Source: SAR116 cluster bacterium AG-321-K23
GTDB taxonomy: Bacteria > Pseudomonadota > Alphaproteobacteria > Puniceispirillales > Marisalimonadaceae
NCBI GenBank assembly: GCA_003284565.1
Contig: QBXO01000010.1
Location: 1 to 59,992 of the forward strand
Reading direction: 5' to 3'
DNA: 59,992 bases
Positions 1 through 59,992 of this stretch are shown here, in pieces. Every line of letters begins with the position of its first letter. Position 1 is the first letter of the stretch. The translations under genes and the position numbers were made by a program. Below the pieces are notes generated by a model. The model searched no databases. It had not been told where the DNA came from and was given only the letters and a program-made list of their open reading frames with translations.

Positions 1-490
1 TTTCTAGATTTGGAATATATCGAGGACAATTTGGATAAATTTCGCAGCTTATCCTTACAACAAATTTGGCGCCAAAATGATTTTCTAGAGATTTATTATC
101 ATTATGAATAGTAGCTTGACCATTTATTCGAATTCTACGGCTTTTTCCATCAAAGTTTACAAAAAGGAGAGCTACATTTGGATTTTTAGAAATGTTGCCA
201 GCTGTTCGATACATCGAATTTCCATCATACTCAGGATACTCAATAATTCCTTTTTCAATTATTTTTACAAAACCTGGGTCTCCTGATTTTATATTACAAT
301 CAATATATCCGTTCCATGAACTAGCAATAAAGAAAAAACTAGAATTTTTTATTAATTTTTTTTCATCATCCCAAAATTCATAATGTTTTCGGTTTTTTTC
401 TATAGCTTCAGCTGTTCTTCGCCCATCAAAAAAATCTTGAAATTCTCTCATACCTACATGGAAAAAATCTCTTTCTTTGAAATTATTCAT
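1..490 (-). CDS. PPOX-class flavin-binding protein, 3' end cut by window
   Basis: About 163 N-terminal codons are visible; the C-terminus lies beyond the window start. The protein resembles the pyridoxamine 5'-phosphate oxidase-like (split-barrel, FMN-binding) family often annotated as a predicted flavin-nucleotide-binding protein. Visible signs are the N-terminal helix region (FQDFFDGRRTAEAI), a strand block (NPNVALLFVNFDGKSRRIRI) typical of the FMN barrel, and the conserved NCPRYIP motif just before the cut. The ATG at 490 has an AGGA ribosome site about 8 bp upstream. It is co-directional with the epimerase gene upstream on the minus strand (112-bp gap). The substrate cannot be told from sequence. 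Confidence 0.8.
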   Translation of the reverse strand, partial: MNNFKERDFFHVGMREFQDFFDGRRTAEAIEKNRKHYEFWDDEKKLIKNSSFFFIASSWNGYIDCNIKSGDPGFVKIIEKGIIEYPEYDGNSMYRTAGNISKNPNVALLFVNFDGKSRRIRINGQATIHNDNKSLENHFGAKFVVRISCEIYPNCPRYIPNLE

Positions 491-602
491 ATTTAGATCC
501 TATTCATGTCATTAAAAAAAATTAAATAAAAATTAAATATCAACCCAATACAGTATTGTTGGTAAAAAAAGTATGAATAATGAAAACAAAACAAGTTCTA
601 AT

Positions 603-1616
603 CTATTCATTTCCTATTTTTTCTGAAAAAGGATTTGTTTTTAGCCATTCAATAGTTTCTTTTAAAGTTGTAGAAAAATCTCTTATGTTTACATTAAGCT
701 TATCTCTTCTAGTAAAATCAAACGTAGTTGGCTTTACTGGTGTTTCAAAAAAACCTTGTGGCATCTTCATGTTTGGTATTAGCTTTTTACATTCATTATA
801 AATATCTTGCCAATGAAGACTTTTATAAACTCCAAAATATCTACCAGAGGCACTTGGATTCTCATATACTGCCAAAAATATTTTTGCAAGATCCCTTAAA
901 TGTATCATTGAGGCGGAATCATTTGGTATTTTCTCATGTCTGGGACTACCACCGTCAATTACTCTTTTTAGCCAAATAAATGGGTTATGGTTAAGATGAG
1001 CAGGTAAGATAGGATCGCCGTATAAGCCGGTAGGTAAAATAATTGAAAGTCTAATATTATTTTCATCGCAGTATTTAATAGCCATTTTCTCCATGACTGT
1101 TTTAGTAGCGGATGTATACTTTTTTGCCTTACATTGTTCTCTTTCATCGGACCAATGTTTTATTTCATTTTTAAATTCTACTGGTGGGACAGGGTTAGTA
1201 CTTGAAGTAGAAGAACAAATTATAATATTTTTAATTTCTTGATTTTGTGCAGCTTTGATTATGTTTAGACATCCATTAACAGTGGGGTTTATAATTTCTT
1301 CATAACCTCTTTTATCATCCATGTCTTTAGCTAGAGTTCCATCTTTTCCTCTATAAGTAGGAATTAAGCAGGCAATAAAAACAGCGTCTGTATTCTGCAT
1401 CGGATTTATAAAATCATTTCTGTTATTCATATCAGCACTAAATAACTCTAGATTTTCAGAGTTATTAAGTTTTTTCATATACTTGATTTTTGTAGTATCT
1501 GATTTATCTCTAAGTGTTCCGTTTACAAAATAACCCTTCTCTAAAGCATGTCTAACAATACTTGATCCTACAAGGCCACTTGCACCTACAACACATATTG
1601 TTTTATTATCTTTCAT
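603..1616 (-). CDS. NAD(P)-dependent epimerase / dihydroflavonol-reductase-like extended SDR
   Basis: Predicted 337-residue extended short-chain dehydrogenase. The Rossmann glycine motif VVGASGLVGSS lies near residues 7-17, followed by a strand ending in an Arg-rich NADP-type loop (GTLRDKSD), SSTSST in the catalytic Ser position and a C-terminal substrate domain. The expected YxxxK catalytic pair reads YTSATK, one residue too long, so activity may be altered. An open frame runs 86 residues further upstream, but that part is antisense to the neighbouring SDR gene and has no family similarity; ATG 1616 (or ATG 1628, four residues longer) fits the family start. No good ribosome site is seen. Substrate unknown. 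Confidence 0.8.
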   Translation of the reverse strand: MKDNKTICVVGASGLVGSSIVRHALEKGYFVNGTLRDKSDTTKIKYMKKLNNSENLELFSADMNNRNDFINPMQNTDAVFIACLIPTYRGKDGTLAKDMDDKRGYEEIINPTVNGCLNIIKAAQNQEIKNIIICSSTSSTNPVPPVEFKNEIKHWSDEREQCKAKKYTSATKTVMEKMAIKYCDENNIRLSIILPTGLYGDPILPAHLNHNPFIWLKRVIDGGSPRHEKIPNDSASMIHLRDLAKIFLAVYENPSASGRYFGVYKSLHWQDIYNECKKLIPNMKMPQGFFETPVKPTTFDFTRRDKLNVNIRDFSTTLKETIEWLKTNPFSEKIGNE

Positions 1617-1725
1617 AGCTTTTAACATTAAATTTAAATGTAACTTAAATAAATAAGTTTTTTTGATTTCAAACTCACTTTGTTCAATTAAAATGAAATT
1701 AATTGAATTTTTTGGAGTAAGTGAA

Positions 1726-2523
1726 ATGAATGATTCTCTTGATTTTGGTCTTAAAGATAAGGTTGCCATTGTTGCCGGAGGTGGGGCATTAGGAAAAGAT
1801 ATAGGTAATGGAAGAGCAGCTTCTATATTACTAGCAGAGGCTGGTGCAAAAGTATTAGTTGTTGATAAAGACAAACTGCTAGCTGAGACTACCGTTCAAA
1901 TGATTGAAGAACGAGGTGGGAAAGCATCATGGATAAGTGGGGATTTAACAAAGTCGGATCAATGTAAAAAAGTTGTTGATTTTGCAATAAGTAAATGGGG
2001 TAGATTAGATATATTGGATAACAATATTGGTGTTGCTAGTAAGCTGTCTGTAGTTGATGAAAGTGAAGAGAATTGGGATAATATCATGGACATTAATCTT
2101 AAACCAATGTTTCTAATGTCAAAATACGCTATCCCGGAAATGATAAAGTCAGGAAATGGTGGATCAATTATAAACATATCCTCTATTTCTGCAACTAGGC
2201 CTAAGGGTCTTACAACATACTCTGCTTCAAAGGGGGCTGTTTTGTCACTTAGTCAAGCTATGGCTGTGGATCATGGTGCAGATGGGATAAGAGTTAATTG
2301 TATTCTTCCAGGTCCTGTCTATACTCCAATGGTTTATGCTAATGGGATGTCTAAAGATCATCGTTATCAGAGACAAAATGCTTCATTGATAGAAATAGAA
2401 GGTGATGGCTGGGATATTGGAAAAGCTGTAGTATACTTATCTTCAAATTGGGCAAGGTATATTACAGGACATCTAATGGTAGTTGATGGTGGATGCTCAT
2501 TATCGGCGAGGCCAAGGGGTTAA
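1726..2523 (+). CDS. SDR family NAD(P)-dependent oxidoreductase
   Basis: Classical SDR of 265 residues. An extended glycine motif GGGALGKDIGNG near residues 14-25 is followed by NNIG (the NNAG position), the catalytic Ser in ISSIS and the YSASKGA active-site motif, then GPVYTPM in the substrate loop and the C-terminal DGG. The ATG at 1726 has GGAG about 9 bp upstream and starts directly before the first beta strand; an earlier in-frame ATG at 1663 would add 21 residues that resemble nothing. Divergently oriented from the epimerase gene, so the roughly 110 bp between them must hold both promoters. Substrate not predictable. Confidence 0.88.
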   Translation: MNDSLDFGLKDKVAIVAGGGALGKDIGNGRAASILLAEAGAKVLVVDKDKLLAETTVQMIEERGGKASWISGDLTKSDQCKKVVDFAISKWGRLDILDNNIGVASKLSVVDESEENWDNIMDINLKPMFLMSKYAIPEMIKSGNGGSIINISSISATRPKGLTTYSASKGAVLSLSQAMAVDHGADGIRVNCILPGPVYTPMVYANGMSKDHRYQRQNASLIEIEGDGWDIGKAVVYLSSNWARYITGHLMVVDGGCSLSARPRG

Positions 2524-2597
2524 TTAAAACAAATGATTCACGAAACTTTATCATTTAAAGTTATAGTTACTTTAAACTAAAAAAGAAATTTTTAAAA

Positions 2598-3962
2598 ATG
2601 CAAAATCCAAGTTTTTTGTCAGTTTGTGATTTGATAAATTTATTCAAATTAAAAAAATTATCACCAGTAGAAAATTTAACAAATACGTTTAATATAATAA
2701 AAAAATTAAACCCAAAGCTTAATGCATTTATATCAATTTCAGAGAAAAAGGGTATGATACAAGCCAAGCTTTCAGAACAACATTATTTAAATAACACAAA
2801 TAGGAAATTAGAAGGTATCCCCTTTGGCGTTAAAGATGTCATAGATGTTGAGGCAGAAAAAACTATAAATGGTTCTAAGCTTTTTGAGAATTCTGATGTA
2901 AAAAAAAATAATTCTTTTATAGTTAGTAAATTAATCCAAGAAGGTGCAATTTATATTGGAAAATTGCATACACATGAATTAGCAATTGGAGCACCCACAT
3001 TTTCAGGTTTAAACGCACCTGCTAGCAATCCATGGAACCTGAAGAAAACTGCTGGCGGATCCTCAAGTGGATCAGGATCTGCAGTCGGAGGTTGCCTTGT
3101 GCCATTTGCTTTAGGAACCGACTCAGGGGGATCTATAAGAAATCCATCTTCAATGTGTGGAATATTAGGTCTAAAACCTACCTACAATTCTTTAAAAATG
3201 AGAGGCATACAACCTCTTGCAAAAACTATTGATACTGTTGGGCCTATGGCAAGAACAGGAAAAGATATATCACTTATTTTTTCGGTATTAAATGAAAATA
3301 ACCAAAAATATAACCACAATCTTAAAAATCTTAAAATAGGAATCATTGAACATTTTTATAATAATGATTTTATAGCTAACCAAGAAGTGGGGGCTTCTTT
3401 TGAAAAAGCAGTCAAAATGTTCGAAAAAAGTGGATCAGTTTCAAAAATATATCTTGATAACCTTAAAACTTACCACAGAGTAAATGGTATTATAATGGCT
3501 AAAGAAGGTTATTTACAATTCAAAAAACAAATAGAATTTCATAAAGATCAAATAGATGAGCTAACTTTTGAGCGGTTAAATAAGGGAAAATATATCTCAG
3601 ACGAAGACTACCATAACGCTATTAAAAAAAAGAAAGAATTATCTCACAAAATTTATGAAGCATTACAATTTTTTGTTATTTTATTAACACCCACAAACTT
3701 TGATCTTCCTTTTGATCTTGGGGATTTAAAACAAATTAATAAATATTATATGAGAAATGCTCGATCACCATTTAATATTTCTGGTAATCCAGCAATTTCA
3801 ATTCCGTGTGGTATTTCTAAAACTAATCTTCCAATAGGATTTCAAATAGTTGGGCGTAAGAATTCAGAAGAATTAATTGCGAACATTGCAGATGAATTTT
3901 TATTAAAAATAGATTGGGAAAATATCAGAAAGAAAAGAATAATTAAAAAATTATTTACATGA
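2598..3962 (+). CDS. Amidase signature family protein
   Basis: 454-residue enzyme of the amidase signature family (GatA-like fold), which hydrolyses amides through a Ser-cisSer-Lys triad. The Lys is in FGVKDVID, the central GGSSSGSGSA block supplies the cis-Ser, and GTDSGGSIRNPSS supplies the nucleophile. Length is typical for stand-alone amidases (450-500). No GatB or GatC gene is next to it, so a catabolic amidase is more likely than the tRNA amidotransferase subunit. It follows the SDR gene by 74 bp in the same direction and converges on copD. A second, partial amidase gene lies at the right end of the window. Confidence 0.88.
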   Translation: MQNPSFLSVCDLINLFKLKKLSPVENLTNTFNIIKKLNPKLNAFISISEKKGMIQAKLSEQHYLNNTNRKLEGIPFGVKDVIDVEAEKTINGSKLFENSDVKKNNSFIVSKLIQEGAIYIGKLHTHELAIGAPTFSGLNAPASNPWNLKKTAGGSSSGSGSAVGGCLVPFALGTDSGGSIRNPSSMCGILGLKPTYNSLKMRGIQPLAKTIDTVGPMARTGKDISLIFSVLNENNQKYNHNLKNLKIGIIEHFYNNDFIANQEVGASFEKAVKMFEKSGSVSKIYLDNLKTYHRVNGIIMAKEGYLQFKKQIEFHKDQIDELTFERLNKGKYISDEDYHNAIKKKKELSHKIYEALQFFVILLTPTNFDLPFDLGDLKQINKYYMRNARSPFNISGNPAISIPCGISKTNLPIGFQIVGRKNSEELIANIADEFLLKIDWENIRKKRIIKKLFT

Positions 3963-4016
3963 AACATTCATTAAAAATTTCTTTGAAATACAACTTTTTT
4001 TAATTTCAATACATTG

Positions 4017-4892
4017 TTACATTCCTACAGGAGTTGGTAGTGATGTTGTAAGTATGCTTGTTACAAATAAAACAAAGAAAGTTAAGACAAGTTCAACATC
4101 AATTGAACGTTTCAATTGACTTTGACCTAAAGTAATTTTTGTCTTTAAATTTGGTACTATTTTAAATTTGTTAATTGCCCCAAGTAATAACAAAATCGAT
4201 ACGAGCAAAATTTTTCCTAATAATACATTTCCATATGTTGAGGTTATTATTGGTAAAATACCTCCTAAAAGTAAATAGGAAAAAATTAAACCAGTTATAA
4301 TTAACAATCCAACATATAAAGTTGCATATACACCAAAATTATGCGCAATCACATGTAGATTTTTGTAATTTTTAATTATGCACATTTGTCTTAGTGGCAA
4401 AAAAGAGCCCAACCAATAAGATATGCAAAATAAATGTATTAATAATAAAATTTGAGAATAGATACCATTTGAAAGTGAATGACCGACAATAATAAAGGAT
4501 GATAATAAAATTATCGTACCAATGACATGAAAAATATTTGTAAGTACAGGTTGAAAGAAGTATGACAAATTTAAAAAGATAAAACCTATTATTAATAATA
4601 TGCAAGATTTTCCAAGCGCCGTTTCTAATGATAATTCAATAAATTCTAAATCAAATATACTTTCTAAATCACCTCCGAGATTTCCAGCAGTGGATACAAA
4701 GGCTACAATGGATATTAAAATACCGAAAAAAGCATTATTTTTTATAATTTTTTTACAATAAAATTTTAATTCTTCCCCAAAAAATTTTTGGAAGTGGAAT
4801 TTAAATAATACAGATCCTATTGAATATAATGCTGTTAAATAAATGAATGACTTAATAATCGGATTTAATACAGTCCATATTTCTATAATCAT
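4017..4892 (-). CDS. copD: CopD-family copper resistance membrane protein
   Basis: 291-residue multi-pass inner-membrane protein, with about eight hydrophobic segments, matching the CopD/PcoD family that works with CopC in copper handling between periplasm and cytoplasm. Conserved-looking histidines occur within membrane segments (for example LLIHLFCISYWLGSFLPL and VIAHNFGVYATLYVG). Its start is one base from the copC stop, so the two are almost certainly co-transcribed and coupled. The pair lies downstream of a DUF4396 gene with a CueR-type promoter, which supports the copper assignment. No CopA/CopB or P-type ATPase is in the window. Confidence 0.8.
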   Translation of the reverse strand: MIIEIWTVLNPIIKSFIYLTALYSIGSVLFKFHFQKFFGEELKFYCKKIIKNNAFFGILISIVAFVSTAGNLGGDLESIFDLEFIELSLETALGKSCILLIIGFIFLNLSYFFQPVLTNIFHVIGTIILLSSFIIVGHSLSNGIYSQILLLIHLFCISYWLGSFLPLRQMCIIKNYKNLHVIAHNFGVYATLYVGLLIITGLIFSYLLLGGILPIITSTYGNVLLGKILLVSILLLLGAINKFKIVPNLKTKITLGQSQLKRSIDVELVLTFFVLFVTSILTTSLPTPVGM

Positions 4893-4893
4893 A

Positions 4894-5241
4894 TTACTTC
4901 ACTTCAAATTTTGACCTGCCCTTAATAATATGGCCGTCTGGGCTTAAAGCCCGCCACGAAATGTTATATTTACCAAGAGAAATATTTGGAATAGGTATAG
5001 TAAATTCCTTTGATCTTTTTTTAAATGAAGTCAAATCTAATTTTATTTTCTTATCCTTGTTAGAAATATTATTTAAGTCAGCTCTAACAAGTTTAACTTC
5101 TGATCTAAATTTTAATTTTATTTCGGTAGGACTTTTTGTGTAAATAACATTATTTTTTGGTATTATCTCTATCAGCTGTGAGTGTGAATAAGACAATGCT
5201 GGAATTAAAATAAATAAAAAACTTAAAAATATTTTTAACAT
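4894..5241 (-). CDS. copC: CopC-domain periplasmic copper-binding protein
   Basis: 115-residue secreted protein. A hydrophobic signal peptide (FLSFLFILIPALSYS) is followed directly by HSQL, so the predicted mature N-terminus is His1, the copper-brace residue known in CopC and YobA. The second conserved site is SPDGHIIKG near the C-terminus, giving the Asp and His ligands expected for Cu(II) binding. The immunoglobulin-like beta fold length matches the family. The gene lies between the DUF4396 gene (41-bp gap) and copD (1-bp gap), forming one leftward operon. Confidence 0.87.
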   Translation of the reverse strand: MLKIFLSFLFILIPALSYSHSQLIEIIPKNNVIYTKSPTEIKLKFRSEVKLVRADLNNISNKDKKIKLDLTSFKKRSKEFTIPIPNISLGKYNISWRALSPDGHIIKGRSKFEVK

Positions 5242-5282
5242 AATTTTTTCCTTAAATTTTTGTTTTACCTAGCTATTAAACC

Positions 5283-5735
5283 TTAATGACAACCCTTACC
5301 TAGAGCTTTCAATCGCCAGTAATTATATGGTAATGGTGTAACAAATCCTGCAAAAAGCATAAAAGGAACAACCCACCAATTTAAAATAGCTCCACCAGTA
5401 AGAGCTACATCAGTTAAATTCATAGCTAATTCCATGGAAATCATAGACACTAAAGACATTCCAATAGCTGTTTTAAAAGCTAATTTTATTGACATTTGTT
5501 TTAAAAGTATAAAAGTCTCAAGTGCAATAGATGTCAATAATCCATTAATAATGGCCAAAGACATGATTAATATAACGGGCCATTCAATTTCCATGAATTG
5601 AAAATATGCGATAGTACCAAAATCACCAATGCAGCATCCAAGTAAACACCACAAAGTATTCTTAGATGACTGTAACCAAGTATGTTGGCAGAACCAGTTT
5701 ATATTTATGATCCCTTGATTTGTTATTTTTAACAT
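5283..5735 (-). CDS. DUF4396-type membrane protein, first gene of copper operon
   Basis: 150-residue integral membrane protein, probably four hydrophobic segments. It resembles the short DUF4396 proteins: the block KNTLWCLLGCCIGDFGTI, the MSLVSMISMELAMN helix rich in Met and Glu, PLPYNYWRLKALGKGCH at the C-terminus. The Cys, Met and terminal Cys-His residues could bind a soft metal, though no function is established for the family as far as I know. It is the promoter-proximal gene of DUF4396-copC-copD. The ATG lies only 6 nt from the predicted -10 box and has no Shine-Dalgarno site, suggesting a leaderless message. Confidence 0.68.
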   Translation of the reverse strand: MLKITNQGIININWFCQHTWLQSSKNTLWCLLGCCIGDFGTIAYFQFMEIEWPVILIMSLAIINGLLTSIALETFILLKQMSIKLAFKTAIGMSLVSMISMELAMNLTDVALTGGAILNWWVVPFMLFAGFVTPLPYNYWRLKALGKGCH

Positions 5736-5741
5736 GATTAG

Positions 5742-5772
5742 AAGTTACACCTTGCCCTCAGAGGAAGGTAAA
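5742..5772 (-). promoter_or_regulatory. CueR/MerR-type copper-responsive promoter and operator
   Basis: On the minus strand a -35 TTTACC (5767-5772) and a -10 TAACTT (5742-5747) are separated by 19 bp, the overlong spacer typical of MerR-family activators. The operator dyad fills the spacer: half-sites ACCTTCC and GCAAGGT, 7 bp each, separated by 7 bp (5749-5769). This is the 7-7-7 geometry of the known CueR site, whose halves are ACCTTCC and GGAAGGT. It points at DUF4396-copC-copD. No MerR-family gene is inside the window, so the regulator must be elsewhere. Confidence 0.72.
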
Positions 5773-5917
5773 GAAAAAAATAAAAATTATAAAATGTAAT
5801 AACAAACTCTTAAATATTTATTTATCTAATTTATGAGGTTTATCGAAATTATTAAAATAAGGTTTTGAAATTATAAAAAAATAATCATAATAATTTATAG
5901 ATAATAGGAGATAATTA

Positions 5918-6199
5918 ATGAAAGATTACATGGTAGAACACAAATTTAAATCAGAAGAAATGAGAGAACAATATTTCGAAGCAATGAAAGATATGACACC
6001 AGATGATGTCCGTAAAAATATGAAAAATGAAAAAGCAAATTTTCAAATGAATTGGAACAATGAAAAGAATGATATGATTATGTATTGTTGGTGGAAAGCC
6101 AATTCTCCTCAAGATATTTTAGACACTTTAGGTGATATGGCAGGCATGTTTCATAATGATATAAAAGAGATGTCAAATGTAATGGATGTTACAGACTAA
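5918..6199 (+). CDS. Small conserved-type hypothetical protein
   Basis: 93 residues, highly charged, with many Met residues and no signal peptide or membrane segment. The ATG follows a good AGGAG site about 8 bp upstream. The layout (strand, helix, strand NDMIMYCWWKANSP, helix) suggests a ferredoxin-like alpha/beta fold such as DUF4242 or dimeric alpha/beta-barrel proteins, but this is only a pattern impression. It is 25 bp from another small protein gene of similar size and likely forms a two-gene operon. Divergent from the copper operon; shared regulation is possible but not shown. Confidence 0.6.
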   Translation: MKDYMVEHKFKSEEMREQYFEAMKDMTPDDVRKNMKNEKANFQMNWNNEKNDMIMYCWWKANSPQDILDTLGDMAGMFHNDIKEMSNVMDVTD

Positions 6200-6224
6200 A
6201 AATATAAAAATTGGAGATTAATTC

Positions 6225-6482
6225 ATGAACACTCTAATAATAGTAAACATAAAAAATACAACTTATGATGAATGGAAAAAAAAGTTTGACGAAGACTCTG
6301 AAGTTCAATCTCAAATGATGAGAAATACAATTGTTGGTAAAGTAGATGATAATACAGCAATGATTAGTACAGAGGTTTTTAATCCTGAAATGGTTGGACA
6401 ATTTATGTCATCAGATGAGTTTAAACAAATGGAACAAGAACTTGGTTTATCACACGATGTATATCAACTAACTAAAAACTAA
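6225..6482 (+). CDS. Small hypothetical protein, ferredoxin-like fold suspected
   Basis: 85 residues. It begins with a strand (MNTLIIVNIKN), then a helix (YDEWKKKFDED), a strand with NTAMISTEVF, and a helix with a polar end, the pattern of dimeric alpha/beta-barrel or antibiotic-biosynthesis-monooxygenase-like domains. No catalytic motif is recognised. A GGAG site lies upstream of the ATG. It follows the 93-residue gene by 25 bp in the same direction. Function unknown. Confidence 0.6.
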   Translation: MNTLIIVNIKNTTYDEWKKKFDEDSEVQSQMMRNTIVGKVDDNTAMISTEVFNPEMVGQFMSSDEFKQMEQELGLSHDVYQLTKN

Positions 6483-6588
6483 AACAAACTTCAAGCTCAA
6501 AGTTTTATTGATCCAGTGCTAGTAGTTTTGTACTATTATACAATTTAAATTTAGCAGTTAATTATAGTTATTAGAATTAGGTTTAATA

Positions 6589-8256
6589 GTGGTTATTTCT
6601 TCAAATAACATACCAGATAGTAAAGGAATAAACTCTTATTATAGGGACAAGTCCTTAGCAAAATTATTAGAATATTACTGTGGCAAAGAATTATTTGAAA
6701 AAGTTGAGAATAAATTTATTGAGCTAGGCGAGATAGTAGGATCAGAACTAGAAGAATTAGCCCTGTCAGCGGATAAGAATCCTCCAAAGTTAAAAAAAAG
6801 ATCACGAGTTGGTGCTTTATCAAATGATATTGAAAAACACCCTGACTTTATAAAAATCGAAAAGCTTGTATTCGAAAAGTTTGGTTTAGCAGCTATGTCC
6901 CACAGGCATGATGTATTTGGTTTGCAACAAAAACTTCCACCTATAATAAAATATGGACTCACATTTTTATTTGTTCAAAGTGAATTCGGAATTTGTTGTC
7001 CATTAAGTATGACAGACTCTTTGACAAGAACACTTAAAAAGTTTGGAGATGAAAAATTAGTTGAAAAATTTTTTGATCAATTAACTTCTCAAGATCTTGA
7101 TTATCTTTTTCAAGGTGCCATGTTCATGACAGAACAACATGCGGGCTCAGATGTAGGTTCTATTGATACTTTTGCTAAGTTTGAGGATGGAAGTTGGTTT
7201 TTAACAGGAGATAAATGGTTTTGTTCTAATCCAGATGCAGATCTTGCCATGGTTCTAGCTAGACATAATAAAAAAATAAGTGGCACAAAAGGTCTTGCGT
7301 TATTTCTCTTGCCAAAAAAATTAGAAAACGGAGATCCAAATAATTATGAAATTATCAGATTAAAAGATAAGTTAGGAGGGAGATCTTTTGCGAGTGGTGA
7401 GATTAAATTAAATAGAGCATTTGCTTATCTCGTAGGTAACCTTGATGAGGGTTTTAAACAAATGACCGACATGATTAACATGTCGAGGTTATCAAATGGA
7501 GTTAGAGCATCTGGTATGATGCAAAGGTGTCTTCAAGAAAGCTTGTTTATTTCAAATACTCGAAATGCATTTAATAAAAAATTAATCGATCTTCCTTTAA
7601 TGCAAAAACAACTTCTAAAGATGCTGATAATTACAGAAGCTTCAAGATCTATGGTATTTAAAGCAGCAGATCTTTTAGATAAAGCCGATAAAGGAGATAT
7701 TGTTTCTCAGAAAATTTTTAGGATTATGACACCTTTAATCAAATTTAGGGCATGTAGAGATGTCAGAAAAGTTGCTGGAGATGCAATGGAGATTAGAGGT
7801 GGCTTAGGCTATATAGAAGATTGGCTTGATCCAAAAATTTTGAGAGACTCTCATCTTGGATCGATTTGGGAAGGAACTAGTAATATAATATCTTTAGACA
7901 CAATAAGGGCTCTCAAAAAAGATAATAATATCCATATATTTAAAAATTTTCTTATAGACTCTGTTAAAAACAATTCTATAAAAAAACATGAAAAATATTT
8001 ATTATCTGCAATAGAAAAGGTTTTCAATTTCATTGAAAGCGAAATAAAAGATGATTTTACTTCCTCTTCAAGACAAATAACTTCCTCTTTGTATTATTTA
8101 AGCTCAGCTATTTTTCTCATTAAAGAGGGCGATTATTCTGAAGATTTATCTTACAGGACTAAAATTAGTGAATTAATTCTTAAGTATAAAATCGATAAAA
8201 ATAGTCCTATCACAAGGGATGATATTGATTTTGCTCTGATAAAAGAATTAATTTAG
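6589..8256 (+). CDS. Acyl-CoA dehydrogenase family protein (AidB-like)
   Basis: 555-residue FAD enzyme of the acyl-CoA dehydrogenase superfamily. Visible signs are the MTEQHAGSDVGS flavin/substrate motif near residues 180-191, the W-F-LTGDKWFCSN strand block, LKDKLGGRSFASGEI, and the C-terminal GLGYIEDWLDPKILRDSHLGSIWEGTSNI block, with Glu of WEGTSNI at the catalytic-base position used in isovaleryl-CoA dehydrogenase and AidB-like members. Length fits AidB (about 540-600) better than a short fatty-acyl enzyme (about 380). It starts at GTG with a weak ribosome site. The natural substrate is unknown; AidB homologues are not simple beta-oxidation enzymes. Confidence 0.87.
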   Translation: MVISSNNIPDSKGINSYYRDKSLAKLLEYYCGKELFEKVENKFIELGEIVGSELEELALSADKNPPKLKKRSRVGALSNDIEKHPDFIKIEKLVFEKFGLAAMSHRHDVFGLQQKLPPIIKYGLTFLFVQSEFGICCPLSMTDSLTRTLKKFGDEKLVEKFFDQLTSQDLDYLFQGAMFMTEQHAGSDVGSIDTFAKFEDGSWFLTGDKWFCSNPDADLAMVLARHNKKISGTKGLALFLLPKKLENGDPNNYEIIRLKDKLGGRSFASGEIKLNRAFAYLVGNLDEGFKQMTDMINMSRLSNGVRASGMMQRCLQESLFISNTRNAFNKKLIDLPLMQKQLLKMLIITEASRSMVFKAADLLDKADKGDIVSQKIFRIMTPLIKFRACRDVRKVAGDAMEIRGGLGYIEDWLDPKILRDSHLGSIWEGTSNIISLDTIRALKKDNNIHIFKNFLIDSVKNNSIKKHEKYLLSAIEKVFNFIESEIKDDFTSSSRQITSSLYYLSSAIFLIKEGDYSEDLSYRTKISELILKYKIDKNSPITRDDIDFALIKELI

Positions 8257-8261
8257 ATAAA

Positions 8262-8867
8262 TTAAATTTTCATAGCTTTTTGTAGTGCAGGCCTAGACAA
8301 TAAACGATTGATATAATTTTCTACATTAGCCATATCTGAAGTTTCAGCACCAACTCTTTTTGCACCTATACATGCGTGGCCTGTCATTATATCAGCACCT
8401 GAAAATTTACCAGTTAAAAAGTCTTTATTTTCTAGGCTATTATTTACGTTTAAAAGGGCAACCTTTAAAAGTTTAAAAGCTCGTGCAACGTTAACGTCGT
8501 TCTTTCTTTCAGGAGGTAGTAAGATAGTCTCTACAACTATGGAATTTACTTGTGGCATAATTGATCCTTCAGCATAATGAAGCCATTGTAAATAGTAAGG
8601 AAAAGTTGGATCTTTTATATCAGGACAAAATTTTCCTTTATCATATTTGGCTAGAAGATATTCAAGAATTGCTCCAGACTCGTAAATTGTAACATTTTCA
8701 TCTTCTAATACAGGAACTCTACCCATTGGATGTAATTTGTAAAACTCTGGCGTCCTAAGAGCTCTATCCCCAACGGAGTATTTTTCTATTTCATAGGCTA
8801 TACCGAGCTCTTCAAGTAGCCAAGCTATTCTAACTGCTCGTGAGTTAGGCGCAAAATACAATTTCAT
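8262..8867 (-). CDS. Glutathione S-transferase family protein
   Basis: 201 residues with the two-domain GST layout. The N-terminal thioredoxin-like domain has the MKLYFAPNSRAVRIAWLLEELG start, the cis-Pro motif GRVPVLED and the glutathione-binding YESGAILEYL; the helical C-terminal domain has LTGKFSGADIMTG, the usual D of the N-capping box. Catalytic Ser or Tyr is not obvious beyond Ser9. A strong GGAGG lies 5-6 bp from the ATG. It converges on the acyl-CoA dehydrogenase with only 5 bp between stops and is divergent from the epimerase gene. Confidence 0.9.
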   Translation of the reverse strand: MKLYFAPNSRAVRIAWLLEELGIAYEIEKYSVGDRALRTPEFYKLHPMGRVPVLEDENVTIYESGAILEYLLAKYDKGKFCPDIKDPTFPYYLQWLHYAEGSIMPQVNSIVVETILLPPERKNDVNVARAFKLLKVALLNVNNSLENKDFLTGKFSGADIMTGHACIGAKRVGAETSDMANVENYINRLLSRPALQKAMKI

Positions 8868-8970
8868 CTAAACCTCCAATAAAAAATGATTAATTATTTA
8901 GTTTAAAAAAAAAGAATTTTATGTCTTTTATTAAAATAATAAAAATTATAAAGAAACATAGAGAAAAATA

Positions 8971-9876
8971 ATGAATTTAGCAAACATCCTTATTACAGGA
9001 TCTTCTGGTTTAGTCGGTGGGCCCTTAGTTACAAAACTTCTAAGCAAGAGTAATCTAATTGTTGGTCTTGATCCTGTTATCAACTCAGAAAGTAATGAAA
9101 AGTATAAACATATCTCAAATCCCTTAAAAAGTGTTGGGGAGATTACGAGTTTATTAAAAAAGTATGATATTACAAAAATTATTCATACTGGTGGAATTTC
9201 TGGTCCTATGTTGGCCAATGAAAATCCAAATTTAATTATCGAAAATAATATTTTTTTTACTATGTATTTAATTGAAGCTGCTAGAATTTATAAAAAAATA
9301 AAGAGATTTATTTTCTGCTCTTCTATTTCAGCATATGGAGAACTTGCAGAAAGTAATACTACGGAAGAATATCGTTTTGCTCCAGAAAATCTTTATGGTG
9401 CAACAAAGGCTTCGTGCGATTTGTTATTAAAAAAGTATTATGAAAATTATGAACTGGATATAATATCTCTTAGGTTGTCAACTATTTATGGACATAGAAG
9501 ATCAACTAGCTGTTTTATTAATGACATTATTAATTCAGGAATTAAAAATAAAAAAATTACATTACCATTTAAAAGTGATTTTTGTTGGCCGTATGTTTAC
9601 GTAGATGATGTAGTTTCATGTATAGAAAAATGTTTAGTTCATGAAAAAGAACACTTTTATGATTATAATATTTCAGGACCTGATTTTCCTTCATACAAAA
9701 AAATAGTTAAAGAAGTCAGTAAATATATAGATAATTTGAAAGTGAATTTTTCAAATTATAATTCTATAAGTGATAGAAAACTTTTTAGTTTAAAAAAAGT
9801 TAAGAAAGATATTCAATGGGAACCAGAATGTTCTATTGAAAAAGGGATCCAAGATTATATTGATAACTTAGCTTAA
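8971..9876 (+). CDS. NAD-dependent epimerase/dehydratase
   Basis: 301-residue extended SDR. The nucleotide-binding motif ITGSSGLVGGP lies at residues 7-17, a conserved HTGGISGP loop follows, the catalytic Ser is in FCSSISAYGE and the Tyr-Lys pair is in LYGATKASC (YxxxK). The C-terminal part holds YVYVDDVVSCIEKC, the usual substrate-domain start. The family covers nucleotide-sugar epimerases and sugar-acid dehydrogenases; the substrate cannot be assigned. It is 70 bp upstream of the SELENBP1-like gene, in the same direction, and may share its promoter. Confidence 0.87.
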   Translation: MNLANILITGSSGLVGGPLVTKLLSKSNLIVGLDPVINSESNEKYKHISNPLKSVGEITSLLKKYDITKIIHTGGISGPMLANENPNLIIENNIFFTMYLIEAARIYKKIKRFIFCSSISAYGELAESNTTEEYRFAPENLYGATKASCDLLLKKYYENYELDIISLRLSTIYGHRRSTSCFINDIINSGIKNKKITLPFKSDFCWPYVYVDDVVSCIEKCLVHEKEHFYDYNISGPDFPSYKKIVKEVSKYIDNLKVNFSNYNSISDRKLFSLKKVKKDIQWEPECSIEKGIQDYIDNLA

Positions 9877-9946
9877 AAATTACCTTTTACCTTCAGGTGA
9901 TTTTGTTGTAATTTTTAATATCCTCTAATATTTTGGGAGTTTTATT

Positions 9947-11302
9947 ATGGAAGGATTATGTTGTGGTCCAGGATATGCAAGTCCTTCTGAAGCAATTAAA
10001 GCGCCTTGTGAAAAATTACTTTATACAATAGCTATTTATACTGGAACAGGTATCCAAAAACCTGATTACTTAGCTACAGTTGATGTTGACCCTAAAAGTG
10101 AAAGTTATTCAAAAGTAATACATAGACTAGAAATGCCAGGAATAGGAGATGAACTGCATCATATGGGATGGAACGCTTGTTCATCTTGTCATGACGATGA
10201 GAGTATGAGTAGAAAATATTTACTTGTTCCTGGTGTTAGATCAAATAATATTTATGTTGTTGATACTGGAACAAATCCGAAAAAACCACACTTATTTAAA
10301 GTTATTAAAGGATCAGAAATTAAATCCAAAACTAATTTATCAGGACCCCATACAGTACATTGTTTAGGTTCAGAGATAATCATTTCTTTTCTAGGAGATG
10401 CAAAAGGTGAGGCACCTGGTGGTTATCTTCATTTAAACAAAGATTTTGAAATTATAGGCCGCTGGGAAAATTCGATGGGGGATATTCCATTTAGTTATGA
10501 TTTTTGGTACCAACCCCGTCATAATGTAATGGTCAGTTCAGAATGGGCTGCACCAAACACTTTCATGCCAGGTTTTGATCTTGAAGAAGTTGGCCATCTT
10601 AAATACGGAAGACGATTACATATTTGGGATTTTAAGAAGAAAAAACCAATACAGACTATGTATCTAGGTGAAGATGGACTTATTCCTTTAGAAGTTAAAT
10701 TTTTACATGATCCTAATAGTAGCCATGGGTTTTGTGGTGCAGCCCTGAGCGCAAATGTCATACATTTTTGGAAGTCTGAAAATAGAAATTGGGAATGGGA
10801 AAAGATTATTGACATTGATAATGAACCTCATCCAGATTGGCCTATTCCAATACCAGGAGTAATGTCAGCTCTTTTAGTATCTATGGATGATAAATATCTT
10901 TATATCAATAATTGGCTTCACGGTGACATGAGACAATACAATATCAGTGATCCACATAATCCAGTTTTAACTGGTCAGGTTTGGATGGGTGGTCTTCTTG
11001 GAAAAGCTCCAAAAGTAAATGGTGTCGAAGTAGCCGGTGGTCCACAGATGTATCAGTTATCTTTGGATGGAAAACGGATGTATGTTACAACCTCACTTTT
11101 TTCAACTTGGGATAATCAATTTTACCCTGAAATTAGAACTAAAGGTGGTGTAATGCTGATGATTGACTGTGATGTTGAAAATGGTGGTATGAAAATTAAT
11201 AAAGATTTTGTTGTAAACTTTGGTGATGAACCAAATGGTCCAAGTCGTTGTCACGAAAGTCGCTATCCTGGTGGTGACTGCACGAGTGATATTTGGTTAT
11301 GA
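9947..11302 (+). CDS. Selenium-binding protein 56 / methanethiol oxidase homologue
   Basis: 451 residues aligning end to end from memory with SELENBP1/methanethiol oxidase, which oxidises methanethiol to formaldehyde, H2S and H2O2. Landmarks: CCGPGYASPSEAIKAP at the start, the DELHHMGWNACSSCHDDES block with the C-x2-C of the selenium-binding site, HTVHCLG, YDFWYQPRHNVMVSSEWAAP, NWLHGDMRQYNISDP and the exact terminal RYPGGDCTSDIWL. Conserved His residues are the proposed copper ligands. Unlike periplasmic bacterial MtoX, no signal peptide is present, so it is probably cytosolic. Its stop overlaps the ferredoxin start (ATGA). Confidence 0.92.
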   Translation: MEGLCCGPGYASPSEAIKAPCEKLLYTIAIYTGTGIQKPDYLATVDVDPKSESYSKVIHRLEMPGIGDELHHMGWNACSSCHDDESMSRKYLLVPGVRSNNIYVVDTGTNPKKPHLFKVIKGSEIKSKTNLSGPHTVHCLGSEIIISFLGDAKGEAPGGYLHLNKDFEIIGRWENSMGDIPFSYDFWYQPRHNVMVSSEWAAPNTFMPGFDLEEVGHLKYGRRLHIWDFKKKKPIQTMYLGEDGLIPLEVKFLHDPNSSHGFCGAALSANVIHFWKSENRNWEWEKIIDIDNEPHPDWPIPIPGVMSALLVSMDDKYLYINNWLHGDMRQYNISDPHNPVLTGQVWMGGLLGKAPKVNGVEVAGGPQMYQLSLDGKRMYVTTSLFSTWDNQFYPEIRTKGGVMLMIDCDVENGGMKINKDFVVNFGDEPNGPSRCHESRYPGGDCTSDIWL

Positions 11303-11667
11303 AAAAAATCACCATAGCAAATCGTAATAACACAATATATGAGGTTAAAGGTAATAAACCGTTATTATTAGAATTACGCTCACTTGGTCTTGACTTACCT
11401 TATGGCTGTCAATACGGAGGATGTATTACATGTGCTGCTAAATTAATTAAGGGTAAAGTTGAACAAAAATCTCAAGTAGCACTTAATAATAGGCAGATTA
11501 ATGACGGTTATGTAATATTATGTGTTGCAAGAGCTAAATCAGACTGTACTTTTGATATTGGTGTGGAAAGTCATGATAAATTATATCGTAATCCATTTAT
11601 TGATCCTTTATCTCCACACGAATTAAAAGCTGATATTGCAACTGTTAGGGAAATAAAAGATGAATAA
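11299..11667 (+). CDS. Plant-type [2Fe-2S] ferredoxin
   Basis: 122-residue soluble electron carrier. The cluster ligands are in YGCQYGGCITCAAK (C-x4-C-x2-C) near residues 35-42, with the fourth Cys in VILCVARAKSD about 29 residues later, the classic plant/adrenodoxin-class spacing. The ATG at 11299 overlaps the stop of the SELENBP1-like gene by four bases (ATGA), a sign of translational coupling; an in-frame TTG two codons earlier is less likely. It overlaps the following CoA-binding gene by 8 bp. Its redox partner is unknown; the coupled upstream oxidase is the natural suspect. Confidence 0.9.
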   Translation: MKKITIANRNNTIYEVKGNKPLLLELRSLGLDLPYGCQYGGCITCAAKLIKGKVEQKSQVALNNRQINDGYVILCVARAKSDCTFDIGVESHDKLYRNPFIDPLSPHELKADIATVREIKDE

Positions 11668-12118
11668 CATGAACCATGACGAACCATATCAAGATAATTA
11701 TCTTCAAGATATTTTAAGTTCTGTCAAAACTATTGCAATGGTTGGGGCTAGCCCAGATAAAACAAAGTTTAGCTATGGAGTCCTAAGAGTGTTGCATGAA
11801 ACTGGGTATGATATGATTCCAGTTAACCCAAAGCCAGGATTAGAGGAAATAAGAGGGTTAGAAGTTTTTCCAAATTTAAAAAAAATTAATCGTGAAGTGG
11901 ATATGGTTGAAGTCTTTAGAAAATCAGAAGACTTATTTAGTATAGCTGAAGAAGCAATTGAGATTGGTGCCAAAGTTTTATGGGGACAAATTGGTGTTAT
12001 TAATTATGAAGCTGCTCGTCTAGCTGAAAATGCAGGTTTAAAAGTTGTTATGAACCGTTGTCCAAAAATTGAATTATTCCGTCCATTTTGGAAACCTAGA
12101 CTTGACCTAAAAATTTGA
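11660..12118 (+). CDS. CoA-binding domain protein (YccU-like)
   Basis: 152-residue single-domain protein with a CoA-binding Rossmann fold of the YccU/COG1832 type. The beta1-loop motif IAMVGASPDKTKFSYG is followed by MIPVNPK, the D-M-V-E-V-FRK strand and the KVLWGQIGV and VVMNRCPKIE blocks conserved in this family. Start at ATG 11660 overlaps the ferredoxin stop by 8 bp; a second ATG at 11669 would lose three residues. Third gene of the oxidase-ferredoxin-CoA-binding unit. Family members are thought to bind CoA or a related nucleotide; the biological role is not known. Confidence 0.88.
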   Translation: MNNMNHDEPYQDNYLQDILSSVKTIAMVGASPDKTKFSYGVLRVLHETGYDMIPVNPKPGLEEIRGLEVFPNLKKINREVDMVEVFRKSEDLFSIAEEAIEIGAKVLWGQIGVINYEAARLAENAGLKVVMNRCPKIELFRPFWKPRLDLKI

Positions 12119-12361
12119 TAAACAAAGTCAGCAATCTACAACAGTGTGATTGTAGATATTTAGATGATAATTTCAATTTTTTAGCTAATAGTTTTTATAG
12201 AATGGTTATCAAAAAATTATGTTTTTGATTTACTTTGGTAACAAGAATTGATTAAAATTTAGAAAATTAGATTGGAAATAAATTTTTATATTTATTATAC
12301 ATAAATATGTTTAATAATTTATATTTAAACATTTCAATTTGATGTTCTGAAAGAAAAATAA
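12119..12361. other. Intergenic stretch with two hairpins, no gene seen
   Basis: This 243-bp gap holds an 8-bp perfect stem (ATCTACAA with TTGTAGAT, 12134-12157, 8-nt loop) 16 bp after the CoA-binding gene, which may be a weak terminator although no T-run follows directly. A second 8-bp stem (ATCAAAAA with TTTTTGAT) lies at 12208-12229. The rest is very AT-rich and presumably holds the promoter of the dehydrogenase gene. No open frame worth calling was found. Confidence 0.4.
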
Positions 12362-13258
12362 ATGAAGATTATTAATAAAACTTCTCAATCAATCGGCTTT
12401 GTTGGCGCCGGCAATATGGGTTTGCCAATGTTAAAAAACCTTATAAAGCAAGGATATGAAGTTAAGGTATATGATATTAATCCAAAGATTACTAAAAGGT
12501 TAGAAAAAGAAAAAATAAAGTCTGCCAATAATTTGAGGGGTATCGCAAATAGCAATTTTATAATTTCTATTTTACCTGATACAAATGATGTTGAAAATGT
12601 TTTCAACGATCGTACTGGTATAAACTCTTACCTTAAACCTGGGACAGTTGTGATTGATATGAGCACAATTTCATCAAAATCAGCAATTGAAATTGGTAAA
12701 ACTTTACAAAAAATACAGGTGGATTTTCTTGATGCACCAGTAAGTGGTGGCGTTAAAGGTGCTCAGAATGCAGATTTATCAATAATGGTAGGTGGAAAAA
12801 AAGATATTTTTAAAAAATCTATAAATATTCTTAATTGTTTTGGAAAAAATGTGATTTATGCCGGAAAATCTGGTATGGGTCAAATCTTTAAAATGTGTAA
12901 CCAAATTATGGTTGGTTCCCATATTCAGGCTATGTGTGAAGCTTTTGCTCTTTGTAAATCAAAAGGAGGTAATTTAAACCTTTTAAGAGAGACCTTAATG
13001 GGAGGATCGGCTAATTCTTGGATGTTAGAGAATTTAGGAAACCAAGTAATAGATAAAAATGACCAACCTGGATTTCGAATAGACTTGCAATTGAAAGATT
13101 TAAGGTTAGCTAGTGAGGCGGCTTTTGAGAGTGGGGTTCCATTACCTGGTTTGTCTCTTATCCAAACGCTTTATTTGGAGTCAAAAGCTCACAATGAAGG
13201 AAAAAATGGAAACCAGTCTTTATTTAAAACCTATGATAGAATGACAAATCAAAAGTAG
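12362..13258 (+). CDS. 3-hydroxyisobutyrate/beta-hydroxyacid dehydrogenase family protein
   Basis: 298-residue NAD-binding beta-hydroxyacid dehydrogenase (GarR/MmsB-like). Residues 12-28 hold the Rossmann motif GFVGAGNMGLPML; the substrate-binding DAPVSGGVKGA lies near residue 126, and the catalytic Lys is in GMGQIFKMCNQ near residue 178 (the G-x-G-x3-K-x3-N box, here slightly altered). Length is normal. Likely reduces a short semialdehyde or oxidises a beta-hydroxyacid (3-hydroxyisobutyrate, tartronate semialdehyde or similar), but the exact substrate is open. It converges on the DUF1330 gene. Confidence 0.87.
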   Translation: MKIINKTSQSIGFVGAGNMGLPMLKNLIKQGYEVKVYDINPKITKRLEKEKIKSANNLRGIANSNFIISILPDTNDVENVFNDRTGINSYLKPGTVVIDMSTISSKSAIEIGKTLQKIQVDFLDAPVSGGVKGAQNADLSIMVGGKKDIFKKSINILNCFGKNVIYAGKSGMGQIFKMCNQIMVGSHIQAMCEAFALCKSKGGNLNLLRETLMGGSANSWMLENLGNQVIDKNDQPGFRIDLQLKDLRLASEAAFESGVPLPGLSLIQTLYLESKAHNEGKNGNQSLFKTYDRMTNQK

Positions 13259-13279
13259 TTACTTTAAATTTTCTTTAAA

Positions 13280-13570
13280 TTATTTGCCTTCAAAAATTCT
13301 AATATCTCTATCTGCACCACCATCCAGGGCTTTTAAAGCTAGTTGATAGTCTGGACCATAATAAAAATCCTTTGCTTTTTCTAAACTCTCAAATTCAACT
13401 AGCACAGTTTGTTCTGATACTCCATTTTCATGAGCTTCTACCTCATTAGTACTAGCTAATATTTTACCATTACATTTAATAATGGCAGGTCCAGCAAGAT
13501 CAAGATATGTTTGTCTTTTCTCAGGATTTGCTGGTGAACGATGGGCGCTTAAAAAATAACCTTTAGGCAT
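13280..13570 (-). CDS. DUF1330 domain protein
   Basis: 96 residues matching DUF1330, a small dimeric alpha/beta-barrel-like family of unknown function. Typical pieces are MPKGYFLSAHRS at the start, LDLAGPAIIKCNGKILA, EQTVLVEFESLEKAKDFYYGPDYQLALKAL and the C-terminal RDIRIFEG. A GAGGAG-like site lies upstream of the ATG. It converges on the hydroxyacid dehydrogenase with a 21-bp gap and is divergent from the thioesterase operon. Confidence 0.85.
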   Translation of the reverse strand: MPKGYFLSAHRSPANPEKRQTYLDLAGPAIIKCNGKILASTNEVEAHENGVSEQTVLVEFESLEKAKDFYYGPDYQLALKALDGGADRDIRIFEGK

Positions 13571-13658
13571 TGAAACTCCTCAATATTACATATTTATGAA
13601 ATCTACTTTTTTTATAATTATTAATACTTATATTAAACTTATATCAAAGGAAATCAGC

Positions 13659-14090
13659 GTGAAAGATAAAAATTTAGAAAAATCATTAATGAGAGCTAAT
13701 TCAGGTGGAACACATAAGTTATTAAAGACAAAATTTTTAAATTTAGAAAACGACATATATAAATTTGAACTTGAATTTTCAAAACAATGCTTAAATCCTT
13801 TTAAAACTGTTCAAGGTGGCATGATAACTAGCGCAATAGACGAGATAACTTCAATAAGTGTAAATATATTTACAAAGGATGAATATTTACCTAGTTCAAC
13901 TGATATTCATACTACATTTCATAGACCATTATTTGTGGGGAAAACATTTGGGACTGCTAAAATAATTAAATTAGGTAAGCAAATAGTTTCAATTGAAGGA
14001 AGATTATTTTCTCCTTCTGGCAAGATAGCTGCATCAGGATTGCATACAGCACTTTTGGTAAAAACTTCAGAAATCGATAAAAATAGATAA
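13659..14090 (+). CDS. PaaI/hotdog-fold thioesterase
   Basis: 143-residue hotdog protein. The active-site helix QGGMITSAIDEITS supplies the HGG-type turn and the Asp or Glu base used by PaaI-like acyl-CoA thioesterases; STDIHTTFHRPLFVGKTFG and IAASGLHTALLV follow the family strand order. The GTG at 13659 has AAGG 8 bp upstream and removes 21 upstream residues (from ATG 13596) that have no family match. It is the first gene of a run thioesterase-DUF2256-DUF2805-photolyase, with 9 bp to the next. Substrate unknown. Confidence 0.75.
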   Translation: MKDKNLEKSLMRANSGGTHKLLKTKFLNLENDIYKFELEFSKQCLNPFKTVQGGMITSAIDEITSISVNIFTKDEYLPSSTDIHTTFHRPLFVGKTFGTAKIIKLGKQIVSIEGRLFSPSGKIAASGLHTALLVKTSEIDKNR

Positions 14091-14099
14091 ACACCTCAC

Positions 14100-14243
14100 A
14101 TGATAAAAAAAGAAACTTTACCTTCAAAAATTTGTCTTATTTGTGAAAGACCTTTTACATGGAGAAAAAAATGGAAAAAAGTTTGGAATGAAGTTAAGTA
14201 TTGTAGCGAAAAGTGTAGAAGAAACAGGATCAAAAAAAAATGA
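14100..14243 (+). CDS. DUF2256 zinc-ribbon-like small protein
   Basis: 47 residues. It contains the DUF2256 signature: PSKICLICERPFTWRKKW followed by WNEVKYCSEKCRR. Four Cys (C-x2-C and C-x3-C) suggest a small zinc-binding knuckle, and the highly basic sequence suggests nucleic-acid contact. It starts at ATG 14100 and its stop overlaps the DUF2805 start (ATGA). DUF2256 genes are commonly found beside photolyase/cryptochrome genes, as here. Function unknown. Confidence 0.85.
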   Translation: MIKKETLPSKICLICERPFTWRKKWKKVWNEVKYCSEKCRRNRIKKK

Positions 14244-14446
14244 AAATAATTAATAAAGATTATGATATCGACAATATTATTGAAATGGCTTGGTGTGACA
14301 AAACAAGTTTTGATTCAATAAAACTTCAGACAAAATTAAGTGAAAAAGAAGTTATAAAAATAATGAGATCCAATTTAAAAAAGACCAGTTTTAAAGTTTG
14401 GAGAGAAAGAGTTTACGGTCGCAAAGCTAAACATGAGAAAATCTGA
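14240..14446 (+). CDS. DUF2805 / TIGR03643 family protein
   Basis: 68 residues matching DUF2805: IIEMAWCDKTSFDSIKLQ, then SEKEVIKIMRSNLKKTSFKVWRERVYGRKAKH. The predicted helix-turn-helix-like core and basic C-terminus suggest DNA or RNA binding, but no role is established to my knowledge. It overlaps the DUF2256 gene by 4 bp and the photolyase gene by 14 bp, so the three are tightly coupled and probably act together. Confidence 0.85.
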   Translation: MKIINKDYDIDNIIEMAWCDKTSFDSIKLQTKLSEKEVIKIMRSNLKKTSFKVWRERVYGRKAKHEKI

Positions 14447-15956
14447 AATACAAATAGTATGGTTTAAAAGAGATTTAAGAACAACTGATCACAAACCTCT
14501 ATTTGAAGCCTCAAAAAATTTAATACCAATATTACCAATATACGTCATAGAAAATGAGTATTGGAAACAGCCTTTTTCGAATAAAAGGCATTGGCATTTT
14601 ATTCATGACAGTTTAATAGAGCTAAGAAAAGAATTAAAAAACCTTGGTCAATCTCTAATAATACGGACAGGGTCTGTGATTGATATTTTTAATGAATTAT
14701 CAACCCAATTCGATATTATTTCAATATATGCTCACGAAGAAACAGGAAATAGATGGACTTATGATAGAGATCTAAATGTAAAAAATTGGTGTAATGAAAA
14801 AAATGTCGCGCTAATAGAGTATCCCACTAACGGAATAGTTAGAAATATGAAAAACCGTGACGACTGGTCAAAAGTTAGAGATTTGAGAATGAAAGAAAAT
14901 TTAATTCCTAAACCTCTTTCATTGATGCCTGTTGAAGGAATTAAAGGTGGTTCTATTCCTAAAAAAGATAGCCCAATTTTTAAAAACGATTTTATAGGTA
15001 AAGTTCAAAAAGGTGGGAGAGATGAAGCTCTCAGAATAATAAAAAGTTTCATAAATGATAGAGGTAAAAATTATTTATTTAATATTTCCAAACCAGGTAT
15101 TTCTGAAAATACATGTTCTCGAATTTCTCCTCATTTGACTTGGGGAACCATTTCTTCAAAAGAAATAATAAAAATATTGAATTTAAACAAAAACAATAAC
15201 CAAAAAAATGAAAGAAAAATTTGTAATAAAAACCTTAATGCAATTAAATCTCGACTATCATGGAGGTGCCATTTCATTCAGAAATTAGAATCACAACCTT
15301 CAATAGAAACTGAATGTATGCATCCTTTTTATGATGAATTGAGAAAGGATGATATCAATTTAGAATATTATAAAGCTTGGAAAGAGGGGTTGACTGGTTA
15401 TCCATTTATAGATGCATGCATGAGAAGTTTAAATTATAATGGATGGATCACTTTCAGAATGAGAGCAATGTTGGTAAGTTTTGCGAGTTATGATCTATGG
15501 CTTGATTGGAGAAAAACTGGATACCATTTAGCTCAGACTTTTACAGATTACGAACCTGGTATTCACTACAGCCAATTACAGATGCAATCAGGTGTGACTG
15601 GTATTAACACACTAAGAATATATAACCCAATCAAACAGTCAATGGATCATGATAAGAATGGCGAATTTATAAAAAAATGGGTCAGTGAGCTTAGAAATAT
15701 ACCAGAAATGTGGATTCATGAGCCCTGGAAAATGGATCTCAAGACGCAAGAAAATGTTAATTGTTTAATTGGAAAACATTACCCTAAACCAATTGTTGAC
15801 CATGCTACTGCGATAAGAGATGCAAAAACCAAACTATCATCTATATTCAAAAAAGAAGGATATAGAAAAAATTCAAACATAGTTTTTAAAAACTTAGGAA
15901 GTAGGAAAAGAAAAAAATTAACAAAAAAAAGAAATAACCAACTTCAACTTTTATAG
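14433..15956 (+). CDS. Cryptochrome/photolyase family protein
   Basis: 507-residue flavoprotein. The N-terminal alpha/beta antenna domain starts with VWFKRDLRTTDHKPLFEA; the FAD domain includes RISPHLTWGTIS, RLSWRCHFIQKLE, GLTGYPFIDACMRSLNYNGWITFRMR and LAQTFTDYEPGIHYSQLQMQ. The region equal to the usual AGTD(A/S)QPYFRIFNP block reads SGVTGINTLRIYNP, so the cofactor-side residues deviate from classical CPD photolyases. The last about 20 residues are very basic (RKRKKLTKKRN). Light-driven DNA repair is likely, but a photoreceptor role is possible. Fourth gene of the DUF2256/DUF2805 operon. Confidence 0.88.
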   Translation: MRKSEIQIVWFKRDLRTTDHKPLFEASKNLIPILPIYVIENEYWKQPFSNKRHWHFIHDSLIELRKELKNLGQSLIIRTGSVIDIFNELSTQFDIISIYAHEETGNRWTYDRDLNVKNWCNEKNVALIEYPTNGIVRNMKNRDDWSKVRDLRMKENLIPKPLSLMPVEGIKGGSIPKKDSPIFKNDFIGKVQKGGRDEALRIIKSFINDRGKNYLFNISKPGISENTCSRISPHLTWGTISSKEIIKILNLNKNNNQKNERKICNKNLNAIKSRLSWRCHFIQKLESQPSIETECMHPFYDELRKDDINLEYYKAWKEGLTGYPFIDACMRSLNYNGWITFRMRAMLVSFASYDLWLDWRKTGYHLAQTFTDYEPGIHYSQLQMQSGVTGINTLRIYNPIKQSMDHDKNGEFIKKWVSELRNIPEMWIHEPWKMDLKTQENVNCLIGKHYPKPIVDHATAIRDAKTKLSSIFKKEGYRKNSNIVFKNLGSRKRKKLTKKRNNQLQLL

Positions 15957-15959
15957 TTT

Positions 15960-16613
15960 TTAACTTTTCTTGGTTTTAACGGCCTTTTTTCTTTTTGGGT
16001 AGCAAGTTGTACATATTTTACAAACTGTTCCATCACAGGCCCAGGCAGAACAAAATTCACGCCCATAAAATATTATTTGTAAATGAAGCTTATTCCATTT
16101 TTCTTTTGGGAATAATCGTTTTAAATCTTTCTCAGTTGTTTTCACATTTTTTCCATTAGTTAAACCCCATCTCTGAGCAAGTCTGTGAATGTGTGTATCT
16201 ACTGGAAAAGCTGGTACGCCAAATCCTTGAGATACTACTACACTTGCTGTTTTATGCCCTACACCTGGTAATTTCTCCAATTCATTCATATCGTTGGGAA
16301 CGATACCATCAAACTTGTTGACAAGAATTTTAGAAAGATTCGAAATTGCCTTGGATTTCTGTGGAGCAAGCCCACATGGCCTTATAATTTTATAAATTTT
16401 TTCAACAGGTATTTTTTCCATTTCAAAAGGATTTTTGGCAATTTTGAATAATGAGGGAGTTACTTTATTTACACGTTCATCTGTACATTGTGCACTAAGT
16501 AATACAGCAACTAATAGCTCAAAAACATTTTTATTGTTAAGTGGAACTGGAGTGCTTGGATATGTTTGTTCCAAAAACTCCATTATAAATTTTGCTCTTT
16601 CAGATTTTAACAA
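15960..16613 (-). CDS. nth: Endonuclease III
   Basis: 217-residue DNA glycosylase/AP lyase for oxidised pyrimidines. The helix-hairpin-helix reads LPGVGHKTASVV with the catalytic Lys; the catalytic Asp is in PVDTHIHR. The C-terminal cysteine cluster CSAWACDGTVCKICTTC has spacing C-x4-C-x4-C-x2-C-x2-C, unlike the C-x6-C-x2-C-x5-C of E. coli, so iron-sulfur ligation would use a variant set. Start is TTG with a weak GAG site; ATG 16583 would delete ten residues of the first helix. It converges on the photolyase gene with 3 bp between, two repair genes side by side. Confidence 0.9.
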   Translation of the reverse strand: MLKSERAKFIMEFLEQTYPSTPVPLNNKNVFELLVAVLLSAQCTDERVNKVTPSLFKIAKNPFEMEKIPVEKIYKIIRPCGLAPQKSKAISNLSKILVNKFDGIVPNDMNELEKLPGVGHKTASVVVSQGFGVPAFPVDTHIHRLAQRWGLTNGKNVKTTEKDLKRLFPKEKWNKLHLQIIFYGREFCSAWACDGTVCKICTTCYPKRKKAVKTKKS

Positions 16614-16703
16614 ATTTTAATTCTCAAAATTTTAGGTTTATAATATTTAAAATTATAATTATATATCAGTTTTGTTAATCATAAAAAGTTTATAATAAAT
16701 GTT

Positions 16704-17393
16704 ATGAAAAAGTGGCAAATATTTAAACAAGGTGTTTTAGAGGAGTTACCACTACAATTAGGTGTTTTCCCCTTTGGTATCATCTATGGAGTTATGGCTA
16801 TTGAAAGTGGTTTAACTTTCTTGCAAGCTTTACTGATGTCTTCAATTATTTTTGGTGGAGCTAGTCAGATAGCATTTGTTCAACTTCTATCAAATTCTAC
16901 TCCATTTGGAGTAATCGTTACAACTGTAGGAGCAATAAATTCACGACATTTATTGTATAGCATTTCAATGGTAGAATATTTAAACAAATTATCTATAAGT
17001 TGGCGAGTGATGCTTTCTTATTTACTTACTGATGAAGCTTATGCTGTATCAATCAGAAAATTTATAAATCATTCAGATAATTCTATAATTCATTACCATC
17101 TTTTAGGTTCTGGTATTACATTATTTGTATCTTGGCAAATTTCAACATTATTTGGTGTCTTGATAGGTAATGATTTACCAGAATTTTTGGATTTACAATT
17201 TATCATTCCACTTACTTTTATCGCTATAATTGTTCCAATGATTAAATCCAAATCAACTCTTCTTACAGTAATTACGGCAGGAATTTCAGCTTTAATTATT
17301 AAAAATTTAGATATAAATTTCTGGATAATTTTGTCGGGGCTTTTTGGTATCTTAGCAGGAATATTTTCAAGTAGTTTGGATAAAAAATTATGA
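16704..17393 (+). CDS. azlC: AzlC family branched-chain amino acid exporter subunit
   Basis: 229-residue membrane protein with about six hydrophobic segments, matching AzlC, the large subunit of the AzlCD two-component amino-acid exporter. Characteristic pieces: LPLQLGVFPFGIIYG, the GGASQIAFVQLL motif and INSRHLLYSISM, which are the usual signatures. The stop overlaps the azlD start by four bases, so the two subunits are coupled. The family exports branched-chain amino acids or analogues; the actual substrate here is not known. Confidence 0.9.
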   Translation: MKKWQIFKQGVLEELPLQLGVFPFGIIYGVMAIESGLTFLQALLMSSIIFGGASQIAFVQLLSNSTPFGVIVTTVGAINSRHLLYSISMVEYLNKLSISWRVMLSYLLTDEAYAVSIRKFINHSDNSIIHYHLLGSGITLFVSWQISTLFGVLIGNDLPEFLDLQFIIPLTFIAIIVPMIKSKSTLLTVITAGISALIIKNLDINFWIILSGLFGILAGIFSSSLDKKL

Positions 17394-17698
17394 CTTGGTC
17401 GTTAATTATTTTATGTGGTGTGATTACTTTTTTGATAAGATTTATTCCACTTTCAGGTATAATTTCAAGTGATTTACCATTATTTGTGAAACAGTCATTC
17501 AAATATATACCTTTAGCAGTTTTGACTCCTATCATTGTTAGTGACTTATCAATTATTGAAAGTAAAAATTTTTTCATAATTAATAATTTCAAATTATATG
17601 CTGCTCTAATAGCAACATTAGTTGCACTAATTTGGAATAATGTTCTTGCTACAATATCAATAGGTATGGCAAGTTTTTTAATAATGTCGAATTTTTAA
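17390..17698 (+). CDS. azlD: AzlD family transport subunit
   Basis: 102 residues with four hydrophobic segments and the AzlD motif LIRFIPLSGI near residues 16-25, followed by KYIPLAVLTPIIV. It pairs with AzlC in the exporter. The ATG overlaps the azlC stop (ATGA). Length and layout are normal for the small subunit. Confidence 0.88.
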   Translation: MTWSLIILCGVITFLIRFIPLSGIISSDLPLFVKQSFKYIPLAVLTPIIVSDLSIIESKNFFIINNFKLYAALIATLVALIWNNVLATISIGMASFLIMSNF

Positions 17699-17724
17699 AA
17701 TTTAATTACTTGAAGGATTAATTA

Positions 17725-18093
17725 ATGAATAAAAATATCTTGGGCGTAAATGGTTGTGCGAAAGATTGCCATGAAGCTGCTGTTAAGGGCGGTTGGTGGC
17801 ATGATGCTGAAGGTAGAAAAAAAGATAGAAATATTGGAGAATTATTATGTTTAATTCATTCAGAAATAAGTGAAGCCATGGAAGGTGCAAGAAAAGGATT
17901 AATGGATAATCACTTAAAACACAAATCTATGATGGAAGTTGAACTGGCTGATGCTGTTATTAGAATATTTGATTTAGCTGAATCGAAGAGTTTTAATTTA
18001 GGTGAAACAATTTATGAAAAATTAGAGTATAATAAATCAAGAGCGGATCACAAAATTGCAAATCGTTTTCAAAAAGGTGGTAAGAAATTTTAG
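17725..18093 (+). CDS. MazG-like nucleotide pyrophosphohydrolase
   Basis: 122-residue all-alpha NTP pyrophosphatase of the MazG superfamily. The metal-binding ExxE...ExxD motif is seen as HSEISEAMEGARKG and MEVELADAVIRIFDL. The N-terminal GWWHDAEGRKKDRN segment resembles the phage/MazZ-like subgroup that hydrolyses dNTPs; no purine-Z synthesis gene is present, so a house-cleaning role is likelier. It has a GGATT-type weak ribosome site, 26 bp after azlD, co-directional with it and the HTH gene. Confidence 0.83.
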   Translation: MNKNILGVNGCAKDCHEAAVKGGWWHDAEGRKKDRNIGELLCLIHSEISEAMEGARKGLMDNHLKHKSMMEVELADAVIRIFDLAESKSFNLGETIYEKLEYNKSRADHKIANRFQKGGKKF

Positions 18094-18132
18094 TAGATAT
18101 TTATCTAACTTTAAACATATATAAAATCAAAA

Positions 18133-19068
18133 ATGAACACACAAATTCCAAACATAATGTCAATTGATGACCATGTAATAAAAATTAATCTTGCCAAAAA
18201 TAAAGTCAAAAATAGTATATTTGAGATGGCAGAAGCAATAACAAATGCATTAAATCAGTTAGAAAATAGTCAAGTTGAGTTAGCTCAAAAACTTGGAATG
18301 TCGAGAGGCACTCTTTCAAAATGGCATGCAATTGGTTCTAATAATAATATAATGGAAATAAGAGAATTAGCACCCCCATCTTTTGACTCATTGTATCAAT
18401 TAAGTGTTTTAGACAACCACTATCATAAATATTATGGAAAAGAAAATGGTGGTAGAAAATTTGTTAAACTTTTTAAAAACAAAATCATAACACCGTTATC
18501 TCAAAGAAATGATATATATAAAATTATAAAATTACATAAAAAAAAGCTCAATCTTAAAAATATTGAGATTAAAGTTTTAGATCATGCAAAATTTAACTCA
18601 GAAATAAAACTAGCTATTTTAATAAAATCAAAATTACATTTTAATACGATTATTATTTCTCCATCAGATAATCAGATTAATAAATGGAAAAATCTTTCCT
18701 CTATTGAGGATATTAATTTTGATTACCCCATACGTAGTTTAAAAGGTATAAATAAAAATATCTTCCAACAATGCTTGATGAAAGTTAAGGCTAAATATAT
18801 TGATATCTCCGTTAATTGCTTGAATTCGTGGGGATACAATTACGATAAGATAATGATACCAAAACAACCTAGAAGTGGTCTAGTAGATTTATCATCTGAA
18901 TTTGTAGTATTGTCTGGATCAAAAGGATTGTCTAAAAATAATAGATTAATCATAAAATCAAATAAAAATGCGGATTTAATAGATTATGCTGAAAAAACAG
19001 GAAATGAGCCATTTTTATTTATTGGTGAAGTTATTAACGAAAAAAATTGGATGTATTGTGTTAATTAA
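18133..19068 (+). CDS. Orphan HTH protein of unknown function
   Basis: 311 residues. An N-terminal helix-turn-helix is clear at about residues 44-69: QVELAQKLGMSRGTLSKWHA, preceded by a helix (KVKNSIFEMAEAITNAL), as in ParB/Noc or phage repressor-like folds. The remaining 240 residues are Lys/Asn/Ile-rich with alternating strands and helices and no family I recognise. There is no signal peptide or membrane segment. It sits between a MazG-like gene and the AtuA pair in its own 39-bp and 65-bp gaps, with weak ribosome sites. A DNA-binding regulator is likely; target unknown. Confidence 0.6.
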   Translation: MNTQIPNIMSIDDHVIKINLAKNKVKNSIFEMAEAITNALNQLENSQVELAQKLGMSRGTLSKWHAIGSNNNIMEIRELAPPSFDSLYQLSVLDNHYHKYYGKENGGRKFVKLFKNKIITPLSQRNDIYKIIKLHKKKLNLKNIEIKVLDHAKFNSEIKLAILIKSKLHFNTIIISPSDNQINKWKNLSSIEDINFDYPIRSLKGINKNIFQQCLMKVKAKYIDISVNCLNSWGYNYDKIMIPKQPRSGLVDLSSEFVVLSGSKGLSKNNRLIIKSNKNADLIDYAEKTGNEPFLFIGEVINEKNWMYCVN

Positions 19069-19133
19069 AGTAGTTTTATTAATTACAAATAAATGTAAGT
19101 TATAAATAAATTAAATATAATTATAGTTATGCA

Positions 19134-20489
19134 ATGATACCTATTAAAGTATTAGTTCCTTCAGGGGTTCTGGGTTTAGGTTTTAATTATGAAGCTCTAA
19201 GGTGCGGTATTAAAAATAATCCTGATATAATTAGTATTGATGGAGGCTCTACAGATAGCGGTCCATATTCTCTAGGTTCAGGGACATCAAAGTATTCACG
19301 TGCTGCTATAAAAGCAGAATGGAAAAGTCTTATGATAGCAAGAGCAGAAGCTAATGTGCCACTGGTAATTGGTTCTTGTGGCACTTGTGGAACTAATGGG
19401 ATGGTTGATTGGATGGAAAATATAACAATTGAATTAGCTGAAGAGCTAAATCAACATTTAAAAATTGCAAAATTATATTGTGATCAAGAAAAAAACTATA
19501 TTAAAAAAAGTTATAAATTAAATAAAATCCTTCCTTTAAATCCTGCCCCTAAGCTTAATAATAAATTAATTGATGAAATGACAAATATAGTTGCGCTTGC
19601 TGGTGCAGAACAAATACAAGAGTGCATCAATACAGGTGCTGATATTATTCTTGCGGGCAGAACAACTGACACTGCAATTATTTCTGCGTTGCCATTAATG
19701 AAAGGGGCACATCCTGGTTCTTCTTGGCATGGAGCTAAAGTTGCTGAGTGTGGTGCGCTATGTTCAACAAACCCTACATCTGGCGTTGTAATGGTAGAAT
19801 TTGATAAAACTGGATTTACTGTTGAGCCAATGTCCAAAAATGCATACTGCACTTCTGAAACAGTTGCTGCCCATATGCTTTATGAAAATGCTGATCCTTA
19901 TATATTACACGAACCAGGAGGATTTATGGATGTAACTTACTCAAATTATTATAATATTGATAAAAAAAAGGTCCGAGTTGAGGGAGCAACCTGGAATCCA
20001 TCTAAAAATTACAGAGTCAAGTTAGAAGGAGCTAAGATTGCAGGACATCAAACATCTTTATTAGTATTATTAAGAGATAATAATTATGTGAAAAATATAA
20101 AAAAATGGACAGATAAGTTATCAACGTTCTTAAAAAAAGAAATCGAAGAAAGAATGGATATAAATACTTCTGAGTATTCAATTGAATTCAGACATATAGG
20201 TTATAACTCAATCTTGGGAGAATTAGAAAAAAACCAAGGAAGTCCCGTTGAAGTAGGTGTTTTGTGTTTAATCACCTCCAAAAATAAAATTTCAACTGAA
20301 ATAGCAAAATTAATAAATCCATTTTTATTACATTTTCCACTTTCTACTAATGAAGAACTCCCAACCTTTGCATTTCCATTTTCTCCAGTTCATTCAGATA
20401 GAGGGTGTGTTTATAAGTTTGCATTGAATCATATTTTAGAATTAGATAACCCAATGGATGCATTTCAAATTAAAATTTTAGAGGTGTAA
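19134..20489 (+). CDS. Acyclic terpene utilization AtuA / DUF1446 family protein
   Basis: 451 residues of the DUF1446/AtuA family, required for citronellol/geraniol-type breakdown in Pseudomonas and found widely in uncharacterised catabolic clusters. Characteristic pieces are the start VLVPSGVLGLGFNYEALRCG, the DGGSTDSGPYSLGSG loop, GSCGTCGTNGMV and ILAGRTTDTAIISALPLMKG. The partner DUF4387 gene follows by one base. No other terpene gene (AtuC/F) is seen, so the pathway is open. Start is ATG at 19134 with no clear ribosome site. Confidence 0.83.
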   Translation: MIPIKVLVPSGVLGLGFNYEALRCGIKNNPDIISIDGGSTDSGPYSLGSGTSKYSRAAIKAEWKSLMIARAEANVPLVIGSCGTCGTNGMVDWMENITIELAEELNQHLKIAKLYCDQEKNYIKKSYKLNKILPLNPAPKLNNKLIDEMTNIVALAGAEQIQECINTGADIILAGRTTDTAIISALPLMKGAHPGSSWHGAKVAECGALCSTNPTSGVVMVEFDKTGFTVEPMSKNAYCTSETVAAHMLYENADPYILHEPGGFMDVTYSNYYNIDKKKVRVEGATWNPSKNYRVKLEGAKIAGHQTSLLVLLRDNNYVKNIKKWTDKLSTFLKKEIEERMDINTSEYSIEFRHIGYNSILGELEKNQGSPVEVGVLCLITSKNKISTEIAKLINPFLLHFPLSTNEELPTFAFPFSPVHSDRGCVYKFALNHILELDNPMDAFQIKILEV

Positions 20490-20490
20490 T

Positions 20491-20790
20491 TTGTCAACTC
20501 TAGGTGAAAAAGTTAAAAAAATAAGATCTAAGAATGCAGGACCTTTTTGGATTACAGTTGATGTATTTTGTGGAGATAAAAAGGTATATAAAGATATTCG
20601 TAATAAATTAAAAAATTCAAAAATTTCAAGTTTGTTTATGATAAGTGAGCAAGATTTGAATAGATTTGAGATTGATAATTTAAATGTAATAAAATTTTCT
20701 TTTCCTAGGAAAACAATACAAGGAGACATTTTTGATAGAGATATGCACGGTGCTCAACTAGCTGTTCTACTCTCTGAGATGAAATTTTAA
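20491..20790 (+). CDS. DUF4387 protein, partner of AtuA
   Basis: 99 residues matching DUF4387: LGEKVKKIRSKNAGPFWITVDVFCG near the start, then VIKFSFPRKTIQGDIFDRDMHGAQLAVLL, the family's most conserved stretch. In other genomes this domain is encoded right after, or fused to, AtuA/DUF1446. Start is TTG, one base after the upstream stop, with GAGGTG 6-7 bp upstream. Presumably forms a complex with AtuA; the reaction is not known. Confidence 0.85.
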   Translation: MSTLGEKVKKIRSKNAGPFWITVDVFCGDKKVYKDIRNKLKNSKISSLFMISEQDLNRFEIDNLNVIKFSFPRKTIQGDIFDRDMHGAQLAVLLSEMKF

Positions 20791-20874
20791 TAAATGTATT
20801 TATATGTATACCTAGTATTGATATTAAAAAAAAAGATATGCATTTTTTGAATTGGGTTTAAATAATCTTATTTG

Positions 20875-20888
20875 ATACATATATGTAT
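20875..20888. promoter_or_regulatory. Perfect 14-bp palindrome upstream of pseudoazurin gene
   Basis: ATACATATATGTAT is a perfect 14-bp palindrome ending 32 bp before the cupredoxin start. It is preceded by TTTG, so the left edge reads TTTGATAC, faintly like an FNR-type half-site, but the right half does not match ATCAA. It could be an operator; AT-rich palindromes also occur by chance in this DNA. Confidence 0.3.
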
Positions 20889-20920
20889 TATTCATAAATT
20901 ATAGAAAACAAGGAAAACAA

Positions 20921-21358
20921 ATGTTCAAATATATTAAACTCTCTTTATTTACATTATTCTTAGGCGTTATACTTTCAAAATTTTCATTTGCTGAAAGTTT
21001 CACAGTAGACATGTTAAATAAACTTGGAAAGGATAGAATGGTCTATTCTGAAAAGGTAATGTCTGTAAAAGTAAATGATGAAATAACATGGAAATCTGTA
21101 GATAAAGGCCATAATGTTGAATTTATAGGAATACCAAAAGGTGCTTCTAAATATAAATCAAAAATTAGTAAAGATGCTAAATATAAATTTAGTGTACCTG
21201 GTATCTATTTATACCAATGTACACCTCATAAGGCTATGGGAATGATAGGTTTAGTCGTCGTAGGCAATGACAAGAGTAACTTAGACAAAATTAAAAAAGT
21301 TAAAGTTTATGGTAAATCCAAGAAATTATTAAAATCCTTACTAAAAACCATAAGCTAG
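20921..21358 (+). CDS. Pseudoazurin-type cupredoxin
   Basis: 145 residues. A signal peptide (LSLFTLFLGVILSKFSFA) precedes a mature plastocyanin-fold domain starting ESFTVDMLNK. The type 1 copper ligands are visible: His in KGHNVEFI, then Cys, His and Met in CTPHKAMGM. This is a periplasmic one-electron carrier, used in other bacteria with nitrite or nitrous oxide reductase; no such reductase is in the window. The C-terminal about 35 residues are Lys-rich (KKVKVYGKSKKLLKSLLK), which could help dock to an acidic partner. Confidence 0.92.
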   Translation: MFKYIKLSLFTLFLGVILSKFSFAESFTVDMLNKLGKDRMVYSEKVMSVKVNDEITWKSVDKGHNVEFIGIPKGASKYKSKISKDAKYKFSVPGIYLYQCTPHKAMGMIGLVVVGNDKSNLDKIKKVKVYGKSKKLLKSLLKTIS

Positions 21359-21408
21359 TTTTGACATAGTTATACTTATAAAATAATATAATTTTAAATT
21401 TCAATTAT

Positions 21409-21456
21409 AACTAATGTCATTGATATAAATATATCTTGGGCATTAGTTTTCGTTTT
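21409..21456 (+). terminator. Probable terminator after pseudoazurin gene
   Basis: AACTAATG pairs perfectly with CATTAGTT (8 bp, extendable by a G-T and a C-G pair), and the 24-nt interior contains a second small stem GATAT/ATATC. The outer stem is followed by TTTTCGTTTTTT, giving the U-tract. It lies about 50 bp after the cupredoxin stop and before the VOC gene, whose own ribosome site GGGAG comes next. Confidence 0.5.
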
Positions 21457-21470
21457 TTGGGAGATTATTT

Positions 21471-21893
21471 ATGACTAATTGTTTTCACTTAGCAATACCC
21501 GCAGGTAATATCAAAACAGCTTTAAAATTTTATTGTGACGTTTTGGGTTGTAAAACTGGTAACCAAGAAGAAGGACGGTGGATTGATATTAATTTTTGGG
21601 GTAATGAACTTACTCTTCACGAAACTAAATCAAAGCAATTTAGAGAAAGGCACGATGTCGATATGGGAGACGTTTGTGTGCCTCACTTTGGAGTGCATTT
21701 AGAAGAAAATGATTTTGAGGAAGTTAAAAAAAGAATAGAAGCGAGTGATATTGATTACTTTGATAAACCTTACAGAAGATTTATAGGGTCGAAATTTGAA
21801 CAAGAGACTTTTTTTGTTGAAGACCCTAATGGAAATATCCTAGAAATAAAAACAATGTCAAACCCAGAAGTACTATTTGAAACTGCATCTTAA
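21471..21893 (+). CDS. VOC-family (glyoxalase/extradiol-dioxygenase-like) protein
   Basis: 140 residues with two beta-alpha-beta-beta-beta modules. Likely metal ligands are His6 of CFHLAIPA, His of CVPHFGVHLE and Glu of ILEIKTM. The family covers glyoxalases, dioxygenases and antibiotic-resistance proteins; the reaction cannot be assigned. A good GGGAG site is 8-9 bp upstream of the ATG. It is alone between the terminator and the MOSC gene. Confidence 0.85.
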   Translation: MTNCFHLAIPAGNIKTALKFYCDVLGCKTGNQEEGRWIDINFWGNELTLHETKSKQFRERHDVDMGDVCVPHFGVHLEENDFEEVKKRIEASDIDYFDKPYRRFIGSKFEQETFFVEDPNGNILEIKTMSNPEVLFETAS

Positions 21894-21965
21894 TATGTTT
21901 TACATATTAAAATAAATTCTTAAAACATATTGAAATTCTATCTAAATATTATAAAACTTAAAAAA

Positions 21966-22745
21966 ATGCCTATATTGAAGAAAATAACAAGATACCCCAT
22001 AAAAGGTCTTTCGGGGGAAAATATTGAAAAAATTTCATTAGAAAAAAATCAAGTTTTACCCGGTGATAGGGAATTTGCATTTGCTAGATCGCATGTTTTA
22101 TTTGATGAGAAAAATCCTGTATATTTAAGAAAAACTAATTTTTTAGCTCTAGTTCAAGATGAAAAATTAGCAGAATTGAAGACAACATTTGATCACAAAT
22201 TAAAAAGATTAATAATAAAAATTAAAGAAGAAACAGTTCTTGACGAAATTATTGATAATGATATGAACCTTCACAAAGTTGAGATTTTTTTTCAGAAACA
22301 TCTAGATTTAGGTGAAAAAAATAAGCCAAGGTTAGTGCAAGGAACGAAAAGTGAAAATAATAAAGACTTTAAGCACTCATTTTCAGATCTTCCAGATAAA
22401 GTTATATCTATTATTAACTTAAATACAATTCATGACTTTGAAAAAAAAATAAATAAAAAAATTGATCCTTCCAGATTTAGGGCAAACTTACTGATTGATG
22501 AATGTGAACCATGGAAAGAATTTGATTGGATTGGTAAGACCCTTAATATTGGTGAAACTGTTTTGGAAGTTTTTAGAAGAACAAAAAGATGTGCAGCAAC
22601 AAATGTAAATCCAAAAAATGCTCTCAGAGATGTAAATATACCTTATGAAATTAAAAACCATTTCGGCCACTTAGATTTAGGAGTTTATGCAAAGGTGAAA
22701 AAAACCGGAGTTATCTCAGTTAACGATGAGCTAATTATAAATTAA
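21966..22745 (+). CDS. MOSC-domain protein (YcbX-like)
   Basis: 259 residues: an N-terminal beta-barrel (MPILKKITRYPIKGLSGE) and a C-terminal MOSC domain. The conserved Cys is in FRRTKRCAATNVNP, followed by the FGHLDLGVYAKV strand. MOSC proteins bind molybdenum cofactor or handle sulfur transfer from it, so a ModA-like molybdate-binding gene two genes downstream is meaningful. ATG 21966 fits the domain start; a TTG at 21930 would add 12 residues. The molybdoenzyme partner is not in the window. Confidence 0.86.
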   Translation: MPILKKITRYPIKGLSGENIEKISLEKNQVLPGDREFAFARSHVLFDEKNPVYLRKTNFLALVQDEKLAELKTTFDHKLKRLIIKIKEETVLDEIIDNDMNLHKVEIFFQKHLDLGEKNKPRLVQGTKSENNKDFKHSFSDLPDKVISIINLNTIHDFEKKINKKIDPSRFRANLLIDECEPWKEFDWIGKTLNIGETVLEVFRRTKRCAATNVNPKNALRDVNIPYEIKNHFGHLDLGVYAKVKKTGVISVNDELIIN

Positions 22746-22780
22746 TTTTTTCCCACTTATAAAACTTCTTGAAAACTTCT

Positions 22781-23044
22781 ATGGAGAATGAAATCAAATC
22801 AATTCATGAAAAAAATAGATTTAAAGAAATGGGTTTTATAAAATTCTGGTTTTTCTCTACACTGTTTTTTTTAACTTTTCCTTTATCAATAATATTTTGT
22901 TTAGTATTTTTTGGATTATACGAAACAAAACAATTTGTGACAGTTTTAGTTAAAGATTATATTCAAACAATGTTTATTATTTTCATTTTATGTTTATCAA
23001 TAATAACATTTATTATTTACTACGTAGTCTCATTATTTAATTAA
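22781..23044 (+). CDS. Small two-helix membrane protein, unknown
   Basis: 87 residues from ATG 22781 (a TTG at 22769 would add four). The N-terminus is charged, then two long hydrophobic segments: FWFFSTLFFLTFPLSIIFC and MFIIFILCLSIITFIIYYVV, separated by about 25 polar residues. It lies between the MOSC and modA genes with 35-bp and 4-bp gaps, so it is probably co-transcribed with modA. No family recognised. Confidence 0.6.
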   Translation: MENEIKSIHEKNRFKEMGFIKFWFFSTLFFLTFPLSIIFCLVFFGLYETKQFVTVLVKDYIQTMFIIFILCLSIITFIIYYVVSLFN

Positions 23045-23048
23045 TGTA

Positions 23049-23828
23049 ATGTATTTAGCACTTAAAAAAATACTAAAATTTTTTTCTTCGTTATATTTCT
23101 ATATTTTTATAGCGGCTTTCTCTTGTAAATATTGTCTTGCTGCTGAATTACATATAGGTGTAGCTTCAAATTTTTTAATGCCTATGAATGCTATAAAACA
23201 AACTTTTGAAATTGAAAATAATGCTAAAATTTATCTTTCAAGTGGTTCAAGTGGAAGTTTATATTCTCAGATTATAAATGGAGCACCTTTGGATATTTTT
23301 CTCTCAGCAGATCAAGTTCTTCCAAAAAAACTTGAAAAAACAACTAAAGGAATTAAAGGAACACGATTTACATACGCAACTGGAAAATTACTTTTGTTTA
23401 GTACAAACAAGGATCTTTTTAACTTTACATTTCCAAATATAATTTTTTCTAAAAAAATAAAGTATATTGGGTTAGGCAATCCAAAATATGTGCCCTATGG
23501 CATGGCTGCTAAGGAAGTATTAGAATCTCTGAAAATTTCAAAAACATTAGAAAAAAAATTTGTCTTAAGTAAAAATGTCAATCAAGTTTTTCTAATGAAT
23601 TATTATGGTAATTTAGATATAGGTTTCATAGCAAAATCTGATTTTAATATTAAAAATAAAAAAGGTAAGGTTTGGGATATTCCTCAGAATTTATACTCAC
23701 CTATAAAACAAGACGCTATTTTATTAAAAGATGGAGAGAAAAAATCAGAGGCAAGACTATTTTTAAAATTTTTATCTTCTAAGAGTGTTAAGGAAAAATT
23801 AAATAGTTTAGGTTATGTTTTTAATTAA
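23049..23828 (+). CDS. modA: Molybdate ABC transporter substrate-binding protein
   Basis: 259 residues. A signal peptide ends near CLAA and the mature protein begins ELHIGVASNFLMPMNAI, then the oxyanion-binding GSSGSLYSQI and DIFLSADQ motifs typical of ModA. It should bind molybdate or tungstate in the periplasm. No ModB or ModC gene follows; the next gene is on the other strand. A stand-alone ModA must use an ABC core encoded elsewhere or belong to another oxyanion system. The ORF overlaps the SCO1 stop by 8 bp. Confidence 0.88.
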   Translation: MYLALKKILKFFSSLYFYIFIAAFSCKYCLAAELHIGVASNFLMPMNAIKQTFEIENNAKIYLSSGSSGSLYSQIINGAPLDIFLSADQVLPKKLEKTTKGIKGTRFTYATGKLLLFSTNKDLFNFTFPNIIFSKKIKYIGLGNPKYVPYGMAAKEVLESLKISKTLEKKFVLSKNVNQVFLMNYYGNLDIGFIAKSDFNIKNKKGKVWDIPQNLYSPIKQDAILLKDGEKKSEARLFLKFLSSKSVKEKLNSLGYVFN

Positions 23829-24429
23829 GTTTGCTTAAATTATTAATTTTTTGCATTACAGACGTTTCATTTTCACCCCAGGATATTGTTCCTCTAAAAT
23901 TCCCTAATTCATCAATCATGAATACAGTCGCAGTATGGTTAAGTGTATAATTATTATTTGAAGTGTTGACAGTTTCATAAAAGACTCCCCAATTCTCTGC
24001 GAATTTTTTTATTTCAACTTTATCACCTGTCACACCAATAATATTACTACCAAAATATTGAACATAATCTTTAAGATGTTTTTTATTATCTCTTATGGGA
24101 TCTAAAGTAACAAAAATTATATTTATTGCATTAACACTTGAAGTTACTTCTTTGGTTATTTCTGATAAATCAGCTAATGTTGTAGGGCAAATCTCTGGAC
24201 AATTTGTGAACCCAAAAAATAACAATGAAGGTTTGTTTTTTAAAGTAGTCTTTTTAAAAGCTTGTCCGTTGTGATCAATCAAATGAACTTTATCGATTAT
24301 TTCAGACATTTTTTGTGGAGCATTTTTACGTGAAAGATATTCTGCAAAAAGAAAAGTCAAAACCAAAATAATGATGAAAGAAATAATAATTGATGAAAGT
24401 AAGATAAATTTTTTTATCGCAAGATTCAT
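23821..24429 (-). CDS. SCO1/SenC-type copper chaperone
   Basis: 202 residues. One N-terminal membrane anchor (ILLSSIIISFIIILVLTFLFAEYL) precedes a thioredoxin-like domain. The copper site is complete: CPEIC (C-x3-C) in the FGFTNCPEICPTTLADL motif and the distal His in NHTATVFMID. SCO proteins insert copper in cytochrome oxidase CuA centres. ATG 24429 (MNLAIKK) is preferred over 24459, which would add ten residues with no role. It converges on modA with an 8-bp overlap. A 45-residue membrane ORF lies upstream. Confidence 0.9.
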   Translation of the reverse strand: MNLAIKKFILLSSIIISFIIILVLTFLFAEYLSRKNAPQKMSEIIDKVHLIDHNGQAFKKTTLKNKPSLLFFGFTNCPEICPTTLADLSEITKEVTSSVNAINIIFVTLDPIRDNKKHLKDYVQYFGSNIIGVTGDKVEIKKFAENWGVFYETVNTSNNNYTLNHTATVFMIDELGNFRGTISWGENETSVMQKINNLSKLN

Positions 24430-24484
24430 ATGAAATCTATGTGTAATTTTAAAGCACAATCTTTTACATTTTTTTGAAAGTTTG

Positions 24485-24622
24485 TCACTTTATAATTGAT
24501 ATACAGTATGACAAAATATTACTAAAAATTTGATTTTCTCTTGCTAAAAAAGGCAGTGACCAAGTAATTACTATAAAAGCCAGACCCCAAAAGACAAATA
24601 ATGATAAATTTTTGCTATTCAT
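24485..24622 (-). CDS. Candidate 45-residue membrane protein upstream of SCO1
   Basis: ATG 24622 opens a 45-residue frame with one strongly hydrophobic helix (LSLFVFWGLAFIVITW) and a short polar tail. It is co-directional with the SCO1 gene, 55 bp upstream of it. There is no clear ribosome site, and the AT-rich context makes small frames common, so this is a candidate only. Size and placement recall small cytochrome oxidase assembly or accessory proteins, but no family match is claimed. Confidence 0.35.
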   Translation of the reverse strand: MNSKNLSLFVFWGLAFIVITWSLPFLARENQIFSNILSYCISIIK

Positions 24623-24719
24623 TTTTTTTAATTTTTTGTAAATTTATTTTAAAATAATAAGATATTTTTCTATAATTTTAAATAGTTTGTAATAATCTAG
24701 TTTCAATAAGGAAAGTTTA

Positions 24720-25088
24720 ATGAAAATTTTTTATTCTATACTTTTTTTATTATATTTCTTTTCTAGTAGTTATGCTCTTGAATACTCATGCATAGATAAA
24801 AAACATGGCCATTTGTCTAAAATGACTGTAAGGGATGAATTGGTAAAATATGAAGATCAAAAGGGTGAGCCAGTTGAATATAAAATTGTAGAGAATTCAA
24901 AAATAGCTTTAATGGCTATTAGTAAGGTATCAAATGATGAAAATCCGATACTCAATTACATATTTATAATTAAAGACAAATCATTAGCATTCAATGCTAA
25001 TTTAAGATCTATAAATAATAATTATAATGAAATTTTTACTAAAAATATTATTTTAAAATGTATTGGGAATAATGACCAAAAAAATTAA
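24720..25088 (+). CDS. Secreted protein of unknown function
   Basis: 122 residues. A signal peptide (KIFYSILFLLYFFSSSYA) ends at ALEYSC, giving a mature domain of about 100 residues with two Cys, one near each end (EYSCIDKK and LKCIGNN), which could form a disulfide. The rest has alternating strands. AAGGA lies 8 bp before the ATG. It is 55 bp from the bactofilin gene, co-directional. Not recognised. Confidence 0.62.
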   Translation: MKIFYSILFLLYFFSSSYALEYSCIDKKHGHLSKMTVRDELVKYEDQKGEPVEYKIVENSKIALMAISKVSNDENPILNYIFIIKDKSLAFNANLRSINNNYNEIFTKNIILKCIGNNDQKN

Positions 25089-25142
25089 TTTGATTTATTT
25101 TGGTATCATCTCCAAAATATACAAGCTAGTTGGAAAAATAAA

Positions 25143-25496
25143 TTGAATAAAATAATTAGAATAGCAAAAAACTCATCATTTAAGGGATCTTACTCTGGGT
25201 TAGGGGATATGGAGCTTTTGGGAAATTTTAGAGGATCTCTTAAAGTGAAAAACTTATTTATAAAAAAAACAGGTGTCTTTATTGGAGCAGTATCAGCTAA
25301 AAATATTTTTGTTGAAGGAGAAATATATGCTGATATTGAAACAGAGAGTCTTCATTTAAAAGCAACCGGGATAGTAGATGGTGACGTTTTTTATAGAAAT
25401 ATCATTATAGACTCGGGAGGCATATTAAAATCTCAAATGGTTCAAAATATGTCTAAAATGGAAAACTTAGTAAAATTAAATAAAAAATTAAAATAA
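25143..25496 (+). CDS. Bactofilin-family cytoskeletal protein
   Basis: 117 residues, nearly all a single right-handed beta-helix domain of the bactofilin (DUF583) family. The repeating pattern of Gly-hydrophobic strands is seen as GSYSGLGDMELLGNFRGSLKVKNLF, GVFIGAVSAKNIFVEGEIYADI and LKATGIVDGDVFYRNIIID. Bactofilins self-assemble into filaments that scaffold cell-shape or envelope proteins. Start is TTG with no strong ribosome site. Its stop overlaps the csaA start by one base, an unexpected coupling with a tRNA-binding protein. Confidence 0.87.
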   Translation: MNKIIRIAKNSSFKGSYSGLGDMELLGNFRGSLKVKNLFIKKTGVFIGAVSAKNIFVEGEIYADIETESLHLKATGIVDGDVFYRNIIIDSGGILKSQMVQNMSKMENLVKLNKKLK

Positions 25497-25843
25497 TGTA
25501 TTCATCAAATAAAGAACAAATTTCTATTAATGATTTTACAAAGTTAAATATTGTTTTAGGAACAATTTTGGAAGCTTCACAGAATACAAAAGCAAAAAAA
25601 CCAGCATATATTTTAAAAATTGATTTTGGTAAAATTATTGGTACAAAACAAACCTCTGCTCAAATTACTAATTATTCATTAGAAGAACTAGTTAATAGAC
25701 AGATTGTAGCTGTTTGTAACTTACCTTCAAAAAAAATTGCTGGTTTTAATTCTGAAGTTCTTGTACTTGGTGCAATCTCTGGAAATGACGTGCATTTACT
25801 ACGTCCTGATGTCAAACTTGAAAACGGTACATTAATTGGCTGA
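25496..25843 (+). CDS. csaA: CsaA-type tRNA-binding domain protein
   Basis: 115-residue single OB-fold. It carries the EMAP/Trbp111 signature: DFTKLNIVLGTILEA, then KKPAYILKIDFG, TKQTSAQITNYS, and the C-terminal block SEVLVLGAIS ... VHLLRPD. CsaA binds tRNA and, in Bacillus, acts as a protein-export chaperone. It overlaps the bactofilin stop by one base and the DapA-like gene by 8 bp. Confidence 0.9.
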   Translation: MYSSNKEQISINDFTKLNIVLGTILEASQNTKAKKPAYILKIDFGKIIGTKQTSAQITNYSLEELVNRQIVAVCNLPSKKIAGFNSEVLVLGAISGNDVHLLRPDVKLENGTLIG

Positions 25844-26759
25844 AGTAAAAAAAGATATTTCAATGATGCGAGGTATTATACCTAGTTTGCATACACCATT
25901 TAATGAAAAAAATAAAATTGATATACCTAGCTTAAAAAAATTAATAGATCATACTATTGCAACTGGATGTACAGGTATGCTTGTAGGAGCAGTTGCAGGA
26001 GAAAACTCAAGTCTAACTTTTGATGAAAAAAATATCCTTTTAAATGAATGTGTCACTTATAATAAAAATAGAATACCAATCATTGTAAGTTGTACCGCTA
26101 AAAATCAAAAGGAAAGAATTACATTATCTAAAAATGCAAAGGAATTAGGAGCTGATTGGATATTATGTCAGACACCTGAGAATATTTTTGGCAATGAACT
26201 AGTTGAATGTTTTAATGAAATTGCAGAAAACGGCCCAGACAATCTCATGATACAAGATTTATCATGGACAGATTATGGTATGAGAGATGAAGATATAGTT
26301 ATATTATTTAAAAACATAGATAAATTTAAAAGTTTGAAAATAGAAGTCCTTAATTCAGGTCCAAAATACACTAAAATTTTAGATATAACTAATCAACGGT
26401 TACATCTGAGTGGTGGGTGGGCAATTATGGGTATGATTGAAGCCTTAAACAGAGGAGTTCATTCTTTCATTCCATCCACTATGGAGGTTATTTATAACAA
26501 AATCTATAATTTATATTCAGAAAACAAAATTGAAAATGCTAGAAAGTTATTTGCCCAAATAATCCCAGTTTTATCATTTACCCATCAACATATAGATATT
26601 TCTGTAAAATTTTCAAAAATGTTGCGTGTAAAAGAAGAAATTTTTAATACAAATTTCTGTAGAGAACCCATAAAGAACTTTGACCAATTTCAAATAGAAG
26701 AAGCAAACTTGCATATAAGGAAAGTATTAGATCTTCAAAATTCTTTAAATAATAATTAA
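25836..26759 (+). CDS. DapA-like dihydrodipicolinate synthase superfamily lyase
   Basis: 307 residues with a TIM-barrel of the DHDPS/N-acetylneuraminate-lyase superfamily. GIIPSLHTPFNEKNKID is the usual start; GCTGMLVGAVAGENSSLT replaces the typical GTTGE motif; the presumed Schiff-base Lys is in SLKIEV, and MIQDLSWTD stands where the catalytic Tyr strand is usually found. It is thus a subfamily not expected to be DapA itself; a keto-acid aldolase is possible. The TTG at 25836 overlaps csaA by 8 bp; ATG 25863 is an alternative. A strong terminator follows. Confidence 0.78.
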   Translation: MAEVKKDISMMRGIIPSLHTPFNEKNKIDIPSLKKLIDHTIATGCTGMLVGAVAGENSSLTFDEKNILLNECVTYNKNRIPIIVSCTAKNQKERITLSKNAKELGADWILCQTPENIFGNELVECFNEIAENGPDNLMIQDLSWTDYGMRDEDIVILFKNIDKFKSLKIEVLNSGPKYTKILDITNQRLHLSGGWAIMGMIEALNRGVHSFIPSTMEVIYNKIYNLYSENKIENARKLFAQIIPVLSFTHQHIDISVKFSKMLRVKEEIFNTNFCREPIKNFDQFQIEEANLHIRKVLDLQNSLNNN

Positions 26760-26820
26760 ACATTTCTTTAATATGTCGTTAAAGATATTACAAAGTAATT
26801 ATTATATATTCCTCCTTATT

Positions 26821-26851
26821 AAATAGAGACCTGTGGGTCTCTATTTTTTTG
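26821..26851 (+). terminator. Strong rho-independent terminator
   Basis: A perfect 11-bp stem (AAATAGAGACC pairing with GGTCTCTATTT) with a TGTG loop is followed directly by more T residues. It lies 61 bp after the DapA-like gene and closes the run from the signal-peptide gene. An apparent GTG start inside its stem at 26833 is not a real gene start. Confidence 0.93.
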
Positions 26852-26910
26852 TTGTTGTTATTTTATTTGTTATTTATAAAAAACTAATCTCAAATTTCGA
26901 GTTTTTTTTA

Positions 26911-27783
26911 ATGCAAAATAACACGCTTTATGGAATAAGCCTTATGGTTATTACAACATTTATGTTTTCAAGCATGGATGGATTTTCCAGGTATCTTGCT
27001 GAAAATAATAATGTTTTCACACTTGTAACGATGCGTTACTGGTTTATTGCCATAGTTATGATAATTGCATGTTTATTTATTAAAAATCCTATATCAGAAA
27101 TTTTAAAAACAAAACAACCTTACGTTCAATTTTCTAGAGGAATAATTCTCTCTTTAAATAATTGCTTAGTTGTTTACACATTCACTTTATTAGGATTGGT
27201 TGAAACTCACGCAATTATAGCGTGTTACCCATTGATAGTCGCAGGTTTGTCAGTTCCTTTTCTTGGGGAAAAGTTTGGATGGAGGAGGTGGATGGCAATC
27301 TTCATAGGCTTTATAGGTGTGATTTTAATTTTAAGACCAACTACAAACGTTATTTCAGAAGGATCTGTTTTTGCAATTATTGGTGCAATCATGTTTGCAG
27401 TTTATCTTATCTTAACACGACATGTTTCAAAATCAGATAATGCATTAACTAGTTTTTTCTGGACCGGTATTGGTGGCACTATAACAATGAGTATTGTCAG
27501 TCTTTTCACATGGGATAGTATTCTTAGAGAGGATTATTTGTGGCTTTTTATAATGTGCCTTTTAAGTGCAACTTCACATTTTATTATGGTCAAAACATTA
27601 CAAGTTGCTGAGGCTTCAGTCGTACAACCATTTTCATATCTTCAGTTAGTATTTGGATCAATTATTGGTGTTACAATTTTTTCTGAAAGCATAGATTTGA
27701 TGATTATTATAGGTTCATTAATAGTTATTGGGTCAGGATTATTTACAACATGGAGGGAATATAAATTAAAAGATAAGATTTGA
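26911..27783 (+). CDS. EamA/DMT-superfamily transporter
   Basis: 290 residues with ten predicted membrane helices in the EamA duplicate layout. N-terminal half: TTFMFSSMDGFSRYLAENN; repeat boundary near PFLGEKFGWRRWMAIFIGFIGVILI, a typical end-of-first-repeat motif, and the second repeat closes with SIIGVTIFSESIDLMIIIGSLIVIGSGLFTTW. Export of metabolites or amino acids is usual. ATG 26911 is chosen over GTG 26833, which lies inside the terminator stem and would add 26 residues. Substrate unknown. Confidence 0.9.
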   Translation: MQNNTLYGISLMVITTFMFSSMDGFSRYLAENNNVFTLVTMRYWFIAIVMIIACLFIKNPISEILKTKQPYVQFSRGIILSLNNCLVVYTFTLLGLVETHAIIACYPLIVAGLSVPFLGEKFGWRRWMAIFIGFIGVILILRPTTNVISEGSVFAIIGAIMFAVYLILTRHVSKSDNALTSFFWTGIGGTITMSIVSLFTWDSILREDYLWLFIMCLLSATSHFIMVKTLQVAEASVVQPFSYLQLVFGSIIGVTIFSESIDLMIIIGSLIVIGSGLFTTWREYKLKDKI

Positions 27784-27847
27784 TATGTAATCTTATTTGA
27801 CAAATCAAACATTAAATGGATTCATTAAATTTTATTAAGGATTTATT

Positions 27848-28987
27848 ATGTCAATTAATTTTGATGGAAAGATATCAGATAAGTATCCTATACCAGAAAA
27901 AATGAAAGCATGGGTTCTAGGAGATCCAGATGAGCTGTTGTTAGTTGATAAGCCAATTATTATGCCTAGTAAATCAGAAGTTCTAATTAAGATTGATGCA
28001 GTAGCTATCTGCACAACAGATCTCGATGTTATAAGTCATGGTTCTCCAGCTTTAATAGAGGGTGGTTTACCATTTAATAAAAATTTTACACCTGGACATG
28101 AGTATATGGGGACAGTCGTTGCATTGGGTCCTTCGGTAGATGAATTTGATATTGGTGATAGGGTGACTGTAGAAATTCATTCTGGTTGTGGTCAATGCAA
28201 AAGATGTAGGATGGGAATGTATACTTCATGTCATAACTATGGTTTAAACTATGGAAATGTAAATAAAGGTCACAGAGCAAATGGATTTACAACTGATGGT
28301 GGTTTTAAACAATACGCAGTAAATAATATAAACACACTTATAAAAGTTCCAGATAGTATGTCAGATGAAGAAGCAACTTTAGTAGTTACAGCAGGAACTA
28401 CGATGTATGGTCTTACCGAATTAGGAGGATTAATTGCTGGGGAAAGTTTAGTAGTAATAGGCCCTGGCCCAATAGGATTATTGGGCGTTGCAGTTGCAAA
28501 AGCTCTAGGAGCAGGACCAGTGATATTAATTGGTACAAGAGATAGCAGGTTAGAAATAGGAAGACAACTTGGCGCGGATTACACACTTAATGTTAAGAAT
28601 GAAAAAGATATTGTTCAAAGTGTTAAAAATATAGTTGGAAAAAAAGGTTCTGATTATGTGATTGAGTGTGCAGGAACTAAAGAAGCTTTAAATGATGCAA
28701 TTATGATGACAAATAGAGGAGGTAAAATTTGCCTTGCTGCTTTTCCTCACAAACCAATTGAAATCAACATCCCACATATGGTTATAAATAATATTTACAT
28801 GTTTGGCATAAGAGGTGAGGGCAAAAGTGCAACACATAGAGCCATGCAATTTATGAAAGAAAAAAGATTTAATGCGAAACTAGTACATACTCATACTTTT
28901 GATTTGTCAGATCTTCCAACTGCTTTAAAGTATGCTAGAGAAAGAATTGATGATGCAATAAAAATAGTAATTAAACCATGGGGTTAA
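27848..28987 (+). CDS. Zinc-dependent alcohol dehydrogenase, MDR family
   Basis: 379 residues. Zinc and NAD motifs are complete: catalytic CTTDL and GHEYMG, the structural cluster CGQCKRCRMGMYTSC (C-x2-C-x2-C-x7-C), and the Rossmann motif GPGPIGLLG with Gly-rich loop. The second half has the ECAGT/GGKICLAAFP cofactor wall. Substrate is not predictable; sorbitol or threonine dehydrogenase-like enzymes are nearest by layout. AAGG lies 9 bp upstream of the ATG. It is 28 bp from an unknown 107-residue gene in the same direction. Confidence 0.92.
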   Translation: MSINFDGKISDKYPIPEKMKAWVLGDPDELLLVDKPIIMPSKSEVLIKIDAVAICTTDLDVISHGSPALIEGGLPFNKNFTPGHEYMGTVVALGPSVDEFDIGDRVTVEIHSGCGQCKRCRMGMYTSCHNYGLNYGNVNKGHRANGFTTDGGFKQYAVNNINTLIKVPDSMSDEEATLVVTAGTTMYGLTELGGLIAGESLVVIGPGPIGLLGVAVAKALGAGPVILIGTRDSRLEIGRQLGADYTLNVKNEKDIVQSVKNIVGKKGSDYVIECAGTKEALNDAIMMTNRGGKICLAAFPHKPIEINIPHMVINNIYMFGIRGEGKSATHRAMQFMKEKRFNAKLVHTHTFDLSDLPTALKYARERIDDAIKIVIKPWG

Positions 28988-29015
28988 TAAATTTTGAATT
29001 TTTTAGGAGAAAAAA

Positions 29016-29339
29016 ATGTGGGCAGTGACAAGATCAATCAAGTTTCAAAATAAATTAGCAAAAGAGGCCATAATAAACGCGTTAAAAAGTAGAAGTAAAG
29101 ATATGTTTCAAGATGGAGAGATGATAATAAGAGCTTTTACAAATGTTACTGAAAACTCAATAGAAATATTCCATCTTTTCAAAAACAAGGATTATGTAAA
29201 TAAACAAAGAGCTGGATGGACTAATCAATTTTGGCAAGATATTCGAGAAATGGGAGGAACGGTTTCATTTACTGAAGGTGAATGTGAGGTTGAATATTCC
29301 CCTCGCATTAATTTAGGTGATTTTAATAAAATAGAATAA
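29016..29339 (+). CDS. Hypothetical protein downstream of alcohol dehydrogenase
   Basis: 107 residues, soluble, with charged helices and hydrophobic strands (SIEIFHLFKNKDYV). A clear AGGAG sits 8 bp before the ATG, supporting reality of the gene. No motif or family recognised; a dimeric alpha/beta-barrel fold is one guess. Likely co-transcribed with the zinc alcohol dehydrogenase (28-bp gap). A long inverted repeat follows. Confidence 0.62.
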   Translation: MWAVTRSIKFQNKLAKEAIINALKSRSKDMFQDGEMIIRAFTNVTENSIEIFHLFKNKDYVNKQRAGWTNQFWQDIREMGGTVSFTEGECEVEYSPRINLGDFNKIE

Positions 29340-29380
29340 ATTCATTTTTTTGGCATATTATTTGCTATTTACACAGTGTA

Positions 29381-29443
29381 GGGAATAGCTTTTTAAAATC
29401 TCCACGATTATCCTAAATAAGGTAAATAATTAAAGCTATTCCC
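29381..29443. repeat. 12-bp inverted repeat with 39-nt loop between convergent genes
   Basis: GGGAATAGCTTT (29381-29392) and AAAGCTATTCCC (29432-29443) are perfect reverse complements 39 nt apart. The right arm touches the hpt stop at 29447, so the structure would form in transcripts from both strands. It is G/C-containing in AT-rich surroundings, making chance less likely. A bidirectional terminator or small structured RNA are both possible; no U-tract directly follows the stem on the plus strand. Confidence 0.6.
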
Positions 29444-29446
29444 AAC

Positions 29447-29989
29447 TTATTTTTGGACTACTTTTCCAATAAATGGTAAATGTCTATTATCCTGTGCATA
29501 ATCAATTCCATAACCAACAACAAATTCGTCTGGGATATCAAATCCTACCCATCTACTTTCAATATCTGTTTCCCGTCGTGAAAATTTATTTAACAAGCAA
29601 CAAACTTCCAAACTTTTGGGTTTTCTATTTTTAAGTAACTTGATTACTTGATTAAGAGTGTGCCCAGTATCAATAATATCTTCAACTAATAATACATCTA
29701 AATTTTTAATATCGGAGTTTAAATCTGTTAAAATTCTTATATTATTTGAAGATTGCATAGAATTTCCATAACTAGAAGCAGTCATAAAATCTACTTCAAC
29801 AGGTATTTTAAGTTCCCGTACTAAATCAGCAATAAATACAAAAGAACCTCTTAATAATCCAACAACCAAAAGTTTCTGAGTATCTTTGTAAAAAAGATTA
29901 ACTTCTTTACCTAATTCAACAATGCGTTTTTTTATTTCTTTTTCTGAAATTAGAGTATCTACTGAATAAGATATGATATTTTTGTTCAT
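29447..29989 (-). CDS. hpt: Hypoxanthine phosphoribosyltransferase
   Basis: 180-residue purine-salvage enzyme joining hypoxanthine or guanine to PRPP. The PRPP signature is VLLVEDIIDTGHTL near residues 99-112; GLLRGSFVFIADLVREL is the first loop and VGYGIDYAQDNRHLPFIG the conserved C-terminal block. Length is normal. It is divergent from the DUF4149 gene and convergent with the unknown 107-residue gene, with the inverted repeat between. Confidence 0.95.
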   Translation of the reverse strand: MNKNIISYSVDTLISEKEIKKRIVELGKEVNLFYKDTQKLLVVGLLRGSFVFIADLVRELKIPVEVDFMTASSYGNSMQSSNNIRILTDLNSDIKNLDVLLVEDIIDTGHTLNQVIKLLKNRKPKSLEVCCLLNKFSRRETDIESRWVGFDIPDEFVVGYGIDYAQDNRHLPFIGKVVQK

Positions 29990-30081
29990 TGTTGTTACTC
30001 ATGAAAACTTTACTAAAACAATGTATACTTTATGATAATTATTGATATAAGAAAATAAAATTATCTAATAAGGAGTAAAGT

Positions 30082-30468
30082 TTGTTAACATTAGTGGCTG
30101 CAGCAACATTAAGTTTTATGATTTTTTTCCCGCTAGTAGTTGCAACTTCAGTGTTTAAAGTTTTAGATGAAAAACAATCATCTAAATTTCTGAGAATTTT
30201 TTTTCCAAAATACTACCTTTATGGTTTTGTTTTGAGTTTAGCAGGTGTCATTCTTTCTATTTACTTTGAAAATAAATTATCAATATTAATTTATTCATTT
30301 ATTATGGTCGGTTTTATATTCTCAAGGCAAATTTTGATACCAATGGTAAATAAAGCAAAAGATTCGAATGATGAAAAAAAATTTAACAAATTACATAAAT
30401 TGTCAGTATTTATAAATTTTTTACAGATTATAGGATGTATATTTTTGTTAATAGTTTATTTAAAATAA
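30082..30468 (+). CDS. DUF4149 / TMEM205-like membrane protein
   Basis: 128 residues with four hydrophobic segments. The start matches the DUF4149 layout (LTLVAAATLSFMIFFPLVVATSVFKVLDE) and the last two helices contain RQILIPMVNKAKDS and FNKLHKLSVFINFLQIIGC, the family's N-x-A...H-x-S-V pattern. TTG start with AGGAG about 8 bp upstream. It is 22 bp from pobA, so it probably leads the aromatic operon transcriptionally, although its function is unknown. Confidence 0.75.
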   Translation: MLTLVAAATLSFMIFFPLVVATSVFKVLDEKQSSKFLRIFFPKYYLYGFVLSLAGVILSIYFENKLSILIYSFIMVGFIFSRQILIPMVNKAKDSNDEKKFNKLHKLSVFINFLQIIGCIFLLIVYLK

Positions 30469-30490
30469 TGGATGATAAGGACAAATTTTT

Positions 30491-31660
30491 GTGAGAACTA
30501 ATGTTGTTATAATTGGGGGAGGACCTTCAGGGCTATTACTGTCTAGACTTTTATCAATAGATGGTATTGATAATATAGTTCTTGAAAAACAATCCGAAGA
30601 ACATGTTACATCTAGGATTAGAGCTGGGGTACTTGAAAGTGGTACAATTCAAATGCTCAAAAAAGCAGGAGTGTCACATAGGCTTGAAAAAGAGGGTTTT
30701 GATCATGATGGTATCCAATTATCATTTAAAAACCACGGATTTAGAATAAATTTAAAAAAATTAACGAATAAACATGTAACAGTTTATGGACAAACCGAAG
30801 TAACAAAAGATTTATACAATATAATAAAAAAAGAAAACAACAATATAATAAATAATGCAGAAGATGTTTTGCCACAAGCTGTAGATACAGATGCTCCGTT
30901 TGTTACCTTTAAAAAGGAGGGTGTGGAAAAGAAAATAAATTGTGATTTAGTAGCAGGCTGTGATGGTTTTCACGGAATAAGTAGAACTGTAATTCCAAAA
31001 TCAATAATCAAAAGTTTCGAAAGAAAGTATCCCTTTGGTTGGTTGGGTATATTATCAGAAACACCTCCTGTAAGTGAGGAACTAATATATGCAAATCATG
31101 GTAATGGTTTTGCTTTAGCTTCAATGAGAAACAAAAATTTAAGCAGATATTATATACAAACTCCTTTAAATGAAAAGATTGAGGCTTGGACAGATCAAAA
31201 GTTTTGGGATGAGTTAAAAAAGAGACTTCCAACTGAAGCTGCAGATACTATTATAACTGGAAGCTCCATTGAAAAGTCAATAGCACCATTAAGGTCTTTT
31301 GTATGTGAACCGATGAGTTGGGAAAAATTATTTTTAGTTGGTGATGCAGCACATATCGTACCCCCAACTGGTGCTAAAGGTTTAAACTTAGCAGTTTCAG
31401 ACGTATACTATTTGCACGATGCTCTAAAAAAATATTACCAATCTCACACAAATGAGAGTTTAAAGAAGTATTCTTATAATGCTCTTTCTAGGGTTTGGAA
31501 AGCAATAAGATTTAGCTGGTGGATGACTACAACTTTTCATAAATTTCCTGAACAATCCTCTTTTGATCAACGAATACAGGATTCTGAAATAGAATATTTA
31601 GAAAATTCAGTTGCATCTCAGAAAGTTTTAGCAGAAAATTATGTTGGTTTACCTTATTAA
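30491..31660 (+). CDS. pobA: 4-hydroxybenzoate 3-monooxygenase
   Basis: 389-residue FAD monooxygenase converting 4-hydroxybenzoate to protocatechuate. The N-terminal GGGPSGLL binds FAD; SRIRAGVLE near residue 41 is the PobA hallmark; AGCDGFHG is the DG motif and LVGDAAHIVPPTGAKGLNLA the GD-loop that closes the FAD site. Length is the same as Pseudomonas PobA (about 394). Start is GTG. Directly followed by pcaH and pcaG, whose product uses its protocatechuate, so the operon covers two sequential steps. Confidence 0.93.
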   Translation: MRTNVVIIGGGPSGLLLSRLLSIDGIDNIVLEKQSEEHVTSRIRAGVLESGTIQMLKKAGVSHRLEKEGFDHDGIQLSFKNHGFRINLKKLTNKHVTVYGQTEVTKDLYNIIKKENNNIINNAEDVLPQAVDTDAPFVTFKKEGVEKKINCDLVAGCDGFHGISRTVIPKSIIKSFERKYPFGWLGILSETPPVSEELIYANHGNGFALASMRNKNLSRYYIQTPLNEKIEAWTDQKFWDELKKRLPTEAADTIITGSSIEKSIAPLRSFVCEPMSWEKLFLVGDAAHIVPPTGAKGLNLAVSDVYYLHDALKKYYQSHTNESLKKYSYNALSRVWKAIRFSWWMTTTFHKFPEQSSFDQRIQDSEIEYLENSVASQKVLAENYVGLPY

Positions 31661-31699
31661 CCCTAAATCACAAATAATTCGGTAAATTTAGGTAAAAAT

Positions 31700-32425
31700 A
31701 TGAATGCTAAATCGCTAATCAAAAGAAATTACAAAAAACATCCTGAGATAGATTTTCCTGATTATAAATCTAGTATATTTAGAGCACCTAAAAATAGAAA
31801 AATCTCATTTCCATCTTCGAATACTGAGATCATAGGACCAATATTTAACAAAAATATTATTGGCAAATTAGATAACGATTTAACCTTAAATTTTTCTAGA
31901 AATAAAATATCTCCACTCGGTCATAAAATTATTGTCTATGGAACTGTTTCCGATCAATTCACTAATCCAATAGAAGGGGCATTAATAGAGATTTGGCAAG
32001 CTAATGCAGCTGGTAAATATTTACATAACAACGATGAAAACCCTGCACCAATTGATCCAAATTTTGCTGGTTGTGGAAGGTGTTTAACTTCATCTACTGG
32101 TTATTACGAATTTTTAACAATTCAACCTGGACCATATCCATATCCAAATCGAGGAATTGAATGGAGACCAATGCATATTCATTTTTCTATATTTGGTAAA
32201 AGCTTTGGACAGCGATTAATAACGCAAATGTATTTTGAAGGAGATCCACTAATCAAACTTTGCCCAATGCTTAATTCCATTGGGAATGAAAAAGCAAAAA
32301 ATAGTCTAATTGGGGTTCTGGATACATCTAGATCAAATACACAAAATCTATTAGCTTATAAATTTGATATCGTGTTAAGAGGGATAAAACAAACCTATTT
32401 TGAAAATAGAAAAGAGGGTCTTTAA
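31700..32425 (+). CDS. pcaH: Protocatechuate 3,4-dioxygenase beta subunit
   Basis: 241 residues of an intradiol dioxygenase that cleaves protocatechuate to 3-carboxy-cis,cis-muconate with O2. The four Fe(III) ligands are all in place: Tyr in AAGKYLHN, Tyr in PGPYPYPNRG, and the two His in WRPMHIHFSIFG. This ligand set is in the beta chain in the known enzyme, so the beta/alpha assignment is firm. Forms an alpha/beta complex with the next gene (2-bp gap). Confidence 0.94.
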   Translation: MNAKSLIKRNYKKHPEIDFPDYKSSIFRAPKNRKISFPSSNTEIIGPIFNKNIIGKLDNDLTLNFSRNKISPLGHKIIVYGTVSDQFTNPIEGALIEIWQANAAGKYLHNNDENPAPIDPNFAGCGRCLTSSTGYYEFLTIQPGPYPYPNRGIEWRPMHIHFSIFGKSFGQRLITQMYFEGDPLIKLCPMLNSIGNEKAKNSLIGVLDTSRSNTQNLLAYKFDIVLRGIKQTYFENRKEGL

Positions 32426-32426
32426 T

Positions 32427-33002
32427 TTGGAAACTATAAAAGCAAAGCTTGATGAAACTCCTTTTCAAACAGCAGGTCCATTTCTTCATATAGGTTGTAT
32501 GCCTAATGCTGTAAAAATTAACAAAATTTATCAAAATGATTTAGGAGAAATTCCATTTAAGGATAAGCAAGAAAACGAATTAATAACTATCGAAGGTTCA
32601 GTGTTTGATGGTAATGGTGTTGCGTTAGATGACGTAATGATAGAAACTTGGCAGTGTGATGAAAAAGGAAAATTTAACGCAGACAGTGGATTTGCACGTT
32701 TGATACCTAATAACATTACCAAAAAGTTTACATTGAAAACTATTAAACCTGGATCTTATAAAGGTTTTGATAGAAAAACACATAGCCCGCATCTTTCATT
32801 ATCAATTTCTGCAAGGGGACTGAACATGACATTAAATACTCGAGTCTATTTTGAAGATGATGAATTGAAAAATGATCCACTTTTATCTATAATAAGTCTT
32901 GATAATGTAAATAGCTTAATTGCTAAAAAAATTAGAAAGAATAGTTATTTATTTGATATTTTTTTGCAAGGCGATAGAGAAACAATTTTTTTAGACATAT
33001 GA
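32427..33002 (+). CDS. pcaG: Protocatechuate 3,4-dioxygenase alpha subunit
   Basis: 191 residues. It lacks the iron ligands, as alpha chains do, but has the conserved QTAGPFLHIG start and the TWQCDEKGKF block (IETWQCDE). The TTG at 32427 follows the pcaH stop by one base and has AGAGGG about 10 bp upstream; an earlier in-frame TTG at 32400 would overlap pcaH by 26 bp. The family's usual start just before QTAGP supports 32427 or close to it. Confidence 0.9.
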   Translation: METIKAKLDETPFQTAGPFLHIGCMPNAVKINKIYQNDLGEIPFKDKQENELITIEGSVFDGNGVALDDVMIETWQCDEKGKFNADSGFARLIPNNITKKFTLKTIKPGSYKGFDRKTHSPHLSLSISARGLNMTLNTRVYFEDDELKNDPLLSIISLDNVNSLIAKKIRKNSYLFDIFLQGDRETIFLDI

Positions 33003-33029
33003 AATTTAAATTTATGGTGGAGAATTTAG

Positions 33030-33209
33030 TTGGGCAGATCCAATTTTATGATGAATTATTATAAAAATTACAAAGAAGAACTAGAGGTTATAGAAGAAAA
33101 AAGTAAAACTTTTAAACCAAAACCTTGGTGGGCTTATTTATTATTTTATTGTTATTTAATTTTCTATGGATATATTTTTTGGATGGAGCCATTAGATATT
33201 CCAGTATAA
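33030..33209 (+). CDS. Small membrane protein between pcaG and CNBD gene
   Basis: 59 residues from TTG 33030 (ATG 33048 or 33051 are alternatives). GGTGGAG about 8 bp upstream of the TTG supports it. After a charged stretch (YKEELEVIEEKSKTFKPKP) comes one membrane helix, WWAYLLFYCYLIFYGYIFW, with many aromatics. It follows pcaG by 27 bp. No family recognised; real-gene likelihood is moderate because of the ribosome site and codon use like its neighbours. Confidence 0.55.
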   Translation: MGRSNFMMNYYKNYKEELEVIEEKSKTFKPKPWWAYLLFYCYLIFYGYIFWMEPLDIPV

Positions 33210-33241
33210 TTTTTTTAGTTTTTCTTTGTGGGTGGTATTAG

Positions 33242-33718
33242 ATGCAAGACAATGGTAAGTCAGCAATTTGGGAACCTGGGGAAGTAATATATGAAGCTGG
33301 AAATGAAGCAACAGAGGCATACCTAATTTTAGAAGGGTATGTTAATATTGAAACAAAAGACGGTTTAAAGCTAAGTAGACTTGGTATGGGAGAAATATTT
33401 GGAGAAACATCTATTTTATTAAATGTTCCTAGAACTGTCACTGCAAAGGTATGTGCTCAAAAGTTGGTTGCCAAAAAGATACCTAAGTCATATTTCACAA
33501 AAATGATTAAATCTAATGTTGTTTTGAGTGCATTGATTAGAAAGACACAGATAAGACTTATAGATTCGAACAAACAAAGCAACGAGTTAGCTAACGAAAT
33601 GTCGAATCTGTTAGACCAATTTGACTCAAACAACCCTCCAAAGAAAAATGTTCTTGAAGAAAGAATGAAAAAAATTAGAACTAAAATTAATGATATAAAA
33701 ACTACTATTAATGATTGA
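33242..33718 (+). CDS. Cyclic nucleotide-binding domain protein
   Basis: 158 residues: one cNMP-binding domain (CRP/PKA type), no DNA-binding domain. The beta-roll is seen in IYEAGNEATEAYLILEGYVNI and the phosphate-binding cassette in GMGEIFGETSILLNVPRTVTA, with the Glu and Arg that bind the cyclic phosphate. The C-terminal 50 residues are helical and charged, likely coiled-coil. It follows the aromatic operon, but a functional link to it is unproven. It converges on the monooxygenase gene with a 3-bp gap. Confidence 0.88.
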   Translation: MQDNGKSAIWEPGEVIYEAGNEATEAYLILEGYVNIETKDGLKLSRLGMGEIFGETSILLNVPRTVTAKVCAQKLVAKKIPKSYFTKMIKSNVVLSALIRKTQIRLIDSNKQSNELANEMSNLLDQFDSNNPPKKNVLEERMKKIRTKINDIKTTIND

Positions 33719-33721
33719 TCA

Positions 33722-35338
33722 TTAATTTAAGATGAAATCTTTATATTTATTATTTTTTATTTCGTCGCATACCTCAGTATATCTTGGAAGCCCACCGGCA
33801 TAAGGCATAAAAACTCTAGGTTTACCTGGAATATTTGCTCCCAAGTACCAAGAATGTTTTACAGTTGGTAAAAGTGTTTTGTTGGCTACTGAATTGACTT
33901 CATCTCCCCATTTTTCAGCAGAATTTATATCTGTTTCAATTGTTGAGTAATCTTTTTTATTCATGTAATTAATACAATCTCGGATCCATTCCACATGTTG
34001 TTCTATAGCCATTGGCATATTTGTTAACACTGAAGGACTGCCTGGTCCTGTTATAGTAAACAAATTAGGAAATCCAGGAATTTGAAGGCCTAAAAAGGTT
34101 TTTGGGCCTTCTTTCCATACATCATTAAGTTTTAGACCATTCTTTCCGGTAATATTCATATTTATTAAAGGTCCAGTCATTGCGTCATAACCTGTAGCAA
34201 AAACAATTATATCGAGGTCGAAATGATTTTTCTTAGTTTTAATTCCAGTTCTGTCTATCAACTCTATTGGCTCACTACGAAGGTCAACTAAATTAACGTT
34301 GTCTCGATTAAAGGTTTCAAAATAATTACTATCGATAGGTGGACGTTTTCCAGCATAGGGATGGTCAATGTCTGACAATATTGAAGCAAACTTTTTATTT
34401 GAAACAGTTTCTCTAATTTTCTTTTTTATAAAATCTGATGCTGTTTTATTTGCTTTAATATTTGTAACCAAATCATTAAATACCGCCCTAAATTGAAGGC
34501 CACCAATTTCCCAAGCCTTTTCATAAATTTCGTTTAATTCATCTGGATTTACATCAGCAACATTTCGCTTATTTATTTCAAAGGGATGAGCATTAGGTGT
34601 ACGCTTAACTAGATTTTTGTATAAATCTGAATTTTCTTTTACATGTTTCTTAAATTCTGAGGTTAGTGGTTTATTTCTGGCAGGAATGCTGTAATTTGCA
34701 GTTCTTTGGAATACAGTTAAATGTTTTGCTTCTTCAGCTATAACCGGAACAGCTTGTATACCAGTTGATCCAGTTCCAATTTGACCAACATTTTTGCCAG
34801 CAAATGAAACACCGTTTTTAGGCCAATTACCAGTGTGATAGTATTTACCTTCAAAATCTTCTAGTCCTTTTATATTTGGTATATTAGTATTAGATAAGCA
34901 CCCAACAGCAGATATTAGAAATTTAGCTTTAAACGCATTTTTATTATTAGTAATTACATTCCAATTCTTTTCGTCATTATTAAAACAAGCGCTAGTAACT
35001 TTTTGTTGGAAAAGAATATCTTTTTTCAGATCAAATTTATTTGCAACAAAATTCATATAATCTCTAATTTCAGCGTGACCTGGATATCGTTCTGACCATG
35101 TCCACTCTTTTAGTAATTCATCAGAAAAATAATATGAATAAGCGTGACTTTCTGTATCGCACCTAGCACCAGGATATCGGTTCCAATACCATGTGCCCCC
35201 GACATCATCTCCTGTTTCTAAAATTACACAATTTAGGCCAAGTTGATCACGTAAACAGATCAATTGATATAACCCTGAAAAACCAGCACCTACTATTATG
35301 GCGTCATATTCTCTATCTTGAGAATGAAAATTATCCAT
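33722..35338 (-). CDS. Baeyer-Villiger-type flavin monooxygenase
   Basis: 538 residues with FAD and NADPH Rossmann motifs: IIVGAGFSGLYQ at the start and IGTGSTGIQ around residue 185. GGTWYWNRYPGARCDTES is the BVMO class signature and FEGKYYHTGNWP the FxGxxxHxxxWP fingerprint that separates BVMOs from FMOs. It would convert a ketone to an ester or lactone with NADPH and O2. Substrate unknown. Divergent from the YdjM-like gene. Confidence 0.92.
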   Translation of the reverse strand: MDNFHSQDREYDAIIVGAGFSGLYQLICLRDQLGLNCVILETGDDVGGTWYWNRYPGARCDTESHAYSYYFSDELLKEWTWSERYPGHAEIRDYMNFVANKFDLKKDILFQQKVTSACFNNDEKNWNVITNNKNAFKAKFLISAVGCLSNTNIPNIKGLEDFEGKYYHTGNWPKNGVSFAGKNVGQIGTGSTGIQAVPVIAEEAKHLTVFQRTANYSIPARNKPLTSEFKKHVKENSDLYKNLVKRTPNAHPFEINKRNVADVNPDELNEIYEKAWEIGGLQFRAVFNDLVTNIKANKTASDFIKKKIRETVSNKKFASILSDIDHPYAGKRPPIDSNYFETFNRDNVNLVDLRSEPIELIDRTGIKTKKNHFDLDIIVFATGYDAMTGPLINMNITGKNGLKLNDVWKEGPKTFLGLQIPGFPNLFTITGPGSPSVLTNMPMAIEQHVEWIRDCINYMNKKDYSTIETDINSAEKWGDEVNSVANKTLLPTVKHSWYLGANIPGKPRVFMPYAGGLPRYTEVCDEIKNNKYKDFILN

Positions 35339-35440
35339 TTAAAATACCTATAATTTATAAGGTAATCTAATAGAAAAAAATATAAACAGTCAAGGAAACT
35401 TGGTGTATAAACAAGTTATTTAACATTATTGGTTTAAGTT

Positions 35441-36460
35441 ATGGACCCAGTTACTCAAGGCGCTTTCGGAGCAATTTTTGCACAGACAATTTCAAATAAG
35501 AAAAAGCTTTTATTGGGTTCAATAATAGGTTGTTTTGCTGGTTTAGTTCCTGATATAGATGTTTTGATTAGATCAAACACAGACCCTTTATTAAAATTAG
35601 AATATCATAGACAATTCACGCACTCCATTATTTTTATTCCGATAGGTGCTTTGATCATTACGATGATTTCAAGGATATTCTTCAAAAAACATTTAACTTG
35701 GGGTGAAACTTATTTATTTAGCCTTTTTGGTTTTGCTACTCATGGCTTATTAGATGCTTGCACAAGTTATGGTACACAACTTTTTTGGCCATTCTCAGAC
35801 GATAGAATTTCTTGGAATTATATATCAGTAGTTGATCCATTTTTAACTATTCCAGTTATCTTTACTATAATCTTCACAATATTAATGAAGAACAAATTAA
35901 TCAGTGTTTTTGGTATTTTTTATATAACTGTTTATCTATCTTTTGGTGCATTTCAAGAAAATAGATCAGAAAAGGCAGGACAAGCTATTTCAAACTTAAG
36001 AGGGCATGTAAGTAAAAATCTTACTGTCAAGCCAAGCCTAGGCAACTTATTTTTATGGAAAACTATTTATGAATTTGATGGTTTTTATTATGTTGACGCA
36101 GTAAGATTATTTCACACTTCAGAGTTCTGTAAAGGGACCAAAATAAAAAAACTTGATTTATCAAAGGAATTTTTGGCACTTAATAAAAAAAGTCAACAAT
36201 TTAAAGATATAAAAAGATTTGAATGGTTTTCTCAAGGTTATTTAGGAAAAAAAATTGATAGTAATGTAATAACTGATGTTAGGTACTCAGCAGTTCCAAA
36301 CGAAGTTGATGGTTTGTGGGGAATTGAAATAAATCAAAAAAAAGGCGATAAAGAACACGTTGATTGGGTGGTTAATAGAAGTAATTACACAAAAAAATGG
36401 TTAAGATTTCTTGACTTGTTATTAGGAAAAAATTGTCAAAATTTATTAATTAAAAATTAA
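35441..36460 (+). CDS. YdjM/DUF457-like membrane-bound metal-dependent hydrolase
   Basis: 339 residues with four or more hydrophobic segments. Family signs are MDPVTQGAFGA at the start, AGLVPDIDVLI and the metal-binding YHRQFTHSIIF (H-x3-TH-S), with the second FATHGLLDACTSYGTQLFWP block further on. It matches the YdjM/DUF457 group of predicted hydrolases, whose substrates are unknown. The C-terminal 150 residues are outside the core domain. Its stop overlaps the MmgE/PrpD stop by 11 bp (tail to tail). Confidence 0.85.
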   Translation: MDPVTQGAFGAIFAQTISNKKKLLLGSIIGCFAGLVPDIDVLIRSNTDPLLKLEYHRQFTHSIIFIPIGALIITMISRIFFKKHLTWGETYLFSLFGFATHGLLDACTSYGTQLFWPFSDDRISWNYISVVDPFLTIPVIFTIIFTILMKNKLISVFGIFYITVYLSFGAFQENRSEKAGQAISNLRGHVSKNLTVKPSLGNLFLWKTIYEFDGFYYVDAVRLFHTSEFCKGTKIKKLDLSKEFLALNKKSQQFKDIKRFEWFSQGYLGKKIDSNVITDVRYSAVPNEVDGLWGIEINQKKGDKEHVDWVVNRSNYTKKWLRFLDLLLGKNCQNLLIKN

Positions 36461-37826
36461 TCTCATTTAAGAAATTTAAATTTTTTGATTTAAAAATATT
36501 TTTTAAAAAATTATATAGTTTATCAATTTCATTTGATTTTATATTTGCAAACTTTAAATTTGCTTCAAACTTTTCGTTAACTTCATTTTGACTAAGTGGA
36601 TCACGTTTTCCTCCCCTTAAGCATTCTTGGGATGAAGAGTAAATCGTTCCATCTTTCATTATAACATTTATTTTACCAGTATAATTTCTAGGATATTCGT
36701 CGTCTGGATTAATTTCATAATTAACTTTAGAGGCTAGTTTTATTACTTCTAATTTTTTTAAGTGTTTATCTGTAAATTCATTTAAGCCAGCAGATCCATT
36801 AATCAATCCAATTGAAATACAATACGGGACAGAAAATTTTGCACCATATGGAGTTGATGGTTTTTGTTTTTCTTTTAGTGGTTCCCATAACCTATGAACT
36901 GTTCCTTCACCCACACTTGCAATTATCTTGTCTATGTTTTCAATATTATCAATTTTATCTTTTATTTTGATAGCACAATCAATAAAGGGTTGTGCCATTG
37001 TTCCACAAGCGTAAGGCTTCAAAGCAAGGTTTTGGGTCTCCCATCTTTTTCCTAATTCAGAAATTATATGTGAATGATCAGGTTTTATAGTACTTTTAGC
37101 AAAGCTATTAAAAACGCCATGTTGACCTTCAAAAACTGTTCTAGGACCTAAGAAACCAGATTTTGCAAAATTAGCAGATTGCCACCCACAACCAGCAACC
37201 CAGCCTGGATGAAGACGTTTAGTAGAAGTTCCTTCAGCTAAATACTCTATAATCCCCGAAGCCATGCTTCCAACAATACCTAATCCTGAACTCATTTGTC
37301 TCACATTATTTCTAAGCACAGATGAAACACCTATTGATGAACCAAATGCTCCAAAAATTGCAGTTGGATGGAAACCTTGTCTATGAACTGCTGTTGGTGC
37401 AACTAAAGCTAATCTACAAATTAATTCTGATCCAACAACTAAGCCTTTTAAAAAACTTTTTCCATCTAATTTTTTTGCTTGTACTGAAGATAATATTGCG
37501 GGAACCATTACCGCACCAACATGTACGGGCGTGCCTTCAAAAGTATCATCGAAGTCTTCACCATGTATCGCTGTACCATTAATTATAGATGCATTAAACG
37601 CACTTACCTTTTTATTATGCCCAACTAATGTGCATTCGCCATTATCATGTAGTGTATTTATAAGACTTTTTATATATGGCTCTTTTTTAGCAGATACCAT
37701 TAGACCAAAAGAATCCATCACAATAAGTTGTAATTTATTTACTACTTCTTCCGGTATGTCTTCAATATTTAGCTTGCACACCCATTCTGAAAAGATTTCA
37801 GCAAGAGAAACATCTAATTTGTTCAT
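36450..37826 (-). CDS. MmgE/PrpD-family protein, last gene of TTT operon
   Basis: 458 residues matching the MmgE/PrpD superfamily, which includes 2-methylcitrate dehydratase and cis-aconitate decarboxylase. The conserved INGTAIHGEDFDDTFEGTPVHVG and HRQGFHPTAIFGAFG blocks, then KPYACGTMAQPFIDC, mark the active-site helices. ATG 37826 starts just before the usual SLAEIFSEWV helix; an open frame to 37874 would overlap tctA by 28 bp. As the end of a tricarboxylate-type transporter operon, it likely acts on the imported acid. Reaction not known. Confidence 0.85.
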   Translation of the reverse strand: MNKLDVSLAEIFSEWVCKLNIEDIPEEVVNKLQLIVMDSFGLMVSAKKEPYIKSLINTLHDNGECTLVGHNKKVSAFNASIINGTAIHGEDFDDTFEGTPVHVGAVMVPAILSSVQAKKLDGKSFLKGLVVGSELICRLALVAPTAVHRQGFHPTAIFGAFGSSIGVSSVLRNNVRQMSSGLGIVGSMASGIIEYLAEGTSTKRLHPGWVAGCGWQSANFAKSGFLGPRTVFEGQHGVFNSFAKSTIKPDHSHIISELGKRWETQNLALKPYACGTMAQPFIDCAIKIKDKIDNIENIDKIIASVGEGTVHRLWEPLKEKQKPSTPYGAKFSVPYCISIGLINGSAGLNEFTDKHLKKLEVIKLASKVNYEINPDDEYPRNYTGKINVIMKDGTIYSSSQECLRGGKRDPLSQNEVNEKFEANLKFANIKSNEIDKLYNFLKNIFKSKNLNFLNEINF

Positions 37827-37846
37827 TTTTCTATCATCAAAAACTG

Positions 37847-39319
37847 TTATTTCTTTGAGAAGTATCTTGTCCAAAAAGGAGATGACAAACTTAAAAATGT
37901 AAGGACAAAAAACAATAAAACAACAGGACTTTCAAGGAGTGCAAAAAAATTGTTATCATGAATGATCATTGATTGAGAAAAGCTTTCTTCAACTAATTTT
38001 CCAAGAATTAGTCCCATGACAAGTGGTGCAGCAGAAAATCCGTGTCTGTCCATAAAATACCCTAATAATCCAGCGGCAAGCATTACCCATACATCAAACA
38101 TTGACGATGCAAATGAATAAGAACCGATCATTGAAAAAATAAACACAGCAGGCCAGAGAAGTTTCTTTGGAATAAAAGCAACTAAAGAGAAGAATTTTGC
38201 ACCAACTAAACCAATAAATAAGAATCCTAAGTTAGCAATTAACATCGCTCCAAAAATTGCATACACGAACTCAGGTGTTTCACTTATAAGATATGGTCCA
38301 GGTCTAAAACCATGCATAATTAATGCAGCTAAGATGAGAGCTGTTGAGCCACTTCCTGGTATACCTAAAGCAAGAGTTGGGACCATGGCGCCACCTGCAG
38401 CAGCATTATTGGCTGCTTCTGGTCCTACTATTCCCTCTGGAGACCCTTTTCCAAAATTATCTTTATCTTTTGACCATCTTCTAGCTTCATTATAGCCAAT
38501 TATCGCTGCAACTGTTGAACCTTCAGCTGGTAGAATTCCAATAAATGTTCCAATACCGGATGACCTCAGTATAGTATATTTTAGTTTTTTCAATTCAAAT
38601 AAGGAAGGCAATCTCAAAGCTTTTGCTTGAATTCTCTCAACTACCGCATTTAATTTTTCTGATTGTTTGAAAAGTTCACTTACTGCAAAGAGACCAATAA
38701 GCACTGGTACAAAATGAATACCTTCTTCAAGGTCAGGAATATCAAAAGTAAATCTCTCTACACCTGTAGTTAAATGAATACCTATAGTTCCAATCAACAC
38801 ACCAACAAGACCCGAGATAAGGTTCCTTAAAGAAGATTTTCCACTCATAGAAGCAAGCATGGAAAGAGCAAATACAGCAAGTCCAAAATACTCTGCTGGC
38901 CCAAACTCTAAAGCTAGTTTAGCTAATAGAGGAGCAGCAAATATAAAAATTATTAAACTAAAAATACCTCCAAAAACACTAGATACAGCAGCTAAGCCTA
39001 GAGCTCTACCTGGCTCACCATTCTTTGCCATTGGATATCCATCTAATGCTGTTGCAACTGCAGGTGGAGCACCTGGAGCATTAATAAGTATAGCTGTTAT
39101 GGAGCCACCAAAAGTTCCTGCACAATATAGTGCTGCCATCATAGCTATTGCTGCTACTGGATCTAATGAAATTGTAAAAGGTATAAGCAGTGCAATTGCC
39201 ATAGGAGAACTTAAGCCAGGCAATGCTCCAACTAAGACTCCAATTAAAACTCCTGACAAGATTAAAAGTATGTTCTGAAATTCTAATAATAATCCTATGC
39301 CTTTTACAATATCTTCCAA
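37847..39319 (-). CDS. tctA: Tripartite tricarboxylate transporter large permease
   Basis: 490 residues with about ten to twelve membrane helices. It carries the TctA markers GALPGLSSPMAIALLIPFT near the start, YCAGTFGGSITAILINAPGAPP and the second-half repeat GIGTFIGILPAEGSTVAAIIGYNEARR, ending the LIxGIP-like ALGIPGSGSTALILAAL loop. It is the 12-helix channel of the TTT system for citrate, tartrate or similar acids, working with TctB and the periplasmic TctC. All three are adjacent and in order C-B-A. Confidence 0.95.
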   Translation of the reverse strand: MEDIVKGIGLLLEFQNILLILSGVLIGVLVGALPGLSSPMAIALLIPFTISLDPVAAIAMMAALYCAGTFGGSITAILINAPGAPPAVATALDGYPMAKNGEPGRALGLAAVSSVFGGIFSLIIFIFAAPLLAKLALEFGPAEYFGLAVFALSMLASMSGKSSLRNLISGLVGVLIGTIGIHLTTGVERFTFDIPDLEEGIHFVPVLIGLFAVSELFKQSEKLNAVVERIQAKALRLPSLFELKKLKYTILRSSGIGTFIGILPAEGSTVAAIIGYNEARRWSKDKDNFGKGSPEGIVGPEAANNAAAGGAMVPTLALGIPGSGSTALILAALIMHGFRPGPYLISETPEFVYAIFGAMLIANLGFLFIGLVGAKFFSLVAFIPKKLLWPAVFIFSMIGSYSFASSMFDVWVMLAAGLLGYFMDRHGFSAAPLVMGLILGKLVEESFSQSMIIHDNNFFALLESPVVLLFFVLTFLSLSSPFWTRYFSKK

Positions 39320-39332
39320 ATTTCGAACCTCT

Positions 39333-39851
39333 CTAATTTTTGATAAGATCTAACAACCCTGGCTCAAAATGCACACCAAGAATTACATTAAATAAAATTA
39401 TTACAAATAATGGGAATCCAACTACATAAGCTATTAATACTTTTAATCTTCTTTCACCCCAATATAATGGTAAGGAAATACTTACAGCAATTATTGTCAG
39501 AGCGGCCCCTAAAATTTGTGAAGAAGCTATAATTGCTGATAAAATTATCATGGTTCCAATAGTTGAAATCTGCACAGGATTTTTTCTAGACGAGTCTATA
39601 TCCTTCCCACTTTTTTTTAAGAAAATGTGCTCAAAAGGTATTATTAAAACCATTCCAAGAATTATAATAAGTAAAATTTGAGGAAACATTTCTGGGGGAA
39701 TATTATTAGAAAATAAGTCAGGAACTTTTTCAAATTTGGTTGTTTCAAACCACAAAAAAGCAATGATTAAAGTTAATATAATTGCAATGATTGTGTCACT
39801 TTTATTTAATAATGCACCCAATGAATTGGGTGCATTTTCTTTGTTTTTCAT
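39333..39851 (-). CDS. tctB: Tripartite tricarboxylate transporter small permease
   Basis: 172 residues with four hydrophobic segments; the family is poorly conserved, and identity rests on size, FPQILLIIILGMVLIIPFEHI and position between tctC and tctA. The first segment (SDTIIAIILTLIIAFLWF) and last two (AALTIIAVSISLPLYWGERRLKVLIAYVVGFPLFVIIL) fit. Gaps are 19 bp to tctC and 13 bp to tctA. Confidence 0.85.
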   Translation of the reverse strand: MKNKENAPNSLGALLNKSDTIIAIILTLIIAFLWFETTKFEKVPDLFSNNIPPEMFPQILLIIILGMVLIIPFEHIFLKKSGKDIDSSRKNPVQISTIGTMIILSAIIASSQILGAALTIIAVSISLPLYWGERRLKVLIAYVVGFPLFVIILFNVILGVHFEPGLLDLIKN

Positions 39852-39870
39852 GTCTTAGAAAACCTTAAAT

Positions 39871-40866
39871 TTATTTTATTAAACCAAGTTCTTTAAGAGC
39901 AGAAGCTGCAACTTTATATTCAGCTTTAAGTTGTTTGTCCCAAACTTTTGTTCCAGCAACACTGCCTTCAACTGTTAGTCCAGCACCAGCAAGATAACTA
40001 GCAAAAACGTCATGTTTCATCGCTTTAACCATAGCTTTTGAAATTTGATCTATAATTGGCTGTGGAGTAGATGCTAATACAGCATAACCTCTAGTTGTTG
40101 AGCATTTTGCCTTGATCCCTTTTTCAAAAGTAGTAGGAACATTTGGATAATCTTTAAGTCTATCTTCTGCCATAACTGCAAGTGCTTTAAAGCTACCGTC
40201 AGCAACTTGGTTAGCTGCCTCACTTACATTTGGTAATGTAGCGTCAATTTTACCAGCCATAAGCGCCTGCACCATTTGAGCACCTGATCCAAAAGGTACA
40301 ACTTTAAACTTAATTCCAGCTTCTTTTGCAAATTGAGCCAATCCTATATGTTCAGTTCCTCCTATTTGAGCAACTCCCCAGTTAAGAGGTGCTTTCTTTG
40401 ATGCAGCTACAAGTTCCTCTAAAGTGTTGAATTTTCCTTTTCCAGAGACAGTAATAAAGGTTGGATCATCCATCGCTCTAGCTACACCTACAATGTCATC
40501 AATTTTCATGTTAGACTTACCTCTAGCCATTGTGTAAAGATGAGATTGTGTTAACGCCATGATTGTATAGCCATCAGCAGGTTTTGTTAAAACATAATTT
40601 TGAGCTTTTGCCCCCGAACCACCTCTTTTAGCTACTATAGAAATGTCAGTCTTAAGATTTCTTCTTGTTCTAATAGATACCATTCTTGCAGTTGTATCAG
40701 TTCCCCCACCATACTTAGCATGTATAACTAATTCTATTGGTTTGTTTGGATATTTATCTGCACTTGCTACAGAAACTAGACCAACTGAACTAATTCCTGC
40801 AATAGCAATAACACCCAAACTTGCCTTCACAATACTTCTTCTAAAAGAATTTTTAAGTTGTGTCAT
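39871..40866 (-). CDS. tctC: TTT transporter substrate-binding protein
   Basis: 331 residues of the Bug/TctC family. Signal peptide is VKASLGVIAIAGISSVGLVSVASA, cut before DKYPNKPIELVIHAKYGGGTD, the usual mature start with the PGG-type sugar/acid loop. RRSIVKA before it could be read as a weak twin-Arg motif. ATG 40866 with GGGAGAG about 7 bp upstream decides the start; an open frame to 40926 has no ribosome site. It binds the imported carboxylate in the periplasm; ligand unknown. Confidence 0.92.
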   Translation of the reverse strand: MTQLKNSFRRSIVKASLGVIAIAGISSVGLVSVASADKYPNKPIELVIHAKYGGGTDTTARMVSIRTRRNLKTDISIVAKRGGSGAKAQNYVLTKPADGYTIMALTQSHLYTMARGKSNMKIDDIVGVARAMDDPTFITVSGKGKFNTLEELVAASKKAPLNWGVAQIGGTEHIGLAQFAKEAGIKFKVVPFGSGAQMVQALMAGKIDATLPNVSEAANQVADGSFKALAVMAEDRLKDYPNVPTTFEKGIKAKCSTTRGYAVLASTPQPIIDQISKAMVKAMKHDVFASYLAGAGLTVEGSVAGTKVWDKQLKAEYKVAASALKELGLIK

Positions 40867-40954
40867 ATTACTCTCCCGATTAAAAATATAATTAAGTGTG
40901 CTATTGATTTTGTAATAAATCAACAAGAGTTTCTAAATTCTACACAAATTTGAG

Positions 40955-41809
40955 TTAAGCAGTAATTTCAATTTCCCCTTTTAACTGGGTTCTATGCATT
41001 ATTCTTCGTGTATTTGGGTCAAACGCATCTCTCTTATGAAGTACATTTAAGTTTTTCCACATTAGCAAATCACCTTTTTCCCATTGCTGTGTCCAAGTAT
41101 ATTTTTCTTGTGTTGCATGTTCCCAAATTTCGTCTAATAAATTTTCACTTTCTTCAACCTCTAACCCAATAATATATGCATGGGGGCGTCTTCCAAGAAA
41201 AAGGAGTTTTTGATTTGTACTTTTATCTGTAATTACAATGGGATGTCTGGCTCCAGGTGTCTCAGTTGGATCATTGACTTCTGAGTAACCTTTTCTAAGC
41301 ATACCAGCACTATTATGAGCAGAGTCATGAATTAGGATTTTACCGTCGATTTTTTTCTTTATAGCAGCAGGCAATTCACTATAAGCTAGGTTCATATTCG
41401 CAAAGTGAGTGTTTCCTTGATTTTCAGGAACTTCAAGTGCATATAAAATTCCTGCTTTAGGAGGAAGATCTAAATATGTCATATCAGCGTGCCAAACAGC
41501 TTCTCCATCTCCTAAATTACCTATGGGAGTACCTTGTTCGTTTTTAACATTTGAAATAACATTAATTTCAGGAAATTCTGGTAAAAAAGTTATCCCATAT
41601 GGATTTGGTCCAGGTGGATCAAGTTCCCCAAAATACTTACTAAAATTAATCAATTTAGGATCATTAAGATTTTGTTTTTTAAATACTAAAACTAATCTTT
41701 CATTCCATGATTCATTAATAAAATTAATTTGATCTTGGGTTAATTTTTTACTTATGTCCAATCCAATAATTTCTCCACCCAAACTTTTATTGCTATTTAA
41801 TAATTTCAT
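40955..41809 (-). CDS. TauD/TfdA-family 2-oxoglutarate-dependent dioxygenase
   Basis: 284 residues. The non-heme iron site is visible as WHADMTY (H-x-D) near residue 107 and the distal His in VLHKRDAFDP, with the 2-oxoglutarate Arg in RRIMHRTQ. The start SLGGEIIGLDISKKLT is common to the family. It would hydroxylate a small acid or release sulfite or a similar group. Placed between the transporter genes (88 bp) and the enolase-type gene (20 bp), its substrate likely comes from the transported acid. Confidence 0.9.
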   Translation of the reverse strand: MKLLNSNKSLGGEIIGLDISKKLTQDQINFINESWNERLVLVFKKQNLNDPKLINFSKYFGELDPPGPNPYGITFLPEFPEINVISNVKNEQGTPIGNLGDGEAVWHADMTYLDLPPKAGILYALEVPENQGNTHFANMNLAYSELPAAIKKKIDGKILIHDSAHNSAGMLRKGYSEVNDPTETPGARHPIVITDKSTNQKLLFLGRRPHAYIIGLEVEESENLLDEIWEHATQEKYTWTQQWEKGDLLMWKNLNVLHKRDAFDPNTRRIMHRTQLKGEIEITA

Positions 41810-41829
41810 AATAAATTTCCTGTTATATT

Positions 41830-42924
41830 TTATTTATGAATTGTTTCTTTATAAATACTGTATTTTTCTAATTTATCTCTGTCAATTTCAAGGTTCCAAT
41901 TTTCAGGGATTATTAAAAAACCATTTCTAAATTTAAGGGGATTTGATAGAATTCTTGCTAGTGGATCAATTTTTAAAAATCCATTATATTCACCAGCATT
42001 GTCTACTAAGCCACATGCGATTTTAGCTTCCATCCAACAGTTAATTTCAGAACCTAACCCGTCACCAAGTACTATTTTTAATCCTAACGAATGAGCAAAT
42101 TTTATAGCGTCTATCAATTTAGTAACAGATACAAATCTTTTTAATTTCAGTTTGCATAATCCAACACCCTCAATTTTAGATGCTTTTTTAATGTCATTAA
42201 TACTGCAAATAGGTTCATCTAACATTATTGGGATGCTTGATAATTTAGCAACAGCAGCATTTGCTTCCCAGTTATTTGCATCACAAGGTTGTTCAAATAA
42301 TTCTATGTTATCAGGTTGCAATCCTAAAACAAATTTACACCCTTCTTTTTCTGTATATCCCCTATTTGCGTCTATCCTAATTTTAGCCCTGCCGTTTAAA
42401 TTACTTTGAATATAATTAATTTTTTTAAGATCTAAATTAACGTCTTTACCAACCTTAACTTTGATTGTTGTAAAACCTTGATCAGTTACTTTGTCTAACT
42501 CATCCTTGATTTCAGCTTCTTCTTCTGCATTAAATGATGTTAGTAATTTAAGTTTGATAGAACTTTTATCATTTAAAACATCTTTTTTTTCTAGCTCCTC
42601 AATAGCCGTATAAATTGCACTTGAAGCAACAACGCTGATATTGGAATGAGACAAAATTATTTCTTTCGCATCACTCAATTTTTTATTTAAAATTAATTTT
42701 GATATAATTCTAGCGAATATCCACCCACCATCTCGAGTTTCAGAACTGGATCCTGGAGATATGTGTTGTTCTCCCCATCCTTCATTACCTTCATTATCAA
42801 CTATATGAATTAATAAGGGCTCGAAAGAATGAAAGGTATTATACGATAATTTATATGGTTTGATTAGAGGTACGTTTAGTCTATAAATTTTAATATTAGA
42901 AATAATACTATCTTTATAATTCAT
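41830..42924 (-). CDS. Enolase-superfamily protein (mandelate racemase/MLE type)
   Basis: 364 residues. N-terminal capping domain (IKIYRLNVPLIKPYKLSY) then a barrel with the catalytic set: KVKVG (KxK), the three metal ligands in RIDANRGY, LFEQPCD and LDEPIC, then the second Lys in LCKLKLKRF. This is the MLE subgroup, covering muconate cycloisomerase, dipeptide epimerase and sugar-acid enzymes. ATG 42924 with GAGGA about 8 bp upstream decides the start; 31 more residues upstream are hydrophobic and not family-like. First gene of the enolase-TauD-TctCBA-PrpD operon. Confidence 0.9.
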   Translation of the reverse strand: MNYKDSIISNIKIYRLNVPLIKPYKLSYNTFHSFEPLLIHIVDNEGNEGWGEQHISPGSSSETRDGGWIFARIISKLILNKKLSDAKEIILSHSNISVVASSAIYTAIEELEKKDVLNDKSSIKLKLLTSFNAEEEAEIKDELDKVTDQGFTTIKVKVGKDVNLDLKKINYIQSNLNGRAKIRIDANRGYTEKEGCKFVLGLQPDNIELFEQPCDANNWEANAAVAKLSSIPIMLDEPICSINDIKKASKIEGVGLCKLKLKRFVSVTKLIDAIKFAHSLGLKIVLGDGLGSEINCWMEAKIACGLVDNAGEYNGFLKIDPLARILSNPLKFRNGFLIIPENWNLEIDRDKLEKYSIYKETIHK

Positions 42925-43017
42925 AAAAAATCCTCGCAGACTTGGTAATAAATATATTAACAATAAGAAAAAATTATATAATATATTTTTAAAATAATTT
43001 CTTATGAAGGAGAGCAA

Positions 43018-43548
43018 ATGCCAATATATAGCTTAGGTGAAAAAAAACCTCAATTACCTGAAAATGAATCGTATTGGGTTGCTCCTGATGCACACGTTAT
43101 CGGAGATGTCATTTTAGGAAAGGATGTTGGAATTTGGTTTGGATCAGTTTTAAGAGGTGATAATGACGTAATTAGAATTGGAAACGAAACAAATATTCAA
43201 GAAAATACTATAATTCACGTAGATCCGGACACGCCTGTAACTATCGGCAACAACTGCACAATTGGACATAATGCTATTATACATGGTTGTACAATTGGCA
43301 ATAATTCTCTAGTTGGGATGGGTGCGACAATTCTTAATAATGCTAAAATAGGAAATAACTGTCTAGTTGGAGCAGGCGCTTTAGTCACTGAAAATAAAGA
43401 GTTTCCTGATGGTTGGCTAATACTAGGTTCGCCAGCGAAGGCTTTTAGAGAACTTAATCAAGAAATGATAGATAATATGACTAGATCTTCAAAGCATTAC
43501 GTAGCCAACTTCAAAAAATTTGTGAAAGAGATGGAAGAAATTAAATAA
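43018..43548 (+). CDS. Gamma-carbonic anhydrase family protein
   Basis: 176 residues of left-handed beta-helix. Hexapeptide repeats run through WVAPDAHVIGDVILGKDVGIWFGS and following; the zinc-binding His residues are in ENTIIHVDP and IGHNAIIHGCTIG, with the R-G-D-N loop of the first coil (VLRGDNDVIRIG). These are the Cam/YrdA-like residues. Likely zinc or iron hydratase for CO2, or a regulator like YrdA. It is divergent from the enolase-type gene and tail-overlaps the CaiB gene by 8 bp. Confidence 0.9.
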   Translation: MPIYSLGEKKPQLPENESYWVAPDAHVIGDVILGKDVGIWFGSVLRGDNDVIRIGNETNIQENTIIHVDPDTPVTIGNNCTIGHNAIIHGCTIGNNSLVGMGATILNNAKIGNNCLVGAGALVTENKEFPDGWLILGSPAKAFRELNQEMIDNMTRSSKHYVANFKKFVKEMEEIK

Positions 43549-44752
43549 CTTTATCGTCTTTTAAATTTTTAATTTCTTTATTGGTATAACCCAAATTAGA
43601 TAAAAGTTCCTCGTTGTGTTCACCTAATTTTGGAGCCCTCTTAATTTTTGCTGGTGTTTTTGAAAATTTCCAAGGTGTCCCGTGAACTTTCATGTTCTTT
43701 TTAAGCTCTGGATACCACACTTCAGTTACATAATTATTTTTCTTTATATTTGGATCTTCTGAGGCTTCGAGCATTGTGTTGACATGAGTAGATATCATAT
43801 CTGCTTTTCTTAAAATAGATATCCAGTTATCCCTTTTATCTGTTGAGAATAATTCTGAAAGTTTATTTAAAATTTCTGTTTTCTTATCATCGGATTCAAA
43901 TGCTAACCCGAGATCAATTAAATTATTTTCTTTCAGTGTATCAAAAAAATTAAGGGCCTTCATAGCCTCCTGCCAGTCATCTGGATCAAGTTGTAAAGCA
44001 AAAGGTTTGCCGTCAATGTCATTGAAACATGCAGCAATTCCTGGTCTTTCTCTTGTGCCATTGATCCTAGCACCTGTAATTGGTGGTCTTTTACTCCACA
44101 TTGCAGTTGTCATTGTCCAGCCAAGAAGTCTAAATGCACTTCCGACTAGAGAGGTTTCTAATTTTTGACCTTTACCAGTTTTTTGAGCATTTATGTATGC
44201 AGCTAAGATACCCCCAAAAGTAAGAATTGCACAACTTTCATCTGCAACAGAGGCAACCCCTGTTCTTAAATTGTTCCCTGGTATTGAATATGCTTCAGCT
44301 ATACCACTCAATGCTTGTCCTACAGCGTCAGTTCCAGGCAAATGTCCGTCTGGTGCATCAGGTCCATAAGCAGAAACTGAAGCATAAACTATTTTTGGGT
44401 TTATTTTGCTAAGCGTTTCATAATCAAAATTTAGTTTTTCAGCCACTCCAGGTCTAAAATTTTGGCCAAATATATCTGCATCTTTAACCAAATCATGAAG
44501 TATTTTTTGTCCTTTTTGTGATTTAAGATTGAGTGTTAAACTTTTAACTCCTCTATTATTTGTCTCAAAAAAAGAACCAGTTGAACCCTCCAAGAAGCCG
44601 GATTTTCTATTCATATCTCCTTTTCCAGGAGTTTCAATTTTTATTACCTCCGCCCCTAAATCAGCCATAAGCATATATGGTACTGTTCCAGCTTGAGCCG
44701 TTGAACAAGCCACAATTTTTAAACCGGAAAGTGCTCCATTAATTTCGCTCAT
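43541..44752 (-). CDS. CaiB/BaiF class III CoA-transferase
   Basis: 403 residues of the formyl-CoA/carnitine-type CoA-transferase family. The start LSGLKIVACSTAQAGTVPYMLMADLGAEVIKIETPGKGD and the NNRGVKSLTLNLKSQKG blocks are typical. The catalytic Asp is in RTGVASVADESC at the expected site (about residue 180). It moves CoA between a donor acyl-CoA and an acid. Next upstream in the same direction is an enoyl-CoA hydratase (8-bp gap), giving a short two-gene CoA unit. Substrate unknown. Confidence 0.92.
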   Translation of the reverse strand: MSEINGALSGLKIVACSTAQAGTVPYMLMADLGAEVIKIETPGKGDMNRKSGFLEGSTGSFFETNNRGVKSLTLNLKSQKGQKILHDLVKDADIFGQNFRPGVAEKLNFDYETLSKINPKIVYASVSAYGPDAPDGHLPGTDAVGQALSGIAEAYSIPGNNLRTGVASVADESCAILTFGGILAAYINAQKTGKGQKLETSLVGSAFRLLGWTMTTAMWSKRPPITGARINGTRERPGIAACFNDIDGKPFALQLDPDDWQEAMKALNFFDTLKENNLIDLGLAFESDDKKTEILNKLSELFSTDKRDNWISILRKADMISTHVNTMLEASEDPNIKKNNYVTEVWYPELKKNMKVHGTPWKFSKTPAKIKRAPKLGEHNEELLSNLGYTNKEIKNLKDDKVI

Positions 44753-44760
44753 TTTATCCT

Positions 44761-45573
44761 CTAATTCTCTTTTAATTTTGGCATATTATATCGATCTTCA
44801 GGTTTAAGCCAGCCATTATAATTAGGCGTCCTTTTCTCTGCAAATGCTCTTCTACTTTCCATTCTATCTTCTGTATCACCATGAAGATGAAGTTTCTCAG
44901 CTAATTCAGCAATATTATTTGGTATTTTGGGCGCCATTAGTTTCATCATGTATAATGTATTAACCCTTGAAGCAGGAGGAAGAGTTAATAAATGTTCTGC
45001 CATTTTATGAGCTTCTTCCATTAACTCAATTTCATCTTCAACAAGGCGATTAACAAAGCCTACTTGATGCATTCTTTCAGCTGATATTCTGTAACCAAAT
45101 GCCATTTCAGTAGCAATTGGATGAGGAAGGTTACCATAATGTCCATGGTTATATCCTCCAAGCAACCATCTTTTAGCCTCTGACATTTCAAAAATGGCAC
45201 TTTTTACAGCCACTCTTAAATCAGTTCTTTCAACAAGCATAAAGCCGCCACCCATGGCAAATCCATTTACGGCTCCAATTACAGGTTTTTGAAGAATCCC
45301 TTCTTGAAAAGGATTAACTAAATCTTGTTCAACCATTTCTTTTGGAGATCCGGCAATTCCTCTTTCAACGGACTCTTTCATGTCCTCACCGGCGCAAAAT
45401 CCTCTTCCAGTTCCTGTCAGAATAGCAACTTCCAAATCATTATCTTCATGAAAACGAGTAAAAGCTCTTGCCATACCCTCTCTTATAACAGTACTGAGGG
45501 CATTCAGTCTTTCCGGACGATTTAGCCTTATAGTAAAAATCTGTCCATTAATCTCTGTTTCAACAAAACTCAT
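44761..45573 (-). CDS. Enoyl-CoA hydratase/isomerase family protein
   Basis: 270 residues of the crotonase fold. The oxyanion hole is in GRGFCAGEDMKES and VIGAVNGFAMGGGFML; the first catalytic Glu expected near 115 may be replaced, as the site reads LVERTDLRVA. ATG 45573 with AGGAG about 9 bp upstream is preferred over a TTG two codons earlier. Co-directional with and upstream of the CaiB gene. Reaction is not known. Confidence 0.86.
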   Translation of the reverse strand: MSFVETEINGQIFTIRLNRPERLNALSTVIREGMARAFTRFHEDNDLEVAILTGTGRGFCAGEDMKESVERGIAGSPKEMVEQDLVNPFQEGILQKPVIGAVNGFAMGGGFMLVERTDLRVAVKSAIFEMSEAKRWLLGGYNHGHYGNLPHPIATEMAFGYRISAERMHQVGFVNRLVEDEIELMEEAHKMAEHLLTLPPASRVNTLYMMKLMAPKIPNNIAELAEKLHLHGDTEDRMESRRAFAEKRTPNYNGWLKPEDRYNMPKLKEN

Positions 45574-45693
45574 TTTCAAAACTCCTAGTTGTGTTTATGC
45601 TATAATAATATTGTATATATTAAAAAGTCTTGCAAGTCATTGGGATAAAATCATAATTAATTAAATTAGATAAAGATTTGGGGGTCGAAAATT

Positions 45694-46803
45694 ATGAAAA
45701 CTAAAGCAGCAGTTGCAGTTGAAGCAGGTAAACCACTTGAAATTATGGAGGTTGATCTTGAAGGCCCTCGTCACGGAGAAGTGTTGGTGGAGATAAAAGC
45801 CACTGGTATCTGTCATACAGACGAATTTACACTTTCTGGGGCAGATCCAGAAGGTCTTTTTCCTTCTATATTAGGTCATGAAGGAGCTGGCATTGTTAGA
45901 GAAATTGGTAAAGGAGTGACAACTTTAAAAATAGGTGATCACGTAATCCCATTATATACTCCTGAATGTAGAGAATGTGAGTATTGCCTTCATCCTAAAA
46001 CTAATTTGTGTCAAGCAATCAGAACTACGCAAGGTAAAGGTTTAATGCCGGATGGTAGTAGTAGATTTTCAATTAATGGTAAAGAAATTTTACATTACAT
46101 GGGTACATCTACATTTTCAAATTTTACAGTTGTGCCAGAAATTGCGCTTGCTAAAGTAAATACAAAAGCTCCATTCGATAAAATTTGTTATATTGGTTGT
46201 GGTGTAACCACAGGTATTGGGGCTGTTATAAATACTGCTAAAGCGTCTGCTGGATGTAACGCAGTCGTTTTTGGTTTGGGTGGAATTGGCCTCAACGTTA
46301 TTCAAGGATTAAGAATGGTTGGAGCAAATATGATTGTTGGTGTTGACATGAATAACAAAAAAGAATCCTGGGGTAAAAAATTCGGGATGACACATTTCGT
46401 AAATCCTTCTGAAATAGAAGGTGATTTAGTAGATTATTTAGTAGATCTTACAGGCGGTGGCGCAGATTATTCTTTTGAATGTATCGGAAATGTTGATGTA
46501 ATGAGGCAAGCTCTCGAATGTGCCCACAAAGGCTGGGGAGAGAGCATCATTATTGGAGTAGCTGGGGCAGGTCAAGAAATTAAAACTAGACCTTTTCAAC
46601 TTGTTACAGGTAGAAGTTGGAAAGGTACAGCTTTCGGCGGTGCTAGAGGAAGAACAGATGTTCCTAAAATTGTAGAATGGTATCTTCAAGGAAAAATTGA
46701 TATTGATCCAATGATCACCCATAATTTAAAACTAGAAGATATTAATAAAGGTTTCGATTTAATGCATGCTGGTGAGTCAATAAGATCTGTTGTAGTCTTC
46801 TAA
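45694..46803 (+). CDS. frmA: S-(hydroxymethyl)glutathione dehydrogenase
   Basis: 369 residues of class III alcohol dehydrogenase, which oxidises the formaldehyde-glutathione adduct. The catalytic zinc ligands are in GICHTDEFTLSG and GHEGAG, the structural cluster in CRECEYCLHPKTNLC, and TTQGKGLMPDGSSRF is a class III mark. The Rossmann motif is GLGGIGLNV. It overlaps the fghA start by one base, giving the two-step glutathione formaldehyde detox pair. Divergent from the enoyl-CoA hydratase. Confidence 0.95.
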   Translation: MKTKAAVAVEAGKPLEIMEVDLEGPRHGEVLVEIKATGICHTDEFTLSGADPEGLFPSILGHEGAGIVREIGKGVTTLKIGDHVIPLYTPECRECEYCLHPKTNLCQAIRTTQGKGLMPDGSSRFSINGKEILHYMGTSTFSNFTVVPEIALAKVNTKAPFDKICYIGCGVTTGIGAVINTAKASAGCNAVVFGLGGIGLNVIQGLRMVGANMIVGVDMNNKKESWGKKFGMTHFVNPSEIEGDLVDYLVDLTGGGADYSFECIGNVDVMRQALECAHKGWGESIIIGVAGAGQEIKTRPFQLVTGRSWKGTAFGGARGRTDVPKIVEWYLQGKIDIDPMITHNLKLEDINKGFDLMHAGESIRSVVVF

Positions 46804-47627
46804 TGAAAATTATTTCCGAAGTATTTTCATTTGGAGGCAAGCAGTTAGTTTGTAATCATAAGTCAGTTGTAAATGACTGTGAAATGACTTTTGCCGTTTT
46901 TATTCCTCCTAAGATCAAAAAACCTCCAGTGTTATGGTACTTATCTGGTTTGACTTGTAGTCATCAAAATGTAATGGAAAAAGGGGAGTATAGAAAAAAA
47001 GCAGCAGAATTAGGAATGGTAATTATTTGTCCGGATACCAGTCCAAGAGGTGACAATGTACCGGATGAAAAAGAAAACTGGCAATTTGGTTCTGGAGCAG
47101 GGTTTTACATAGATGCAACTGAGCCTCCCTACAATAAAAACTACAATATGTACAGTTATATCGTTGAAGAACTTCCAAGTGTTGTTCAGAACAATTTTGA
47201 CTTTGACATGTCTAGACAAAGTATTTTTGGGCATTCAATGGGTGGGCATGGGGCTCTAGTAGTGGCTTTAAGAAACCCTAAAAAATTTAAAAGTTGTTCT
47301 GCATTTGCGCCAATTGTTGAACCAACAACAGCAAGTTGGTCTTGTGAGGCTTTTAAGAAATATATTGGTCTTAACCATAGTGATTGGCAAATTTATGATA
47401 GTGTAGCATTAGTCAAAAACGGTTATTATTTCCCTGAAATTCTTGTAGATCAGGGAGGTTCTGACAGTTTTTTAGAAGAAGGATTAAGACCTTGGCTTTT
47501 AGAAGATGCTTGTAAAAAATCAAAAATTAAATTGAAACTTAGGATACAAGATAATTATGATCATTCGTATTATTTTATTTCAACTTTTATGTCGGATCAT
47601 TTGATTTGGCATAGAGACAGAATTTGA
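46803..47627 (+). CDS. fghA: S-formylglutathione hydrolase
   Basis: 274 residues of the esterase D family that splits S-formylglutathione to formate and glutathione. The nucleophile is in FGHSMGGHGAL; the Asp is in ILVDQGGSDSFL and the His in DNYDHSYYFISTF, completing the triad. The CSHQNVMEKGEYRKKAAELGM segment is typical. Coupled to frmA by a one-base overlap. Converges on a thioesterase gene with a 3-bp gap. Confidence 0.95.
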   Translation: MKIISEVFSFGGKQLVCNHKSVVNDCEMTFAVFIPPKIKKPPVLWYLSGLTCSHQNVMEKGEYRKKAAELGMVIICPDTSPRGDNVPDEKENWQFGSGAGFYIDATEPPYNKNYNMYSYIVEELPSVVQNNFDFDMSRQSIFGHSMGGHGALVVALRNPKKFKSCSAFAPIVEPTTASWSCEAFKKYIGLNHSDWQIYDSVALVKNGYYFPEILVDQGGSDSFLEEGLRPWLLEDACKKSKIKLKLRIQDNYDHSYYFISTFMSDHLIWHRDRI

Positions 47628-47630
47628 ATT

Positions 47631-48047
47631 TTACTTTTGAGGGATTGAGTATGTTAGTGAAGCGTGAGCAACAGGCTTATCTATATCTTCAGAATATATT
47701 AAAACATCACCTACACTCAAAGTTTTGCCTAATTTTAAAATTCTAGCTTTACTTATTAAATTTTTTTCACTTGGTTTTCTTAAAAAATTTATTGAACAAT
47801 TAGTTGTAACAGTTAGGCTTTTAGGTCCGATAATACTTAAAGTAGCTAAGTAAAAAGTTACATCCGCCAATAAAAACATTGTTGGGCCGGAAACTGTTGC
47901 TCCTGGTCTCAAATGCTCTTCAGCAATATACATTAGCATTGATAAAGACTGATCACTAGCAGTTAATATTTTAAAGTTTTTGCTTACTTGAGGAAATTCT
48001 TTTTTCAAAAAGTCATCAAGACTTTTTTTTGACATTAATTGTTGCAT
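47631..48047 (-). CDS. Hotdog-fold thioesterase (PaaI family)
   Basis: 138 residues. The PaaI-like active-site block reads RPGATVSGPTMFLLADVTFYLA, replacing the common GG with SGP, followed by NCSINFLRKPSEKNLISKARILKLGKTL as usual. Probable acyl-CoA thioesterase. ATG 48047 lies four bp from the PcaB-like stop, so it is the second gene of that leftward unit. Confidence 0.8.
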   Translation of the reverse strand: MQQLMSKKSLDDFLKKEFPQVSKNFKILTASDQSLSMLMYIAEEHLRPGATVSGPTMFLLADVTFYLATLSIIGPKSLTVTTNCSINFLRKPSEKNLISKARILKLGKTLSVGDVLIYSEDIDKPVAHASLTYSIPQK

Positions 48048-48051
48048 TTTA

Positions 48052-49407
48052 TTAGAACTTCTTCCTGTTATCTAAAAGTCTTTTTGCCATTGCAGGAGCT
48101 GCTCCCAAATAATTAGAAGGGTCTATTATTTCTAATAAATCAGTCTTATTGAAAATATTAGAAATCTCTTTATTTTTTAATAATGTATCTATGAAAGAAA
48201 TATTTTTTTTGATCGATACTCTACAACAGTCATATACTAAATCATGTGCAATTTGTCTTCCCATTTTAGGTGCAAGCGCCATCATGACAGCTTCTGCGAC
48301 TATTAACCCATTGGTTTTATAAATGTTGTCTTTCATTTTTTCAGGTGAAACTTCTAAACCTTCTAAAAGATATTTAGCGGATCTGAAAGATGAAGAAGCG
48401 ACTAAAAAGGCGTTAGGTATAGCATGCCATTCAACATGCCATTGGCCTGTTGCTCTTTCATGATCAAGGACCATCGCATCAAGCATAGACGCGTGATTTT
48501 CCTTTAATAACTTTGAGCAAGCCAGCATTATTTCAGAAGAAATAGGGTTCCTTTTCTGAGGCATTGTTGATGATGATCCTCGTCCATGAAGAAATGGTTC
48601 TGCTACTTCTTGTGTTTCTGTTTGCATCATTAACATTACATCATATGCTATTTTACCTAAAGAGGCACCTACCATTGCAAGCCAACCAGTAACCTCGCAA
48701 AAATTATCCCTAATAGAATGCCAACTAACTTCTGGCACATTTAAATCTAACTCTTTTGCCAAGGCTGACTGTGTTTTAAGTCCATCATCTTCTCCAAGTG
48801 AAGCGAGCGTACCCGCGGCTCCAAAAAATGATACATTGAAAATACGTTTCTTCATTTCATCTAATCTTTTTTGGTGTCTATCAATACCAGATAACCAAGT
48901 AGATGCTTTATAACCAAAAGATGTGGGTAATGCGTGTTGTAAGTGTGTTCTTCCAGCCATGGGTGTATTAATGTAATTTTCAATGATATTTACTAATGCA
49001 TCTGATATTGATCTGAGGTCTTTTGATAATAATTTAAGACCTTTCCTTATTTGTAGGACATCAGCTGTATCCATAATATCTTGTGTTGTGGCGCCCCAGT
49101 GACAAAATTGCCCAAAGTCACTTTCAACTTTTTCACTTAGTTGCTCTACTAGTGGAAGAATTGGATATCCAACAATAGATGTTCTTTTTTCAAGTTTCTT
49201 CCAATCAATTATCTTTACTTTAGCTACTTGGGTAATTTTCTCCCCAGCCTCTTTTGGTATAATGTTTAGCTTTGACTGTGATCTTGCTAGGGCTGCCTCT
49301 ACATCTAAATATAACTGTGTAGTCACTTCATCAGAAAACAATAAATGCATTTCTTTTGTTCCAAACATTTCTCCCCAAATTTTTGAATTTGTAACTAAGG
49401 CAGGCAT
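48052..49407 (-). CDS. PcaB-like lyase (fumarase/aspartase superfamily)
   Basis: 451 residues of the argininosuccinate/adenylosuccinate lyase superfamily. The signature loop is GRGSSSTMPQKRNPIS; WGATTQDIMDTADVLQ and AGRTHLQHALPTSFGYK hold the active-site His residues. Sequence pattern and the S-S-x-MPQKRNP loop fit 3-carboxy-cis,cis-muconate cycloisomerase (PcaB), the step after PcaGH, better than PurB, but the pca genes are about 16 kb away and on the other strand. Adenylosuccinate lyase-like activity on another substrate remains possible. Confidence 0.78.
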   Translation of the reverse strand: MPALVTNSKIWGEMFGTKEMHLLFSDEVTTQLYLDVEAALARSQSKLNIIPKEAGEKITQVAKVKIIDWKKLEKRTSIVGYPILPLVEQLSEKVESDFGQFCHWGATTQDIMDTADVLQIRKGLKLLSKDLRSISDALVNIIENYINTPMAGRTHLQHALPTSFGYKASTWLSGIDRHQKRLDEMKKRIFNVSFFGAAGTLASLGEDDGLKTQSALAKELDLNVPEVSWHSIRDNFCEVTGWLAMVGASLGKIAYDVMLMMQTETQEVAEPFLHGRGSSSTMPQKRNPISSEIMLACSKLLKENHASMLDAMVLDHERATGQWHVEWHAIPNAFLVASSSFRSAKYLLEGLEVSPEKMKDNIYKTNGLIVAEAVMMALAPKMGRQIAHDLVYDCCRVSIKKNISFIDTLLKNKEISNIFNKTDLLEIIDPSNYLGAAPAMAKRLLDNRKKF

Positions 49408-49425
49408 TTAGTATTTCCTATTAAA

Positions 49426-50217
49426 TTAATTTTGGTACCAAGATGCAGTTCTTTTCTCAAGAAAACTGTTAAGGCCTTCTTTTGCTTCATCAGACATCCT
49501 TTTTTGAGAATGTTCAAAAACAAGTTCATCAAACTTTTTGTCTGATAACATTAGACCACTTTCAATTAAAGTTCTTCTTTTTGTTGCTTCTAGGGCATCT
49601 GGAGCACACATCAATAAGTCCTCAATAACGGGCTTGACGGCACTTTCAAGCTCACCAGCTTTACAAACCTGGTGAATTAAACCCATCTGCTTGGCTTGAC
49701 TAGCATTAAAACGCTCACAAGATAGAGCATATCTTCTAACATTTCTTACTCCAATACTTGCGTTTAAATGAGGAATTATTATTCCTGCCATTACACCCCA
49801 TCTAGCCTCAGAAATAGAAAAAACAGCATCTTCACTAGCTATCACGATATCAGCGGCTGCGGCAATTCCAGTCCCACCTCCAAAGCATCCACCATGGATC
49901 AATGCTATTGTTGGCTTGGGGAATTCAGTAAGACCTTTAATCGCTGAAGCGGTTTTCTTTGAAACCTCTATATTCTCTTTTTGACTTAGATTACCAATCT
50001 CTTTAAGCCATTTTAAGTCAGCACCTGCTTGAAAATGTTTTCCATTACCTTTTATAAGTACCACTCTTACAGAATTATTTTTATATAAAGCTTCAAAACT
50101 TTTAATTAACTCAATAATCATGTCTGAGTTATATGCGTTATTTCTTTCTGGACGATTTAAAATAACCTCTGCAATTCCTCTTTCATCAACCTTTGTTATA
50201 ACAATATTGCTGCTCAT
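49426..50217 (-). CDS. Enoyl-CoA hydratase/isomerase family protein
   Basis: 263 residues of the crotonase fold. Oxyanion-hole residues are in GNGKHFQAGADLKWLKE and ALIHGGCFGGGTGIAAA; the Glu in FSISEARWGVMAG is the second catalytic position typical of hydratases. It starts with the NRPERNNAYNSDMI motif. Co-directional with the PcaB-like gene (18-bp gap). The substrate cannot be assigned. Confidence 0.88.
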   Translation of the reverse strand: MSSNIVITKVDERGIAEVILNRPERNNAYNSDMIIELIKSFEALYKNNSVRVVLIKGNGKHFQAGADLKWLKEIGNLSQKENIEVSKKTASAIKGLTEFPKPTIALIHGGCFGGGTGIAAAADIVIASEDAVFSISEARWGVMAGIIIPHLNASIGVRNVRRYALSCERFNASQAKQMGLIHQVCKAGELESAVKPVIEDLLMCAPDALEATKRRTLIESGLMLSDKKFDELVFEHSQKRMSDEAKEGLNSFLEKRTASWYQN

Positions 50218-50252
50218 ATCTAACCTTTATAATTTAGTCTCAAATATCTTGT

Positions 50253-50597
50253 TTAATTTTCAAAATCTAGTGCGGTAATAGTTTCTTCTTTAATAGAGAA
50301 CGCTCTTAGTCTAACAAAAACGTTAAACTTTTTTTGTAAAATTTCACTAATTTGTTTTAAACAATCTTTTCTTCTTTTTATGTTTCTAGTAGTTTTTTCT
50401 CTAAACTTCAATTCACCAAAAATTTTATAGTTTGAACTTAATATCTTGCTCCTTACCCAAATAATTTGACAGTTATTTTTTTCAGCCTCTAATTCTTCTT
50501 CTATTATTTTTATCATATTTTTTTCAATTGCTTTAACTACAGAATTTTTGAGAGTATTTTCTATGATTTCGTCTATATGTAGAATTAAAGAAGGCAT
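50253..50597 (-). CDS. Possible tautomerase-superfamily protein
   Basis: 114 residues beginning MPSLILHIDE. A Pro directly after the initiator Met and a strand then a long amphipathic helix (IIENTLKNSVVKAIEKNMIKII) is the layout of the 4-oxalocrotonate/CHMI/MSAD tautomerase superfamily, where Pro1 is the catalytic base. The size suits the longer (CHMI-type) members. This is a pattern impression, not a firm match. It is upstream of the enoyl-CoA hydratase and may be in that unit, and divergent from the CoA-pathway operon. Confidence 0.45.
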   Translation of the reverse strand: MPSLILHIDEIIENTLKNSVVKAIEKNMIKIIEEELEAEKNNCQIIWVRSKILSSNYKIFGELKFREKTTRNIKRRKDCLKQISEILQKKFNVFVRLRAFSIKEETITALDFEN

Positions 50598-50698
50598 TTT
50601 GAAATTAAATTTATATAAATATTTTATTCATTGATAATAGTTTATTTTTTATATTAAATACTTTTAGTTATTTTAAAAAAAAATTAGAGGTTCAGCAA

Positions 50699-51556
50699 AT
50701 GGATAATGAAGTGCTTGATATTAATCATTTAAACAAATGGGTTGGTAATATAGAAACTGTGACTGATTATCTTACGCCTATTGTTGAACAAAGGTATAGA
50801 GCTACATTAAATATAGATCCAGGTGATCCTGAAATTGGAGAAGTTGCTACATCAGGTCTGCATTGGATGTTGGGTTGGAATCTGAAAAAAAATGACGAGC
50901 TTGGAGTTGATTCTCATCCTGCCAGAGGTGAATTTTTGCCTCCTGTCCCACTTCCAAGAAGAATGTGGGCAGGAAGCCAAATTAAAGTCAATACCCCTCT
51001 TAGAGTAGGTGATAAAGTTATAAAAAAATCTAAAGTGGCTGATATAAAATTAAAAGAAGGAAGGACAGGACAACTATGTTTTGTTACAGCTGAGTATGAA
51101 TACTTAGTTAATGAAGACGTAAGACTACATGAGCTTCATAATATTGTATACCGTGATGTTACCAAAGCTACAGGTGGTTCTGGTGTATCTGATGTAATAC
51201 CAGATGATGCAGATTTTACTGAAACAATTTTTATGCACCCAACAATATTGTTTCGATATTCAGCAATTGGTTTTGTTGGTCATAGAATACACTATGACTT
51301 CCCATATACAAAAAATGAAGAGAACTATCCTGATTTGATAGTACATGGTCCCTTACAAGCCACTTTTTTGCTTAGAGCAGCTGAAAAACTCAAAGGAAAG
51401 GCAGTTACTTCCTTTAGTCATAAGGTTATGGCTCCAGTTTTTGCTAATAGTGATTACATTATTGGTGCTAAGGAAAACCCAAATGGCAGTGTCAGTTGTT
51501 GGGGTGCTGTAAAAGGTTCAGGCATGACCATGCAAGCTGAAGCACATTTCGAATAA
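50699..51556 (+). CDS. FAS1-like/MaoC dehydratase-type acyl-CoA hydratase
   Basis: 285 residues with two hotdog domains, the layout of mesaconyl-C4-CoA hydratase and itaconyl-CoA hydratase (RipB-like) proteins. The C-terminal domain carries the active-site helix block HPTILFRYSAIGFVGHRIHYD and PDLIVHGPLQATFL, where Tyr and His take part in hydration. The N-terminal domain is the FAS1-like dehydratase half with VPLPRRMWAGSQI. AGAGG upstream of the ATG. First gene of a six-gene CoA-pathway block (next gap 21 bp). Confidence 0.85.
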   Translation: MDNEVLDINHLNKWVGNIETVTDYLTPIVEQRYRATLNIDPGDPEIGEVATSGLHWMLGWNLKKNDELGVDSHPARGEFLPPVPLPRRMWAGSQIKVNTPLRVGDKVIKKSKVADIKLKEGRTGQLCFVTAEYEYLVNEDVRLHELHNIVYRDVTKATGGSGVSDVIPDDADFTETIFMHPTILFRYSAIGFVGHRIHYDFPYTKNEENYPDLIVHGPLQATFLLRAAEKLKGKAVTSFSHKVMAPVFANSDYIIGAKENPNGSVSCWGAVKGSGMTMQAEAHFE

Positions 51557-51577
51557 TTTACAAAGAAAGGATATATT

Positions 51578-52897
51578 GTGTCTATTACAAAGTTATTTGG
51601 TAGTTATGGATTTAATACTCAATTAAATAGTTTTAACGATGAGATGAAGTTTTTTGCAAAAATGTCTATACTAGATTGGTGTGGTGTAGCATACGCAGCA
51701 AAAAAGGAACCAGTTTCTAAAATAGTATCTGAAATGGTTAAAGAGGAAAATGGAGTTAATCAAGCAAGATTAATAACAACTGGTCATAGAGTTTCTTCAA
51801 GAGGGGCTGCCCTAGCTAATGGAGCCACTGGACATGCACTAGATTATGACGACACACACTTTCTTTTTGTTGGCCATCCTACAGCCAGTGCTTTGCCAAC
51901 TGCACTAGCACTAGGCGAAGAATTGGGATCCTCATTAGAGGAATTATTACTTGCCTATATGACAGGCGTAGAGGTTTCTACTAGAATAGGACATATTTTA
52001 GGTTACTCGCATTATAATGCAGGCTTCCATCAAACTGCTACTACCGGATCATTTGGCTCAACAATCGTGGCATCTAAATTGTTAAATTTGAGTGAAGATG
52101 AAACAATAAATGCACTTGGTTTGGTCTCTACAAGAGCATCAGGAATTAAATCTCAATTTGGTACAATGGGTAAACCATATCATGCTGGAATGGCTGCATC
52201 AAACGGTATTGAGGCTGCTAAATTATCAAAGCTAGGATTTGTATCAAGAGAAGATGGTATGGAATGTGATCAAGGTTTTTTTCTAACTCATGGTTGGGAT
52301 AAAAAATTACCTAATAGAGCAGTAGAAAACTTAGGAGCAGATTTTTTGTTTCCAGAAATCAAGTATAAATTTCATGCATGTTGTCATGGACTACATTCTT
52401 TTTTAGAAGCGCTCGAAGAACTAAAGCAAGAAAATAATTTTAATCCTGATACAATAGAAGAAATAGCAATTGAAACTAATCCTTCATGGCTTAAAGTCTG
52501 TAACATTGAAAAACCTAAAACTGGTTTAGAAGCAAAGTTTTCTTATAAATTAACGGCAGCAATGTCAATTTATGGAAAAGATACCGCTGACCTAGATACT
52601 TATTGTGATGAAGTTTGTTTTGATGACAACATGAATGGTATTAGAGACAGGGTAAAGGTTATACCTAACGATAAATTAACAAATACCCAGTCTTTAATTT
52701 CAATAAAAGATGGTAGTAAAGATATTAAAAATAAGCATGATTTATCTGACAAAATTGATCAAAAAATTTTAGAAACTAAAATTTTAAACAAATCGGTTTC
52801 TTTATTATCAAAAATTAAATCAAATGAAATTTCTAGTATGTTAAATTCAGCGTCTAAAACTAAAGTTGATGCATTAGTAGATTGTTTGGTTAGCTGA
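51578..52897 (+). CDS. MmgE/PrpD-family protein, second copy
   Basis: 439 residues of the MmgE/PrpD superfamily (2-methylcitrate dehydratase; cis-aconitate decarboxylase). Visible signs are ANGATGHALDYDDTHFLFVGHPTASALP and GFHQTATTGSFGSTIVASKLL. It is distinct from the copy at 36.4 kb, with a shorter N-terminus and different C-terminus. Start is GTG with AAGGA 8 bp upstream; its stop overlaps the CaiB start (TGATG). Sits between a hydratase and a CoA-transferase, so it may act on the free acid before CoA activation. Activity unproven. Confidence 0.87.
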   Translation: MSITKLFGSYGFNTQLNSFNDEMKFFAKMSILDWCGVAYAAKKEPVSKIVSEMVKEENGVNQARLITTGHRVSSRGAALANGATGHALDYDDTHFLFVGHPTASALPTALALGEELGSSLEELLLAYMTGVEVSTRIGHILGYSHYNAGFHQTATTGSFGSTIVASKLLNLSEDETINALGLVSTRASGIKSQFGTMGKPYHAGMAASNGIEAAKLSKLGFVSREDGMECDQGFFLTHGWDKKLPNRAVENLGADFLFPEIKYKFHACCHGLHSFLEALEELKQENNFNPDTIEEIAIETNPSWLKVCNIEKPKTGLEAKFSYKLTAAMSIYGKDTADLDTYCDEVCFDDNMNGIRDRVKVIPNDKLTNTQSLISIKDGSKDIKNKHDLSDKIDQKILETKILNKSVSLLSKIKSNEISSMLNSASKTKVDALVDCLVS

Positions 52898-54051
52898 TGA
52901 GCACACAAAACTCTGGACAAGATTTAGAGGGTTTATTAGTTGTAACAGTTGAGCAAGCTGTGGCAGCGCCTTACACATCATGTAGACTGGCAGACGCAGG
53001 TGCCAGGGTTATAAAAGTTGAGAGACCTGAAGGTGATTTTGCTAGAAACTACGATAGTAATGCACTTGGAAATAGTGCTTATTTTGTTTGGTTAAATAGA
53101 GGTAAAGAGTCAATCTCTTTAGATCTAAAAAATAGTGAAGATTTTAAAATTTTTGAGAAAATTATTTCAAAATCTGATATTTTGATTCAAAATTTAGCAC
53201 CAGGCGCGTTTGATCGTCTTGGTCTGGATTTACTCGAATTAAGAAAAAAATATCCATCTTTAATTACATGTTCTATTTCTGGGTTTGGAGACGAAGGTCC
53301 CTATAAAAATCAAAAAGCTTATGATATGTTAATCCAAGCTGAAACTGGCGTTATTGATATAACTGGTCTCCCAGATAAAGATGGAGTGGATGGAAGAGCA
53401 AAGGTTGGGCCATCAGTATGTGATATATCTGCAGGGATGACAGCTTATCAAGCAATTCTTCAAGCAATTATTAAAAGAAGTGTTAGTGGAAAAGGCAGGC
53501 ATATATCAGTGTCTATGTTTAACTCGCTCGCAGATTGGATGAATCCTTTTTATCTTGGTTATGTTTATAATCAAAAGATTCCTAAAAGAAACGGCATGAC
53601 ACATCCAATAATCGTTCCATATGGTGCATATAATTGTAAAGATAATTTGACTATTTTAATTGCTATACAAAATGATCGTGAATGGGGGAAGTTGTGTAAT
53701 ATTGTATTAGATGACGAAACTATGGTGAATGATACTCGTTTTAAAACTAACTCAGATCGAGTTGCTAATCGAGAATTAACAGAAAAAATTATACAAGATA
53801 AATTTATTACTTTTGAACGTGAAAAATTAATTGAGAAACTTGAAGAAGCGAGTGTTGCTTACGGCAGAATTTCTGATATGGAACAATTAAAGAATCATCC
53901 TCAAAACAATTTTTTAGAGATTGAAACAAAAAATGGGAAGGTTAAAATTTTAGGTCCAGGCGCAATCCATGACAATTTTATACCCGAAGTGAATAAAATG
54001 CCAGAATTAGACGAGCATGGCAAAAAAATTAGAGCTGAATTTAGTTCTTAA
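52897..54051 (+). CDS. CaiB/BaiF class III CoA-transferase
   Basis: 384 residues. Start region LEGLLVVTVEQAVAAPYTSCRLADAGARVIKVERPEGDFAR and the LNRGKESISLDLKN blocks are typical; the catalytic Asp is in AKVGPSVCDISAGM. It would activate an acid by transferring CoA from succinyl-CoA or another donor. Third gene of the block; its ATG overlaps the PrpD stop by one base. The CitE-like gene follows by 18 bp. A second CoA-transferase of the same family ends the block. Confidence 0.92.
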   Translation: MSTQNSGQDLEGLLVVTVEQAVAAPYTSCRLADAGARVIKVERPEGDFARNYDSNALGNSAYFVWLNRGKESISLDLKNSEDFKIFEKIISKSDILIQNLAPGAFDRLGLDLLELRKKYPSLITCSISGFGDEGPYKNQKAYDMLIQAETGVIDITGLPDKDGVDGRAKVGPSVCDISAGMTAYQAILQAIIKRSVSGKGRHISVSMFNSLADWMNPFYLGYVYNQKIPKRNGMTHPIIVPYGAYNCKDNLTILIAIQNDREWGKLCNIVLDDETMVNDTRFKTNSDRVANRELTEKIIQDKFITFEREKLIEKLEEASVAYGRISDMEQLKNHPQNNFLEIETKNGKVKILGPGAIHDNFIPEVNKMPELDEHGKKIRAEFSS

Positions 54052-54069
54052 AAAAAATAGGAGATAAAT

Positions 54070-54882
54070 TTGAGAAGTATTTTATTTTTACCAACGGATA
54101 AAATTGAAAGGTTATCCAAGGCTATAGGATCTGGAGCGGATAAAGTTATTTTTGATCTAGAAGATGGTTTGGCGCATGAAAACAAAGCTATTGGCAGATC
54201 TAACTTTGTTGAACTAGCAAATAGAAATTATGACGGTCAAGCAGATAAGCTTTTATTGCGTATTAATGCTTTGGATACCGAAGAATATAAAGAAGATATA
54301 AAAATGTTAAGGTCTCTACCTTCTCTTCCTTACTCTATTGCTATTCCTAAAATTGAGTCTGCTGATGAATGTAGAACTTTTTTAAAAGATCTTGGAACTG
54401 ATATATTAATTTTACCTCAAATTGAAACGCCAAGGGGAATTGCAACTATTGAAAGTTGGGATTGTTCAAAATTAGAATTTTCTGGAATTGGATTTGGATC
54501 AGCAGATTATTGCGCATCGACTGGTGGTGATATGGGCAAAGCTAGTTTAGCATATGGAAGAGGTAAAATAATTAACGCTGCCGCATTATACAACACACTT
54601 GCTCTTGATGGTGTCTGGCTAGATTTTAGAGATCCTGATGGATGTAGAGAAGAGACATTGTACGTAAAAACAATGGGTTTTAAAGGACGTTTTGCTATAC
54701 ACCCAGATCAGATTAAACCAATTCATGATGCTTACAGACCCACTGCAGAGGAACTTAAGTGGGCAAAAGGCGTGTTAGAGGAGGCAAAAACAGCAGGTTC
54801 AGGTGCTTTTAAATATCAAGGTAAAATGGTTGATGCGCCTGTTTTAGCTGTTGCGAGACTGATTATATCCAGGGAGGATTAA
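54070..54882 (+). CDS. HpcH/HpaI-CitE family acyl-CoA lyase
   Basis: 270 residues of the CitE/citramalyl-CoA/malyl-CoA lyase family. It starts MRSILFLPTDKIERLSKAI, followed by the metal-binding VIFDLEDGLAHENK, then IPKIESADEC and LPQIETPRGI (the Glu ligand) and FGSADYCASTGG. These enzymes split a beta-hydroxyacyl-CoA to acetyl-CoA and an oxo-acid. TTG start with AGGAG about 6-7 bp upstream. Within a hydratase/CoA-transferase set, citramalyl-CoA or a methylmalyl-CoA are the leading candidate substrates. Confidence 0.9.
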   Translation: MRSILFLPTDKIERLSKAIGSGADKVIFDLEDGLAHENKAIGRSNFVELANRNYDGQADKLLLRINALDTEEYKEDIKMLRSLPSLPYSIAIPKIESADECRTFLKDLGTDILILPQIETPRGIATIESWDCSKLEFSGIGFGSADYCASTGGDMGKASLAYGRGKIINAAALYNTLALDGVWLDFRDPDGCREETLYVKTMGFKGRFAIHPDQIKPIHDAYRPTAEELKWAKGVLEEAKTAGSGAFKYQGKMVDAPVLAVARLIISRED

Positions 54883-55422
54883 ATGGATGAAAATTCTTAT
54901 GGAATTAAAAAGATAGGACCCCAAAGGTATAGGGAAGATCCTGGTAGATATTTTGAGGACTTTCAAATTGGAGACGTTTATGAGCATTGGCCAGGTAGAA
55001 CAGTAAGCGAAGCTGATAATATATGGTTTACAAATTTAACTATGAATACTCATCCAATTCATTTTGATGCAAATTATGCCTCAAAATCTGAGTTTGGAAA
55101 ATATTTGGTTAATTCAGCTTTTACATTAGCGCTCGTTACTGGGATGTGTGTTAGTGGGACAAGCCAAAAAGCAATAGCCAATTTGGGATGGGAAGAAATA
55201 AAAATACCTGCACCAGTATTTGTTGGTGATACGCTTTACTCAGAAACTGAAGTTTTGGGTAAAAGAGAATCCAAATCAAGACCTACACAAGGTATTATAA
55301 AGGTAAGACACATTGGGAAAAATCAAGATAAAATTGTTGTGATGGATATGGTAAGATCTTTCCTAGTGGCTAAACGTGGACATAGTATTGTTGACGAAAT
55401 TATTAAAAACACTGCGAAATAG
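54883..55422 (+). CDS. MaoC-family hydratase/dehydratase
   Basis: 179 residues, single hotdog domain. The start YFEDFQIGDVYEHWPGRTVSEADNIWFTNLTMNTHPIHFDANYA carries the MaoC motif with the T-x-N-x2-P-x-H-x-D catalytic pair of Asn/His and Asp. It starts directly at the base after the CitE-like stop, so they are strongly coupled. With the FAS1-like hydratase it makes two hydratases in the block, perhaps for two different intermediates. Confidence 0.9.
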   Translation: MDENSYGIKKIGPQRYREDPGRYFEDFQIGDVYEHWPGRTVSEADNIWFTNLTMNTHPIHFDANYASKSEFGKYLVNSAFTLALVTGMCVSGTSQKAIANLGWEEIKIPAPVFVGDTLYSETEVLGKRESKSRPTQGIIKVRHIGKNQDKIVVMDMVRSFLVAKRGHSIVDEIIKNTAK

Positions 55423-55433
55423 AGAACAACAAT

Positions 55434-56639
55434 ATGAACTTACCCCTTTCAGGCGTTAGAATAGTAGCTTTTGAGCAATATGGAGCTGGACCATTTGGAA
55501 CTCAATATTTAGCTGATTTAGGTGCAGAGGTAATCAAAGTTGAACCGGCAGGCACAAGTGGTGATTACTTAAGAGCAATCGGCCCTTATTTTATTGACGG
55601 AGAAGATAGAAATTCTGCTTCAAGTATTTTTTTCCAAGCTCTCAATAGAAATAAAAAAAGTATTACATTAGATGTCTTATCAGATGATGGAAAAAAAATT
55701 CTTCAAAGATTAGTTGAAAACTCTGATGCAGTTTCTAACAATTTAAGAGGAGATGTACCTGAAAAACTTGGAATAACTTATGATCAGTTAAAACAATATA
55801 ATAAATCTATTGTTTCAGCACATTGCTCTGCTTATGGAAGAGAAGGGCCCAGAAAAAATTGGCCAGGATATGATTATCTCATGCAAGCAGAAGCAGGTTA
55901 TTTTTCTCTTACTGGCGAACCTGATGGTCCCCCATCAAGATTTGGATTGTCTGTTGTAGATTATATGTCTGGTCTTACAATGTCATTTGGTCTTGTAAGT
56001 GCGATATTATCTGCTAGATCAACAGGTGTTGGAAGAGATGTTGACGTTAATTTATTTGATACGGCTATGTTTAATCAAAGTTATATGGCTGCATGGACAC
56101 TTAACACTGATTTTGAAAGCGAGAGATTAGAACGATCAGCACATCCAATTTTAGTACCATGCCAATTATATAAAACCAAAGATGGTTGGATATTTTTGAT
56201 GTGTAATAAAGAAAGTTTTTGGCCCATTTTATGTAAAAAAATAGGCAGAGATGATCTTATTAACGAATCAAAATTTGTTGATTTTTCGTCAAGACAGAAA
56301 AATAGAGATGAAATTACCAAAATTCTTGATGCGGAGTTGATGAAAAAAAACACTGCTGAGTGGTTAGAAGTATTTGGGGGAATTGTACCTGCTGCTCCTA
56401 TATTAAATCTAAAAGAGTCTTTAGAAAATCCATTTTTAAATAATAGACGAAACATTCAACACCTTAAGACAAAGAGAGGTGTAAATATAAGTTTGCTGAA
56501 AACACCAATTCACCTATCAAATACTGATTATGAAGATAAAACAGCTCCTGAATTAGGTGAAGACACAAATATCGTATTAGAAGAAATTGGTTTTACTGAA
56601 GACCAAATCATAAGTTTTAAAAATAAAGGCGTTATCTAA
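55434..56639 (+). CDS. CaiB/BaiF class III CoA-transferase
   Basis: 401 residues, related to but distinct from the CaiB at 52.9 kb. Start region LSGVRIVAFEQYGAGPFGTQYLADLGAEVIKVEPAGT and the ALNRNKKSITLDVLSDDGKK strand are typical; the catalytic Asp is in RFGLSVVDYMSGL. Last gene of the six-gene CoA block; the stop lies inside a perfect 24-bp palindrome. The TRAP genes follow after 110 bp, in the same direction. Confidence 0.92.
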   Translation: MNLPLSGVRIVAFEQYGAGPFGTQYLADLGAEVIKVEPAGTSGDYLRAIGPYFIDGEDRNSASSIFFQALNRNKKSITLDVLSDDGKKILQRLVENSDAVSNNLRGDVPEKLGITYDQLKQYNKSIVSAHCSAYGREGPRKNWPGYDYLMQAEAGYFSLTGEPDGPPSRFGLSVVDYMSGLTMSFGLVSAILSARSTGVGRDVDVNLFDTAMFNQSYMAAWTLNTDFESERLERSAHPILVPCQLYKTKDGWIFLMCNKESFWPILCKKIGRDDLINESKFVDFSSRQKNRDEITKILDAELMKKNTAEWLEVFGGIVPAAPILNLKESLENPFLNNRRNIQHLKTKRGVNISLLKTPIHLSNTDYEDKTAPELGEDTNIVLEEIGFTEDQIISFKNKGVI

Positions 56640-56654
56640 TTTAAATTAGATAAC
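56631..56654. promoter_or_regulatory. Perfect 24-bp palindrome over the CaiB stop codon
   Basis: GTTATCTAATTT and its exact reverse complement lie back to back, with the stop codon TAA inside the left half. In RNA it folds as a 10-bp stem with a TTAA loop, without a T-tract right after. It could be a weak terminator, an RNA processing site, or an operator for the following dctP promoter. The sequence is AT-rich, but a 24-bp perfect palindrome is well beyond chance in 60 kb. Confidence 0.65.
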
Positions 56655-56749
56655 ATATTAATTAATTTATTCTTTTATCTTGTAATTAAGGGTTTACCTC
56701 ATACCTATTACGTTATAGTTTGTGATTCTAAATATTTGGAGGAAATTTA

Positions 56750-57916
56750 ATGAAATTAAACAAATTATCTATGTTAGGTGTAGCAAGTGCTGTTGCCCTA
56801 ACGTTTGCAGCTGGTACAAACTTAGCTATCGCTGACGGACATGTTAAGCCGATTAAAATGCGTTGGGCGTCTGATCATTCAGGTCCACCCCATCCTGCTG
56901 CTATTGCAGAAATGTTTTTTGCCGAGCAGGTTGAAAAGAAAATTCCTGGTAGTAAGGTCCAAATTTATTGGGCTAAGTCACTTTATAACGTTCCAAAAGG
57001 TACACAGGCTCTGACAAAGGGTAACCTTGAGATGATGACTGGTCAGTTTGGAAAAACTTCAAGTGTTGAGCCATATGCTAATACCATTGTTGGTGCTGGA
57101 AAATTGACATCTCCTGGTGCTATTAATGGACTTGATGGCACAAAAACTTTTGCTCAATTAAAGAAAGTTTTTAATGACAAGCATGGGATTACTATTTTTG
57201 GTTCAGGTCACTTGAGTATGTATATGGGTGCTGGTGCTGTTAAAAGTAGAATGTTAGTGCCTGCTGACTTTGCTGGTAAAAAAGTTAGAAGTATGGGACC
57301 TGCTGAGAATGCATTGTTAGGTGCTTTAGGTGCAAACCCAACAACAATGGCTTTTGGTGATGTTCCACCAGCTCTTCAAACTGGAGTTATTGATGGACTA
57401 CTAACAAGTTTAGGTGGATTTAATGCTACTAAAGAACAAGCTCCATATTTCACAGTTGCCGGTATAAATGGTATCGTTGGTGACTATTACTGGATTGGTG
57501 CATCAAATAAATGGTGGGCTACTCTTGATAAAAATCAAAAAGCAGCTTTAACAGATATTATCATGAATGATTTTATCCCTTACCAAAAGGCTATTAACTT
57601 TTGTAATGATAAAAGATTAGTTGATAAGTTTAAAACAACTGATAAAGGCGCTCCTGGAATTTATGTGATGAGTCCTGGAGAAGCTGGAGTTCTTCAAGCA
57701 AAAGAAGGTGGTGCTACAAACAACTGGATTAAGTCTAAAGTTGACGATATGGGAGACAAAATGGTTGACCAGTTTACTTCTGAAGCAAAAGCTTTAGTTG
57801 CAGCTAATCCAATGGGATCAAGTGCACTAGAAAAGACTGATTGTACTGCATTTGCTGCTGACTTTGCTAAGTTTGCTAAAGGAACAGCTTTATACAAGAA
57901 AAAGTCAAGAAAATAA
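56750..57916 (+). CDS. dctP: TRAP transporter substrate-binding protein, DctP family
   Basis: 388 residues. Signal peptide KLSMLGVASAVALTFAAGTNLAIA is cut before DGHVKPIKMRWASDHSG. The acid-binding Arg is in FAGKKVRSMGPAENALL and the family's second block is TTMAFGDVPPALQTGVIDGLL. It is somewhat longer than usual DctP (about 330). GGAGG lies 7-8 bp upstream of the ATG; a possible promoter GTTTAC (56692) with TATAGT (56714), 16-bp spacer, sits ahead. It binds an organic acid in the periplasm; a terminator follows directly. Confidence 0.92.
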   Translation: MKLNKLSMLGVASAVALTFAAGTNLAIADGHVKPIKMRWASDHSGPPHPAAIAEMFFAEQVEKKIPGSKVQIYWAKSLYNVPKGTQALTKGNLEMMTGQFGKTSSVEPYANTIVGAGKLTSPGAINGLDGTKTFAQLKKVFNDKHGITIFGSGHLSMYMGAGAVKSRMLVPADFAGKKVRSMGPAENALLGALGANPTTMAFGDVPPALQTGVIDGLLTSLGGFNATKEQAPYFTVAGINGIVGDYYWIGASNKWWATLDKNQKAALTDIIMNDFIPYQKAINFCNDKRLVDKFKTTDKGAPGIYVMSPGEAGVLQAKEGGATNNWIKSKVDDMGDKMVDQFTSEAKALVAANPMGSSALEKTDCTAFAADFAKFAKGTALYKKKSRK

Positions 57917-57924
57917 AATTTTTT

Positions 57925-57954
57925 AAAAAGGCCTGGCCTGTGTCAGGCCTTTTT
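57925..57954 (+). terminator. Rho-independent terminator between dctP and dctQ
   Basis: A perfect 11-bp stem, AAAAAGGCCTG with CAGGCCTTTTT, 8-nt loop, runs directly into a T-rich tail. It begins 9 bp after the dctP stop and ends 17 bp before the dctQ ATG. Partial read-through would give much more binding protein than permease, a known solution in transporter operons. Confidence 0.93.
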
Positions 57955-57970
57955 ATTTTAGTTGATTATC

Positions 57971-58522
57971 ATGGATAATTTTTACAAAATCTCAAATAAA
58001 ATTCAGTCTTTTATAACTGCTACATTAGGTAGATGTTCTGCTTTACTAATGATTGCCGTTACACTTTTTGCTTTAGCCGAAATTATTAGAAGATATATTT
58101 TTGGTGTTGTTTTTGAATGGGGTCAAGATGCTGTTATTTACATGATGGTTTCATCAGTTGCCTTCTATATTTGTGTAACACAAATCAATAGGAATCACCT
58201 TGTGATGAGTGCTGTTTTACAACTTTTAAACGTTAAAGGTTTTCACAGAACAGTAGGTTTTTGTAAAATTTTTGTATCTTTATTTGTTTCAGTATTCACT
58301 GGTTCTTTAACTTACACAGCTTATTCAACAGTTGAATATTCAATACAGATTGGTGAAAGAACTGAGAGTTTATTTTTCTTTATGTGGCCATTTTATTTTA
58401 TACTGGCTTTAGGCATGGGACTAATGTCTTTAGTTGCCTTTCTCCAATTTATCGAAGATATCCATAGTTACATAAAGGGTGAACATTTTACAGCAGAAGT
58501 TGAAGCTGCTACAGATGTATAA
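57971..58522 (+). CDS. dctQ: TRAP transporter small permease
   Basis: 183 residues with four membrane helices. Family signs are LMIAVTLFALAEIIRRYIFGVVFEWGQDAVIYMM in the first half and the second pair of helices around LFFFMWPFYFILALGMGLM. ATG 57971 fits the family start; the TTG at 57962 is only three codons earlier. No ribosome site is visible near either, because the terminator occupies the space. Partner of dctM, 24 bp downstream. Confidence 0.9.
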   Translation: MDNFYKISNKIQSFITATLGRCSALLMIAVTLFALAEIIRRYIFGVVFEWGQDAVIYMMVSSVAFYICVTQINRNHLVMSAVLQLLNVKGFHRTVGFCKIFVSLFVSVFTGSLTYTAYSTVEYSIQIGERTESLFFFMWPFYFILALGMGLMSLVAFLQFIEDIHSYIKGEHFTAEVEAATDV

Positions 58523-58546
58523 TATCAATAATACGGGAAACTCAAT

Positions 58547-59830
58547 ATGTGGGCTTTAGGTGGATCTTTATTCAGTCTATTATTTGCTGGAGCCCCAATA
58601 GGTATAGCTTTAGCAGGAGCCACAGGTCTTCTTGTACTGTTTGATGATTTTTTAACATATAGTACCTTATTTGAAGCTTTCTTTAGTTTTCTTACTAAAT
58701 ATACATTAGTAGCTATTCCATTTTTTATTTTTGCTGGTTTTTTAATGGAGAAAACAGGTTTAGTTGCAAGTCTTTTTAAATTTGCTGATTCAATAGTTGG
58801 ATGGGTTCCGGGTGGTTTTGCTTATGCAACGTTACTTGCAGCTGTATTATTTGGAGCAATCTCTGGTTCATCCACAGCAATGGCTGCTGCAATGAGCGTT
58901 ATAGCTTACCCTGAGCTAATTAAAAGAGGCTATCCAAAATGGATGGCTGCAGGAGTTATTGCTTCAGCAGGTGGTATAGCACTTCTTATACCGCCAAGTA
59001 TAACTTTGATTCTTTTTGGTGTAATAACTGAAATGTCTATAGTTGATTTATTTTTTGCAGGAATTATTCCTGGATTGATGTTGGCTATGAGTGATGCAGT
59101 TATAATTGTTAGTGTTTCACTTTTTATTAAGTTACCTCGAGGAAAATTTGATTTATGTGAAGTTTGGAGGTGTTTCAAAGAAGCTCTTCCTGCTTTGTTA
59201 ATGCCTGTAATTATTTTAGGTGGTTTATATGGAGGTTTATTTACTCCTACCGAAGCAGGTGCTGCTGCTGCCAGTTATGCTCTTTTTTATGGATTAATTT
59301 TTAAAAGAAAAACTTTTGCGAAAGAATTAATGCCAACAACATTAAGAACTATGAACCTTACTGCAGTTGTTTTTTTCCTATTGGGATGTGTTGGCATCTT
59401 CCAATTTTATCTTGCGAATATGGGCTGGCCTCAAATGATTGCTGAATGGGCCGGTGAGTTGGGTTTGAGTCAAACTGGATTTTTATTTGCACTAATGGGT
59501 TCTTTATTATTCTTATCCATGTTCTTAACAGGTGTTGCTATTTTAGTTTTAACTGTACCTATATATTTTCCTGTAGCATTAGCTCTTGGTGTAGATCCAA
59601 TTCACTTAGGGATTTTAACTGCATTATGCATAGAAATAGGAAGTGTTATTCCCCCTGTTGGTCTAAACTTGTTTGCTGTTAGTGGAGTAACAGGCTTACC
59701 AGTAACAACCGTTATTAAGGGATCTTTCCCATTTTGTATCTCTGATACAGTTGTATTAATTATAGTTCTGTTATTCCCTGCTTTAGCGTTGACAATGCCA
59801 GAACTTTTAGTTGAATCTCATTTTAAATAA
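58547..59830 (+). CDS. dctM: TRAP transporter large permease
   Basis: 427 residues with about twelve membrane helices. The DctM markers are GAPIGIALAGATGLLVLF near the start, the FGAISGSSTAMAAAMSVIAYPELIKRGY motif and PPSITLILFGVITEMSI, then GLYGGLFTPTEAGAAAASYALFYG. It completes the TRAP system, sodium-driven uptake of an organic acid. The stop overlaps the partial amidase gene by 13 bp (tail to tail). Confidence 0.95.
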   Translation: MWALGGSLFSLLFAGAPIGIALAGATGLLVLFDDFLTYSTLFEAFFSFLTKYTLVAIPFFIFAGFLMEKTGLVASLFKFADSIVGWVPGGFAYATLLAAVLFGAISGSSTAMAAAMSVIAYPELIKRGYPKWMAAGVIASAGGIALLIPPSITLILFGVITEMSIVDLFFAGIIPGLMLAMSDAVIIVSVSLFIKLPRGKFDLCEVWRCFKEALPALLMPVIILGGLYGGLFTPTEAGAAAASYALFYGLIFKRKTFAKELMPTTLRTMNLTAVVFFLLGCVGIFQFYLANMGWPQMIAEWAGELGLSQTGFLFALMGSLLFLSMFLTGVAILVLTVPIYFPVALALGVDPIHLGILTALCIEIGSVIPPVGLNLFAVSGVTGLPVTTVIKGSFPFCISDTVVLIIVLLFPALALTMPELLVESHFK

Positions 59831-59992
59831 GCTTTATAAATTTCATTAGAAAAATTTATTAGTTTGTCATCATTCCCAAATCTTGTAACAAGTTGACAGC
59901 CAATAGGTAGTCCTTGATTACCTGTAAAAAGTGGCAGTGATATACATGGATTCCCATTGAGAGACCAAGTAGTGTTAAATATTGGAGATCCG
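59818..59992 (-). CDS. Amidase signature family protein, C-terminus only
   Basis: 58 codons read leftward from the window edge to a TGA at 59818-59820. The sequence WSLNGNPCISLPLFTGNQGLPIGCQLVTRFGNDDKL is the conserved C-terminal block of amidases (WSLTGNPAISLP...GLPIGxQLVGR), so the rest of the gene lies beyond the window. It overlaps dctM tail to tail. This is a separate gene from the full-length amidase at 2.6 kb. Confidence 0.85.
   Translation of the reverse strand, partial: GSPIFNTTWSLNGNPCISLPLFTGNQGLPIGCQLVTRFGNDDKLINFSNEIYKAYLK

Follow-up and report, generated by a model that had tools for sequence, protein, structure and literature searches.

A conserved SAR116 locus with a TRAP importer appears to join two CoA-ester modules and carries an itaconyl-CoA hydratase homologue without the motif asparagine

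Most of what is known about the metabolism of itaconate, mesaconate and methylsuccinate comes from soil bacteria and pathogens. In one variant of the itaconate gene set, the Yersinia-type Rip set, the CoA-transferase is not known to be of the CaiB type. In Pseudomonas aeruginosa the cluster PA0878-0886 codes for Ich, Mcd, a lactonase, Msi, Ict, Ccl and IctPQM and thus includes an MmgE/PrpD methylsuccinate isomerase and a TRAP transporter (PMC12290011, PMC9875883, PMC12599236). Cupriavidus necator has a second Ich homologue beside a CoA-transferase and an adenylosuccinate-lyase (ADSL) family gene (PMC12290011). The locus analysed here resembles PA0878-0886 in that an Ict-clade transferase, an Ich homologue, a CitE-type lyase, an MmgE/PrpD protein and a TRAP importer stand together. 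It differs in that its Ich homologue lacks the motif asparagine, in an extra RipB-like hydratase, CaiB and second PrpD, and in that its PrpD, CitE, dehydrogenase and DctP share only 23-33% identity with their P. aeruginosa counterparts. An earlier note on this DNA had regarded the PrpD member as going beyond the three-gene rip set; since PA0878-0886 already contains a PrpD as well as a TRAP importer, neither is new in such clusters.

The window, i.e. the whole stretch of 59,992 nt that was analysed, is a contig (C10) of a SAR116 genome. An open reading frame check and Pfam bore out the nine-gene make-up and the positions reported earlier: nine ORFs, all on the + strand, occupy 50699..59830 (Table 1), and FAS1_DH_region, MmgE_PrpD (N and C), CoA_transf_3 (twice), HpcH_HpaI, MaoC_dehydratas, DctP, DctQ and DctM each score above their own gathering score. 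The first six genes are tightly spaced (g1-g2 21 bp, g2-g3 an overlap of 1 bp, g3-g4 18 bp, g4-g5 0 bp, g5-g6 11 bp), followed by 110 bp between g6 and dctP, 45 bp between dctP and dctQ and 24 bp between dctQ and dctM. The window end cuts the block short inside an amidase gene; most of this gene, a second PrpD (PrpD2) and an acyl-CoA dehydrogenase lie at the end of another contig from this genome, C21. An ADSL-family lyase gene lies close to the block at 48052-49407. With this gene nearby and an Ich paralogue adjoining a CaiB gene the arrangement recalls the second Ich locus of C. necator, from which it differs by its CitE-type lyase and TRAP genes.

Table 1. Features of the block and its downstream edge, in positions of the window.
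Feature	Positions	Strand	Evidence
g1: Ich-type (FAS1_DH) hydratase homologue, 285 aa, motif Asn replaced	50699..51556	+	Pfam PF13452; PDB 8khg; motif alignments
g2: MmgE/PrpD protein, PrpD1 clade	51578..52897	+	Pfam; PDB 2hp3 alignment; residues
g3: CaiB family III CoA-transferase, itaconate CoA-transferase (Ict) clade	52897..54051	+	tree; identity
g4: CitE/HpcH-type CoA-ester lyase, divergent	54070..54882	+	Pfam; NCBIfam RipC; tree
g5: RipB-like MaoC hydratase, Asn-x4-His motif intact	54883..55422	+	NCBIfam RipB; identity; motif
g6: CaiB family III CoA-transferase, second-module (CaiB6) clade	55434..56639	+	tree; neighbourhood counts
g7: TRAP solute-binding protein DctP	56750..57916	+	Pfam PF03480; identity to IctP
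g8: TRAP small permease DctQ	57962..58522	+	Pfam PF04290
g9: TRAP large permease DctM	58547..59830	+	Pfam PF06808; identity to IctM
Amidase gene, C-terminal end (~last 160 bp), cut by contig end	59830..59992	-	

The product of g1 matches itaconyl-CoA hydratase (PDB 8khg) over nearly its full length (E 3.6e-50) and is 36% identical to P. aeruginosa Ich. In its motif V193 replaces the asparagine of the hydratase Asn-x4-His pair, and G191 also deviates from TxN-x-H-x-I-H-Y-D. For mesaconyl-CoA hydratase, PMC10164722 proposes Asn-x4-His as the catalytic pair, and a profile-profile alignment matches the Ich motif with the RipB-like one at a probability of 86% (E 5e-6). Valine occupies the asparagine site in 39 of 39 distinct g1 proteins of such blocks, against asparagine in 45 of 45 other Ich proteins, the latter dereplicated and with Pseudomonas loci thinned to 10; overlapping sets agree (49/49 valine in blocks; 114/114 and 29/29 asparagine in other Ich). 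Decay of the gene was considered and rejected on dN/dS values of 0.039-0.054 in three comparisons, which are rough since dS exceeds 1 in all of them; these estimates indicate that g1 is under purifying selection. Lacking the hydratase asparagine, g1 probably no longer hydrates, and we regard it as a duplicated Ich that has probably lost this reaction.

To judge from their sequence relationships, g1-g2-g3 are a P. aeruginosa-type module (module A), and g4-g5-g6 match a second alphaproteobacterial module (module B). The g3 transferase groups with P. aeruginosa Ict in the tree (100/99; 41% identity, and 54.5% to a Shinella Ict-type CaiB), which supports the earlier idea of a CoA-linked breakdown of an itaconate-type dicarboxylate beside a TRAP importer. 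Separate from Ict, g6 groups with the CaiB of another locus, L163 (100/98), in a clade for which no characterised member was found. Module B, described here from genomes alone, consists of MaoC and CaiB (CaiB6), usually with an acyl-CoA dehydrogenase, often with PrpD2 or a second CaiB and sometimes with CitE; our block shares with it g5-g6, PrpD2, the dehydrogenase (in our genome on C21) and probably g4. Neighbours were counted in an Alphaproteobacteria class sample that took in 55 of the 57 g6-type places other than our own; with several short contigs and with identity thresholds set by us, all counts are lower bounds. Around these 55 loci a module-B dehydrogenase occurs 41 times, a RipB-like MaoC 31 times, PrpD2 15 times, CitE 8 times and Ich, unlike in the block, never within 8 kb. 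The 34 g3-type (Ict-type) loci have Mcd (17) and Ich (13) as neighbours, and RipB-like MaoC and module-B dehydrogenase are at 0. Below the thresholds there are four weak Ict-like matches in g6-type loci, and one weak dehydrogenase and one weak CaiB6-like match in g3-type loci. The second transferase and second hydratase, taken before as exceeding known sets, are accordingly accounted for by a second recurrent module. With CitE near only 8 of 55 loci, the lyase is no fixed part of it.

The nearest relative of g4-g6 is L163, where CitE, MaoC and CaiB follow in the same order with TRAP genes adjoining, and whose contig has neither a module-B dehydrogenase nor PrpD2. In a Pseudosulfitobacter plasmid locus (L070), which has no annotated Ich, an Ict-clade CaiB occurs together with a RipB-like MaoC, a PrpD and a module-B dehydrogenase, so mixing of modules as such is not unique to the window's family; on the Pseudosulfitobacter plasmid a g5-like MaoC, PrpD, module-B dehydrogenase and CitE lie beside acyl-CoA mutase and MeaB genes. 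In an unbiased survey of neighbours of 31 module-B loci, the smaller clusters tested were GntR regulators, an SDR, an acetyl-CoA hydrolase/transferase and unrelated genes, and we read the larger clusters without an assignment as antisense shadow ORFs. One search of one open-access library found no description of module B, which does not prove it unpublished. A literature search on itaconate in SAR116 likewise listed nothing, and PMC12262181 mentions neither itaconate nor mesaconate.

Within the SAR116 family of the window, block-type g1 and g5 are each found in 46 of 58 genomes, many of which are incomplete drafts, and the two genes lie no more than 6 kb apart in 44 of the 46 genomes that have g1. 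Given this occurrence and contiguity the arrangement is not due to chance. We doubt that each module has a substrate of its own and that they adjoin each other merely because they share import or regulation: the presence of transferases, PrpDs and hydratase homologues in pairs within a single locus would suit such a division, as would the mostly separate occurrence of the modules in other Alphaproteobacteria, yet the locus has a single lyase, and in five of five examined loci from two genera (labelled g2 and g4, labels unrelated to the gene names) g3 is absent from the block while g1-g2 remain joined to g4-g5-g6. Moreover, with g1 probably unable to hydrate, module A would be left here without a hydratase of its own.

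The block could instead be a diverged P. aeruginosa-type itaconate/methylsuccinate cluster, with g3 as Ict, g1 as Ich, g4 as Ccl, g2 as the isomerase, g7-g9 as IctPQM, and g5 and g6 as redundant helpers. The position of g3 in the Ict clade and the almost end-to-end match of g1 fit this proposal, and in a relative (G069, by inference the SAR116 isolate LSUCC0396) the genes CaiB-CitE-Ich-PrpD form a compact cluster whose Ich motif is canonical. We nevertheless consider it improbable, because of the missing asparagine in g1 and because g2, g4, g7 and the linked dehydrogenase do not resemble the respective P. aeruginosa proteins closely. The lyase g4 is 33% identical to Ccl and falls outside the clade (96/94) that holds Ccl and most module-A lyases; it stands nearest to the lyase of L163, at a weak 84/80, and may have arrived with g5-g6. 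In the tree, the lyases found at other module-B loci do not share one origin, and some fall within the Ccl clade. On NCBIfam RipC g4 scores 169 bits (cut-off 375), and its best solved relatives are CitE-type lyases of Yersinia (3qll, 133 bits) and Pseudomonas (8khl, 126 bits), with malyl-CoA lyases at no more than 97 bits. The subfamily phylogeny that had been called for placed one CaiB member, g3, with Ict, and put g4 with neither RipC nor Ccl and with no characterised close relative.

The hydratase g5 keeps the Asn-x4-His pair (TMNTHPIHFD) and is 57% identical to an NCBI-named RipB. It reaches 230 bits on the NCBIfam RipB/Ich model, below the cut-off of 340 (a Paraburkholderia RipB: 356), versus 67 bits for 2-methylfumaryl-CoA hydratase, and its best solved relatives are 8hgn (mesaconyl-CoA hydratase, PMC10164722) and its relative 4e3e. 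A RipB-like protein beside a CitE-type lyase is reminiscent of Yersinia-type RipABC, from which the block differs by g5 and g4 scoring below the RipB and RipC cut-offs and by its CaiB-type transferase. The rip genes, used earlier as a three-gene reference with a CaiB transferase, are a different variant: in Paraburkholderia an acetyl-CoA hydrolase/transferase gene follows an NCBI-named RipB, and the adjacent lyase is likewise below the RipC cut-off (290 bits).

Further arguments against a diverged P. aeruginosa cluster come from the PrpD proteins, the dehydrogenase and the importer. In an alignment with PDB 2hp3, g2 keeps at the aligned positions the His/Tyr/Lys set of iminodisuccinate (IDS) epimerase and methylsuccinate isomerase; at the acidic position it has Asp, like IDS epimerase, and not Glu. 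It is 33% identical to Msi, has HALDYDD in place of HVVEQDD, and is 40-45% identical to PrpDs from other clusters, which variously contain CaiB, CitE, Ich or dehydrogenase genes. Orthology of g2 with a Cupriavidus metallidurans PrpD whose gene adjoins those of Mcd and Ich (29% identity; our label 'Cmet_Msi' follows from neighbour genes only) was rejected, and a Burkholderia arboris PrpD was left out of the comparison. The downstream PrpD2-dehydrogenase pair was also considered as Msi-Mcd; the pairing fits, yet PrpD2 is 32% identical to Msi and the assignment was rejected. By sequence, the dehydrogenase on C21 is 32% identical to Mcd as against 55-61% to module-B dehydrogenases (61% to that of Pseudosulfitobacter). 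Of the importer, g9 is 39% identical to IctM and g7 22.5% to IctP, the latter with the central-motif arginine present in an alignment too distant to judge other ligand residues; with so low an identity g7 gives no support for itaconate uptake, and comparison of DctP sequences gave no clue to the substrate.

We therefore favour, with a probability of roughly 0.6, a locus that imports a small 2-substituted dicarboxylate, most likely a branched C5 compound, and degrades it as CoA ester by the logic of itaconate and methylsuccinate degradation (PMC12290011, PMC9875883), with g1 probably not acting as a hydratase. The locus would have arisen by joining of the P. aeruginosa-type module g1-g2-g3 to the second module, g4-g5-g6 with PrpD2 and the dehydrogenase. 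The TRAP transporter would import the dicarboxylate, the PrpD enzymes may epimerise the free acid and one of the CaiB transferases (g3 or g6) would form the CoA ester; the linked dehydrogenase could oxidise the saturated form, g5 would add water and g4 would presumably split the hydrated ester into acetyl-CoA and a 2-oxo acid. A more tentative extension concerns g1: without the asparagine it might keep its histidine as a base, e.g. for methylene isomerisation or epimerisation of a CoA ester, and leave hydration to g5, so that the two jobs of a bifunctional itaconyl-CoA isomerase/hydratase would be divided between two proteins. In the family, fixed changes also adjoin the motifs of g5 and of g2 (the latter compared with only 10 other PrpD1 sequences). 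Taken with them, this division would mean that the family degrades, by an undescribed route, a branched dicarboxylate that is neither itaconate nor methylsuccinate, and the loss of the asparagine in g1 lends some support to the earlier suggestion of a new substrate or route.

The block marks out an alphaproteobacterial module of CaiB6, dehydrogenase, RipB-like hydratase and PrpD2, and it constitutes a natural experiment on the hydratase asparagine. In an apparently marine SAR116 family a conserved locus seems to join two mostly separate CoA-ester modules and to retool a hydratase; such a joined locus would suggest that seawater offers branched dicarboxylates as a standing source of carbon.

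The earlier note had described a compact nine-gene block, and the block is real: nine open reading frames lie on the plus strand, separated from g1 through g6 by 0-21 bp with one 1-bp overlap, and further downstream by 110, 45 and 24 bp. From g1 to g9 they belong to the Pfam families FAS1_DH_region, MmgE/PrpD, CoA_transf_3, HpcH_HpaI, MaoC, CoA_transf_3, DctP, DctQ and DctM. Downstream of dctM, all seven long loci of the family (f1) that were read through (L035-L041) carry a convergent gene, then a second MmgE/PrpD gene (PrpD2) and a gene of 387-391 aa; in L035, Pfam identifies the first as an amidase and the last as an acyl-CoA dehydrogenase. The final ~160 bp of the window, which is contig C10 of its genome, encode an amidase C-terminus, and in the same genome (1.8 Mb, 69% complete) amidase, PrpD2 and dehydrogenase are found at the end of contig C21, with 90%, 97% and 96% identity, respectively, to those of the genome G014. 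The family is of low GC content (26-37% across 2-kb stretches), and in the genome G016 the second half of the block is inverted on the same contig.

Of the 151 genomes searched, 46 have a block-type g1 and 51 have g5 (E <= 1e-30); 46 of the 51 belong to f1 (58 genomes). Both genes lie at most 6 kb apart in 44 genomes, 38 of which carry the f1 acyl-CoA dehydrogenase on the same contig at a distance of 15 kb or less. The gene g3 is absent from the block in all five loci examined of the family's genera g2 and g4, and in two loci of one f1 genus a 515-aa gene, identified in L041 by Pfam as a thiamine-diphosphate enzyme, directly precedes g1. A second CoA-linked gene group is located directly upstream of the block, and much of it is kept beside the block in the f1 loci read; its zinc alcohol dehydrogenase and esterase resemble a formaldehyde-detoxification pair. 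The divergent 114-aa frame between this group and g1 has neither a Pfam nor an NCBIfam match and recurs in most f1 loci read (~39-98% identity).

Location of the block, its upstream neighbours and related genes
Feature	Sequence	Position	Strand	Basis
Nine-gene block	window	50699-59830	+	
Upstream CoA-linked group	window	43541-50217		
CaiB (group)	window	43541-44752		
Enoyl-CoA hydratase (group)	window	44761-45579		
Zinc alcohol dehydrogenase and esterase (group)	window	45694-47627		Pfam
4HBT thioesterase, adenylosuccinate-lyase family protein, further enoyl-CoA hydratase (remaining group members)	window			
114-aa frame, divergent from g1	window	50253-50597	-	
Second Ich	L034, contig C1	8180-9028		
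Second CitE-type lyase	L056, contig C2	8928-9788		
Thiamine-diphosphate enzyme	L041	13138-14685		Pfam
515-aa gene directly before g1	L042	11340-12887		

By its gene content the block would work like the itaconate/methylsuccinate cluster of pseudomonads. According to PMC12290011, methylsuccinate is a further substrate of that cluster, whose MmgE/PrpD protein acts as an (S)-(R)-methylsuccinate isomerase and whose acyl-CoA dehydrogenase yields mesaconyl-C4-CoA; its itaconyl-CoA hydratase (Ich) is a bifunctional isomerase and hydratase, and Yersinia-type and P. aeruginosa-type clusters are convergent. Deletion genetics of the known cluster are covered in PMC9875883, where it was also introduced into P. 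putida KT2440, and PMC12599236 describes a cluster-linked TRAP transporter that is required for growth on itaconate and whose binding protein binds itaconate. Since a PrpD isomerase and a linked TRAP transporter thus already occur in the pseudomonad cluster, neither is new here; the earlier note had placed PrpD beyond the three-gene rip set. Identities to the cluster of P. aeruginosa PA7 (L079) are 36% for g1, 33% for g2, 41% for g3, 33% for g4, 23% for g7 and 39% for g9; on the Ich motif, the citramalyl-CoA lyase (Ccl) and the methylsuccinyl-C4-CoA dehydrogenase (Mcd), the block falls outside the P. aeruginosa type.

The assignment of the CaiB and CitE members to itaconate enzymes was upheld by phylogeny for g3 but not for g6 and g4. 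The tree of 51 CaiB proteins places g3 within the clade of itaconate CoA-transferases (Ict; support 100/99) and g6 in a separate clade beside the CaiB of locus L163 (100/98). Among 31 CitE proteins, g4 is closest to the L163 lyase with weak support (84/80), lies outside the P. aeruginosa Ccl clade and is separate from RipC. L163 has the gene order CitE-MaoC-CaiB, identical to g4-g5-g6, and an adjoining TRAP transporter; neither the module-B dehydrogenase nor PrpD2 was found on its contig. The second CitE-type lyase of the genome scores 263 bits on the RipC model and the block lyase 168-169, both under the cut-off of 375.

Neighbour counts and trees place the two halves of the block in mostly separate types of loci, and the f1 block therefore appears to be a junction of a P. 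aeruginosa-type module A (g1-g2-g3) and a module B (g4-g5-g6, followed by PrpD2 and the dehydrogenase). We counted neighbours within 8 kb, above identity thresholds of our own setting, around 55 of the 57 g6-type and all 34 g3-type places outside the window's own group. The 55 g6-type loci were accompanied by the module-B dehydrogenase (41), RipB-like MaoC (31), a second CaiB (23), PrpD2 (15), TRAP (9) and CitE (8), by Ict only once (39% identity) and never by Ich. Near the 34 g3-type loci were Mcd (17), Ich (13), TRAP (5), CitE (4) and PrpD1 (2), with RipB-like MaoC and the module-B dehydrogenase at 0/34 each. Strict separation is countered by locus L070 on the Pseudosulfitobacter plasmid pSMR1-4, which combines an Ict-clade CaiB with RipB-like MaoC, PrpD, module-B dehydrogenase, CitE and TRAP genes and has no annotated Ich. 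In the CitE tree, the lyases from the remaining module-B loci do not group together, and some fall within the Ccl clade. Neither this mixed origin nor the Pseudosulfitobacter exception bears on the change in g1 or on the pathway logic. The module-B-like cluster of L070 sits between its TRAP genes and acyl-CoA mutase/MeaB genes, and the latter may hint at its pathway.

The most likely route, with every reaction assigned from family membership, would begin with import of the acid and its epimerisation by PrpD1 or PrpD2; the two-base residues are retained in PrpD1 (g2). CoA would then be transferred by g3 or g6, a saturated acid would be oxidised by the dehydrogenase, and hydration by g5 and cleavage by g4 would yield acetyl-CoA and a 2-oxo acid.

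The genome also holds a canonical second Ich with 51% identity to g1, and the two are family duplicates (100/100 in the tree). No CaiB lies beside it in the two loci examined of the window's genus (L034, L046); an Ict-type CaiB adjoins it in three loci examined of the genera g2, g3 and g4 (L043, L044, L045), and g3 and two of these CaiBs are likewise family duplicates (100/100). Other Ich proteins carry the motif [TS]xN-x-H-x-IHYD, with Asn in 114/114 sequences of the fetched loci, many of them from Pseudomonas, and in 29/29 from a class search that shares some genes with that set. In block-type g1 the motif is invariably GFVGHRIHYD (49 sequences, 39 distinct proteins). Against columns conserved to >=90% in the dereplicated set, g1 has fixed differences at three positions only, T191G (T in 44/45 others), N193V (N in 45/45) and R242K (R in 41/45); a smaller set gave 49 such columns among 26 other Ich. 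In mesaconyl-CoA hydratase, Asn226 and His231 are proposed as the catalytic pair (PMC10164722), and their spacing equals that of the motif Asn and His. By profile comparison, the g5-family motif TMNTHPIHFD corresponds to TFNGHRIHYD of Ich (probability 86%, E 5e-6), and the Asn is retained in g5 and in the second Ich.

The scan of conserved columns also gave five fixed positions for g5, one of them L51N directly preceding the motif (18/18 in the block, 34/37 in the others), and eight for g2, one of them R143Y close to the catalytic Tyr (41/41 in the block, 10/10 in the others); g3 has two such positions and g6 has none. Lineage-specific changes of this kind are expected in any single clade. The dN/dS of g1 is 0.039-0.054, with dS >1 in all three comparisons, and indicates purifying selection. 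Because two of its three fixed changes fall within the motif, the g1 sequence suggests an altered substrate or an altered division of labour.
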